Below, piece after piece: positions 1 through 42,475 of a stretch of 42,475 bases of DNA (positions are counted from its first letter, which is position 1; each line of letters starts with the position of its first letter). The stretch is from the NCBI GenBank assembly GCA_029063085.1, contig JAIDOW010000042.1:1-42475 (forward strand), read 5' to 3'. The notes beneath the pieces were generated by a model. That model had not been told where the DNA came from. It searched no databases and was given only the letters and a program-made list of their open reading frames with translations. Position numbers and translations under genes: made by a program. This DNA comes from Lachnospiraceae bacterium (GTDB lineage: Bacteria; Bacillota; Clostridia; Lachnospirales; Lachnospiraceae).

Positions 1-129
1 AAGAGTTTAGTACCGCTATGTGTGCGAAGGAGCGAAAGCGGGGACGAACGAGAACAGCAAGTATTTCCCCACAGCGAGCCCCACCAGCCCCTCATGTTGA
101 AAGCGTCCTCTAGCACGATAAACAAGAAT

Positions 130-549
130 TTATCGGAAATTCACCTGTACGTCGTAGAGTTCGCATTTGACGGCTATCCACGGATATGCCACCATGTTGT
201 CCTCTAACGTGGTGGAATCTACTGAAGTCATATCTGTATCTACAAAGATTGCATTTTCAGTAAGGTAAAGCTCTGTCATCACTACATTTAAATCGGTACG
301 ATCCTGGGCACCATAGCCCACTACAATATATAGATAGTCCTTAGTACGGTAGGTCAGCTTAAATGGCTCTTTTTTCTTTTCATGAATCAGTTCTACCAGT
401 TCTTTCGGCAGTTTACTTTCATCACAAACCGTATAATCCAGATCTTTTACCTTTTTCTCCTTTGTCTCTTCCAACTTACATCCAGTAAGTGCCGCAAGAA
501 TAAAAATTCCTGCCATCACAAGAATAAAAATACGCTTTGTCCTTTTCAT
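130..549 (-). CDS. PrcB-like lipoprotein
   Basis: Predicted lipoprotein of 139 residues. Residues 1-23 form a basic, hydrophobic signal peptide ending in a lipobox (LTGC, lipidated Cys24), so the mature protein should sit on the outer face of the membrane. The C-terminal half, with a VVGYGAQ motif, an ELYLTENAIFVDT strand pair and a final YPWIAVK strand, resembles the PrcB C-terminal domain found in secreted protease-complex subunits. The start has a GGGGAGG ribosome site about 11 bases upstream. No partner protease lies next to it in the window, so its role in a protease complex is unproven. The downstream side (positions 1-129) holds no gene I can support. Confidence 0.75.
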   Translation of the reverse strand: MKRTKRIFILVMAGIFILAALTGCKLEETKEKKVKDLDYTVCDESKLPKELVELIHEKKKEPFKLTYRTKDYLYIVVGYGAQDRTDLNVVMTELYLTENAIFVDTDMTSVDSTTLEDNMVAYPWIAVKCELYDVQVNFR

Positions 550-588
550 CCTTAAGCCAGCCTCCCCGTATGAACTGTTACGAATTTT

Positions 589-616
589 ATTCTATATATA
601 TTGTAATTCCTGAAAA
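589..616 (-). promoter_or_regulatory. Candidate sigma-A promoter of the PrcB-like gene
   Basis: On the minus strand TTTTCA (616-611) and TAGAAT (594-589) are separated by 16 bases, about 40 bases upstream of the lipoprotein start. The -10 matches 5 of 6 consensus bases and the -35 matches 4 of 6. The surroundings are AT-rich, so chance is possible. Confidence 0.35.
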
Positions 617-685
617 TATATTCACATGAGAATGGTAAATTCGTATGCATTGCAGGAATCATTTTCTGATTTATAAAGCAGTTCT

Positions 686-730
686 GAAAAAAGAAGAAAT
701 GCAGCCCCCACTACGCTGAGACTGCATTTC
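686..730 (-). terminator. Intrinsic terminator after the SleB-type hydrolase
   Basis: On the minus strand a 9-bp perfect stem (GAAATGCAG, 730-722, with CTGCATTTC, 704-696) extends inward by about four more pairs including G-U pairs. It is followed by TTCTTTTTTC. It lies directly downstream of the hydrolase stop at 748 and should end that transcript before the lipoprotein gene. Confidence 0.8.
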
Positions 731-747
731 CACACACATTTATTCAA

Positions 748-1266
748 TTATTTAAACTGATGCGCTCCTAATGAATATTTTGCATTCGGAATATATCTTG
801 AGAAAAATAAATATTTCTTCATTTGTTTTTTCTTGCCTTTTACCTTAACTGTTGTCGAGCCCTCCAATGCCTGTTTGGCTGCTTTCATACAACTTTTCAT
901 CGTTCCTTTTATCTTACCAGATTTCTTTTGTTCATCATAAATTCCTAATGCTTTGTTCAGACTGCCGTTTCTCACAGGAGAAAACTGACCTTTCTGGTAA
1001 ATCACTTCCTTGATACTGTCAGGGAATTTGCTACTCTTCACACGGTTCATTACAACAATTCCGACTGCTTTTTTTCCTGCGAAGCTCTCACCTCTTGCCT
1101 CACAATAAATAATGGTGGTCATATAACGAAGTTCGCTTTGCGTATAGCTGTTTTTCTTCTTATCCTTCGTAGTAGCTTTGGTTGTAGCTGCTTCACAAGA
1201 TAAACTAAACATTAAGCAAAGTGCAAATCCGGCTACAATTACGGTTACTAATTTTTTCAAATTCAT
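748..1266 (-). CDS. Secreted SleB/CwlJ-type cell wall hydrolase
   Basis: Peptidoglycan hydrolase of the Hydrolase_2 (SleB/CwlJ) family, 172 residues. Residues 1-26 are a signal peptide ending in SCEA; a Thr/Lys-rich linker follows to about residue 40. The catalytic domain begins with RYMTTIIYCEARGE, where Glu56 matches the family's catalytic glutamate, then AGKKAVGIVVMNRV and the GQFSPVRNGSL motif. Family members are lytic transglycosylases acting on the cell wall or spore cortex. With no LysM or other binding domain and with WalR-like boxes near its promoter, a role in vegetative wall turnover is as likely as germination. The gene is monocistronic, with its own promoter and terminator. The Shine-Dalgarno lies unusually far (about 31 bases) from the ATG, with a hairpin between. 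Confidence 0.85.
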   Translation of the reverse strand: MNLKKLVTVIVAGFALCLMFSLSCEAATTKATTKDKKKNSYTQSELRYMTTIIYCEARGESFAGKKAVGIVVMNRVKSSKFPDSIKEVIYQKGQFSPVRNGSLNKALGIYDEQKKSGKIKGTMKSCMKAAKQALEGSTTVKVKGKKKQMKKYLFFSRYIPNAKYSLGAHQFK

Positions 1267-1274
1267 AATTTTTC

Positions 1275-1301
1275 AGGATCATGATATAGATCCTATACTC
1301 C
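1275..1301 (-). promoter_or_regulatory. Hairpin spacer between Shine-Dalgarno and start codon
   Basis: On the minus strand GGAG (1301-1298) is followed by TAT and a 6-bp perfect stem AGGATC/GATCCT (1294-1289 with 1280-1275) with an 8-base loop; the ATG is at 1266. The linear gap of 31 bases is too long for normal initiation, but folding of the 20-base hairpin leaves an effective spacing of about 11. This is a candidate translational control element. Confidence 0.45.
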
Positions 1302-1425
1302 TTTTCTTTTACTCCTGCGGGCAATAAACCAATCTGACATACTTGCACGAATGTTGATCGACATCCCCGAGGGGCATTAACTTGTTACAAAATTATTTAA
1401 AGCAAAATATGTTTCGAAATCATTT

Positions 1426-1472
1426 TGTAACAATTCTGTAACAATTATTGCACAACTTTCTCATTATGTCAA
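1426..1472 (-). promoter_or_regulatory. Sigma-A promoter with overlapping WalR-like box
   Basis: On the minus strand TTGACA (1472-1467), a 17-base spacer and AATAAT (1449-1444) form a near-consensus sigma-A promoter for the hydrolase gene, with transcription starting near 1437 and a leader of about 170 bases. On the plus strand TGTAAC, 5 bases, TGTAAC (1426-1442) exactly fits the published WalR direct-repeat consensus (TGTWAH, N5, TGTWAH). It overlaps the start site, a position expected for repression. WalR is known to control cell wall hydrolase genes. Confidence 0.6.
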
Positions 1473-1564
1473 CCCATATTTTGAAGTTATGTAAACCTAG
1501 TGCTGTATTTCTTAAGATTTTCTGCAAATTCTTACAATTTTCTGACTTGTTTTTTGTCTAAAAT

Positions 1565-1581
1565 ATTACAAATTTGTTACA
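1565..1581 (-). promoter_or_regulatory. Second WalR-like direct repeat
   Basis: On the minus strand TGTAAC (1581-1576), 5 bases, TGTAAT (1570-1565) again fits TGTWAH-N5-TGTWAH. It lies about 93 bases upstream of the hydrolase -35 box. The 1267-1821 intergenic region is very AT-rich and carries further single TGTAA half-sites, so one of the two matches could be chance. The rest of this 555-base stretch holds the hydrolase leader (1267-1437), the small reading frame at 1634-1726 and the promoter at 1718-1746. Confidence 0.4.
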
Positions 1582-1633
1582 ATTTGGCATAAGGTTTTTT
1601 CTAATTTTTTACAATAATAAGGTCTTTAGATGA

Positions 1634-1726
1634 ATGGGAACAGAAATAGCGGCTACAGATAGCTTTGTCGATGATGCAAATGGAAAACCGTCAGCCGGTA
1701 AAAAACTCGGAAAGAACTTGAAATAA
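1634..1726 (+). CDS. Possible 30-residue peptide or gene remnant
   Basis: An ATG-to-TAA frame encoding 30 residues, charged and glycine/lysine-rich at the end (GKKLGKNLK). Only a weak AAGG lies about 11 bases upstream. The codon use looks coding-like (more GC than the surrounding AT-rich spacer), which suggests either a small peptide or the tail of a decayed gene. The last codons overlap the -35 box of the next gene. I do not recognise it. Confidence 0.2.
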   Translation: MGTEIAATDSFVDDANGKPSAGKKLGKNLK

Positions 1727-1746
1727 GTGGCAAAAAAAGATAGAAT
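1718..1746 (+). promoter_or_regulatory. Sigma-A promoter of the phosphoribosyltransferase-like gene
   Basis: TTGAAA (1718-1723), exactly 17 bases, then TAGAAT (1741-1746). Both hexamers match 5 of 6 consensus bases. The predicted start is near 1753, giving a leader of about 70 bases before the ATG at 1822, which is preceded by AAAGGAGG. Confidence 0.6.
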
Positions 1747-1821
1747 AATATTAGTTCTGTATTTTTATTTATAGAAATGCGTAATGTAAAACAGATTATT
1801 AGAATTTAAAGGAGGACTATT

Positions 1822-2469
1822 ATGAAATTTAAACATCCGGTTATGAAGATTCATTCACATTATAACAACAACATTACAATCAATGTTATTCCGGGACATT
1901 TTGCAACAAACCATTCCCACATTACACATTACATTGATATGACCACACTAAAGACTCGTCAGAGCATGGCAAGAGCGGCTGCCAAATCTATTGCCGGTGA
2001 ATATGTTGCCACTACCGTTATAGACACTATCGTATGTATGGACGGTACGGAAGTAATTGGTTCCTATCTCGCAGAAGAGTTAAATAACTGCGGCATCATG
2101 TCCATGAACCAGCATAAGGCGATCTATGTAGTTACCCCGGAATTTAATTCTACAGGACAGATGATCTTCAGAGATAATCTCCAGCCTATGATCAAGGGGA
2201 AACATATATTGTTCCTGTTAGCTTCTGCTACAACCGGACGTACCATTGAGCGAAGCCTGGAGTGTATCTCCTATTATGGCGGTATCGTAGCAGGCATTTC
2301 TGCTATGTTCTCTGCCAATGAAGTAATTGCAGGACAGCCCATTCATACTTTATTTAAAATATCTGATATCCCGGAATATATGACATACCCCCACAATCAA
2401 TGTCCGTTCTGCCAGGCCGGACAAAAAATAGAAGCAATCGTAAACAGTTACGGATATTCCAGACTTTAA
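1822..2469 (+). CDS. Orotate phosphoribosyltransferase-like protein with CxxC tail
   Basis: A 215-residue type I phosphoribosyltransferase-fold protein, similar to proteins annotated as orotate phosphoribosyltransferase in Clostridia. The segment at 129-154 (ILFLLASATTGRT...) occupies the place of the PRPP loop. Canonical enzymes have two acidic residues before the TTG; here they are Leu and Ala, so PRPP binding may be altered or lost. The C-terminus carries CPFC (194-197), a possible half metal site. Strong AAAGGAGG ribosome site, its own promoter and terminator, and it is the only supported full-length plus-strand gene in the window. No pyrimidine genes are nearby, so neither a catalytic nor a regulatory role can be decided from context. 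Confidence 0.65.
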   Translation: MKFKHPVMKIHSHYNNNITINVIPGHFATNHSHITHYIDMTTLKTRQSMARAAAKSIAGEYVATTVIDTIVCMDGTEVIGSYLAEELNNCGIMSMNQHKAIYVVTPEFNSTGQMIFRDNLQPMIKGKHILFLLASATTGRTIERSLECISYYGGIVAGISAMFSANEVIAGQPIHTLFKISDIPEYMTYPHNQCPFCQAGQKIEAIVNSYGYSRL

Positions 2470-2482
2470 GAATGACTGAAAA

Positions 2483-2525
2483 CGGGCTGTCGCAAGATTT
2501 TTCTTCTTGCAACAGCCCGCTTTTT
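2483..2525. terminator. Bidirectional intrinsic terminator
   Basis: Long hairpin with arms beginning CGGGCTGT (2483) and ending ACAGCCCG (2519), one internal mismatch, followed on the plus strand by C then TTTTT (2521-2525). On the minus strand the stem ends in GCCCG followed by TTTT. It serves the plus-strand gene ending at 2469 and the convergent small minus-strand gene ending at 2527. Confidence 0.85.
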
Positions 2526-2526
2526 G

Positions 2527-2634
2527 TTACACGTACATCATCCAGTTAAATATCTCTCTGAAAAATATCACTATAGATATAAAACTGATTAAATATACAC
2601 ACGCGTCTCCAATAATCTGCTTCATTCGTTTCAT
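2527..2634 (-). CDS. Small hydrophobic membrane protein (35 residues)
   Basis: An ATG-to-TAA frame of 35 residues. A basic start (MKRMKQ) is followed by a hydrophobic helix (VYLISFISIVIFF, about 13-25), then an acidic/aromatic end (REIFNWMMYV). Such small single-helix proteins often act on membrane enzymes or at membrane surfaces. AAAGGGTGG lies about 7 bases before the ATG, a good ribosome site, and the stop is followed directly by the bidirectional terminator, which favours a real gene over chance. No homologue comes to mind. The reverse-strand frame here starts inside the terminator hairpin and is less likely. Confidence 0.5.
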   Translation of the reverse strand: MKRMKQIIGDACVYLISFISIVIFFREIFNWMMYV

Positions 2635-2688
2635 AATGTCCACCCTTTCCTATCCTTCGCTAAATACATTACTGTGTACACTTACCGG

Positions 2689-2717
2689 TTGACACAGAAC
2701 CTGACAATACTTATTAT
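2689..2717 (+). promoter_or_regulatory. Near-consensus plus-strand promoter with no gene downstream
   Basis: TTGACA (2689-2694), 17 bases, TATTAT (2712-2717), one of the best sigma-A matches in the window. It points at 2725-2835, which holds no plus-strand frame, and then runs antisense into the ywmB-like gene. A 6-bp inverted repeat (GTTGAC 2688-2693, GTCAAC 2725-2730) brackets it and could be an operator. It may drive a small or antisense RNA. Confidence 0.4.
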
Positions 2718-2835
2718 GCCGGGCGTCAACTTTGTATCTATAGACTAGCATGTACCCTTGCCAAACCATGTCACATTACAAAACTTTTTTTAAAATTTTT
2801 TCTGGTTTCTTTTACATATTTCCGGTTAAAAAAAT

Positions 2836-3642
2836 CTAATACGACGAATTCACCATCGGAAGTCCGATTTTTATATAGGTTTTGTCCTCTTTTTCATCAT
2901 AAAACATAACAATCTGGATATTTACTTTTTTATCCTTTAAAGTAATGTAATTATCCTCTGATTTGGTATATCCATATACGGTAAAAATATCATTTTCCAT
3001 AATGGAATCCACTTTTTTTGCTTTCATGATTTCAAAAATATCTTCCATGATTCTTCCCTTCTCCCCTGTCATGCAGTTTCCTTTTTCTTCAGCCAGTATT
3101 TCCAGACTGACCTGTCCATCTATGCCGATTTCTTCATATGTCCGCTTTACTTTATGATACAGGGACACTGCCTGCTTTGCTTTTTCCTTTGCCCTGATCT
3201 CCACCAGAATATATTGTTCCGGTGAGGCTCCTTCTTTTATCATACTGACAATCTGCAATGTCGTTGTGGCATGTTTTCCCTCTTTTGTCAATATCATTTT
3301 TTCATAATCATTTCCATTCCCTGTCGTAAAATCGTATCCGTCTGTTATTCCTAATTTATATGCCAGATTTTCCAGCATTTTCTTCCTTGTCTTTTCCGAT
3401 ATCTCCATTGTTCCAAAATATCCGCACCCATTTACAATCTCCTCAATAATGCTGTCCTCTACCACAGAAAATGCCGTTACTGCCTGGGATGTATTGTCAA
3501 ATGTCTGCTGATAATTTACATAAATCTGTATCGCCACGATACTCCATACCACGATTAAAAAGCTGATTTTTACTTTTCTGGTCACAAAAAATGCCCCCAA
3601 TCCTTTTTTTATAGGATTGACGGCATTTCTATATTTATTCAT
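2836..3642 (-). CDS. YwmB-family protein
   Basis: A 268-residue protein with one N-terminal transmembrane segment (about 27-43, ISFLIVVWSIVAIQIYV) and an outer domain matching the YwmB family, whose fold resembles TATA-binding protein. Typical features are the NGCGYFGTMEISEKTRKKMLENLAYKLGI stretch near 72-98 (a charged helix after a short GYFGT strand) and a later GEKGRIMEDIFEIMKAKKVD helix. YwmB lies near cell-envelope genes in Bacillus but has no established biochemical role. It is the last gene of the sppA-RDD-ywmB operon, 12 bases after the RDD gene. No clear terminator follows it. Confidence 0.7.
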   Translation of the reverse strand: MNKYRNAVNPIKKGLGAFFVTRKVKISFLIVVWSIVAIQIYVNYQQTFDNTSQAVTAFSVVEDSIIEEIVNGCGYFGTMEISEKTRKKMLENLAYKLGITDGYDFTTGNGNDYEKMILTKEGKHATTTLQIVSMIKEGASPEQYILVEIRAKEKAKQAVSLYHKVKRTYEEIGIDGQVSLEILAEEKGNCMTGEKGRIMEDIFEIMKAKKVDSIMENDIFTVYGYTKSEDNYITLKDKKVNIQIVMFYDEKEDKTYIKIGLPMVNSSY

Positions 3643-3654
3643 ATTTTACGGGAT

Positions 3655-4416
3655 TCATTTCTTATTTATATTAAGGACAGAACTGTCCGGATTCATATTG
3701 TCATAGGAATGCTCCATTTTCGGAGTCTCTTCGGGACAATCCGGTTCACCCGTCGGAAGCACACGCTCCGGCACATCCTCTTTTCCTGTATAGCCTGTTT
3801 CCTCTGTCACAAAAGTATGCTCTGCCGTTGGCACCGGATGGCTTTCTTCCATCAAAAAAGCGGAAACAGCTGGTGAAGACTGGGACGAACTCCCTGAATT
3901 TGGCGGAACCGTCCCTCCACCAACAGTTCCCACTCCGGCTGCTGCCAGAGGCCTTTGTGGTGACACAGCTGCCATATTCCTGTAAACCACATAAGTATCA
4001 CAAAGCATATCATGAAATCCCTGTTTCTCTCCCTGCACAAGAACTGCCAGATAACCAATACATAGCAGGGAAGACAAAAATCTTCCGACAGTTTCCCGAT
4101 ACAAAATATTTAAAAAAGTCCATTCCCCATTTTTTGTCACTACTTCCAGACGAAACAGCAATTTCCCCGGTGTAGAGTGTGAAAAATAGGTCAGCAGGAC
4201 AAAATATGCAGCAATCCCTGCATAACTGAATACATCCAAAAAAGAATATCTAAAGATAAAATCAGCCTTCAAAAAACCCACTCCGTACATTGATGCCATA
4301 GAAAACGGAAGCTTAACAATTCCAACTATAATGGCGGCCAGCAGACTGTCTACCGCAAATGCTGCCAATCTCACAAAAAAACCTGCGTAGGCTTTATTCT
4401 CCAAATGGTTCTGCAT
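3655..4416 (-). CDS. RDD-family membrane protein
   Basis: A 253-residue protein whose first 150 residues carry an RDD domain: AGFFVRLAAFAVDSLLA (first helix with the R-x-x-A-x-x-x-D pattern), a second helix near 54-75 ending before the SHSTPGKLLF loop, and a third near 110-126. The C-terminal 100 residues are proline-, serine- and glutamate-rich low-complexity sequence with little predicted structure. RDD proteins are small membrane proteins; some are ion antiporters, most have no known role. The start codon overlaps the end of sppA by 23 bases, implying translational coupling. Confidence 0.75.
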   Translation of the reverse strand: MQNHLENKAYAGFFVRLAAFAVDSLLAAIIVGIVKLPFSMASMYGVGFLKADFIFRYSFLDVFSYAGIAAYFVLLTYFSHSTPGKLLFRLEVVTKNGEWTFLNILYRETVGRFLSSLLCIGYLAVLVQGEKQGFHDMLCDTYVVYRNMAAVSPQRPLAAAGVGTVGGGTVPPNSGSSSQSSPAVSAFLMEESHPVPTAEHTFVTEETGYTGKEDVPERVLPTGEPDCPEETPKMEHSYDNMNPDSSVLNINKK

Positions 4417-5428
4417 AATACATCGGCACCCCGCTTCCTAACTGGTTCATTAAATCAACAAGCACCTCTGATTCCGACTTCTCCTTGACAGAAGAAAGGG
4501 AACCAAAAATTCCAGATAAATATCCCCCGGATTGTCTTGGCTGGTAAAAATTTACTACCCCGCTTTTTTCTTTTACATAATCGTTAAATTCTTCTTCCGT
4601 CTTAATTCCGTCAATCAAGCCATTTTCCATGGCCTGCTTTGCCGTATAAATACGTCCATCCGCCAGCTTCTTCACTTCTTCAACAGACATATTCCTGCCC
4701 TTTGCAACAATATCTACAAACTGTTCATAATATTCATCCACAATAGCCTGATAAATGGCTCTCTGCTCACTTGTCATCGACTTGCCACCACTTCCCATAT
4801 CTTTATTCTTAGCGGAAACGATATTATCCTCCTTAATTCCCAGCTTCTCATAAAGTCCTGACATATCATAATTGGAAATGATCACACCAATGGAGCCTGT
4901 AGTAGTAATCCGGTTTGCGTACTGTTCATCTGCGGTGGATGCAAGGTACACACCCCCGGAACAGCAGGTACTCTCCATATATGCCCAGACAGGACGCCCT
5001 GTCTGCTCCTTATACTCCATAATCTTCAGATAAAGTTCATCCGCTTCATATACATTTCCGCCCGGAGTATCCAGCCGTAAAATAATTCCCTTATTACTGT
5101 CGTTGTGCATCAGCTTATCCACATACTCCATCAACAGATCATGATTATAGCCAATAGTCGTTCCATAAATGCTGGATGTATTAGCAGATGCCTGAATCGT
5201 TCCCTTTATCGGCAAAACTGCTATAAAATCCTGTGCTGTCGGCATATCTGCCAAAGCTGCATGATTACTGCCATAAAGTTCCTCCATAAAACTGCTAAAG
5301 CCCGTACTCTGCGTCTCTTCCTTAGATAACAATTTCGAAGACAATGTATTGGTTACTACACTGATAATCCCCACCACTGTAAAGATAATGGCGGCAATAA
5401 TCAGCCCTGTTGTCTGTTTCTTACTCAT
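4394..5428 (-). CDS. sppA: Signal peptide peptidase SppA
   Basis: Membrane serine protease that degrades cleaved signal peptides. Residues 7-29 form an N-terminal anchor; the rest is a single S49-type domain. The nucleophile Ser157 lies in CCSGGVY and the general base Lys209 in NKDMGS. The 52-residue gap equals that of Bacillus subtilis SppA (Ser147/Lys199). RLDTPGGNVYEAD (118-130) is the conserved substrate-loop motif. I chose the ATG at 5428 because AGAGGAG lies 6-8 bases upstream; an in-frame ATG 17 codons earlier has no ribosome site and lies inside a stem-loop. Length (344) fits the short single-domain Gram-positive form. First gene of an operon with RDD and YwmB proteins. Confidence 0.9.
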   Translation of the reverse strand: MSKKQTTGLIIAAIIFTVVGIISVVTNTLSSKLLSKEETQSTGFSSFMEELYGSNHAALADMPTAQDFIAVLPIKGTIQASANTSSIYGTTIGYNHDLLMEYVDKLMHNDSNKGIILRLDTPGGNVYEADELYLKIMEYKEQTGRPVWAYMESTCCSGGVYLASTADEQYANRITTTGSIGVIISNYDMSGLYEKLGIKEDNIVSAKNKDMGSGGKSMTSEQRAIYQAIVDEYYEQFVDIVAKGRNMSVEEVKKLADGRIYTAKQAMENGLIDGIKTEEEFNDYVKEKSGVVNFYQPRQSGGYLSGIFGSLSSVKEKSESEVLVDLMNQLGSGVPMYYAEPFGE

Positions 5429-5452
5429 ATCGTTCTCCTCTTTTCTATATCG

Positions 5453-5506
5453 GGTAATAACAGAACCATAATTTGACAACTTATGGTTTTGAATTTTGCT
5501 ATTACC
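5453..5506 (-). promoter_or_regulatory. Nested stem-loop in the sppA leader
   Basis: Two nested inverted repeats: an outer 9-bp stem (GGTAATAAC 5453-5461 with GCTATTACC 5498-5506, one G-U pair in RNA) and an inner perfect 7-bp stem (ACCATAA 5465-5471 with TTATGGT 5481-5487). It sits between the sppA promoter and ribosome site. On the plus strand it is followed by TTTTT, so it could also stop antisense transcription. Confidence 0.45.
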
Positions 5507-5526
5507 TTTTTCTCTTTATAAATTTA

Positions 5527-5555
5527 AGTATATTATAGATTGTAGTATGTTACAA
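5527..5555 (-). promoter_or_regulatory. Sigma-A promoter of the sppA operon
   Basis: On the minus strand TTGTAA (5555-5550), 17 bases, TATACT (5532-5527). The -35 matches 4 of 6 and the -10 5 of 6 consensus bases. The predicted transcript starts about 90 bases before the sppA ATG and includes the nested stem-loop. Confidence 0.55.
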
Positions 5556-5582
5556 TCATTAAATTCATTTTTCTATATATAA

Positions 5583-5616
5583 AACCGGAGAAAGCTGCTA
5601 AACAGCCCCTCCGGTT
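5583..5616 (-). terminator. Intrinsic terminator after the carboxyltransferase
   Basis: On the minus strand AACCGGAG (5616-5609) pairs with CTCCGGTT (5590-5583), with an additional inner GGGCTG/CAGCTT stem, followed by TTTATATA. It lies about 90 bases beyond the stop at 5709 and separates this transcript from the sppA operon. Confidence 0.75.
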
Positions 5617-5708
5617 CTTAGTTCTTTAATAGTCAAACTTTCACTGCAAGCAGCAGGATTGCTGACCCTTATGGGAATCTGCACTATAGTATATGCAGAA
5701 ACCTTCAT

Positions 5709-7253
5709 TTATAACGGTATATTTCCATGCTTCTTATATGGCCTTACAATATTTTTTGTCTTTAATACATCTAATGCTGCCAATATCTTTACTTTCGTTT
5801 CATCTGGACGAATCACCTCATCTACAAAACCTCTTTTGGCTGCCGTATACGGATTAAGAAATTTCTTCTCATACTCCTCGATCAGCTCTGCCCTCTTTGC
5901 CTCCGGATTCTCCGCAGCCTGAATCTGTTTTCTTCCTATGATATTGATCGCACCCTCTGCTCCCATAACCGCAATCTCTGCAATCGGCCATGCATACACT
6001 ATATCCGCACCCATATGCTTGGAATTCATAGCAATATATGCCCCGCCATATGCTTTCCTCATAATCAGGGAAATCTTCGGCACCGTCGCCTCGGAATACG
6101 CATATAGGATCTTTGCTCCATGACGGATAATTCCATTATGTTCCTGCTCTGAACCCGGCAAAAATGCCGGAACATCAATCAGGGAAACTAACGGAATGTT
6201 AAAACAGTCACAAAAACGAATAAATCTCGCCATCTTATCCGAAGCATCAATATCCAGGGAACCACCCTTAAAATTGGCCTGATTACAGACAAATCCTACG
6301 GTATTGCCTTCCATTCTTCCAAAGCCCACAACCGCGTTTTTTGCCCAATGCTTCTGTACCTCAAAAAAACTCTCCCTGTCGATCATCGCATTGATAACAT
6401 CATGCACATCATAGCTCTTTTTCTTATTATCCGGTACGATATTAATCAGGCTTTTACACTGATCCACACTTCTGCCTGCCTTAACCGGAAGAGATGCCTG
6501 ATTATTATCAGGAAGATAAGAAAGCAGCTCTCTTACCCCACCTAGACAATTCTTCTCACTCTTATATAAAAAATGTGCCACACCAGATTTTTCCGCATGA
6601 GCTATGGCTCCTCCCAACTCTTCTGCGGACAGCTCTTCACCAATCACTGTTTTTACAACCTGCGGTCCGGTAATAAACATCTTACTGATCTCATCCACAA
6701 CAAAAATATAATCACAAATTGCAGGGGAATAACAGGCACCTCCCGAACATGGTCCCAAAATAACTGCTATCTGCGGAATCACCCCGGAAGCAATGGTATT
6801 TCTCTCAAAAATTCCGGAATACCCACTTAAAGAATCTATTCCTTCCTCAATTCTTGCTCCGCCGCTGTCATTAATCGTGACAATCGGGCATTTCATTTTC
6901 AATGCCATATCCTGAATATGCACAATCTTGCGGGAGTGGTACTCACCAAGACTGCCGCCGATCACCGTAAAATCTTCTGAAGATGCAAACACTGTTCTTC
7001 CGTTAATCTTACCATATCCCGTGATAACACCGTCTCCTGGCACTCTCTTCTTGTCCAGTCCGAAATCATCAATTCTTGACTCTGCCAAATCGTTAATTTC
7101 TACAAATGTTCCCTCATCAAATAATATATCCAGCCGTTCTCTCGCTGTCAATTTACCCTTTTCATGCTGTTTCTCAATGGCAGTCTGCCCGCCACCTAAT
7201 CTCGCCTGAGCCCTGCGGCTTTCCAATTCTTCAATTGCTTCGTTCCAATCCAA
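5709..7253 (-). CDS. Biotin-dependent acyl-CoA carboxyltransferase, beta-type
   Basis: Carboxyltransferase of the propionyl-CoA carboxylase beta / methylmalonyl-CoA decarboxylase alpha family, 514 residues, the usual family length. It should move a carboxyl group between biotin and an acyl-CoA. Visible features are the N-terminal KGKLTARERLDILFDEGTF motif, the oxyanion-hole region SGGARIEEG with GPCSGGACYSPA, and the C-terminal MRKAYGGAYIAMNSK and EGAINIIGRKQ motifs. I chose the TTG at 7253: AGGAGG stands 9 bases upstream and homologues start at this point, while the ATG 46 codons upstream lies before the promoter-proximal hairpin. No biotin carrier or decarboxylase membrane subunit lies nearby, so the substrate cannot be assigned. 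It has its own promoter and terminator. Confidence 0.85.
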   Translation of the reverse strand: MDWNEAIEELESRRAQARLGGGQTAIEKQHEKGKLTARERLDILFDEGTFVEINDLAESRIDDFGLDKKRVPGDGVITGYGKINGRTVFASSEDFTVIGGSLGEYHSRKIVHIQDMALKMKCPIVTINDSGGARIEEGIDSLSGYSGIFERNTIASGVIPQIAVILGPCSGGACYSPAICDYIFVVDEISKMFITGPQVVKTVIGEELSAEELGGAIAHAEKSGVAHFLYKSEKNCLGGVRELLSYLPDNNQASLPVKAGRSVDQCKSLINIVPDNKKKSYDVHDVINAMIDRESFFEVQKHWAKNAVVGFGRMEGNTVGFVCNQANFKGGSLDIDASDKMARFIRFCDCFNIPLVSLIDVPAFLPGSEQEHNGIIRHGAKILYAYSEATVPKISLIMRKAYGGAYIAMNSKHMGADIVYAWPIAEIAVMGAEGAINIIGRKQIQAAENPEAKRAELIEEYEKKFLNPYTAAKRGFVDEVIRPDETKVKILAALDVLKTKNIVRPYKKHGNIPL

Positions 7254-7287
7254 AATTATATACCTCCTGTAAAGAAACTTAACAAAG

Positions 7288-7313
7288 CTGCCCTTATTCG
7301 CAAATAAGAGCAG
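7288..7313 (-). promoter_or_regulatory. Stem-loop in the carboxyltransferase leader
   Basis: On the minus strand CTGCTCTTATT (7313-7303) pairs with AATAAGGGCAG (7298-7288): 11 pairs with one G-U and a TGCG tetraloop. It lies about 20 bases upstream of the AGGAGG site. A T-rich but broken tail (CTTTGTTAAGTTTC) makes it a possible attenuator or RNA-stabilising hairpin rather than a strong terminator. Confidence 0.5.
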
Positions 7314-7359
7314 TTCCTTCACACTTTTATTGTGCCAAATAATGGTTCTTGTCTTTTCA

Positions 7360-7388
7360 ACTATACACCATTTAAACAACACTTTCAA
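7360..7388 (-). promoter_or_regulatory. Sigma-A promoter of the carboxyltransferase gene
   Basis: On the minus strand TTGAAA (7388-7383), 17 bases, TATAGT (7365-7360); both hexamers match 5 of 6 consensus bases. Predicted leader of about 100 bases contains the 7288-7313 stem-loop. It lies directly after the stop of the Maf gene at 7434. Confidence 0.6.
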
Positions 7389-7433
7389 CAAATTTGACGA
7401 TTATAGACATGGGTTGCAGATTATGAACTGCTG

Positions 7434-9140
7434 TCACGCCTTTGCTATTTCTTCCAAATAACTCTGAAGGGACATAATCTTAAGCCCGGGAATTAACGCC
7501 CCTCCTTCTGTTGCATCGATAACTGGCATAGCAACATCCTTTTTCTTTGCCCGCCCCGAAATCCACCTGCTGTACATAATAAATAACTTACTTGTTGGAA
7601 CCATTCCTCCTCCGACTGCCGGAACCTGCTGCATTTCCTCTGCCTCTGCCGCTTCTCTCCTTGCAGTTCCTTCCGCATGGGCAAGATTGCCTGTATATGC
7701 CAGATCTAATCCAATAAAAGCAATTGATTTACAGCCTAAGGAAATGCATATATCAAATGCGGTTGTACTGACAGATCCCCCTGTTTCGTAAAGCTGCCAG
7801 CCTTTCTGTTTTGCCAGCTCTTCTGCTTTCTTATAGCCATTTTGACAAATCAAATACTTTTTCCCCTGATAATTCATCGCATACCCTTTATAGGCAGTTG
7901 AAAGATAAAGCATCGGAACCTGTCTGGACTCCAGCCCCTCAAGGTGCCAATATATCCTGCTATTGGCATCTGTTACGATCATATAGTCCACATCAATTCC
8001 AAGATTTAATAGTTTGCGGAACACTGTTTCCACCGCTAAAATCACCATATTGGACTTTTTATTTTTCAAAAGTTCGACATTTTTATCCAGTGACGGTCCC
8101 GCTGCTACTATGATAACATCTTTTCCTTCAAATTCCGGTCTCAATTCATCCACATATCCATCATAATGTTTAAAATTTTCCCGGCTGTTGTTCTCAAACA
8201 AAATTGCGGCATTCCGTTTCCCACTGTCTCTGATAAAAAACAGTTCCATCTGCTCTTTAATTCTTGTATCCTTAATATGACGCAGAGACGGATTATGGAT
8301 AATAAAGTTTTCGGTCTCTTCATCCAAGGCAGAAATAACCTTCTTAAAATCCGGATCATAAACCAGTACAAAATTCTGGTTTGTCCAGATTTCCGAGAAA
8401 TCCACTGCCATCAGACAATGGTAAATCACATCCAGATCACTTTCAAATACCTGTACACAAATTCCATCGTCTAAACGAAACAGTTCATGTATATGATATC
8501 CAAGTCCTAATCCCCACACTAAATAAGATGAACATTCCATAGTATAATAATACCTTGCGAAAGCGGCTGCCTCCCTTTCCGGAGAAATATTGCTGTGATA
8601 ATAATAGCTGCCATCCCCGTCTTGTCCAGCCAAAGTAAATGCCCCGGTATTTGTCGCCTCTAAATGATGGTTCATCTGCCATGTGCCCGCTGCTGTTTCT
8701 CTTTCATATCTCTCATGATAAGCATTTAACTGTTTCCACAAGGATTTGTCATGTTCTTTTAACGCAGACATATTATTCTTCCAGATCCCTGAATCTGTAT
8801 CCACCCCATCATAACTTCGAATCGCTTCCTGAAGAGATTGTAAAAAAGGAACCAGTTGAAGCTCCAATAAATCTGCCAGCAGCACATAATCTTTATTCTC
8901 CTGTGCCGCAAGGATATCCTGTAATGATAGATTGATTCCCTCCAGATTTACCAGTTCTATTTCCTGATTGTAATAGGATAAATCCGCAAATACCTCTTCC
9001 AGCATCTGCATGAATAAATCTGTTACCGTAATAAAATTTCGTACCACACAATCATAATTTTGAATATGGCAGGCATAAATAATTTCATGAATCTGATACT
9101 GTAATTGTGTACTAGTGGTATATATCTGCTGTTTTGTCAT
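7434..9140 (-). CDS. Maf-type flagellin glycosyltransferase (DUF115), copy 1
   Basis: Motility-associated factor of the DUF115 family; these cytoplasmic enzymes attach nonulosonic acids such as pseudaminic or legionaminic acid to Ser/Thr of flagellin before export. The core motif VIIVAAGPSLDKN lies near the middle, followed by MIVTDANSR and, late, IGLDLAYTG and DATEGGA. The first 100 residues form a helical domain with a stretch (YVLLADLLELQLVPFLQ) that matches the separate small protein at 41398-41661. The ATG at 9140 is preferred (GGAGGAGG and AGGAG just upstream); the in-frame GTG at 9191 lies inside an inverted repeat. It follows a flagellin-like gene, as in other flagellin-Maf pairs. Confidence 0.8.
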   Translation of the reverse strand: MTKQQIYTTSTQLQYQIHEIIYACHIQNYDCVVRNFITVTDLFMQMLEEVFADLSYYNQEIELVNLEGINLSLQDILAAQENKDYVLLADLLELQLVPFLQSLQEAIRSYDGVDTDSGIWKNNMSALKEHDKSLWKQLNAYHERYERETAAGTWQMNHHLEATNTGAFTLAGQDGDGSYYYHSNISPEREAAAFARYYYTMECSSYLVWGLGLGYHIHELFRLDDGICVQVFESDLDVIYHCLMAVDFSEIWTNQNFVLVYDPDFKKVISALDEETENFIIHNPSLRHIKDTRIKEQMELFFIRDSGKRNAAILFENNSRENFKHYDGYVDELRPEFEGKDVIIVAAGPSLDKNVELLKNKKSNMVILAVETVFRKLLNLGIDVDYMIVTDANSRIYWHLEGLESRQVPMLYLSTAYKGYAMNYQGKKYLICQNGYKKAEELAKQKGWQLYETGGSVSTTAFDICISLGCKSIAFIGLDLAYTGNLAHAEGTARREAAEAEEMQQVPAVGGGMVPTSKLFIMYSRWISGRAKKKDVAMPVIDATEGGALIPGLKIMSLQSYLEEIAKA

Positions 9141-9176
9141 ATTCTCCTGTTCCTCCTCCGATTCTTCTAATAGCAG

Positions 9177-9320
9177 AAAAGGGACTGCCACACTAAAATC
9201 CCCATCCTTCGCTCTGTATTTTTGACAAAGAATGCTATGCCTTATCGCCTAACTTCCTTTTGTCTCTGTAAAACAGCAGAGCAAAAAGAGAAATCCCTCT
9301 TAGTGTGACAGTCTCCTTTT
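9177..9320. repeat. Long imperfect inverted repeat (large terminator or MITE-like)
   Basis: Arms of about 20 bases, AAAAGGGACTGCCACACTAA at 9177-9196 and TTAGTGTGACAGTC(T)CCTTTT at 9300-9320, match with one mismatch and one inserted base. A weaker inner pair (GCTCTG at 9211 and CAGAGC near 9278-9283) extends the palindrome. It fills the gap between the flagellin-like gene and maf copy 1. The outer arm ends in TTTT on both strands, so it could be a bidirectional terminator with a 100-base loop. No target-site duplication is obvious. Confidence 0.5.
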
Positions 9321-9334
9321 TAATTGTTTTCTTA

Positions 9335-10087
9335 TTAATTTACCTGAATAACTTTTCTCTTCTGTTCCTCTTGTTCCATTCGTTTCTTCTGCATATTAAG
9401 CCTTACCTGCTCTAAAATCTGATTCTTATGCAGATCACTCATCTCTTCTGCCATGTCGGTATCCCGAAGAGAACTAAATGCCGATTCCAGATTATATGAT
9501 GCATTTTGGTTGTTCATAATCGTATATGCAAGACGGTTTGACTGTGCCCCGATAGAGGACTGTGCTGATGTAACCTTTTTTAGTGCATTATCAATATCAC
9601 GAATATCGAACTTCTTTGTCACATCAAAATCTGCAATTCCAAGTTCTTCTAATGTTACGTTCACCAGTTCCATCTCATGTCCCACTCCAGACGGATTCGT
9701 TGCCAGCTCCATAGTTGCCATACTGCCATCTAAAAGCTTTAATCCATTAAATTGAGTATTCCTTGCAATATCTGTGATTCCCTTCTTAAGTTCGTCAATC
9801 TCTGCCTGCATCATAGAAAGCTCATCCTTGGAATAGATTGCTGAATTGGATGCCTGTAAGCCCAGCTCACGAATCCTGCTTAGAGAATCATACATAGAAG
9901 ACAATGCACCGTCTGCTACATTTAAGACGTTGTTGCCTCGCTCTGCATTCTCAACTCCGATGTCATAACCATTCTTCTGGTTCTTAATCTTCTCTGAGAT
10001 AGATAATCCCGCTGCATCATCTGCCGCACTGTTGATCTTATAACCACTCGATAGATTACGGTAATTTCTATCAATACTAAGTGACAT
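9335..10087 (-). CDS. Divergent flagellin with shortened D0 ends
   Basis: Flagellin-family protein of 250 residues. LSSGYKINSAADDAAGLSISEKI (split: LSSGYKINS then AADDAAGLSISEKI) is the conserved N-terminal D1 motif but begins at residue 12, where ordinary flagellins have it near residue 33, so about 20 residues of the D0 helix are absent. The C-terminal D1 motif SSLRDTDMAEEMSDLHKNQIL is present, yet the usual hydrophobic end (as in the flagellin at 41741) is replaced by a charged QKKRMEQEEQKRK tail. The ATG at 10087 follows GAAGGAGG closely, so no longer start exists. Because D0 builds the filament core, this protein may not polymerise normally. It is paired with maf copy 1. Confidence 0.8.
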   Translation of the reverse strand: MSLSIDRNYRNLSSGYKINSAADDAAGLSISEKIKNQKNGYDIGVENAERGNNVLNVADGALSSMYDSLSRIRELGLQASNSAIYSKDELSMMQAEIDELKKGITDIARNTQFNGLKLLDGSMATMELATNPSGVGHEMELVNVTLEELGIADFDVTKKFDIRDIDNALKKVTSAQSSIGAQSNRLAYTIMNNQNASYNLESAFSSLRDTDMAEEMSDLHKNQILEQVRLNMQKKRMEQEEQKRKVIQVN

Positions 10088-10244
10088 AACAACACCTCCT
10101 TCTATATTAACCAAGTGATTTTAATATAGTTAAATATATTTTAACATATTTTTAATCAATCATCAATTCAAAATTATGTTTTTTACCCATTATACAAATA
10201 ATTCGTTTTGCAATCGTCTTTCCTCTATAAATATCCCCTGTCTC

Positions 10245-11099
10245 TCAATTCTTATGTACGTAAGCAAAAATCCCCGCCGTAAACATGATGAGCAATACTC
10301 CTGCACCAAATATAAAATGTAAAACTGTCCCTTCAAAATCCGGCCAGCACCACGTAATAGGTGAAACAATCGTAAACAGCTTTATCCTGTTCGCAATTCT
10401 CCCTATTGTATCTGCAATGCCCCCCTCCCATCCTGTAAGATCCAGCAAATCGGAAAAAAACTGTAACAGTGCAGGCAGTCTTGAAACCAGACATGGCAGA
10501 ATCAGTACCGCCAGTACGGTATCATCTGAAATTCTCTCTACACCTCTATAGCTCACCATAAACAGTGTAATTGCCAGATAAACCAAACAGATCAACCATA
10601 ATAGAGCATAATGTAACAGCATATTTAGTGCCATCTGTAACGAACCAAGTATCAAGGCAAATACCACACTTACTATTAAAAGAGACGCACAGCATACAAA
10701 AGCCTGTCCTCCATACACAAAGCTTTTCCCCAAAAATATTGTTTTCCTGGTAATTCCGGCATTATGCAGATAGACCACAGTTTCCAGCAGATCCTCCTCT
10801 GCCAGAGAATCTGCAACTCCCTTCATCACACTGCATATCAGATAGAATGGATAGGAAAGTGCAAAAAACTGCCATACATTAAACCACAGATGCCTGGTCC
10901 AGCTCTTTAGACACAGAAAATCCCGCAGCATATCTGGCCATTTCATACATTTTTTATTAAATTCCGGCATCAAAGCATCTACCAGTGTACACAAAACAAA
11001 GAGAACCAACACAACTACAAGAGGTGCTGCAATCCGCTTTAACATACTCTGCCGTTTTCTCATCCATTCAAAATAAAGAACGGTTTTCACAAAATCCAC
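10245..11099 (-). CDS. ABC-2-type membrane permease subunit (probable)
   Basis: A 284-residue polytopic membrane protein. Hydrophobic segments are near residues 25-42, 75-92, 128-152, 157-185, 194-215 and 260-281. The arrangement (one early helix, a large loop, then a cluster, with a cytoplasmic NAGITRKTIFLGK segment before the third) resembles ABC-2-type permeases. The start overlaps the end of the degenerate ATPase gene by 13 bases, so the two are translated together and probably form a complex. I cannot name a substrate. It lies between the flagellin-like gene and the sulfate activation genes without an obvious link to either. Confidence 0.6.
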   Translation of the reverse strand: MDFVKTVLYFEWMRKRQSMLKRIAAPLVVVLVLFVLCTLVDALMPEFNKKCMKWPDMLRDFLCLKSWTRHLWFNVWQFFALSYPFYLICSVMKGVADSLAEEDLLETVVYLHNAGITRKTIFLGKSFVYGGQAFVCCASLLIVSVVFALILGSLQMALNMLLHYALLWLICLVYLAITLFMVSYRGVERISDDTVLAVLILPCLVSRLPALLQFFSDLLDLTGWEGGIADTIGRIANRIKLFTIVSPITWCWPDFEGTVLHFIFGAGVLLIMFTAGIFAYVHKN

Positions 11100-12076
11100 C
11101 TCTCATAATCTTTAAATAACATTTCCTCCATTGTAAGCTCTTCTATATTAAAATTCTTACATCCCGTTATACTAAGCCGTAATGCCAGTTCCTTCATATT
11201 CTGCTCTTCATATAAGAAACGGCAATACCCTTTACGTCTCGTAAGCATTGTCATTTTCTCCGACAACATTGGCGAAATACTTCCACCCCACAATGTAACT
11301 ACCTTTGCCGGAACCGGCAACTGATTTTTTGCAAATCTTCCGATTACTTTACCTTCCTTTAAAAATATATAATCATGTGCCGGCAATACTACATCATCAT
11401 AATGTTCCGCTGCCAAGACCACCGTTCCCCCCTGTGCATATAGTGCCACAACCTCTTTTAGCAACACCTTAAAAGTCCTCTCTGTCAGCATATCATAAGG
11501 TCGGTTTAATAATAACAAAGCCGGTTTTGCCATCATCGCCTGAATCACCGATACCAGTCTGTTTTGTTCAATAGTCATCTCCAACAGCAAGTCTCTTACA
11601 TCTATATTAAATAAAGATAGAAGCCGCACCGCCTCATTAATCAGTTCCTGACTGCCGCCCGCCACACCCTGCAAAAATGCTTCTACCGTCAATCCGCTAT
11701 AACGCACAATATCATCCGGTACATACTGAATCGGTTTCAAAAAGGGTTTTGTCTCTTTTTCCACATCAGGCTCTTTACCTGTTCTTGTCACAGCTTTTAA
11801 CCGAGAATATGCAATCTTTCCCGATTGTGTGTTTTCTTCTGCGGGGTGTACTCCTTTTTTCATCCATACACTTTTTAACCCAGGATAATCTGCCTTTCCC
11901 GACTGTATTTTCTGAAGACCTGCTATCACCTTTAGAACCTCGCCTGCACTTCCGTCCTCTGAAATCAATGCCGTCAGATGATTCTCTGTAATATGAAGAG
12001 AAACATCATGCAGTCCAATATTTTGTTGTTCTTTTACTGTCACATGTTCCATTCGGCAAATAATGTTGTCTGACAT
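11087..12076 (-). CDS. Degenerate ABC transporter ATPase-like protein
   Basis: A 329-residue protein with the outline of an ABC ATPase: an A-loop-like start (MEHVTVKEQQNIGLHDVSL), a Walker A position reading SEDGSAGEVLK instead of GxxGxGKST (no P-loop Lys-Ser/Thr at the right place), a signature region TIEQNRLVSVIQAMM lacking LSGGQ, a Walker B position LLLLNRPYD in place of LLLLDEP, and a switch region VVLAAEHYDD that has AEH rather than a free His. It probably cannot hydrolyse ATP in the usual way. About 50 residues of Lys/Gly-rich insertion lie near 70-120. The ATG at 12076 has GGAG 8 bases upstream; an in-frame ATG 40 codons earlier lacks a site. Coupled by overlap to the permease gene. 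Confidence 0.6.
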   Translation of the reverse strand: MSDNIICRMEHVTVKEQQNIGLHDVSLHITENHLTALISEDGSAGEVLKVIAGLQKIQSGKADYPGLKSVWMKKGVHPAEENTQSGKIAYSRLKAVTRTGKEPDVEKETKPFLKPIQYVPDDIVRYSGLTVEAFLQGVAGGSQELINEAVRLLSLFNIDVRDLLLEMTIEQNRLVSVIQAMMAKPALLLLNRPYDMLTERTFKVLLKEVVALYAQGGTVVLAAEHYDDVVLPAHDYIFLKEGKVIGRFAKNQLPVPAKVVTLWGGSISPMLSEKMTMLTRRKGYCRFLYEEQNMKELALRLSITGCKNFNIEELTMEEMLFKDYERWIL

Positions 12077-12226
12077 GTATTTTTCTCCATATATATCTTT
12101 TTTCATTAACACTACTAAGAATCCATAGTTATTTGTCATTAGAGGATATGTCAACGTAATTCCAATATACATCTCATCTATTATTCCTTGACGCAATAGC
12201 TATTCTGTAAACTCGGGAAATCTCCT

Positions 12227-12278
12227 CTATCGATAGGCGATTTAAACATTATATACAATAAATTCAGTATGGCATCAA
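12227..12278 (-). promoter_or_regulatory. Candidate promoter and palindromic operator for the ABC pair
   Basis: On the minus strand TTGATG (12278-12273), 19 bases, TATAAT (12253-12248). The -10 is perfect, the spacer is long. A 10-bp perfect palindrome CTATCGATAG (12227-12236) sits just after the predicted start site, as an operator would. The remaining sequence between 12077 and 12338 shows nothing else I can name; no strong terminator follows cysNC. Confidence 0.35.
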
Positions 12279-12338
12279 AATCTGGAGTCCCCTAATTTCA
12301 TACAAGATGCATAATGAACAACTTGTTATATAAGCACT

Positions 12339-14177
12339 CTATTCACCCTCAAAACTCCGTTCAAAAAGCAATTCCATCACCATGTCAGCTGCTTCAGCAA
12401 CTGAACATTTGTCCGTATCAATAATCAATGCCGGATTCACCGGTGGTTCATATCCACTTGAAATTCCCGTAAAATTAGGAATTTCACCATTCCGTGCTTT
12501 TTTATATAAACCTTTCACATCTCTGCGTTCACATACTTCCAAAGATGTACTTAAATAGATTTCAAAAAAGTTGTCCTCGCCAATTATCTCTCTTGCACTT
12601 TCTCTGTCACTAATAAACGGTGAGATAAATGAAGTTAGCACAATCAGTCCTGCATCATTCATTAACTTAGAAACTTCTGCAATACGCCGTATATTCTCAA
12701 TTCTGTCCTGATCTTTAAATCCAAGATTTTTGTTAAGACCCTGCCGAACATTATCCCCATCTAAAGGCATGGTATGCTTATTCATTGCCACCAAACGTTT
12801 TTCTACCTCATTTGCAATAGTAGATTTTCCTGAACCGGAAAGACCGGTAAACCACAACGTAACCGGTTTCTGATCTTTTTGCCGTGAACGGATTTCTCTT
12901 GTAATTTCCATATCATAGGCTATTATATTTTCACTTCTCCGAAGTCCATGCCTTACGATACCGCAGGCAGAAGTCATATTGGTTACGCGATCGATCAAAA
13001 TAAAACTTCCAAGCTCTCTGTTCTTCAAAAATTCGTCAAAAACAATTTTTTCATTAACAGAAATATCGCATCTTGCAATTTCATTTTTATAAATCTGATC
13101 TGCCGGAACATGCTCTCCTGAATTAATATCTACCTTATATTTAATTTTCATGATTACTGCCGGAATTATTTTCGTTCCAAGCTTTAATAAATAATTCTTC
13201 CCCTCAACCAGTTTTTTATCATCCATCCATAAAATAGACGTCGACAACATGTTGCTGAAAGAAAGGGACATATCCTTATACAATACGCAACCTCTGGAAA
13301 CATCCACTTCTCTATCAATGCAAATTGTGACTGCCTGTCCCTTTATGGCTTGATCTGTTTTCTTATCTGCACAGAACAAAGATTTTACTTTTGCCTTTTC
13401 CTTTCCTGGCAAAACAGTAATCTCATCTCCTACATTGATGGTACCAGACTCCACCTGTCCCTGAAAACCACGAAACGTATGATCCGGACGGCAAACACGC
13501 TGTACCGGCATATAAAACCCATCACTATCCTCATTATCTGTAACGTTAATATTTTCCAGATAATGGAGCAATGTGTCCCCTTTAAACCACGGCATATTAG
13601 ACGATGGTTCTGTCAACTGATCCCCCTCCGTTGCAGAAACAGGTATAATGTATAAACTTTCAAAATCAAACTCTGCTGCCAGCATCTTAATCTGTCTGGA
13701 TATTTCTTCAAACCGGGCAGAGTCATAGAAAATCAAATCCATTTTATTAACAGCAAATACCATATGCCTAATTCCCATCATTGCACATATCCTTGTATGC
13801 CGTTTCGTTTGAAGCAAAACTCCTTGTGATGCATCCACTAATATCACTGCTAAATCTGCAAAAGAAGCACCTACTGCCATATTTCTGGTATATTCCTCAT
13901 GTCCTGGTGTATCTGCAACAATAAAACTTCTATTATCTGTTGTAAAAAAGCGATACGCAACATCTATTGTAATTCCCTGCTCTCTTTCCGACATCAGTCC
14001 GTCCAATAAAAGTGAATAATCAAGCATACCATTTCGGCTTCCCACCTTGCTATCCAATTCTAATGCTTTTTTCTGATCTGTAAATATAAGCTTTGCATCA
14101 TAAAGCATATGTCCAATCAGTGTTGATTTTCCATCATCTACACTGCCACACGTAATGAATTTCAATAAGCCTTTCAT
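12339..14177 (-). CDS. cysNC: CysN-CysC fusion: ATP sulfurylase GTPase subunit plus APS kinase
   Basis: Bifunctional sulfate activation protein (NodQ type), 612 residues. Residues 1 to about 425 are a translation-factor-like GTPase: P-loop GSVDDGKST (11-19), switch II DTPGHEEYTRNMA and NKMDL. Residues from about 432 to the end are APS kinase: P-loop GLSGSGKST (445-453), DGDNVRQGLNKNLGF, and the late GISSGYEPP motif. With CysD it turns sulfate and ATP into APS, then into PAPS. It starts at the base after the cysD stop, so the two are coupled. No APS/PAPS reductase or sulfite reductase lies in the window. With CysQ and a sulfotransferase nearby, PAPS is probably used for sulfation rather than for cysteine synthesis. 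Confidence 0.93.
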   Translation of the reverse strand: MKGLLKFITCGSVDDGKSTLIGHMLYDAKLIFTDQKKALELDSKVGSRNGMLDYSLLLDGLMSEREQGITIDVAYRFFTTDNRSFIVADTPGHEEYTRNMAVGASFADLAVILVDASQGVLLQTKRHTRICAMMGIRHMVFAVNKMDLIFYDSARFEEISRQIKMLAAEFDFESLYIIPVSATEGDQLTEPSSNMPWFKGDTLLHYLENINVTDNEDSDGFYMPVQRVCRPDHTFRGFQGQVESGTINVGDEITVLPGKEKAKVKSLFCADKKTDQAIKGQAVTICIDREVDVSRGCVLYKDMSLSFSNMLSTSILWMDDKKLVEGKNYLLKLGTKIIPAVIMKIKYKVDINSGEHVPADQIYKNEIARCDISVNEKIVFDEFLKNRELGSFILIDRVTNMTSACGIVRHGLRRSENIIAYDMEITREIRSRQKDQKPVTLWFTGLSGSGKSTIANEVEKRLVAMNKHTMPLDGDNVRQGLNKNLGFKDQDRIENIRRIAEVSKLMNDAGLIVLTSFISPFISDRESAREIIGEDNFFEIYLSTSLEVCERRDVKGLYKKARNGEIPNFTGISSGYEPPVNPALIIDTDKCSVAEAADMVMELLFERSFEGE

Positions 14178-15077
14178 CTAAAAATACCCCTCTCTTTTTC
14201 GCCTCTCCATACTTCCTGTTTCTTCATGATCAATTACACGACTTGTTCGTTCAGAGGAAACTGCCTTAAGGGTTTCTTCTATTATGGCAGGCAGGGTATC
14301 AGCCGTTGACTCTATACCGCCGGTAAGCGGATAACATCCAAGGGTGCGAAATCGTACCATCTTCCGTTCTATCTGTTCCCCTGGCCGCAGCTTCAAACGA
14401 TCATCATCTACCATAATAATGTTTCCATCCCTCTGGATAACCGGCCTTTCTTTCGCAAAATATAATGGTACAATATCAATATTTTCTCTCTCTATATACT
14501 GCCAGATATCCTTTTCCGTCCAGTTGGAAAGCGGGAATACACGTATACTCTCTCCTTTTTTAATCTTCGTATTATACAATTTCCAAAGCTCTGGTCTCTG
14601 GTTTTTCGGCTCCCATGCATGATTTTTATTACGAAAGGAAAAAATCCTCTCCTTCGCTCTTGATTTTTCCTCATCTCTTCTTCCACCACCAAATGCAGCA
14701 GTAAAACCATATTGGTCAAGGGCCTGTTTCAGGGCCTGCGTTTTCATGATATCCGTATAGGCTGCACCATGATCAAATGGATTAATTCCCTGTTCAACCC
14801 CTTCCTCGTTAGTATAAACAATCATATCCAGACCAAAATCCTTTACTACTTTATCACGAAATGCTATCATTTCTTTAAATTTCCAGGTTGTATCAATATG
14901 CATAAATGGAAACGGTGGTTTTTCCGGATAAAAAGCCTTTAATGCCAGATGCAGCATAACCGAGCTGTCTTTTCCAATTGAATAAAGCATAACTGGTGCC
15001 TCACACTCTGCTGCAACCTCTCTCATAATGTATATGGACTCTGCTTCTAAACTGTCTAAATGACTTAATCCGCTCAT
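14178..15077 (-). CDS. cysD: Sulfate adenylyltransferase small subunit CysD
   Basis: Catalytic subunit of the heterodimeric ATP sulfurylase, 299 residues, normal length. It joins sulfate to ATP to give APS, driven by GTP hydrolysis in CysN. The N-type PP-loop [13 protein letters not shown] starts at residue 33. Other family marks are [15 protein letters not shown], the [15 protein letters not shown] motif, and the C-terminal [20 protein letters not shown] lies 9 bases before the ATG. It is followed without a gap by cysNC, and preceded 79 bases upstream by the CysQ gene, so the three form one sulfate activation and recycling unit. Confidence 0.95.
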
Positions 15078-15156
15078 TCTCTCATTCTCCTCTTTAAATC
15101 AGGTATCCCTTATTCCTATTTATCCAAAGCTACAAAACCACCAATTTTATCACTTA

Positions 15157-15936
15157 CTACCATACATTGTTTATATTATTTACTATGTAAAAGCCTTTCG
15201 CATTTAATGTGTCTTCACGATTATATAATAGTTCACTATGATCCATCTGTTTCACAATTGCTCCTGCCTGTTCAGCAATACAGTGCATTGCTGCTGTATC
15301 CCATTCACAGGTTAACCCAAAACGGTAGTATACATCTGCCTTCTGTTCTGCTACTAAGCATCCTTTTAACGAACTGCCTACCGAAACCGCCTCTGTAATT
15401 TGAAATTCATGTGCTTTTATTAAATCTGCCTCTTTCTCTGATGAATGAGATTTGCTTCCTACCCAAATCAGCTTCTCCGTTTTATTGGAAACCTGCAATT
15501 TTTTTAAACTCTGCGTATCACCATCCAACTTATATGCACCGCCCTCAACAGAAGCATAATACAAATCTTTGGATACGGGTACATAAATTACTCCTATAAT
15601 CGGACGCTGTTGGTACACCAATGCAATATTTACTGTAAATTCTCCATTTTTTTTGACAAATTCCTTTGTTCCGTCTAATGGATCTACGATAAAACAGTAA
15701 TCATTCTCTCTCCGTTTTTTATCGTCCTTAAGTTCTTCCGAAAGCAAAGCATACTCCGGGAATTCTTTTGTTAAAACGGACACAATATACTCATTTGCCT
15801 TTTTATCTGCCAATGTTAAGGGAGACATATCTTCTTTATACCCAACCGTAAAATCCGATTTATATATCTCCATAATGATTTCGCCAGCTTTCACCGCAGT
15901 CTTTTTCATAACTTCTAAAATTTCATCCTGTTTCAC
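15157..15936 (-). CDS. cysQ: 3'(2'),5'-bisphosphate nucleotidase CysQ
   Basis: Magnesium-dependent phosphatase of the inositol monophosphatase superfamily, 259 residues. It removes the 3'-phosphate of PAP, the product left when PAPS donates its sulfate. Visible metal-site motifs are LSEE (near 71-75), DPLDGTKEF (family Asp-Pro-Leu-Asp-Gly-Thr) and the C-terminal CEWDTAAMHCIAEQAGA. I chose the GTG at 15936 because AGAGAGGG lies about 6 bases upstream and the product then fits the CysQ length; an ATG 16 codons earlier has no ribosome site. Its place beside cysD-cysNC and downstream of a sulfotransferase supports the PAP-recycling role over inositol phosphate hydrolysis. Confidence 0.85.
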   Translation of the reverse strand: MKQDEILEVMKKTAVKAGEIIMEIYKSDFTVGYKEDMSPLTLADKKANEYIVSVLTKEFPEYALLSEELKDDKKRRENDYCFIVDPLDGTKEFVKKNGEFTVNIALVYQQRPIIGVIYVPVSKDLYYASVEGGAYKLDGDTQSLKKLQVSNKTEKLIWVGSKSHSSEKEADLIKAHEFQITEAVSVGSSLKGCLVAEQKADVYYRFGLTCEWDTAAMHCIAEQAGAIVKQMDHSELLYNREDTLNAKGFYIVNNINNVW

Positions 15937-15992
15937 TGTTTTCCCTCTCTTATCTGATATAGTATATTTACAATTATATTTCAAATTACGAT

Positions 15993-17003
15993 CTATAACA
16001 TCAGCGTTTTTTCAAAAGATTTATTCAAGCAATATTCCGTTCCAAATCCTTCCTTGAATCTTGATAGTCCTAAATTCAAATATCTTCCTTGATCTTCTGT
16101 ACATATTCCAAAAGTAAAAATTTCTAACCCTCTATCTACCGCTAACGAAATCAAATTATAAATCAAAAAATCCATAGGAAAATATGTTAAATATTTTTCA
16201 TCCGATGATAAATATTGTGTATGCATTATTTTATCATCAAAGAGAAATACCATACTTCCAGCTATCATTTGCTGCCCCTGATACACACCATAAAATTCAA
16301 TATTTTCATTAAATCGTTTTAATTTCAAGTCAAGTAGTTCTTCATATGTATGCACGCTGTTCAAGCCTAACTTTTTTAGGTTTAATTGCAATACTTCATA
16401 AAAACCTTTTATGGATTCTGGCATAGTAAGCTCTTTAAATATCAAATCATTTTTTAACGAATATCTATAATCCCGCCTTTTACTTGAAGAAAATTGGGAA
16501 AGAATATCTTCCTTATATCTTTTAAGCCGCATATAATAATTCAATTCATTATACTGAGTATAACCTCTCTGATACAAAAAATAATCTAATAAATCTACAT
16601 TTTCTCTTGATAAAATAGAGGGGGTCATCTTTAAATAAACTTTTTTAAACCCTTCATTTTTTAAATATTCTTCAAATAAATCCATCAAGACAGAAATACT
16701 GGATGCATTATAAATATTAGGAGATACTATAATCCCACCATACGATGTCCCTTTGTGAGAAAAAAAAACTTTTTCTTCAGCTTCTTTTAATTCACACGCT
16801 AAAATACATGCTATAATTGCATTCCCCTTATATGCTATAAGAGAATAATCCATAAATCTATCTTTGGGATGATATTCAATAAAACGTCTTGTCTGAAGAA
16901 AAGTTCCATTTATGCTTTTTTTCAAAACAAATTCATCCCATTCCTTTTGCATTGTTGATGTATATTTTTCAATTCTGTAATTCATAGATTTTTTCGCCCC
17001 CAT
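15993..17003 (-). CDS. FemAB/GNAT-like acyltransferase
   Basis: A 336-residue protein of the GNAT-like group related to FemAB peptidyltransferases (Acetyltransf_6 type). Marks are the N-terminal WDEFVLKKSINGTFLQTRRFIEYH segment (a charged helix leading to a TFLQT turn), a central SSSKRRDYRYSLKN helix, and the C-terminal FGICTEDQGRYLNLGLSRFKEGFG stretch, which resembles the GNAT-type acyl-CoA site. Such proteins in glycan clusters move acyl or aminoacyl groups to amino sugars; here the FdtA/FdtB amino sugar would be a candidate acceptor. Two starts are possible: the ATG at 17003 or the ATG six codons later at 16985, with a G-rich stretch 11 bases before it. The acyl donor is unknown. Confidence 0.7.
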   Translation of the reverse strand: MGAKKSMNYRIEKYTSTMQKEWDEFVLKKSINGTFLQTRRFIEYHPKDRFMDYSLIAYKGNAIIACILACELKEAEEKVFFSHKGTSYGGIIVSPNIYNASSISVLMDLFEEYLKNEGFKKVYLKMTPSILSRENVDLLDYFLYQRGYTQYNELNYYMRLKRYKEDILSQFSSSKRRDYRYSLKNDLIFKELTMPESIKGFYEVLQLNLKKLGLNSVHTYEELLDLKLKRFNENIEFYGVYQGQQMIAGSMVFLFDDKIMHTQYLSSDEKYLTYFPMDFLIYNLISLAVDRGLEIFTFGICTEDQGRYLNLGLSRFKEGFGTEYCLNKSFEKTLML

Positions 17004-17050
17004 AATTTCATAATACTATATTAGAGACCTTCCTGCTTTTGCAAAATACA

Positions 17051-17704
17051 TCAATCTCCCCATTTAATATTCTCCCGAATCACTTTTACAGGTATCCCTC
17101 CAACCAGAGAATGTGGAGGAACATCCTTTGTAACAACTGCTCCTGCTGACACAACAGATCCTTTACCAATCGTTACTCCCTTTAGAATCATGGCTCCGCA
17201 ACCGATCCATACATCATCTTCTATCACAACCCGTTTTGTCATTTTGTGTTCTGAATAATCTAAATGATGTGCATCCGAATCACGAATAACAACATTCGGT
17301 CCAACAATTACATTATTACCCATTCTAATGGACTTAAAGCAAACTACCTGTACACCATTATTGAAATAACCTGTGCCCAGCTTCAATGTCGCACCTTCTC
17401 CAATCCAGATATCACACCCTGTATAAATCTCCATTCTTCCATTGCAAATTATACGTGCACTTCTTTTCATCGTAATACAAGTTTCCTGATGTGTTTTAAC
17501 ATTTCGTTTTTTTCCTATATCCAATCGGTTTTTGCACATGATATAACTATCTTTTTCCAATACTATTCTTGCATATTTATGGGGAATAATCATTCCAATT
17601 GAATTCTTTTTCACTTGTTTAGTATTTAATTTTATATATTCTAGAATATCTATATCTTTTCCTATGTTCCTTTTTATCCCCATAATAATTTTATCAAACT
17701 CCAA
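17051..17704 (-). CDS. Hexapeptide-repeat O-acetyltransferase-like protein
   Basis: Left-handed beta-helix acyltransferase, 217 residues. Hexapeptide repeats run from about residue 85 to the end ([56 protein letters not shown]), finishing with [15 protein letters not shown] as in maltose/galactoside-type acetyltransferases. DSDAHHLDY (about 137-145) carries the likely catalytic His pair. It should transfer an acetyl group to a sugar hydroxyl or amine. The start is uncertain: the frame opens with TTG at 17704 without a well-spaced ribosome site, and an ATG occurs at 17683. It lies 35 bases after the sulfotransferase gene. Confidence 0.8.
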
Positions 17705-17739
17705 TCCACCGTTAGCACATTATGTACCTTCAACTCAAT

Positions 17740-18960
17740 TTAAGCCTCTTCAACCTTCCACTTGGATTTAAATTTATTAATATCCTCTACACTGTAAAAA
17801 TGTTCAATATATTTACTTGTATAACATTCTTCATAATACTTTTTATCTAGTGGCATATTTTTTTCAACATTCAAATAACTCTCTTTATACCATTTCTCTC
17901 CACTGTCATTTCCAGTTACTAATTCTAAATCCTCTATTCCCAAAAAGTTACCAATTTCGGTTCCCAGACTACTCAATTTTTCAAGCTGATATACCATAAT
18001 ATCCAACCTATCATTAATATGATAAATTGAAAATCCTTTTTCCTTATCAAAAGGATATTGATATATGTCTACTCCAAAAAACGGTTGAATCTGCTGTTCA
18101 AAAAAGTGTTGTACAAGCCAATCACACTTTCTCTTCCTATTAAGCTCTGCCAACCAGCACTTTTTATCACTAATATCCTGAGTTAAATATTTATTAAATA
18201 TACTTCTGACATCTCCTCCTGCATTCCAGTATTCATCCAAATCATAATAGCATGCTCCGCCGCCGCCAGACACTAGTTCATATAATAAGCTTAAATTTTG
18301 TTTTATAGGATCTCTTACACCCATAATTAATTTAACTGGGTATTGGCGAATAAGATTTTGCATGGAAACATCCATATAATTATAAGAATGAAATAACGAA
18401 ATAATATTCTCGCCCCTTCTTTCCACCGAATTAACAACTGTTGTATTCCCAACCTTTGGTGCTGACAACATCAAACGTATATTATCTATAAATTGAAAAT
18501 TATTTATAAATTCACTTTTTATAAAATCAGACTCCATAGAACAATTATATTTCCACTCTATCTCATCAAAAACGGGCTTTAATTCCGGTTCTTTTTGACA
18601 ACATATAAATCTGTTTAACGCTTTCATTCTGTCTCTAAACTCAGAATACCAGATATAACGGTCAATTCCCCTATTTTTTAACTGTTCTGCAATTTCTTTT
18701 TCATATGTACTTCCAATCTGAATAACCGTATTTACATGTTTATGGAAGTACTCTACACATTCATCCACAGAAATAATACTAATCCCCTCAATATCATTTC
18801 CAACCTTATTTGCATCATTATCGACAAAAGCAACTATTTCTATACCGTGTCTATCCAAAAGATGCTTCACTGCATATCCTGCTTTTGAAGCACCAAATAT
18901 TATCACATCATTTTCCTTATATATCTTTAAATCCTTATCAATTTTAGAAAACTCAAACAT
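17740..18960 (-). CDS. Rossmann-sulfotransferase fusion (probable carbohydrate sulfotransferase)
   Basis: A 406-residue two-domain protein. Residues 18 to about 105 are a Rossmann-type domain (VIIFGASKAGYA, then VAFVDNDANKVG) like that in several neighbours. From about 135 comes a sulfotransferase domain: the 5'-phosphosulfate loop SAPKVGNTTV (166-175, Lys169 in place) and the 3'-phosphate motif RDPIKQNLS (216-224), with the Arg and Ser eight positions apart as in known PAPS sulfotransferases. It should move sulfate from PAPS to a sugar of the island's glycan. No signal peptide or membrane helix is present, so it acts in the cytoplasm. AAAGGAG precedes the ATG. The PAPS-producing genes lie four genes downstream. 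Acceptor unknown. Confidence 0.75.
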   Translation of the reverse strand: MFEFSKIDKDLKIYKENDVIIFGASKAGYAVKHLLDRHGIEIVAFVDNDANKVGNDIEGISIISVDECVEYFHKHVNTVIQIGSTYEKEIAEQLKNRGIDRYIWYSEFRDRMKALNRFICCQKEPELKPVFDEIEWKYNCSMESDFIKSEFINNFQFIDNIRLMLSAPKVGNTTVVNSVERRGENIISLFHSYNYMDVSMQNLIRQYPVKLIMGVRDPIKQNLSLLYELVSGGGGACYYDLDEYWNAGGDVRSIFNKYLTQDISDKKCWLAELNRKRKCDWLVQHFFEQQIQPFFGVDIYQYPFDKEKGFSIYHINDRLDIMVYQLEKLSSLGTEIGNFLGIEDLELVTGNDSGEKWYKESYLNVEKNMPLDKKYYEECYTSKYIEHFYSVEDINKFKSKWKVEEA

Positions 18961-19063
18961 AAAATTCTCCTTTACTCACATTCACAAAAACTTCATCTTC
19001 ACTTGCGTATTTAAGAATATCAAAAAATGACTACCTATAGTCAACCATCATTCATGGATCATT

Positions 19064-20047
19064 TCATATAAAATTCATCACCACATTTATAATTGGAGAT
19101 AATATGTATAATCCCTGCCTGATGATATATAATAATACTTTTTCTACAATACCTATTTTTTCATAGCAAAGCAGCCAATAAAATACCCTATACCTATTTT
19201 TTTTACATATATATCGTTCTCTATTAAAACTATCTGCCTGTAACTTAGACATATTTTCAAACAATGTACACAACTGTCCAAAATGTCTTATAACTGTCTG
19301 TAATCGTAATTTCGGATTTATTCTTATTTCTTCATAAATATCCATTGCACTATAAAGATCTTGTAATAGTTTGCTCTTTTTTTTCCAATCTGTCGGATTT
19401 TGCCGGTAAGCAACCATCGGTCTATTAATATAATAAATCTCCCCATATTTCATAAAATAGAATACAATTAAATTATCATCAAAAACATTATGATTCATTT
19501 CTATTTTTTTGACTTTTTTATAGACATTTCTATATAAAAAACATTCGGCAGGAACCCAATACTTACTCCAATATTTCCGTTTAGATATTTTCCCTTCAGA
19601 AAGACACTCTCCATTTACTCTCTTCTGAACAGCTTTATCACTATCATATAGAATTAAATCACATCCACACATCACATATTCCTTATTATGTGATAAAATA
19701 TCAAATTCTGTTTGCAAAAAAACATCTGATACATACAAATCATCGCCATCCAAAAAAGTAACAAACTCACCTTTTGCATATTTTAATAAATTTAGCCGGT
19801 TTCTTGATGCTCGGTAAATAGGATTATATTTTTTATTATAATCCCTAGGCATTTTATAAATCTCTATATTAATGTGTGACCTATTACGTACTTTTTCTAC
19901 TATATCCAATGTAGCATCTGTAGAGCCATCATCACCAACCAAAATCTCATATTCAAAATCTGTTTTTTGACAAAGAACGCTATTCAGCGTTTTTTCAATG
20001 TATTGTTCCAAATTATAGGTTGTTATCAACACTGAAACTGCAATCAT
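19064..20047 (-). CDS. Family 2 glycosyltransferase
   Basis: Inverting GT-A glycosyltransferase, 327 residues. The start VSVLITTYNLEQYI, the nucleotide-binding VGDDGSTDAT (residues 37-46) and the metal-binding FLDGDDLY (98-105) are typical of GT2 enzymes. The last 45 residues are hydrophobic and aromatic, probably a membrane-surface helix or helix pair. I chose the ATG at 20047, with AGGAAGG 10 bases upstream, over an in-frame ATG ten codons earlier. Donor and acceptor sugars cannot be read from sequence. Gaps of about 93 and 103 bases separate it from its neighbours, larger than elsewhere in the island; I see no clear promoter or terminator there. Confidence 0.85.
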   Translation of the reverse strand: MIAVSVLITTYNLEQYIEKTLNSVLCQKTDFEYEILVGDDGSTDATLDIVEKVRNRSHINIEIYKMPRDYNKKYNPIYRASRNRLNLLKYAKGEFVTFLDGDDLYVSDVFLQTEFDILSHNKEYVMCGCDLILYDSDKAVQKRVNGECLSEGKISKRKYWSKYWVPAECFLYRNVYKKVKKIEMNHNVFDDNLIVFYFMKYGEIYYINRPMVAYRQNPTDWKKKSKLLQDLYSAMDIYEEIRINPKLRLQTVIRHFGQLCTLFENMSKLQADSFNRERYICKKNRYRVFYWLLCYEKIGIVEKVLLYIIRQGLYILSPIINVVMNFI

Positions 20048-20140
20048 AGTATTCTTTCCTTCCTGTATTGCCAGCATTTTATCGTTCTGAACTTTTAAAA
20101 ATAGATTCCATCCATTCCTACTTTTATTAAAATCTAACCA

Positions 20141-21211
20141 TTATTCTACCCATGCATATAATTTACGCCAAACATACTTTATTTTATAATTCGGATTTGC
20201 CTCCAAAATAATATCTGTCAAAACAGAAACATCATCAGGAATATGATAGGTACAGATTGATAATTTAGGTGCATATTTCTTCAAAACTTCCTTTGCACCT
20301 TTTAACATTGACCGTTCAGCCCCTTCTATATCAGCCTTTATAAAATCTACACGTTCTAAGCCTTCTTTCTTCACGAACTCATCTAATGTGATAACAGGAA
20401 CTGTACTCTTTTCACCTTCTACATCCGGCTCTAACCTGCTAGAACTCAAATCTTCTGAGCATACAACAAATTCTGCGGTCCCTATATAGTCAGATAAAGC
20501 ATGTGGAAAAACATGAATTTTATCATTATATATATGATTTGTTTTGTTTAAATACTGCCTTCCTATCTCCAACGGTTCAAATGCATAAACATCGCATCCA
20601 ACCTCTGCTGCACGAGCCGAAAACATTCCAAAATTCGCTCCACAATCAATTACAATATCATTTTTTTGAAGCTGTACCTTTTCATACTCATATTGACCTT
20701 CATCTACTTCACTATAATCATTCAAATATGGGAAAAGCAAATCTCTCATCTCTGCCAGCCAAATAAATATTACTTCAAGATTATCTGTACACTTAAATAA
20801 ATTTGCCATCTTAAAGTATCCAAAATCCAAAATATCCTTTTGAAGACTTTCCCTTCCGATAATTTCGTTTAGCTGCATAAATCTTTTAGCAATATAATAT
20901 TCGTGATCCGACAAAAAATAAACATTATGAATATCATGTTCTACAATACAAGGAAAAATATCATTGTAAAATTGTTTTGACGTTCCTATTACCACACAAT
21001 CATTATCTGTATAGGGAAGTTCTGAACATTCATATATAGGAATATTATTTAAACTCTTATCATGTACAAAACCATCTGTAACAACAAAGCCTGCAATTTT
21101 TTTTCCGTAAAAAGCTAAATATTCATATACTGCTTGTCCGTATTTTCCTGTCCCATAAATAAATACTTTCTCCTTTGAGTCTACATAATTCAATAACTTA
21201 TCTGATTTCAT
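20141..21211 (-). CDS. Rossmann-FkbM methyltransferase fusion
   Basis: A 356-residue protein. Residues 15 to about 100 form a Rossmann-type domain (VFIYGTGKYGQAV, GFVVTDG) of the kind repeated in this island. Residues 180-350 are an FkbM-family SAM-dependent methyltransferase: motif I VIDCGANFGMFS (187-198), acidic AFEPLE (210-215), and the FkbM mark VDFIKADIEGAE (288-299). FkbM enzymes methylate hydroxyl groups of sugars or polyketides, so O-methylation of a glycan sugar is likely. GAGGAGG precedes the ATG. The 158-base gap upstream (21212-21369) is AT-rich and holds no gene I can support. Confidence 0.85.
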   Translation of the reverse strand: MKSDKLLNYVDSKEKVFIYGTGKYGQAVYEYLAFYGKKIAGFVVTDGFVHDKSLNNIPIYECSELPYTDNDCVVIGTSKQFYNDIFPCIVEHDIHNVYFLSDHEYYIAKRFMQLNEIIGRESLQKDILDFGYFKMANLFKCTDNLEVIFIWLAEMRDLLFPYLNDYSEVDEGQYEYEKVQLQKNDIVIDCGANFGMFSARAAEVGCDVYAFEPLEIGRQYLNKTNHIYNDKIHVFPHALSDYIGTAEFVVCSEDLSSSRLEPDVEGEKSTVPVITLDEFVKKEGLERVDFIKADIEGAERSMLKGAKEVLKKYAPKLSICTYHIPDDVSVLTDIILEANPNYKIKYVWRKLYAWVE

Positions 21212-21369
21212 ACTTTATTCCTCCTCTACATATCTATCATTTTTGATTTTAATATATTTTTTCATGTATCCTTTTGTGAAATAATATGTTTTACCGATAA
21301 TAAAAAAAGTTATTTTACCTTTACCACAATAGCACAAACAATCTTATTAGTAAAGTTATAAGAAACTAA

Positions 21370-22119
21370 TTAAATATTACTTTCTCTTATACCTGCATTA
21401 ACAAAAATCTCACTCCCGTATTCCGGAAAGTATTTAGTTATATTATATAAACCATTTAAAACATTCTCATCTATAATATGATTCTCTAGCATCTCAAACA
21501 TCTGTTTATGCGTAAATGGTTTAAGAAAATAAGAACCCGTTTCAATAACTTTAAAACCCGCAGCCTCAACAACATTACAAAACTTTTTTTTATCATAAAC
21601 TTCATGCTGCTGTAACAATACATTTCGCTCGGACATTTCAAACACATTATCTACAAATCCCATTTCCTTTGCCAAAAGTCTATGAAATGAATTCGCATTT
21701 GGAACATTTATGTGTACGATCGTATCCTTGTTGCATATGTGTACAATATTTTCTAACAATCCAATCGGATCTTCTACTTCATGTAGTAAACCAGAACAAA
21801 TAATAAAATCTAATTCACCACTTTTCAATTCTTCAGAAGCTGCAAAATAATCATTTATGCAATTTACTTTTTCATTTTTTGCAGACAAACACATGGCATT
21901 TTGGTAAAACTCCTTGCCCGGCTCAACTACAATATATCGTTCGTAATCCTCATGATCAAGATATTTAAACAATGGTTCCATTCCGCACCCGATTTCTAAT
22001 ATTCTTCTGTGCGGATACTCCTTCAAAGTTTCTAAAACTTTTTTTCTTCTATATGCTACCTGATAATCTTCAAATCCATGAATCATATAATTTTGTTCAT
22101 AATCTTCTATATCTCTCAT
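21370..22119 (-). CDS. Class I SAM-dependent methyltransferase
   Basis: A 249-residue methyltransferase. Motif I is RRILEIGCGMEPLF (38-51), followed by an acidic IVVEPG at the end of strand 2 and a LDFIICSGLLHEVEDP strand-4 motif. There is no extra domain. The fold suits methylation of a small molecule or sugar, but the HEVED-type motif is also found in enzymes acting on lipid or carrier-linked substrates; I cannot decide. AGGGGAG lies upstream of the ATG, and the gene follows the FdtA-like gene by 11 bases. The long gap downstream may mark an internal operon boundary. Confidence 0.75.
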   Translation of the reverse strand: MRDIEDYEQNYMIHGFEDYQVAYRRKKVLETLKEYPHRRILEIGCGMEPLFKYLDHEDYERYIVVEPGKEFYQNAMCLSAKNEKVNCINDYFAASEELKSGELDFIICSGLLHEVEDPIGLLENIVHICNKDTIVHINVPNANSFHRLLAKEMGFVDNVFEMSERNVLLQQHEVYDKKKFCNVVEAAGFKVIETGSYFLKPFTHKQMFEMLENHIIDENVLNGLYNITKYFPEYGSEIFVNAGIRESNI

Positions 22120-22130
22120 TAAAATCTCCC

Positions 22131-22544
22131 CTATTTCAATTCCTTATCCGCCTTAATAAAATGTAAAAACTCATCATAATCCCTTATATAATCATCTTCA
22201 TTATACACTTCTGATGCTAAACACATCAGCACGGCATCTGATGAAAAATCATACATTTCTCTCCACATATTATTAGGTACATATAATCCCTCGTATGGTT
22301 TTTCCAAAAAAACTTTTTTCTTTTCATATCCATTATCTAACAATATTTTACATGAACCATGAATACAAACCAATATTTGTTCCAAAGATTTATGGGCATG
22401 ATATCCTCTGACTACCTCTTTTTTCGTATCATACATATAATAAACTCTCTTGATTTCAAAAGGTATATCATTATATTCTTCCAATGAAACCAGCTGCCCT
22501 CGCTCATCTCCATGCTGTTGAAATTGATATTTTACAATCTGCAT
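22131..22544 (-). CDS. dTDP-4-oxo-sugar 3,4-ketoisomerase (FdtA/QdtA-like)
   Basis: A 137-residue cupin of the WxcM/FdtA group. The motif RGYHAHKSLEQ (46-56) holds the two active-site histidines (His49 and His51 in this numbering) and the Arg-Gly typical of dTDP-4-keto-6-deoxyglucose 3,4-ketoisomerases. The next strand ends in GSCKILLDNG. With the aminotransferase encoded 10 bases upstream it should make dTDP-3-amino-3,6-dideoxy-galactose (Fuc3N) or the gluco form (Qui3N). The ATG at 22544 has AGGAGG 6 bases upstream. The dTDP-glucose pyrophosphorylase and dehydratase needed first are not in the window. Confidence 0.85.
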   Translation of the reverse strand: MQIVKYQFQQHGDERGQLVSLEEYNDIPFEIKRVYYMYDTKKEVVRGYHAHKSLEQILVCIHGSCKILLDNGYEKKKVFLEKPYEGLYVPNNMWREMYDFSSDAVLMCLASEVYNEDDYIRDYDEFLHFIKADKELK

Positions 22545-22554
22545 TATATTCCTC

Positions 22555-23643
22555 CTAAAAAGCATTAACCGCCTGAACAACTTTATCCATTTCCATCTCT
22601 GTCATACCACACCAAATTGGCAATGATAATTCTGTGTCCGCAATATTCTCAGCCACTGGAAAATCTCCTTTTTTGTATCCCAATTCCACATATGCCTCTT
22701 GCAAATGCACTGGTATCGGATAGTGAGTCTGTGTCATAATTTCACATTGTTTTAAATAGTTTTGCAGGCTATCTCTTTCTTCACAAAATACTGAAAAAAC
22801 ATGCCATACGTTATCTATATCGGAATATTGTGGTAATTTTATTCTATCATTATGAATATTCTCCAAATAATATTTTGCAATTTTTCTTCGCTCCTGTGAC
22901 CAATCATCCAAATATCTTAACTTTACTCTAAGAACAGCTGCTTGAAGTTCATCCATCCTGGAATTAAATCCTTTGTATATATGATGATACTTAATATTAG
23001 AGCCATAATTACGAAGCGCTTTTGCTTTTTCGTAAAGGTCCTTATCACTCGTTACAATTGCCCCCGCATCACCTAATGCACCAAGATTTTTCCCCGGATA
23101 AAAACTAAACCCTGCCGCATCACCTAATGCACCCGCTCTCTTCCCATCTATTATTGCACCATGTGCCTGTGCGGCATCCTCAATAATTTTGAGACTATAA
23201 CTATTTGCAATATCCCTAATTGCTTGAACATCTGCCAGTCTACCATATAAATGTACTGGCATAATGGCTTTTGTATTCTTTGTAATCTTTTGTTCAACTA
23301 ATGCGGGATTCAAATTATAAGTATCTTCCAACACATCAACAAATACTGGAGTGGCACCACAATAACTGACCGCCAGTGGTGTGGCTATAAAAGTATCTGC
23401 CGGAACAATCACTTCATCACCAGCACCTATTCCACACGCTTCCAAAATAATATGCAAAGCATCCAGACCATTTCCTACTCCAATGCAATACTCCGTACCA
23501 CAATACGCTGCATATTCTTTTTCAAACAGCTCTAGTTCATTGCCAAGAATATACCACTCTGCATCTATTACTTGATTAATTGCACTTTCCATTTCACCTT
23601 TTATTCTTTTATGCATTCTCTCCAAATTTATGTACGGAATCAT
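22555..23643 (-). CDS. DegT/DnrJ/EryC1 aminotransferase (FdtB/QdtB-like)
   Basis: PLP-dependent sugar aminotransferase, 362 residues. The PLP lysine is Lys185 in [13 protein letters not shown]; other marks are GVGNGLDAL (56-64), [13 protein letters not shown] (80-92), the DVLEDTYN strand and EDAAQAHGA (155-163). Paired with the FdtA-like isomerase it probably aminates carbon 3 of a dTDP-6-deoxy-3-ketohexose. I chose the ATG at 23643: GGGGTGAT, close to the ideal AGGAGGTGAT, sits 7 bases before it. The N-acyl step of the Fuc3NAc/Qui3NAc pathway could be done by either acyltransferase downstream. Confidence 0.88.
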
Positions 23644-23692
23644 AAACTCCATCACCCCATTCACATTACTTTTCAATACCTAAGTCAGTAAT

Positions 23693-24757
23693 TCACATAT
23701 AATATTCTTTATACCATTCAGCAAATTTCTTCAGTCCTTCTCGTAAACTTGTACTTGGTTTAAAACCAAAATCCTTTTCCAGTGCTGTCATATCAGCATA
23801 AGTAACAGGCACGTCTCCTGGCTGCATTGGCACCAATTCCTTATGTGCCTCAAAATCATAATCTTCAGGCAGCACTCCTGCTGAAATCAATTCCTGCTGA
23901 AGAATATCAACAAAATCTAACAGATTTTCCGGATGGCTATTACCAATATTATAAATTTTATATGGTGGCAGTGGCAGGTTATCCTCACCCATTGCCCTAT
24001 CTGGAGCTTTTGCCATAACTCTTGACACACCTTCAACAACATCATCTATATATGTAAAATCCCTCTTACAATTACCATAATTGAAAATCTCTATTGTTTT
24101 CCCTGCTATGAGTTTATCCGTAAAATTAAAATATGCCATATCCGGCCGCCCTGCTGGCCCATAGACAGTGAAAAAACGGAGTCCTGTAGAAGGTATATTA
24201 TAAAGTTTAGAATAAGCATGAGCCATCAACTCGTTACTTCGCTTAGTGGCTGCATAAAGACTAACCGGATTATCTACTTTGTCTTCTATACTATATGGAA
24301 CCTTTCTATTTGTTCCATATAACGAAGAGCTAGAGGCATAAACCAGATGTTCTACACCTTTTTCCCCATTATCATAAGAATGACGGCAAGCTTCTAAGAT
24401 ATTATAAAATCCAATCAGATTAGATTCAACATATGTATCCGGATTTGAAATAGAATACCGCACACCTGCTTGTGCCGCCAAATTAACAACAATCTCCGGC
24501 TTATACTGTTTAAAAACATCCATAATCAATTCTTTATTTGCAATACTCTCCTGAATAAACGTAAATCCAGTATTATGACTAAATGCTTTCAATCTATCCT
24601 CTTTTATATTCACATCATAGTAATCATTCATATTATCAATGCCAATTACTTTAACGCCTTCTATAGCAGTCAAAAGATGTTTTACCAAATTGGAACCGAT
24701 GAAGCCCGCAGCTCCAGTAACCAAAATTGTTTTATTCGTTAAACTTATATTACCCAT
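23693..24757 (-). CDS. UDP-glucuronate 4-epimerase-like enzyme
   Basis: Short-chain dehydrogenase/reductase of the NAD-dependent epimerase family, 354 residues. It has the NAD motif GAAGFIGSN (15-23 from the chosen start), the GIDNMNDYYDV stretch typical of UDP-glucuronate epimerases (LpsL/CapI type), the catalytic SSSS...YAATK triad, and LRFFTVYGPAGRPDMA. It should interconvert UDP-GlcA and UDP-GalA. The ATG at 24757 gives an N-terminus like homologues; a GTG at 24793 that overlaps the upstream stop (GTGA) is an alternative that would add 12 residues. With the amidotransferase two genes upstream it suggests galacturonic acid or its amide in the glycan. Confidence 0.88.
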   Translation of the reverse strand: MGNISLTNKTILVTGAAGFIGSNLVKHLLTAIEGVKVIGIDNMNDYYDVNIKEDRLKAFSHNTGFTFIQESIANKELIMDVFKQYKPEIVVNLAAQAGVRYSISNPDTYVESNLIGFYNILEACRHSYDNGEKGVEHLVYASSSSLYGTNRKVPYSIEDKVDNPVSLYAATKRSNELMAHAYSKLYNIPSTGLRFFTVYGPAGRPDMAYFNFTDKLIAGKTIEIFNYGNCKRDFTYIDDVVEGVSRVMAKAPDRAMGEDNLPLPPYKIYNIGNSHPENLLDFVDILQQELISAGVLPEDYDFEAHKELVPMQPGDVPVTYADMTALEKDFGFKPSTSLREGLKKFAEWYKEYYM

Positions 24758-24789
24758 ACTATCACTCTCTATACTTTCTTTATATTTAA

Positions 24790-25893
24790 TCACTTCAACC
24801 GCTGCTCATACAAATCCAGGAATTGTTGTGCCACCTTCTTACAATCATGATACTGTTTGACATATTCCCTGCCGCTTGCTGCAATCTTTTCAAATTCATT
24901 CCTTCTATCTATAACATTCGCTATATTTTCAACAATTTCATCAACCGTTGTTCCTAATTCAAAAGCAGGAGCACTTTTAAGATGCTCATATCTAGGAAAC
25001 TGTATGTTTTCGCGATAGTTACCAGTGATTAATATTTTACCTTTTGCCATTGCCTCCAATCCTGTCACTCCAAAGGATGTACCATTCTTTTCATCTACAA
25101 CAATGTCAACTTTTTCCATCAACTTAGAATACTCTTCATACGGCATCTTTCCTTCAATAATAAAGTCTGCAACATCTGCATATCTCTTGCTCAGTATTTT
25201 AAAAGCTTTCCTGATCATTATCGTCCCCTTGAACCCTTCACGATTTAAAGGATGATAAATAAGCAATTTTTCTGACCCTTTATGGTTAGACAAAGGATAC
25301 GTATCAGCGAATTTTATTGGTATATTGATTGGTTCAACAACCTTATCAGCAAACGGACCATACTTACTACAAACATCATATTCATGTAGCATTGGAACCA
25401 TTACATCCACATTTTTCTGAAATGCATATGCTGTTTTACGTGCCCTGCTATCATGAGCAAGCGGGCAGCCATATTTTCTTTTAACATCATATTTCAAACA
25501 TTCCTCACAAGGAGAAATCCCTAATTTTTCTTTAGCATAGCGAAAATATTGCCAGTTACACCCTGCAAGCAATAGCACAGACAATCTTGCATTCTTTGCC
25601 AGACTAATTCCAAGCTCTCTTCTCAATCCATATTTTTCGCCCAACTCCAGTTCATGTATAAATTGAATAACATCATACTTATTATGTATATATGTATATA
25701 ATAAATCGCTATAACATTTTCTTATAAAATCCCACTTTTTATCCTGACTGATTTCTAATTGTTTAATATCACTATTAAACTTCTTAAAACCATCACCTGT
25801 ATTTATAGTATCCACATTAACGCCTAATTGCTTTAATCCGTATTGCAAATTATTATGTAATTTGCTAAACTCACCAACTAACAATACTTTCAT
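24790..25893 (-). CDS. GT4-like glycosyltransferase with Cys motif
   Basis: A 367-residue protein with a GT-B outline: an N-terminal MKVLLVGEFSKLHNNL strand-loop and a C-terminal half with ADFIIEGKMPYEEY, then VDEKNGTSFGVTGLEAMAKG, the place of the GT4 E-x7-E motif. In the middle CEECLKYDVKRKYGC gives three closely spaced cysteines that could bind metal or structure a loop, unusual for this family. No membrane helix is present. Its stop overlaps the possible GTG of the epimerase, so the genes are coupled. The donor is unknown; UDP-GalA from the epimerase is one option. Confidence 0.65.
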   Translation of the reverse strand: MKVLLVGEFSKLHNNLQYGLKQLGVNVDTINTGDGFKKFNSDIKQLEISQDKKWDFIRKCYSDLLYTYIHNKYDVIQFIHELELGEKYGLRRELGISLAKNARLSVLLLAGCNWQYFRYAKEKLGISPCEECLKYDVKRKYGCPLAHDSRARKTAYAFQKNVDVMVPMLHEYDVCSKYGPFADKVVEPINIPIKFADTYPLSNHKGSEKLLIYHPLNREGFKGTIMIRKAFKILSKRYADVADFIIEGKMPYEEYSKLMEKVDIVVDEKNGTSFGVTGLEAMAKGKILITGNYRENIQFPRYEHLKSAPAFELGTTVDEIVENIANVIDRRNEFEKIAASGREYVKQYHDCKKVAQQFLDLYEQRLK

Positions 25894-25912
25894 AATTAAC
25901 AGCCTTTCCTTT

Positions 25913-27613
25913 CTATAACAATTTCCAAACTGTTTTTAGAAGTTCTTCCTGTCGACTGACCTTCTTTCGCATATATTCATCCGGAATACTGAATCCCATC
26001 TTCTTTCTGAACAAAATCTGATCCGGAATCAGACCCTTATATGCATTCTTTAATGAACCTTTCAGCACATGATCCGGATTTCTATCCTCCTGTGATAAAG
26101 AAAATGCGTACTCTATGACTTTTTTACTCAATAATGGCACTCTTGCTTCCAAAGATACCTGCATGCTGGCACGATCTACTTTAGTCAGTACATCACTTGG
26201 CAAATATGTCTTAAAATCTAAATATTGAAGTCTGGTAATTGGAGGTAATTCTTTATGATAATGCTTTCTAAAATACCAATAGTCATCATAATCTTTAGGA
26301 ATCCCCCATTTCTCAGCATATTTTCTCTTATCTCCTTTTTGTAAATACTCATATAGAGGACATATCGCTGAAACCGGCTCTAATAACCGGGTATCCCCAA
26401 CAACACTATTATCATATAAATGCTGCTCTATAAACCCGGAAAGTATACGGTTATTTATTCTTCCGTTCCCTTTACCATTCAAAAATTGTTCGTATCTATA
26501 ATATCCTCCAAAAATTTCATCCCCTCCATCTCCAGTTAATACAACTGTCACCTTTTCTTTCGCTAATTTAGATACCAGATAAGTCGGAAACGCTGATGTA
26601 TCACTAAACGGCTCATCATACCATTCCTTTAATTTGGGATATAATCCATTAAACATTTTTCTGTCCAGAATCTGCTCGTTTCTCCTTATATTAAATTTAT
26701 CTGCCATTAAGCGGGCATACCCTAATTCATCAAATTGTTTATTGGTAAATCCCATCGAAAAAGTTTCAATATTAGTGTTATATTTTAAAGATTCATACGT
26801 TACTATACTCGAATCAATACCACCACTTAAAAAACTGCCTACAGGAACATCTGCCACCATCTGCTCTTCAACTGATTCTGTAATTAATTCCCGGATACTT
26901 TCCTCAATATCCTCTTTTTTCCTTTTTCCTGCAACTGTATCATTAGGTGTCAGTACCCAATATTCCTTCGGCCTGCTGAGTTTTCTATTCTTAACATAGT
27001 ATGTAATCGTTTTGCCGGGCTCTAGCTTATATAGGTTTTTATACATTGATTTGGGCTCCGGAATATAGGTATATGTTAAATAATCATATAATGCTGTATA
27101 ATCAATATTTAACTTCATATTATTTAATAAAACCTTGATCGGTTCTAACTCTGAGCCAAAAGCAAAGTGCTTTCCATCCCAATAATAATATAACGGCTTA
27201 ATTCCAACCCTGTCCCGATATAACTTTACAACCCCTCTCTTTTGATCATATATTGCTATCGCGAACATTCCATCAATTTTATAAATAAAATCATCACCAT
27301 ATTCTAAATAAGAATTTAATATAATCTCTGTATCCGACCCTGACTTAAAAATATATCCTTTTCTTATTAATTCATTTTTTAATCTCTTAAAGCCGTATAT
27401 TTCTCCATTAAACACAATTGTAACTTTACCGTCATCAGATTCCATTGGCTGCATTCCATTATCTGATAAATCCATAATAGAAAGTCTCACAAATCCAAGA
27501 CTAAATTCTTTTCCTTTTTTTACTCTTAAGCCATCCGGTCCTCGATATCTCATACTCTCTAAAGCAGCCTCATAGTCCCACTCGGTCTCACTGCCTCCTA
27601 ATATTCCACACAT
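25913..27613 (-). CDS. Asparagine synthase-like glutamine amidotransferase
   Basis: A 566-residue AsnB-family enzyme. Cys2 (MCGILGG) is the glutaminase nucleophile; RYRGPDG, NGEIYGF and GSDTE mark the class II glutaminase domain (1 to about 200). The synthetase domain has the PP-loop SGGIDSS (263-269) and a later GDGGDEIFGGYYRY motif. In glycan clusters such proteins amidate the carboxyl group of uronic acids (for example WbpS-type enzymes) rather than aspartate. A UDP-GlcA 4-epimerase gene lies nearby, so a galacturonamide is the most economical guess. GGGAGG precedes the ATG. True asparagine synthesis cannot be ruled out. Confidence 0.85.
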   Translation of the reverse strand: MCGILGGSETEWDYEAALESMRYRGPDGLRVKKGKEFSLGFVRLSIMDLSDNGMQPMESDDGKVTIVFNGEIYGFKRLKNELIRKGYIFKSGSDTEIILNSYLEYGDDFIYKIDGMFAIAIYDQKRGVVKLYRDRVGIKPLYYYWDGKHFAFGSELEPIKVLLNNMKLNIDYTALYDYLTYTYIPEPKSMYKNLYKLEPGKTITYYVKNRKLSRPKEYWVLTPNDTVAGKRKKEDIEESIRELITESVEEQMVADVPVGSFLSGGIDSSIVTYESLKYNTNIETFSMGFTNKQFDELGYARLMADKFNIRRNEQILDRKMFNGLYPKLKEWYDEPFSDTSAFPTYLVSKLAKEKVTVVLTGDGGDEIFGGYYRYEQFLNGKGNGRINNRILSGFIEQHLYDNSVVGDTRLLEPVSAICPLYEYLQKGDKRKYAEKWGIPKDYDDYWYFRKHYHKELPPITRLQYLDFKTYLPSDVLTKVDRASMQVSLEARVPLLSKKVIEYAFSLSQEDRNPDHVLKGSLKNAYKGLIPDQILFRKKMGFSIPDEYMRKKVSRQEELLKTVWKLL

Positions 27614-27639
27614 AAAAATCCTCCCAAAAAGCCTATTGA

Positions 27640-28656
27640 TCAGTTTGATATATGTCCCAATTCCTCCAAATAATAGTTATGTACAATATCCAAATCAGAT
27701 ATATCTATCATAAAATCATTTTTCCAACAGACATACGGTAAACTCACTTGATCCCGCCAGCTGTATTGATGAATCTCATCCCACCATGCCTGCATCACCT
27801 TTTGCAGTTTATCATCATGATGCCATCGTACCAGACAGCCCCCCTCATATAAACCATTGTTCGCCGGATATCCATCCATAAAATAATGATATATCTGGCC
27901 ACCCAGCATAATCGGATTTCCTTTGCCTAACCGGATACACTCAACTGCTTCATCATATATACAATCCCTGAAAAAATGTGGAAAACACAACATCGGCTGA
28001 TCCTTCTGATATTTCTTAATATATTCCCGCAAATCACCGATAATCTGATATTTACTATCCACCCAGACGCTGACTTCGTAATCAGGAAACAGTTTATATG
28101 GAAAAAATTTATAATAACGGACCATAAGCGGTAAAGCCTCTCCCTCGCTGGTATCAATATAGCGTACATCCCAAACTGATGAACAAAAATCCTTATTATC
28201 CGTAAAACAAATATACTTTATATTCTCATCTACATACAAAGGATCCTGCAAATCATCATAGCCGCCAAAGTTCGCAGTATAAACCACAATCTTGCCAACA
28301 TCTGCATTTTCCTTCTTCTTCTCTTCCTTATACCTTTTCTTATATTGATGTAACGCATAGAGTTTTCGGCACAATTCTTCGGATGACAGTATTTTATCTA
28401 TCGGCAATTGCAAATCTTCCACGCATTGCTTTTTTATGATTGGATGTTTCACACTTGCAATTACAATGTAATCATACTCGTATTCACATATCTCTTTCGG
28501 AGAAACCACCTTTTTCCCATTAAAACATTTCCCCCACATATCAGAATTATTATCAACATATGCCAAAATCTCTATATTTGCCATCTCTACATAATCACTG
28601 ATATATTCAACCGCATGAATACTTCCTGTTCCTGTTCCCCAAAAAATCAGCCTCAT
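27640..28656 (-). CDS. Rossmann domain fused to DUF616 glycosyltransferase-like domain
   Basis: A 338-residue protein. Residues 1 to about 95 are a Rossmann-type domain (MRLIFWGTGTGSI, ILAYVDNNSDMWG) like those of its neighbours. A charged linker (KKRYKEEKKKE) leads to a DUF616 (TOD1/MUCI70-like) domain beginning VVYTANFGGYDDLQDP, with VWVDSKYQI as a likely metal/nucleotide-binding segment and ending CWKNDFMIDISD. DUF616 proteins are regarded as GT-A-like glycosyltransferases. It lies between the AsnB-like gene and a stand-alone Rossmann protein with gaps of 26 and 12 bases. Confidence 0.75.
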   Translation of the reverse strand: MRLIFWGTGTGSIHAVEYISDYVEMANIEILAYVDNNSDMWGKCFNGKKVVSPKEICEYEYDYIVIASVKHPIIKKQCVEDLQLPIDKILSSEELCRKLYALHQYKKRYKEEKKKENADVGKIVVYTANFGGYDDLQDPLYVDENIKYICFTDNKDFCSSVWDVRYIDTSEGEALPLMVRYYKFFPYKLFPDYEVSVWVDSKYQIIGDLREYIKKYQKDQPMLCFPHFFRDCIYDEAVECIRLGKGNPIMLGGQIYHYFMDGYPANNGLYEGGCLVRWHHDDKLQKVMQAWWDEIHQYSWRDQVSLPYVCWKNDFMIDISDLDIVHNYYLEELGHISN

Positions 28657-28668
28657 TATAACAACTCC

Positions 28669-29154
28669 TTATATTTCAAATACAACATCTTCTAACGAGA
28701 TAATATCACAATCAAATTTTTCTCTTAATTCCTCTTCAATTTCATCATAAGCAAAAATTGCTGTTACTACAACTACATCCACTTTATCTGAAATATTTTC
28801 TATATCATCCAGTGAATATGCCTTAATATCACAAAATATATTGTCAACTTTTTTGTCAAGTCCATAAACCACTTCTATTTCTGTACCATTAAGCTCGCTA
28901 ATCAATCGACTTCCCATCTCGCCAAGTCCATAAATCGCAATCTTGTTGTAATTATTTTCTTTAAAATAATCTGACAAATTCCCATTTTGCTGTTTAATAC
29001 ATAACCATTGGTTTAACATCGTATAATAGGACTTAAACTTATTCGTTTTCCCATCTTTCTCCTTTATCGTATCCTGGCTCATTTTCCCTACTGCTGCTGC
29101 ACCAACAATACCTCCTACTAAACTACTGATAACAGCAATACCACCTTTTTTCAT
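28669..29154 (-). CDS. Small membrane-anchored Rossmann-domain protein
   Basis: A 161-residue protein made of a glycine-rich N-terminal membrane helix (about 5-23, GIAVISSLVGGIVGAAAVG), a linker, and a single Rossmann-type domain (IAIYGLGEMGSRL, 72-84, then VVYGLDKKVD and VDVVVVTAIF). It is the only stand-alone copy of the domain that is fused to transferases elsewhere in the island, and no catalytic domain is attached. It could tether the other enzymes to the membrane or bind the same ligand; both are inference. I recognise no named family beyond the fold. Confidence 0.55.
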   Translation of the reverse strand: MKKGGIAVISSLVGGIVGAAAVGKMSQDTIKEKDGKTNKFKSYYTMLNQWLCIKQQNGNLSDYFKENNYNKIAIYGLGEMGSRLISELNGTEIEVVYGLDKKVDNIFCDIKAYSLDDIENISDKVDVVVVTAIFAYDEIEEELREKFDCDIISLEDVVFEI

Positions 29155-29190
29155 TATCTTTTCCTCTCTTTCATATAATAATAAATGTTT

Positions 29191-30465
29191 TTACCACTTA
29201 ACCTTTCCCATTGTCCCGTTTTTGTAATCCTCATATGCTTTATCTATAGCTGCTTTATGTTTCTCGAAATCCAAATCAACTTCCGCATTTTTTTTGATTC
29301 GCATTACACTGTCTTCACATTCATGCGCATATACAGGATCTAATAATTTATATTTATCAAATAAATATAAATTATTACGGCAGATATAATAGTATCTGGC
29401 AGATGAATATTTATTAATCACCATTTTGGTTCCATTTACGAACTGGTATTCCACATCATCATCATCTTGCATATTATGCTTTAAAAACGCATGGTTGATT
29501 TTAATAATACTATAGCCATTTAATCTCATCCTGATACAATATTCATAATCTACCTGATCAATAAATAACGACTCGTCGTATCCTCCGATTTCTTTTAAAA
29601 CTGCAAGATTATGCATAGCTCCACTCTGGAACACTTTGTCAAAGTATGTATAATACCGTTCAAAAACAATATCTTCCTCACGTGTAATATTAGGTGCAAT
29701 AATCCCTACCCTGTCACCACACATTTTACTCTCTGCAAACTCAATCATACGTGCAATCATATGTGTTTCCGTCTGGCTATCCTGATCAAAAGTGATCAAC
29801 CAGTCTATGCCTTGTGAAACAGCCTTCCGTGCTACTTCATTAATTGCTTTGGGCAACCCGACATTTTCCGGATTTGCAATATAACAGAGATTCTCAAGCT
29901 TCTGTAGCTTTAAAACCAACTCCGTATTAGGTTGGTCAGAATTATCATAAATGTACATGATATCAACATCATCTGCATATGTGATGATGTTATCGTACAC
30001 ATCCATGCACGGATTATACAATATTGTTAATGCTGCAACTTTTATCTTTCTAACCGGACTTAAATCAATTGGCTGCTCCTTTAATACTTCTTCTGCCTCC
30101 AAATTTCCTAATATAATATTATCAATATTCATCACATCAATATTTTTATTGGCACTAATTAATGTTTCCTTCACATCCATCTCATGAGCATTATTCATGA
30201 CAAAAACAATATCTGCTTTTCCTTTTCTATAATCAACGATTTCATGTCCTGTCGGCATTTTTGTACCATATCGCTTCTCATTTCTGTCATACACGTAGTC
30301 TATTCTCTCATTGTGGGAATCATATATATTTAAAAAAGCGGTTCCTCTTTGTCCTGCCCCCCAAACAGCAATCGTTTTCCCGGAGTCTTTCAGTGTATTT
30401 ATAATACTATCAATGGCAGTCTTTCCTTTTTCAAAATAGTGTTCATATACATTCTCTAAAGCCAT
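29191..30465 (-). CDS. Rossmann-GT2 (rhamnosyltransferase-like) fusion
   Basis: A 424-residue protein. The N-terminal 120 residues hold a Rossmann-type domain (IAVWGAGQRGTAF, 32-44; VYDRNEKRYG). From about residue 140 follows a GT2 domain of the rhamnosyltransferase (RfbF) type: VAALTILYNP, YIYDNSDQPN, NPENVGLPKAINE, and LITFDQDSQT as the metal-binding motif, then GGYDESLFIDQVDYEYCIR. AAAAGGGG lies before the ATG at 30465, preferred over an in-frame ATG seven codons earlier. The C-terminal helix is lysine-rich. Donor not identifiable; a dTDP-6-deoxy sugar would suit the subfamily and the FdtA/FdtB genes nearby. Confidence 0.8.
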   Translation of the reverse strand: MALENVYEHYFEKGKTAIDSIINTLKDSGKTIAVWGAGQRGTAFLNIYDSHNERIDYVYDRNEKRYGTKMPTGHEIVDYRKGKADIVFVMNNAHEMDVKETLISANKNIDVMNIDNIILGNLEAEEVLKEQPIDLSPVRKIKVAALTILYNPCMDVYDNIITYADDVDIMYIYDNSDQPNTELVLKLQKLENLCYIANPENVGLPKAINEVARKAVSQGIDWLITFDQDSQTETHMIARMIEFAESKMCGDRVGIIAPNITREEDIVFERYYTYFDKVFQSGAMHNLAVLKEIGGYDESLFIDQVDYEYCIRMRLNGYSIIKINHAFLKHNMQDDDDVEYQFVNGTKMVINKYSSARYYYICRNNLYLFDKYKLLDPVYAHECEDSVMRIKKNAEVDLDFEKHKAAIDKAYEDYKNGTMGKVKW

Positions 30466-30500
30466 ACTTTTCCCCTTTTCTCTCAAGCAATTCTTTTTCT

Positions 30501-32279
30501 TTACTCATGTGTTTCAAACTGCTTCCTAAAAAATGCCAATTCCCTTTCGTACTCACTGGTATCTTCAAACTTATCCCCCGCCAACTCATCCAGCTGTTTT
30601 ATCCTTTCCGGATCTGCCTGGGAAAGACAATCCGAATCCTCATCAGGCAGTAAATAATAGTATTTCTTCCCAGAAGACAGCTTAACAAACAACTCATTTT
30701 GTGTTCTGACTGCACGCCAACCGCAAGTACATTCCTCAGCATTATTTTTAATATAATAACGCAGTGCCGTACTATTAAAAATATTGGTTTCCTGCATTAA
30801 TACATAATCGCTGAAAATCTTCTCATCTTTGTATTCATTTTTTATGATACTCTGTATTACTTTATTGTAATTATAAATGCTGAACAAGCCTTTGCATTTT
30901 TTTTGCGGCACATCCCGACCTGTAATAAAAAATAAAATATGTGTACTCGGCTCTTTGTATATCGGCTGATAATTATATCTCGTTCCATGATCACTCATAA
31001 ATATTTTGATACAATTATCTGGTACAAATTCCATATAAAAAGCTAGCTGCTTATCCCAATATGCCAAAGATTTCTTCTTTTGTTCCAAGGCAAACGCTTC
31101 AGAGCTTCCTGCAAACGTAGGCCATTCATACCACTTTGCACTACTCAATTCACCATTTAAATATGGATTATGTGTTTCTACTAATTCATGAAGTATCATG
31201 CACACCGGTTTTTGTGCATCTAGTAGTTTTTGAAGTAAATCCATACATCTGACACAGGAACTATTATACGTAAAATGAGACATTACATTATTTTCTTTAA
31301 ACAATTTGGCATCTGCCTCATCCCCAATATACACGAATTCATATCCTGCCGCCTCCAACTCTCTTATCACTTCACTGTTATCTTTATCAGAAACCGAATG
31401 CCGATTAAAATATATCCTGTCATCTATGGATTTCAGTCCCTGAAACATCTCCAAAAACGTAGGAACAGTAAACGGAGTCATTGTATAAGCATTCTCAAAG
31501 AACATACTGTTTTTACTTTCTTCCTGTATATACGAAGTATACTGCAAATCATTGTAATCTACCTGATCATTCCATATTGTAATAATATCTCTTTGCGTCC
31601 TCTTCTTTAATTGTTCCTTGACATCATCCAACTGTGCCCTGATTTCATGAAGTGCTTTCTGCACATTTTGATAATCCTCATATCGGTTACAGATATACTT
31701 CTTCGAAAAATATTCAAAATTAATAAAATCAAATATTTTTAAATAAGCAACGATCAGATTTTTTAAATTACGGGCATCCTGATTGGCAAGATATGCCTTT
31801 CGATAATATATAACATTGTCATAAGTGTCCTCTGTATTATAATAAAATGGTGCATTCACATCCAAATCCATCTTTTGCAATTCATCATACAAGTCAATTA
31901 TGATAAGCGGCTTTTCATTTTTTTGCAATTCCTCCCGTATTTCTTTTCTACGGGTATAGGATGAAATCACGACAACATCAATATCTAACTGATCAATGGC
32001 ACTGCTTGGATATAATGGCCATTCCTGCTCCTTAATCCGAAGGATATCATTCTCCTTCACAGCATAGTCCAGAATACACTCAAACCTGGCACTGCAGCCC
32101 TCAAGAGAAAGCAACTCACTTGTATGTGTCCCTGCACCTCTGATTGCAACCTTCTTGTCCTTAGGAATCTGATTCAATATCTCAACAATTGATTTTCTGA
32201 TTTTTGTTTCGTAAGATTCACCATCTATTTTCAAACCATGCATTTCTCCAATAGATGCTATTGTCTCTCTTAGATTCAT
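30501..32279 (-). CDS. Cytoplasmic sulfatase/LtaS-fold enzyme with Rossmann domain
   Basis: A 592-residue protein. Residues 40 to about 130 form a Rossmann-type domain (VAIRGAGTHTSEL, VVVISSYTRR). From about 230 to 490 the sequence follows the alkaline phosphatase superfamily plan: a strand (IITIWND, 232-238), a candidate threonine nucleophile in TPFTVPTF (268-275), HELVETHNPY (364-373) and the metal motif MSDHGTRYN (428-436, Asp430/His431). There is no sulfatase C/S-x-P-x-R signature, so a phosphoglycerol or phosphoethanolamine transferase-type mechanism is more likely than sulfate hydrolysis. Such transferases normally act outside the cell, but no signal or membrane helix is seen here. AGGAG precedes the ATG. 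Confidence 0.65.
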   Translation of the reverse strand: MNLRETIASIGEMHGLKIDGESYETKIRKSIVEILNQIPKDKKVAIRGAGTHTSELLSLEGCSARFECILDYAVKENDILRIKEQEWPLYPSSAIDQLDIDVVVISSYTRRKEIREELQKNEKPLIIIDLYDELQKMDLDVNAPFYYNTEDTYDNVIYYRKAYLANQDARNLKNLIVAYLKIFDFINFEYFSKKYICNRYEDYQNVQKALHEIRAQLDDVKEQLKKRTQRDIITIWNDQVDYNDLQYTSYIQEESKNSMFFENAYTMTPFTVPTFLEMFQGLKSIDDRIYFNRHSVSDKDNSEVIRELEAAGYEFVYIGDEADAKLFKENNVMSHFTYNSSCVRCMDLLQKLLDAQKPVCMILHELVETHNPYLNGELSSAKWYEWPTFAGSSEAFALEQKKKSLAYWDKQLAFYMEFVPDNCIKIFMSDHGTRYNYQPIYKEPSTHILFFITGRDVPQKKCKGLFSIYNYNKVIQSIIKNEYKDEKIFSDYVLMQETNIFNSTALRYYIKNNAEECTCGWRAVRTQNELFVKLSSGKKYYYLLPDEDSDCLSQADPERIKQLDELAGDKFEDTSEYERELAFFRKQFETHE

Positions 32280-32315
32280 GATTTAACTTCTCCTCATTTA
32301 CTGTCTGCTCTGTTA

Positions 32316-34631
32316 TCACACAGAATATATCTTCGGCTCGTACGCTAAATTTGCATATCTCTCCAAAATAAAATCCGATATCTCACTAATAGAAAACAAT
32401 GAGGTCACAATATAGATATTGTTTCCTCTTCTCATCGCTTCATCGAGTCCCATCACTTCAACGCCTTCCTTGAAGGTTCCCCAAATAGATTCTTTCCTGT
32501 CTATAAAACATTTTACACGAATATGGTACATTTGGCAAAGAAAATAAAACTGTCTTCCATTTTCTCCTGCCCCATATAAAGCAACCTCTGTCACCCCATC
32601 TGACTGAACCTGCTCTACTACCTCCTGCATGGACTTGATAATTTCATTCCGGGAACCATTTTTTAATGCCCTTCTGACATAATAAAATTCATCTACCAAT
32701 GTCACAGTTCCTTTTGGCCATGTGATATTACTGTTCTGATAGGTATAACTCACATTGCATTTATCAATAAAATCCACACCTTTCTCTTCTGCCAGTGCAA
32801 GGTGCTCCTTTGTAATAATACCTCTTTTATAATTCGTCCCAAAATTTGTATCCGCCTCGAAATCTGCCAGCAGTTTAGCCTCTTCTTTGCGGGGCATATC
32901 AATAAGCCGGTGAAGTATCATAAGTGTTTCTCTTCTATCTGCCAGACAGATTTCTGCCAGTTCCGGTTTCATCTGACAGAATTGGAACCAATATTTTTGA
33001 AAAGCAAAAGCACCTTCAAAAGCAATTTTTGTCAAATCCTCATTATCTACCCCGGCAGCCTGCAATGGAACTATTCTTCCATTTTGCTCCTGATAACCAA
33101 TCGTGCTGCCCTCTGTGACAGATATTAATTTCTCCAGTACATCCGTTGTTCTATGTATTGTCGGAATCAAATCCCGATTCTCCCCAAAAGTACTAAACAT
33201 TCCTTCAAAATCCAAACCGTTATAAAGTCTGTCTTCCGTCACACCTACTGCAAGAAAATGCTTCATCTTATGAGGAACTTTTTCAATATCCAGACACTTC
33301 TCCATCCACATCTGAATCCTGCCAAAAAAACCAATATCAATCGTGGCAATCTGATTCATATCACCTATTTCCTGTTTCAAATACGTTACCAGTTTTCTTC
33401 TCTCTTCCTCTATATAGCATTCAATCTGCTTAACATTTTTTTCTTCAAGAAATCTGCTGATAATATATTCTTTCAAAGTCTCCCCGCCATATGCTATCTT
33501 ATGGCTTTCTTTATGCCTGACATCAAAATACTCCTTTATTTCCAAAAAGTCATGTTCATCAAGCCCCATTAAATGAAAAGATTCCCGAATTGTCAGGTTC
33601 CTGGCACCTATCATATTCTCAATCTCTTCCCGGTTAACCTTTGTAATGGATGGGATATAAGTAACCTTTCTGGATACATAAATCGGATGAACCTCTAATT
33701 CCAATCCGATATTCTGTGCCTCTTTCTTCAGTAATTCTCCCAACAGATAACCCTCTCTCATCAGCGGATAAATTCTGGTAATATTCAGTTTCTGTAATCG
33801 TCTACAAACCCATGAAATATACAGGGAAAGTACCGGTCCTGTCACACCTGCACCCAGTTCATACGCCGTTTTTTCCCTGCCCTCATACGAAGAAGCCTCT
33901 ATACACATTTTCCGCAACGACAAGATGCCCGGCTGAGGAACATTGTGCCTGATTTTCTCATAATCAAAAATACTGTATAACTTATCTGGTATTGCATTAT
34001 AATGAAATGCACACATTCCTCTTTTCAACGGCTGGTCGTAATCTGCATTTTTATTATCACCGATATGAAGCATATCCACTGCCTGAATATCCGGGTATTT
34101 CTCAAACAGTACATCAAACAATTCTCCATTTTGTTTGTTGCACCCATATTCGTTGGAAACAATGATATCATCAAACATGGAAAGCTCTATCTCATTCACT
34201 GCCAAAATATCCCTGATTATTTTACTGCTTAAATACATATCCGATACCAGAACAAGAATACATCCCTTTTCTTTCACTGCCCGCAGCCAGTCAAGAATCA
34301 CAAAATTCGGATAACAGTATTTCTTTTCAAGCTCCACTTCCAATTCTTTTAACTGATTCGTATCGCTTGCAATATAATCCGGATACATCTGATAAATATC
34401 TTCTAAAGTTACCTCCCGATTTGGCTTTCCAATGCGGGCTCTCCTCTCCATTTCTACACGGAACTTCACATACTCTTTGGGATACATACTAATCTTGGCA
34501 ATATCCCGTCTTTCTGCCTCTTCCCACACGAATTCGAATAAATCAATCGGCTTCGCTACAGCCCGCAATAATAAAGTGTCAAATATATCTATACTGATTA
34601 ACTTGTAATTCTCCGCTCTTGGTAACGTCAT
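32316..34631 (-). CDS. HAD-like protein with C-terminal Rossmann domain (COG5610-like)
   Basis: A 771-residue protein. The N-terminal 225 residues are a HAD domain: SIDIFDTLLLR (motif I, Asp15), VLVSDMYL (motif II) and DMLHIGDNKNADYD (motif IV). It resembles large predicted HAD hydrolases found in polysaccharide clusters. A middle region of about 400 residues contains YPLMREGYLLGELL and IATIDIGFFGRIQ and has no function I can name. The last 89 residues are a Rossmann-type domain (VALYGAGENGRQF from 683; CFIDRKESIWG), here at the C-terminus rather than the N-terminus. GGAGG lies upstream of the ATG. It opens the run of tightly packed glycan genes. Confidence 0.75.
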   Translation of the reverse strand: MTLPRAENYKLISIDIFDTLLLRAVAKPIDLFEFVWEEAERRDIAKISMYPKEYVKFRVEMERRARIGKPNREVTLEDIYQMYPDYIASDTNQLKELEVELEKKYCYPNFVILDWLRAVKEKGCILVLVSDMYLSSKIIRDILAVNEIELSMFDDIIVSNEYGCNKQNGELFDVLFEKYPDIQAVDMLHIGDNKNADYDQPLKRGMCAFHYNAIPDKLYSIFDYEKIRHNVPQPGILSLRKMCIEASSYEGREKTAYELGAGVTGPVLSLYISWVCRRLQKLNITRIYPLMREGYLLGELLKKEAQNIGLELEVHPIYVSRKVTYIPSITKVNREEIENMIGARNLTIRESFHLMGLDEHDFLEIKEYFDVRHKESHKIAYGGETLKEYIISRFLEEKNVKQIECYIEEERRKLVTYLKQEIGDMNQIATIDIGFFGRIQMWMEKCLDIEKVPHKMKHFLAVGVTEDRLYNGLDFEGMFSTFGENRDLIPTIHRTTDVLEKLISVTEGSTIGYQEQNGRIVPLQAAGVDNEDLTKIAFEGAFAFQKYWFQFCQMKPELAEICLADRRETLMILHRLIDMPRKEEAKLLADFEADTNFGTNYKRGIITKEHLALAEEKGVDFIDKCNVSYTYQNSNITWPKGTVTLVDEFYYVRRALKNGSRNEIIKSMQEVVEQVQSDGVTEVALYGAGENGRQFYFLCQMYHIRVKCFIDRKESIWGTFKEGVEVMGLDEAMRRGNNIYIVTSLFSISEISDFILERYANLAYEPKIYSV

Positions 34632-34702
34632 ACTTTATTTCCTCCACAGTTTGTAATCAATTTTGCTCTTCAAACTCTGTCTCATAGATTATGGAGATTT
34701 AC

Positions 34703-34731
34703 AAGATACTATCATGCATAATCCATGTGAA
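34703..34731 (-). promoter_or_regulatory. Weak candidate promoter for the glycan operon
   Basis: On the minus strand TTCACA (34731-34726), 17 bases, TATCTT (34708-34703), about 75 bases before the HAD gene start. The -35 matches 5 of 6 and the -10 only 4 of 6 consensus bases. Alternatively the operon is read from the promoter upstream of the CDP-glycerol transferase gene. Confidence 0.25.
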
Positions 34732-34776
34732 TTTCCTTCCCATTAGTATAATGTTTTCGGATATTCCAATCTGTCA

Positions 34777-36072
34777 TCAGGTTATCCCTTTGACCGATTC
34801 TGCCAGCCTTCCTGCTGATTTACAATCTATCTGCTTATAAAGCTTTCCACGGAACTCTTTCCGTTTCCCTGCCGCCTCATCCCGCTGCAAAAGCCTCTGG
34901 ATACTCTCCTCTAACTCTGCCAGATTATAAGCCCTTACCTCAGGCATATATTCCTCAAAATCAAAATATGCATCCCTTGTATCCTTCGAATAGTCTTCAT
35001 AATCATAATGAAATGCCACCACCGGTCTGTCAAGTAACATATAATCGCTGTATACCGATGAATAATCTGCTATCAGTAGATTCATCTTACCAAGAAAACA
35101 GTTCACATCAACATTAGCCGGAACAACATATATATTGGAATATTCTATCTTTTCAAATGCCTCCTTACAGGCAGATTTGGGATGCAGCTTACATACCAGC
35201 ACTATATCATTTTCCTTGAAATATGCATTCAATTCCGCTAAATCGCAAACCTCAAAAAACTTCACTTCTGAAGGACGAAACGTAGGAAAATATCCAAGAA
35301 TGGTTTTTCCCTGGTTTTTCCACTCTTCTATATGCTCCATCAACATCTGTTCTTCTCTTTGATACAGGTTTAGTATATCAGATTCTTCAAAAAGAATATC
35401 ATTTCGTGGATAACCTGCTTCTATTACATGGCTCTCCGGCACCTGAAATGCCCTAGCAAAAATCCCACTCATCATCGGCGATGTGGTAAGTATATAATGG
35501 CTTGGCTTTTCGTCAGATAAACGTCTTGGAAAATATTTGAACTTCTCCCATCCATTCTTCGGATGCCTTACCTTATCATGCTTATTATCATAATTAATGC
35601 ATTTATTGCCGACACCGTGCCAAAGATTTATCTTCACCGCCCCGGCACTCAACCAGAAATTAATATCCTTCGAATAATTATCAAACAGGTACACTTTACC
35701 TCTTAATGCATACCAGATTCCCTTCATGGAATGATAATAATATGCTTCATACCCATTCTCATTTAAAAAACTGATTATCCCCTTGTCCTGGCTGATCCAT
35801 ATCGGACGAATCTTCTTACAATTCTCATCCTCGACAAAAGCATGTCCTGCTTTTTTCCAGTCCGCTATACCAGCCTTTACCTGTTCAGATGCTCTGTGAC
35901 TGTGCTGGCTTACATACAGATAGAAATACCTGGGATTATCCGCAAACCTCCGGCCAAAGGTAGAACCGAACAACCAGATATGCTTATCTCTAGGAAACAA
36001 AAAAGATAACCAATAGATTGGTAAAAGCAAAAGCTGTCCCCAGTACTTCATCCCATTGATTATCTGTCTCAT
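34777..36072 (-). CDS. CDP-glycerol glycerophosphotransferase-family protein
   Basis: A 431-residue TagB/TagF-type GT-B enzyme. A short hydrophobic N-terminus (about 12-26) is followed by WLFGSTFGRRFADNPRYFY; the C-terminal half has NLWHGVGNK, GYPRNDILF, ILGYFPTFRPS, CKLHPKS and the ADYSSVYSDYMLLDRPVVAF motif, all typical of teichoic acid polymerases and primases. It should transfer glycerol phosphate, or a related polyol phosphate, from a CDP carrier. Here it lies in a flagellin glycan island instead of a teichoic acid cluster and no CDP-glycerol synthase (tagD) is present, so glycerol phosphate on the glycan is an inference. It sits behind a sigma-28-like promoter. Confidence 0.85.
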   Translation of the reverse strand: MRQIINGMKYWGQLLLLPIYWLSFLFPRDKHIWLFGSTFGRRFADNPRYFYLYVSQHSHRASEQVKAGIADWKKAGHAFVEDENCKKIRPIWISQDKGIISFLNENGYEAYYYHSMKGIWYALRGKVYLFDNYSKDINFWLSAGAVKINLWHGVGNKCINYDNKHDKVRHPKNGWEKFKYFPRRLSDEKPSHYILTTSPMMSGIFARAFQVPESHVIEAGYPRNDILFEESDILNLYQREEQMLMEHIEEWKNQGKTILGYFPTFRPSEVKFFEVCDLAELNAYFKENDIVLVCKLHPKSACKEAFEKIEYSNIYVVPANVDVNCFLGKMNLLIADYSSVYSDYMLLDRPVVAFHYDYEDYSKDTRDAYFDFEEYMPEVRAYNLAELEESIQRLLQRDEAAGKRKEFRGKLYKQIDCKSAGRLAESVKGIT

Positions 36073-36149
36073 GCTGTATATCCTCCTCCGTGAGTCTTTG
36101 TGGCACCAGTTTATGCATTATATACTGCACAATGGCACTTATGTGTATT

Positions 36150-36176
36150 ATATCGGCAGAATTGTACTTTTTATTA
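36150..36176 (-). promoter_or_regulatory. Sigma-28 (SigD/FliA)-like promoter
   Basis: On the minus strand TAAT (36176-36173), 15 bases, GCCGATAT (36157-36150). The -10 is a full match to the flagellar sigma-D consensus and the -35 differs from TAAA at one base. It lies about 80 bases before the CDP-glycerol transferase start. The same 14 bases, GCCGATATAATACA, occur upstream of the NeuB gene. Motility sigma control would link this gene to flagellar expression. Confidence 0.55.
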
Positions 36177-36203
36177 ATATTCCTGCAACTTCATTAAAAA
36201 TGG

Positions 36204-36533
36204 CTATTCCTCTTCTTCTGTACTAAAATTTATACCATCAGCTAACATATCAAAAAAATCTATACCACTATCCTCTTCCGGCTTTGGAAACATTCTCCAA
36301 TACTCACCCTGAAACCTCCAATCAAGTTCAGTTTCATCAAATACTTCTAAATTATCAACATAAAATTTTGCCAGCTGCTCTTCACGCCTCAAAAATCCTG
36401 CTGCACTTAACGTATCGCTTTTCAACGCATCAACAATCCTATCTCTAATCTCTATCTTTTGCCTTATATCATGAGCAAATTCATTTACAAATGCTTCATA
36501 CTGTTTTTCTTGTTCACTTGTGAGCCTACCCAT
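36204..36533 (-). CDS. Unknown acidic protein (109 residues)
   Basis: A small soluble protein that I do not recognise. Residues 1-60 are predicted helical with mixed charge (SEQEKQYEAFVNEFAHDIRQ, RDRIVDALKSDTLSAAGFLRREEQ), the rest is aromatic and strongly acidic, ending STEEEE. No membrane or signal segment. The ATG at 36533 has GGAG 6 bases upstream and is preferred over an in-frame ATG seven codons earlier. It has a good promoter of its own and lies upstream of the sigma-28-like promoter of the next gene, so it may be independent of the glycan operon. Confidence 0.6.
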   Translation of the reverse strand: MGRLTSEQEKQYEAFVNEFAHDIRQKIEIRDRIVDALKSDTLSAAGFLRREEQLAKFYVDNLEVFDETELDWRFQGEYWRMFPKPEEDSGIDFFDMLADGINFSTEEEE

Positions 36534-36591
36534 GAAAGACTCCATACCTTTCAAGCTTGTTTGCCATAAGCAATTGCCTATTGTTTGTTAT

Positions 36592-36620
36592 ATTATACGA
36601 AATCCATCATTATAAATCAA
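36592..36620 (-). promoter_or_regulatory. Sigma-A promoter of the acidic protein gene
   Basis: On the minus strand TTGATT (36620-36615), 17 bases, TATAAT (36597-36592). The -10 is perfect and the -35 matches 4 of 6 consensus bases, about 60 bases before the start codon. Confidence 0.55.
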
Positions 36621-36664
36621 TCAGACTGACAAAAAGGCTTTTAAATATTTAAAAAATTTATAGC

Positions 36665-36913
36665 TATGAAGATTTGATTGCCTTTTACCAGTAATCTGAT
36701 TGCGAAGAAGACTTCCTGTGCATGATTATTCTGGACGCTGTTATCTTCAATGCAGACCTACATCTTGGAAACTTTAGATTCATTATAAATAGTGATACCT
36801 TTGAGATTCTCCCATTTGCTCTGGTTTTTGACCATAATATGGCATTACTGCAAGGGGCGGGCAGATTAAGCAGTACAGACAGATTTCTTGTATATAAAAA
36901 TGCTCCCATATAA
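36665..36913 (+). pseudogene. Remnant of a HipA-like kinase
   Basis: A plus-strand fragment reading YEDLIAFYQ, then an in-frame TAA (36692-36694), then a frame of 72 codons (36695-36910) before the TAA at 36911-36913. After the first stop it contains ILDAVIFNADLHLGNF and LVFDHNMALL. These match the catalytic loop (N-x-D-x-H-x-x-N) and metal-binding FD motif of HipA-type Ser/Thr kinases, as found in HipA-domain proteins of Clostridia. The N-terminal domains are missing and the sequence after the FD motif does not continue the family. Neither strand here has a ribosome site or intact gene. The end overlaps the terminator of the NeuB gene. It marks past insertion or decay of a toxin-type kinase gene. 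Confidence 0.6.
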
Positions 36914-36943
36914 GCAAGTGTAATTCCCCTCGCTTATATAGGA
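36895..36943 (-). terminator. Intrinsic terminator after the NeuB gene
   Basis: On the minus strand TCCTATATAAGC (36943-36932) pairs with GCTTATATGGGA (36915-36904): 12 pairs with one T-G. The tail after GC is ATTTTTATATAC. It lies about 45 bases past the NeuB stop at 36987. Confidence 0.7.
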
Positions 36944-36986
36944 ACATTTCTATCCTTCACACAATCTTCTGTTATGGATGTCTTCC

Positions 36987-38483
36987 TTACCACTTTCTCA
37001 GTATCGTCTTTCTCTCCATCGGATCCATTCTGCGAATTAATGGATCATCATAATAAGAATCACTCTTCACATGTGTGGTAGATACCTCTTCAAAAATCGC
37101 TCCGGTCTGGGATGTAAAAGAATGCTTCTCTCCCCGGAGCACTGTCTGGATATCTCCCGGTTTCATCTTCCGCTCTTTTCCTTCAATGGTTACCGTTAAA
37201 TCACCATATAATAACTGGAAGGTCTCTTCCTTTACCTTATGGGCATGGGTCGGATGCTTTTGTCCCGGCAGCACGATCAATAATTTCTTACAATATTCCC
37301 TATTGATAATATTAATGAGAATCGCTCCAGTCTGACGGAAATGTTTCATTCCATAATGATGGGAAAGTTCCACATCAAAATCATCACCCAATGCAATTCC
37401 TGCCTCATACAACATACCTTTTGCATCATGTACCACACTTCTTGCCAGATTAATATCCGTTAGTTTCTTTTTCTCATGCAGTTCGTCATTCGCTTTATAG
37501 TCTCTGCTTGCTATCACACCATCATAAAATTCCCCGGAATTCATCTGCTTATCATGACATGGCATAGCAAAAAATACATCTTCTCTCGTTAATTCTTCCC
37601 CTTCTTTTACTTCCCTCTTTACATATACGCCCCGCATCAGAGAATTCAGGGAATCCAGTTCCTCCTGAGAAATATATTTTTCGCCGGCTTTCTTCATGCT
37701 GCACATAGCCTTTGCCTGCAACGCAGCGGCTACCCAGCGATCAGCCTGCTCCGGATTCATAGAATATGCATTCAGTGTAATCGTATCCGTCGGCAACCCA
37801 ACATGACGTTCCAAAATCTTTGCTCCCTTTGCAATCGCTAACATCGGTGCCGTATTATCATCCGGATCCTCATGACCAGAATAACCAACCATAATATCCG
37901 GATATCTGCGATTCATCTTATCGATAAAATCCAGCTGCAAACGTTCCATTGGCGCCGGATACTCTGCTACACAATGCAGAAATGCAAAATCACAATGTCT
38001 ATGGGTAAAGAAATTATATAACTTATCAATATCGGATAACGGTTTTCCTCCCGTAGATATGATCAAAGGTTTATTTGCTGCAGCCGCCTTTTCCAGAAGC
38101 GGCCAGTCAAGTGCAGAACAGCTGGCAATCTTGATAATATCTACACCCATATCCATACACCAGTCAACACCATCCTCATCAAAAGGGGTACTCATGGTAA
38201 TTAACCCTTCTTCATGGATTGCCCCCACCAGCTGGGAAAATTCTTCAAAAGTGAGTCTTGTACTCTCAAATCTTGGAATATGTTTTACATCCTGTCTGCC
38301 CTTATACTCCGGATGGATAAAGGTATCCAGGTTACGGAACTGCAATTTAACTGCTGCTTTTATATTATGTTTTCTGGCAATCTTACCCATCTCATGGATG
38401 ATATCTATTCCATGTTCCACACTGCCCTGATGAGAATTTGCCATCTCAAAAATAAATAAATTCTTGAATATTTCATTTGCCAT
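36987..38483 (-). CDS. NeuB-family nonulosonate synthase fused to a cupin
   Basis: A 498-residue protein. Residues 1 to about 280 are a NeuB-type TIM barrel (EMANSHQGS, KLQFRNLDTF, MSTPFDEDGVDW, VGYSGHEDPDD, KILERHVGL) that condenses phosphoenolpyruvate with a hexosamine-derived sugar. Residues about 285-345 are an SAF (antifreeze-like) domain (RGVYVKREVKEGEELTRED split around the first strand). The last 130 residues, absent from ordinary 350-residue NeuB proteins, form a cupin with HPTHAHKVKEETFQ and HSF motifs. Sialic, legionaminic and pseudaminic acid synthases cannot be told apart here; the flagellar context favours the last two. AAGGAGG lies 8 bases before the ATG. Own promoter and terminator. 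Confidence 0.88.
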   Translation of the reverse strand: MANEIFKNLFIFEMANSHQGSVEHGIDIIHEMGKIARKHNIKAAVKLQFRNLDTFIHPEYKGRQDVKHIPRFESTRLTFEEFSQLVGAIHEEGLITMSTPFDEDGVDWCMDMGVDIIKIASCSALDWPLLEKAAAANKPLIISTGGKPLSDIDKLYNFFTHRHCDFAFLHCVAEYPAPMERLQLDFIDKMNRRYPDIMVGYSGHEDPDDNTAPMLAIAKGAKILERHVGLPTDTITLNAYSMNPEQADRWVAAALQAKAMCSMKKAGEKYISQEELDSLNSLMRGVYVKREVKEGEELTREDVFFAMPCHDKQMNSGEFYDGVIASRDYKANDELHEKKKLTDINLARSVVHDAKGMLYEAGIALGDDFDVELSHHYGMKHFRQTGAILINIINREYCKKLLIVLPGQKHPTHAHKVKEETFQLLYGDLTVTIEGKERKMKPGDIQTVLRGEKHSFTSQTGAIFEEVSTTHVKSDSYYDDPLIRRMDPMERKTILRKW

Positions 38484-38712
38484 ATTATAACCCTCCTTGA
38501 ATCGTAACTTATTCTAATCTTGTAGTAGCTTATATGCCATTAAAGCTGTCAAATATGTATATAAACAATGACGTCTGTCTGCTCAAGTCAAATGCTCATG
38601 CAAGCACGGCACTTGGATCATTGCTCGCGGGAATAAAATTCATTTACCCTTCTATTGTATATCCTAAAGATAGAACCATTCATCGCCCCACATATCAAAT
38701 TTCCAGCTATGT

Positions 38713-38740
38713 ATTATATCGGCTAAATCTATTATAACAA
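38713..38740 (-). promoter_or_regulatory. NeuB promoter with sigma-28-like motif
   Basis: On the minus strand TTGTTA (38740-38735), 16 bases, TATAAT (38718-38713) fits sigma-A. The -10 overlaps GCCGATAT (38723-38716), a full sigma-28 -10 match, but no TAAA lies 15 bases upstream. The rest of the 303-base gap (38484-38786) is a leader of about 220 bases with a GC-richer patch at 38590-38635 and no supported gene, plus the neuA terminator. Confidence 0.45.
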
Positions 38741-38750
38741 GAACCTGTAC

Positions 38751-38781
38751 AACAAAACAAGTGGCAATATTCTGCCACTTG
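38751..38781 (-). terminator. Intrinsic terminator after neuA
   Basis: On the minus strand CAAGTGGCA (38781-38773) pairs perfectly with TGCCACTTG (38766-38758), loop of 6, then TTTTGTTG. It lies immediately after the neuA stop at 38787 and separates maf-neuA from the NeuB gene. Confidence 0.85.
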
Positions 38782-38786
38782 TCCGT

Positions 38787-39533
38787 TCATTTCATTGCTC
38801 TGATTACCCTTTCAAAATCTTCCTCTGTATCAATGTCATAATTCTCCCGCATTTCATATCCTAAAATGCAGTCTCCAGACATAGAATGCTTTTCCAAAAC
38901 TACTTCCGGACGAAATACATCAATACATGCATTTTGATAATATACAGTAGGCAGCTGCTGTCTGGGCATATTATAGCATTCCGGAATATCTTTCATCAAT
39001 GGAATAATCTGTCCTGCAACTTCACTTTTTTCGTCCTTCAATATCTGATGATCTTTTTCCTCATTCTTTGTACTGATATCTTTTAACAGCCACATCTTAT
39101 AAGGTATTTCTGTAGCTTTTGTCATACTGCGAACAGAATCTGCTTCCGGATGTTTTAGAAGCAATTCGACCATATTATCAATATCTGCACTTCTGCGGAT
39201 TGGATAAGTGGGCCTCAATTGTACTACAACGTCCGGTATATAATGATCATTTTCTTTCAGCCATGTAAGTGCATGATAGAATACATCATAATCCAGTGCA
39301 GTATCTGTAGCATATTCTGCCGGTCTTAAAAACGGAACCTCCGCACCATACTCCTTTGCAATCTCTGCATAATCCTTACTGTCCGTGCTGACAATCACAC
39401 GATTGATATACGTTGAAGCTTTTGCATGATCAATAGAATGTGCCAGCATAGGTTTTCCGCCAATTTCTCGTATGTTTTTATGCGGCACGGATTTTGAACC
39501 TGCTCTGGCAGGGATTACTGCTAATATTTCCAT
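38787..39533 (-). CDS. CMP-nonulosonate cytidylyltransferase (NeuA-like)
   Basis: CMP-sialate synthase-type enzyme, 248 residues. It couples CTP to a nonulosonic acid to form the CMP-sugar donor used by Maf. The N-terminal IPARAGSKSVPHKNIREIGG carries the CTP-binding Arg, Ser and Lys; VVSTDSKDYA-like IVSTDSKDYAEIAKEYG, LRPAEYATDTALDYDV and QLRPTYPIR follow, and the C-terminal EMRENYDIDTEEDFE is the family ending. The ATG at 39533 begins one base after the stop of the Maf gene, with GCGGGTGA upstream, so the two are coupled. Legionaminic or pseudaminic acid is the likely substrate in a flagellar locus. Confidence 0.88.
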   Translation of the reverse strand: MEILAVIPARAGSKSVPHKNIREIGGKPMLAHSIDHAKASTYINRVIVSTDSKDYAEIAKEYGAEVPFLRPAEYATDTALDYDVFYHALTWLKENDHYIPDVVVQLRPTYPIRRSADIDNMVELLLKHPEADSVRSMTKATEIPYKMWLLKDISTKNEEKDHQILKDEKSEVAGQIIPLMKDIPECYNMPRQQLPTVYYQNACIDVFRPEVVLEKHSMSGDCILGYEMRENYDIDTEEDFERVIRAMK

Positions 39534-39534
39534 G

Positions 39535-41394
39535 TTATTCACCCGCCTCGTTCCCATCCAAAGATTCTAACATTGCATCATATAATGAAATCACCTCATC
39601 AGCGTTCTCATGGATATACTGATAATTCTTTTCCATCTTTTGATATAGCCTTATCATTTCATCCTGATTATCATCTTTTGTAACATACAAATCAACATCC
39701 TCATTTACTAATAGTCCCTCTGCAAATCCACTTAAAAGGCTTGCTGTCGGCGATTCATCAAATAACGCTGTTGTCTGGCTTAAAACCTTATTTTTCTCTT
39801 TAAATTCTTTTCCATAATCCCCACGTTCTGACAACACTCCGCAACGTCTTGCAATTTCTGCTGCATCCTTTGCCTTTTTCTTCAGTTTGGGCAAATCTTT
39901 TCTCTTCTCCTCCAAAAGTGCCTTCACATCCGGTATATTTTCCTCTGTAGCCAGAGGCTCTATTCCTTGAAAAATTGCTTCTATATCATAAGGATTCAGG
40001 CAATACTGGTCAACCGCCTCCTGTAGCGTCATGATCTTTGTTCCATCAATTCTGGCTCCGCCTTCCGTAGCATTGATCACTTCCATACCGCTTTCATTCG
40101 CCTCTTTTACTGCCTGTTCAAACCATTTAAGATATACATAATAATCCCCCCGGGTGATAACGGTATCTTCTACATTGCCTGGCACCTCCATCGTACCATA
40201 TTCATCAAGACCCGCTACTCCACTCACCATGCCACCTGCATAATTAGCACCACCAGTCAATGCTAAATCCTGTCCCACCATAATCAGCCGCTTAAATCCT
40301 GTCATCTTTGCAAAGGAATATCCTAAAGTGGCAACAGAGCCTCCAATCGGCAAATCAATTCCCTTCTTTCCATATTCACCAATCAGCCAATTATAGAATT
40401 TTGAACTGGTTGTACCAAAAATCAGATTCTTTTTACCTAAAACCTCCAAAACCTCCTTGTTTAAATCAGATATATATAAAAAAGGAATCTGCTTCAAACG
40501 TTCATCCTGAAACAATGTAATGCTCTTAGTATAATCCAAAGAACAAAACATATCTGGAACAATATCTCTGTCCAACAGATATTGTGCAGTACGGTCCACT
40601 GCAATAATCATTGCTTTTCCTTTTGCCTGCTTTAAAACCTCGTAATTCTTATCCAGAGAAGGTCCTCCTGATACCAGAATCGCAGGCATATCTTCCGGAA
40701 ATGCCCCAATAAAATCTGCGGTCATTTTGGAACGCACCAGATTTGCAATGTTGGCAATTGCATTTCGCATCATTCTTTTTTGCCCTTCCATTACTGTCTT
40801 TAAATTAACCAATGCACTGGTTCTGCAATCTTTAAACAGATTTGAAAAATCAGCAAATTCTTCTGAAAACAATTCTTTATATTTAGGATGTGACTCTAAA
40901 ATAGTAACACCAACATTAACATTATCAATATTATAAGTTAAAACCAAATCAAAATATTGTTCATTAATACCATTGACAAAGATTTTAATCCGATTATCAC
41001 TTAAAATCTCCGACAGATCGAAATGATGCATAACAAATGCAAACAATTCTTTTGATGGTTCATAAATAAGAAGCAGTGCTTCCTCATTCAATTGGTCAGC
41101 AACTTGCTTTACAATAATGCCGTTTCCAAGCCCCATAAATGCAATAACAGAATTATCCGTTAACTGGATCTTTTTGGCAAATTTCTCTGCTTCCTGCATC
41201 GGTTTATAGGTACTGTTTAACATAATATCCTTTTCTTCCCCATGCATTCCAAGAATTACACTTCCGTCTTTTGCTGTATCTATAAAATACTTCTCTTCTT
41301 CTGCTACCCATGTTTTTACAAAATCAGAAAGTTTATTATAGTCCAGCTCACTCTCGTTCTCCATATAGTGTAAGTTTTTCTCTAACCATTCCAT
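39535..41394 (-). CDS. Maf-type flagellin glycosyltransferase (DUF115), copy 2
   Basis: A 619-residue Maf protein. Core motifs are PAILVSGGPSLDKNYEVL (about 238-255), MFCSLDYTKS, IGGSVATLGYSFAK, VGQDLALTG and INATEGGARIDG. Before it lies the MAF N-terminal Rossmann-like region (VIAFMGLGNG, LLIYEPS). The C-terminal 130 residues are helical and charged. It lacks the extra N-terminal helical domain of copy 1; that domain is instead encoded by the gene just upstream (41398-41661). It should transfer a CMP-linked nonulosonic acid to flagellin. GAGG within the end of the upstream gene is the ribosome site, showing coupling. Confidence 0.88.
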   Translation of the reverse strand: MEWLEKNLHYMENESELDYNKLSDFVKTWVAEEEKYFIDTAKDGSVILGMHGEEKDIMLNSTYKPMQEAEKFAKKIQLTDNSVIAFMGLGNGIIVKQVADQLNEEALLLIYEPSKELFAFVMHHFDLSEILSDNRIKIFVNGINEQYFDLVLTYNIDNVNVGVTILESHPKYKELFSEEFADFSNLFKDCRTSALVNLKTVMEGQKRMMRNAIANIANLVRSKMTADFIGAFPEDMPAILVSGGPSLDKNYEVLKQAKGKAMIIAVDRTAQYLLDRDIVPDMFCSLDYTKSITLFQDERLKQIPFLYISDLNKEVLEVLGKKNLIFGTTSSKFYNWLIGEYGKKGIDLPIGGSVATLGYSFAKMTGFKRLIMVGQDLALTGGANYAGGMVSGVAGLDEYGTMEVPGNVEDTVITRGDYYVYLKWFEQAVKEANESGMEVINATEGGARIDGTKIMTLQEAVDQYCLNPYDIEAIFQGIEPLATEENIPDVKALLEEKRKDLPKLKKKAKDAAEIARRCGVLSERGDYGKEFKEKNKVLSQTTALFDESPTASLLSGFAEGLLVNEDVDLYVTKDDNQDEMIRLYQKMEKNYQYIHENADEVISLYDAMLESLDGNEAGE

Positions 41395-41397
41395 ATA

Positions 41398-41661
41398 TTA
41401 TTCCTCTTCCAGTTCAGCCAGTTTTTCTATCACTTCATATTGCAATATATCTGCCAGTAGGGTCACATCATCTGCCTCCATTGCTTCCATTGCTTCTTTT
41501 AATGCATTCATCAGCTCTGTCTGCAACTCTATATCTGTCATCTCCCCCAAAATTGCACTTAGAATAGGAAGGCAGCGTGCCAACAAACCATACGCATCAT
41601 TTTTCTTTTCCTGATAAAGAAGTTCTGTAATTGTATTTAGAATCTCTATTAAATCTGCCAT
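41398..41661 (-). CDS. Small helical protein matching the Maf copy 1 N-terminal domain
   Basis: An 87-residue, acidic, all-helical protein. Its stretch VTLLADILQYEVIEKLA lines up with YVLLADLLELQLVPFLQ in the N-terminal domain of the Maf protein at 7434-9140, and the preceding helix (ALKEAMEAMEADD / SLQDILAAQENKD) aligns as well. It therefore looks like the same domain encoded separately, a likely partner or chaperone of Maf copy 2. The ATG at 41661 has GGAGGG 5 bases upstream. It lies between a flagellin terminator and maf, with 3 bases to the latter. No name known to me. Confidence 0.7.
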   Translation of the reverse strand: MADLIEILNTITELLYQEKKNDAYGLLARCLPILSAILGEMTDIELQTELMNALKEAMEAMEADDVTLLADILQYEVIEKLAELEEE

Positions 41662-41687
41662 ATTACCCTCCAAAAAATCTCTCTAAC

Positions 41688-41719
41688 ATAAAACAGGCTG
41701 ACCGCTCGGGTCAGCCTGT
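41688..41719 (-). terminator. Intrinsic terminator after the canonical flagellin
   Basis: On the minus strand ACAGGCTGACC (41719-41709) pairs perfectly with GGTCAGCCTGT (41703-41693), loop of 5, followed by TTTATG. It should end most flagellin transcripts, with some read-through into the small helical protein and maf. Confidence 0.85.
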
Positions 41720-41740
41720 AAGTAAAAACTTTTATTAATA

Positions 41741-42475
41741 TTACTGTAAAAGGTTAAGTACACTCTGTGTAGCCTGATTAGCCTGTGAAAGCATAGACTG
41801 TGCAGCCTGCTGTAAGATATTATTCTTGCTGTAGTTAACCATCTCTGTTGCCATATCTGTATCTCTGATATTAGATTCAGCAGATGTCAAGTTCTCAGAG
41901 TAGTTCTCTAAGTTATTGATAGTATACTCCAGTCTGTTCTGGATAGCACCAAGTAATGAACGCTGTGCAGATACCATCTTGATTGCTGACTGAATCTGCT
42001 TGATTGCTGCTGATGCTGCTGCTGCTGTAGAAACAGATGTTGTTGTAAGACCTAACTTCTTCAATGATGTACCACTGATAGAAATTCTAAGTAACTCACC
42101 CTGATTAGCACCAACCTGTAACTGCTTACCGCTATTTGCAAGAGACATTGAACCATCTAATAACTTTGTACCATTGAACTCAGCTTTCTTAGTGATAGAG
42201 CAAATCTCTTCTTTTAACTGTGTAATCTCATCCTGAATAGTTGTACGATCTTCAGAAGCATTAACATCATTACGAGCTTTGATTGCTAACTCACCCATTC
42301 TCTGAAGGATAGAGTGAATCTCGTTCATGTTACCTTCTGCTGTCTGGATAAGTGAAATACCATCCTCAGCATTCTTAACAGCCTGATTCAGACCACGAAT
42401 CTGATTTCTCATCTTCTCTGAAATAGAAAGTCCTGCTGCATCATCTGCTGCACGGTTTACTGCATATCCAGAAGA
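41741..42475 (-). CDS. Canonical flagellin, N-terminus beyond the window
   Basis: Flagellin filament protein; 244 residues are visible and the frame is open to the window end, where it reads SSGYAVNRAADDAAGLSISEK, so about 30-35 N-terminal residues are missing from view. The C-terminal D1/D0 helix is complete: SNIRDTDMATEMVNYSKNN, then ILQQAAQSMLSQANQ and a VLNLLQ end, as in functional flagellins. The central domain is short (a TTTSVSTAAAASAA stretch rich in Ser/Thr/Ala), so this is a small flagellin; these Ser/Thr residues are plausible targets for Maf glycosylation. Followed by a strong terminator and then the Maf-NeuA genes. Confidence 0.95.
   Translation of the reverse strand, partial: SSGYAVNRAADDAAGLSISEKMRNQIRGLNQAVKNAEDGISLIQTAEGNMNEIHSILQRMGELAIKARNDVNASEDRTTIQDEITQLKEEICSITKKAEFNGTKLLDGSMSLANSGKQLQVGANQGELLRISISGTSLKKLGLTTTSVSTAAAASAAIKQIQSAIKMVSAQRSLLGAIQNRLEYTINNLENYSENLTSAESNIRDTDMATEMVNYSKNNILQQAAQSMLSQANQATQSVLNLLQ

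Follow-up and report, generated by a model that had tools for sequence, protein, structure and literature searches.

Among genes that build and attach a flagellin glycan, a set of genes for the synthesis of PAPS raises the question of what the activated sulfate is used for. This arrangement was identified in a 42,475-nucleotide stretch of DNA from a Lachnospiraceae bacterium, hereafter the window. A sequence-only reading had recognized CysD, a CysN-CysC fusion (CysNC), CysQ, and a sulfotransferase in one run of genes; all four were found at their proposed positions on the minus strand, and its description of the host as a gut-type Firmicute fits. We consider it fairly probable that the run makes PAPS and spends it in the cytoplasm to sulfate a sugar of the flagellin glycan.

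Sulfate activation genes and their island

The identities proposed for the three cys gene products were borne out, all scoring above their NCBIfam cut-offs: CysNC reached 831.5 bits against NF004035 (cut-off 715), CysD 499.3 bits against TIGR02039 (cut-off 396.6), and CysQ 237.1 bits against TIGR01331 (cut-off 228.8). CysNC contains an APS_kinase domain (2.6e-65 in the Pfam scan), with Walker motifs in both of its domains; CysD, CysQ, CysN, and the APS kinase domain all contain the motifs that we take to be those of the active sites. No bases separate CysD from CysNC, and a FemAB-like gene lies 8 bases from CysQ; this gene and a hexapeptide-repeat gene, both absent from the sequence-only reading, lie between CysQ and the sulfotransferase (Table 1). 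Promoter and terminator scans gave results near those of shuffled sequences.

The flanks hold flagellins and Maf proteins, as had been claimed, with flagellin adjoining Maf. In the short flagellin, the profile match begins at position 23. The ABC-like pair recurs, at 36-39% identity, in the island of another genome, G188. The glycan-building genes encode GT2, FkbM and MT23 methyltransferases, FdtA, a DegT aminotransferase, an NDP-sugar epimerase, and GT1, together with AsnB, TOD1-like, GT2, sulfatase-like, HAD-like, and glycerophosphotransferase proteins. Four of the 37 main window ORFs, one of them part of the ABC-like pair, have no family. No initiating transferase, flippase, or polymerase of a lipid-linked capsule or exopolysaccharide was found among these 37 ORFs (Pfam E up to 1 around the module and 0.01 for the remaining ORFs).

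Table 1. Features of the window, with the profile or other evidence for each.
Feature	Position	Strand	Evidence
Maf-type flagellin glycosyltransferase 1	7434..9191	-	PF01973 1.9e-37; PF20157 above cut-off
Short flagellin, atypical start and end	9335..10114	-	PF00669, PF00700
ABC-transporter-like pair, two genes	10245..12196	-	One weak ABC_tran, other without family
CysN-CysC fusion (sulfate adenylyltransferase GTPase subunit and APS kinase)	12339..14177	-	NF004035, APS_kinase
CysD, sulfate adenylyltransferase small subunit	14178..15077	-	TIGR02039
CysQ, 3'(2'),5'-bisphosphate nucleotidase (PAP disposal)	15157..15984	-	TIGR01331
FemAB/GNAT-like acyl or aminoacyl transferase	15993..17003	-	PF02388 7.2e-11
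Hexapeptide-repeat transferase	17051..17704	-	PF00132 1.3e-13
NKWYS-family sulfotransferase (predicted)	17740..18960	-	PF10364, PDB profile hits, fold matches, conserved residues
Glycan-building genes	19064..36072	-	Pfam and NCBIfam scans
Sulfatase-like (alkaline-phosphatase-like) protein, second candidate transferase	30501..32279	-	PF00884 3.5e-5, below cut-off
NeuB-like nonulosonate synthase with cupin	36987..38483	-	PF03102 2.3e-44; under NCBIfam equivalog cut-offs
PseF-like CMP-sugar synthase	38787..39557	-	TIGR03584 2.6e-36 (below cut-off); PF02348
Maf-type flagellin glycosyltransferase 2	39535..41394	-	PF01973 9e-38; PF20157 slightly under cut-off
Flagellin, truncated by contig end	41741..42475	-	PF00700, PF00669; match runs to base 42475

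The NKWYS protein and its predicted PAPS site

The predicted sulfotransferase matches Pfam family PF10364 (NKWYS) at 6.6e-20 and 71.9 bits (gathering score 25.1), and the same family is matched, at E up to 0.01, by all 42 sequences of our alignment. The alignment comprises the window protein, the two G188 copies, and 39 of 43 ORFs, including the genes of G111, G022, G108, and G195 used in the first alignment; fragments or cut genes (L141:10240, L144:7953), an ORF on the opposite strand (L141:11882), and one whose similarity was only partial (L118:10268) were excluded. The protein consists of a Rossmann-like N-terminal domain (approximately 1-110) and a sulfotransferase domain (approximately 150-406), and at E up to 1 its only Pfam matches are PF10364, CoA_binding, and PglD_N. 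Since the window protein itself matched none of Sulfotransfer_1, _2, and _3 at this threshold, it is not filed in those Pfam families; weak matches to Sulfotransfer_1 and Sulfotransfer_2 occur in 4/42 and 1/42 sequences, respectively.

The full-length model (pLDDT 73) returned no sulfotransferase among the 50 matches listed, mainly Rossmann proteins, and the domain was therefore modelled separately using the 42 sequences. The sulfotransferase fold is evident from PDB profile hits and from fold matches of this domain, none of the Foldseek matches reaching E 0.001 or better. The heparan sulfate 3-O-sulfotransferases and N-deacetylase/N-sulfotransferase are animal enzymes located in the Golgi and show 10-13% identity.

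Both PAPS motifs described in the sequence-only reading are present, APKVGNTTV at 167 and RDPIKQNLS at 216, with eight residues from Arg216 to Ser224. In the 5' phosphosulfate loop, which in the model has a strand and then a helix around it, Lys169 is conserved as Lys in 40/42 sequences and replaced by Arg in 2/42; in the 3' phosphate site, placed at a strand-helix junction, Arg216 is present in 42/42 and Ser224 in 38/42, with Ala in the other four. Other family residues, Asp298 and Phe388 among them, are intact in the window protein. Profile and structural comparisons do not place it outside the sulfotransferases, and the earlier assignment stands.

Acceptor, catalysis, and fate of PAPS

A contig search with the NKWYS alignment retrieved 34 loci, and one with the single window protein retrieved no relatives. 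NKWYS genes are associated with PAPS synthesis, but cysD lies near NKWYS in only 5 of the 37 loci compared (up to 10 kb on each side), and in G108 and G195 the NKWYS genes lie away from cysD. In G188, the CysDNC genes are found on a separate contig, next to other genes of sulfotransferase-like type, and PAPS can thus be drawn from a common pool. Conversely, a sulfotransferase-like gene lies near CysNC in 16 of the 26 genomes with CysNC above cut-off (3 NKWYS, 4 Pfam Sulfotransfer, 1 recognized by motif alone in L100, and 8 of a family that we call ST2); among the neighbours scanned, none was found in the remaining 10. One of these 10, L082, has an arylsulfotransferase.

Flagellin genes lie near the module in two genera: in both the window's genus and G022, it is part of an island adjoining them. 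At the genome level, flagellin occurs in 6/6 NKWYS genomes against a base rate of 129/250 (p only 0.018). Searches for flagellin and MptE-like proteins covered 18 NKWYS genomes (6 from the draw, plus 12 that carry named loci) and the CysD search the latter 12; 15 further loci, mostly weaker and from other groups, lay outside these searches. The target might instead be another surface glycan or a small molecule, with flagellin nearby by coincidence or through sharing of sugars. In line with this, no flagellin was found on the contigs that carry the NKWYS-CysDNC modules of G111, L118, L124, and L125 (the L118 contig starts just before the NKWYS gene and the L125 contig spans 15 kb), and the NKWYS family is thus not flagellin-specific; the G111 module adjoins UDP-galactopyranose mutase and an ABC importer, and CysNC loci in this bacterial family often adjoin other sulfotransferase types. 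We nevertheless regard such a target as less likely, given the island position in two genera, the window's lack of the listed families for lipid-linked glycan export or polymerisation, and the retention of the NKWYS gene, in two copies, in the G188 island. The first two of these observations support a flagellin glycan as the putative acceptor, as the sequence-only reading had suggested.

Considerably less probable is a non-catalytic window protein, with PAPS feeding another transferase. A His that is near-invariant in the family (38/42) is, judged by the spacing in known enzymes, presumably the general base (His or Glu) expected after the second strand. Most members of the window's subgroup have Tyr or Cys instead: the window protein has Tyr193, L112 and L113 also have Tyr, and one G188 copy has Cys. 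His191, two residues earlier, is retained in the window protein and both G188 copies. However, the recurrence of Tyr in three diverged members suggests a trait of the subgroup rather than decay, the other G188 copy keeps His, and Lys169, Arg216, and Ser224 are preserved together with further family residues. One candidate recipient of PAPS is the neighbour of a second cysD-cysNC elsewhere in the assembly, a pair absent from the sequence-only reading. This neighbour belongs to ST2 (L034:12521-13684), whose members have a HIGTPKT-type start and, in 12/12, an invariant Arg and Ser eight residues apart; on these motifs ST2 appears sulfotransferase-like, with no Pfam match at 0.001, no match to a PDB sulfotransferase up to E 1, and no profile similarity to NKWYS found. 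The sulfatase-like protein of the window could also be the sulfating enzyme, because both known Halobacterium glycan sulfotransferases share its superfamily (PMC11980604). For this protein, a PDB search gave no useful match and tblastn (1e-5) found no relative in the 37 compared loci.

The lack of APS/PAPS and sulfite reductases, previously noted for the window, extends to the whole assembly, which is 96.45% complete, so that the absence is not absolute. PF01507 identified two CysD and one DUF3440 protein but no PAPS or APS reductase (CysH), and no sulfite reductase with PF01077 was found, a search positive in 11/14 control genomes. A role of the cys genes in sulfate assimilation to cysteine, with their island location due to chance, is disfavoured and very improbable: although assimilation is the classic role of CysD, CysN, CysC, and CysQ and a PF01077 protein occurs in 15/26 CysNC genomes, this genome has neither CysH nor PF01077, and PF01077 is missing in 4/6 NKWYS genomes of the draw. 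Good support for the original proposal, that the PAPS made by this module goes to sulfate transfer, comes from family placement, profiles, fold, co-occurrence, and the lack of reductive genes across the genome.

Proposed pathway and relation to known systems

In the pathway that we propose, the enzyme's activity, the acceptor sugar, the destination of that sugar on flagellin, and the order in which sulfation and transfer occur are inferred. Sulfate and ATP would be converted to APS by CysD together with the CysN half of CysNC, and the CysC half would phosphorylate APS to PAPS. The NKWYS protein would then transfer the sulfuryl group of PAPS onto a sugar built by the neighbouring genes, CysQ would clear the PAP product, and the Maf transferases would attach the sulfated sugar or glycan to flagellin before export.

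Rhizobial NodP-NodQ and NodH likewise combine a dedicated sulfate adenylyltransferase and a CysNC-type fusion with a carbohydrate-decorating sulfotransferase, their product being a secreted lipo-oligosaccharide signal; in contrast, the window enzyme belongs to PF10364 and is encoded in a flagellin glycosylation island. Maf-type flagellin islands combine flagellin, Maf, NeuB-like, and PseF-like genes with genes for sugar modification, and the window shares this set, with sulfate activation and a sulfotransferase placed inside it. A literature search found no Maf-type flagellin island with both. A cys module presumably also neighbours the gene for BT0416 of Bacteroides thetaiotaomicron. This sulfotransferase, linked to cholesterol sulfation (PMC9417993), is likewise from a gut bacterium but is not known to be tied to a flagellin or glycan island.

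Agl30 and Agl31 of Halobacterium salinarum (VNG1056C, VNG1057C) are sulfotransferases from a glycosylation gene cluster that sulfate the glycan on the archaellin filament and S-layer proteins, and the text does not contain the word PAPS (PMC11980604). The window resembles this system in having a sulfotransferase gene in a glycosylation cluster and, as proposed here, a filament target. It differs in that Agl30 and Agl31 belong to an archaeal, N-linked, archaellum system and, as members of the alkaline-phosphatase/sulfatase superfamily, do not have the PAPS sulfotransferase fold of the window enzyme; they are closer to the window's sulfatase-like protein, a likeness of superfamily only.

The swimming filaments of this bacterium may therefore carry sulfated sugars, and such flagellin sulfation could alter the charge of the filament, its binding to mucus, and its recognition by the host. 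More tentatively, several flagellated gut Lachnospiraceae lineages may have independently linked PAPS synthesis to PF10364 as a so far unrecognised sulfotransferase family, with at least two genera using it in the cytoplasm to sulfate the glycans of flagellin; these would be the first sulfated flagella in bacteria. If so, sulfate would join the known bacterial flagellin modifications, PF10364, until now named only for putative capsule synthesis, would gain a function, and concrete genes and genomes would be named in which flagellin sulfate (79.957 Da) can be sought. Sulfated flagella on gut bacteria would also matter for how these cells bind mucus and are sensed by the host, and for what the sulfatases of other gut bacteria can strip.

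Gene run, composition and sulfate reduction

The sulfate activation genes, cysQ and the motif-bearing gene proposed in the sequence-only reading all lie at their claimed positions in one same-strand run (Table). The last encodes a member of the NKWYS family (Pfam PF10364), which is not called a sulfotransferase in Pfam, and the window enzyme is very likely a sulfotransferase. From the CysNC to the NKWYS gene the intergenic gaps are, in order, 0, 79, 8, 47 and 35 bases, so transcription of the run (12339-18960) as a single unit is plausible; promoter and terminator consensus scans were uninformative for transcript structure. The window is all of contig C49; the assembly it belongs to spans 3.34 Mb and is 96.45% complete.

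Features of the sulfation run and proteins with a seeming Rossmann-like domain in the window
Feature	Position	Strand	Remark
CysNC fusion	12339-14177	-	over NCBIfam curated cut-off
CysD	14178-15077	-	over NCBIfam curated cut-off
CysQ	15157-15984	-	over NCBIfam curated cut-off
FemAB-like	15993-17003	-	
Hexapeptide transferase	17051-17704	-	
NKWYS protein, predicted sulfotransferase	17740-18960	-	motif-bearing; seeming Rossmann-like domain
Island protein	20141-21211		seeming Rossmann-like domain
Island protein	27640-28656		seeming Rossmann-like domain
Island protein	28669-29154		seeming Rossmann-like domain
Island protein	29191-30486		seeming Rossmann-like domain
Sulfatase-like protein	30501-32279		seeming Rossmann-like domain
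Island protein	32316-34631		seeming Rossmann-like domain

Gene G+C is 0.29-0.35 in 15993-22580; the cys genes have 0.36-0.41 and the left flank (2 to 12 kb) about 0.39-0.43, and these differences give the island a mosaic look. Judging from translations and partly from family scans, many island proteins seem to combine a small, mutually similar Rossmann-like domain with a sulfotransferase, methyltransferase, glycosyltransferase, sulfatase-like or HAD-like part; a common docking or sensing role for this domain is possible.

The claim that APS/PAPS and sulfite reductases are absent held across the assembly: PF01507, the CysD/CysH-type family, which was searched for CysH in this genome alone, returned CysD twice and one DUF3440 protein, and the sulfite reductase marker PF01077 had no match in the 96.45% complete assembly, while the same model was positive in 11 of 14 control genomes. 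Among 250 genomes drawn from the same family (Lachnospiraceae), PF01077 was present in 121; it was present in 15 and absent in 11 of the 26 CysNC genomes, and present in two and absent in four of the six NKWYS genomes.

NKWYS proteins and PAPS synthesis across genomes

In this draw, the CysNC fusion exceeded the cut-off in 26 genomes and NKWYS occurred in six. The two co-occurred, with the fusion found in 5/6 NKWYS genomes versus 21/244 genomes without NKWYS (Fisher p 4.7e-5); the sixth, G108, has separate genes for CysD-, CysN- and CysC-like proteins. Another 12 NKWYS genomes were accessed via named records, and CysD was over its cut-off in 10 of them. cysD and/or cysNC lie within a few genes of NKWYS in the window, genomes G111 and G022, and loci L118 and L124, and in L125 NKWYS is located about 5 kb from the cys genes on the opposite strand. 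In the locus comparison, a cys gene was near NKWYS in 5/37 loci, two of which (L115, L122) are G111 and G022 again; none was found around the remaining loci, including all those from other phyla and viral contigs, the stretch compared being often short. The NKWYS genes of G195 and G108 are away from the cys genes, and in G188, a member of the window's genus, CysQ is the only cys gene sharing a contig with NKWYS. Three viral contigs (L145, L146, L147) carry NKWYS domains, with three copies in L147.

In the CysNC tree the window protein stands apart from those of L038 (G111), L039, L118 and L124, and a single group of all five, defined after inspection of the first tree, was rejected (AU p 3.1e-5); therefore, the pairing of NKWYS with PAPS synthesis, as read from this tree, probably arose more than once. 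By our own criteria, 16 of the 26 CysNC genomes carry a nearby sulfotransferase-like gene, nine of them recognized by motif alone. Immediately after CysDNC-CysQ in G111 comes an ABC importer of the binding-protein type (L038:16169-19911), made up of the binding protein, two permeases and an ATPase, which possibly supplies sulfate to that module.

The window's genome encodes a second cysD-cysNC pair on contig C1 (78% and 66% identical). Downstream, within the same stretch (L034:9569-13684), lies a protein with HIGTPKTATTS and with Arg and Ser eight apart, whose family occurs near CysNC in eight other genomes of the draw; Pfam, where it has no match, and a PDB profile search give no support for sulfotransferase identity.

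Flagellar context and the proposed sulfated glycan

Family scans of the window recovered both the flagellins and the Maf transferases anticipated in the flanks: Maf1, a short flagellin, NeuB-like and PseF-like proteins, Maf2, and a flagellin ending at the contig edge. No initiating transferase, flippase or polymerase family was found among the 37 main ORFs, four of which have no family. The short flagellin (9335-10114) seemingly lacks the usual first ~20 residues and has a charged C-terminal tail; flagellins of 255-289 aa with a late profile start also occur in G022, G251, G257, G258 and G261.

At the end of contig C17, which belongs to the window's genome, lie flgK-flgL-fliD-fliS (assigned from protein starts and gene order) and a flagellin that shares 93% identity with the partial flagellin of the window. 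In G188, contig C2 carries a cluster of this type together with a flagellin and a pair of Maf-like proteins that are 33% and 37% identical to Maf2; PseF (77%) and NeuB (90%) lie where the examined stretch stops. Contig C13 starts with the glycerophosphotransferase and holds two NKWYS copies (58-59%), Maf1 (62%) and CysQ (70%) in an island adjoining the same carboxyltransferase gene as in the window. Gene order suggests that C2 is adjacent to C13, and C17 to the window. In G022, from a different genus, a single contig carries a flagellar cluster of this kind with flagellin, then sugar genes, two MptE-like proteins (436 and 438 aa; the Maf N-terminal model is absent from the one scanned) and, roughly 27 kb downstream of flagellin, CysQ-NKWYS-CysD-CysNC. 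Flagellin is present in 17 of 18 searched NKWYS genomes versus 129/250 in the draw (p 0.018 for its six NKWYS genomes); it was not found on the contigs bearing the modules of G111, L118, L124 and L125.

The literature searched mentions neither sulfated flagellin nor NKWYS, PF10364 and kin names; since it mostly excluded subscription journals, this absence does not prove novelty. As reported in PMC11980604, Halobacterium salinarum archaellins and S-layer bear a sulfated N-glycan, its sulfation involves two sulfotransferases from the glycosylation cluster, and deletion of both has only a minor effect on motility. Because both enzymes belong to the alkaline-phosphatase-like superfamily (same source), the sulfatase-like protein (PF00884 3.5e-5, below cut-off) is, by analogy, an alternative candidate for sulfate transfer. 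It shares the island with the predicted sulfotransferase, and no clear relative was found among solved structures.

With the NKWYS protein as the transferring enzyme, CysD and CysN would convert sulfate and ATP to APS, CysC would form PAPS, the NKWYS protein would transfer sulfate to a sugar, CysQ would remove PAP, and Maf would mediate attachment to flagellin. The steps that make APS and PAPS and the disposal of PAP are assigned because these family functions are established; NKWYS-catalyzed transfer is predicted from the fold and site residues, with a reservation on the base, as the family's near-invariant His (38/42) is Tyr193 here; the acceptor and the attachment to flagellin are suggested by gene position. 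The sulfation module is real, and a flagellin glycan is the best reading of its target, one that we moderately favor.
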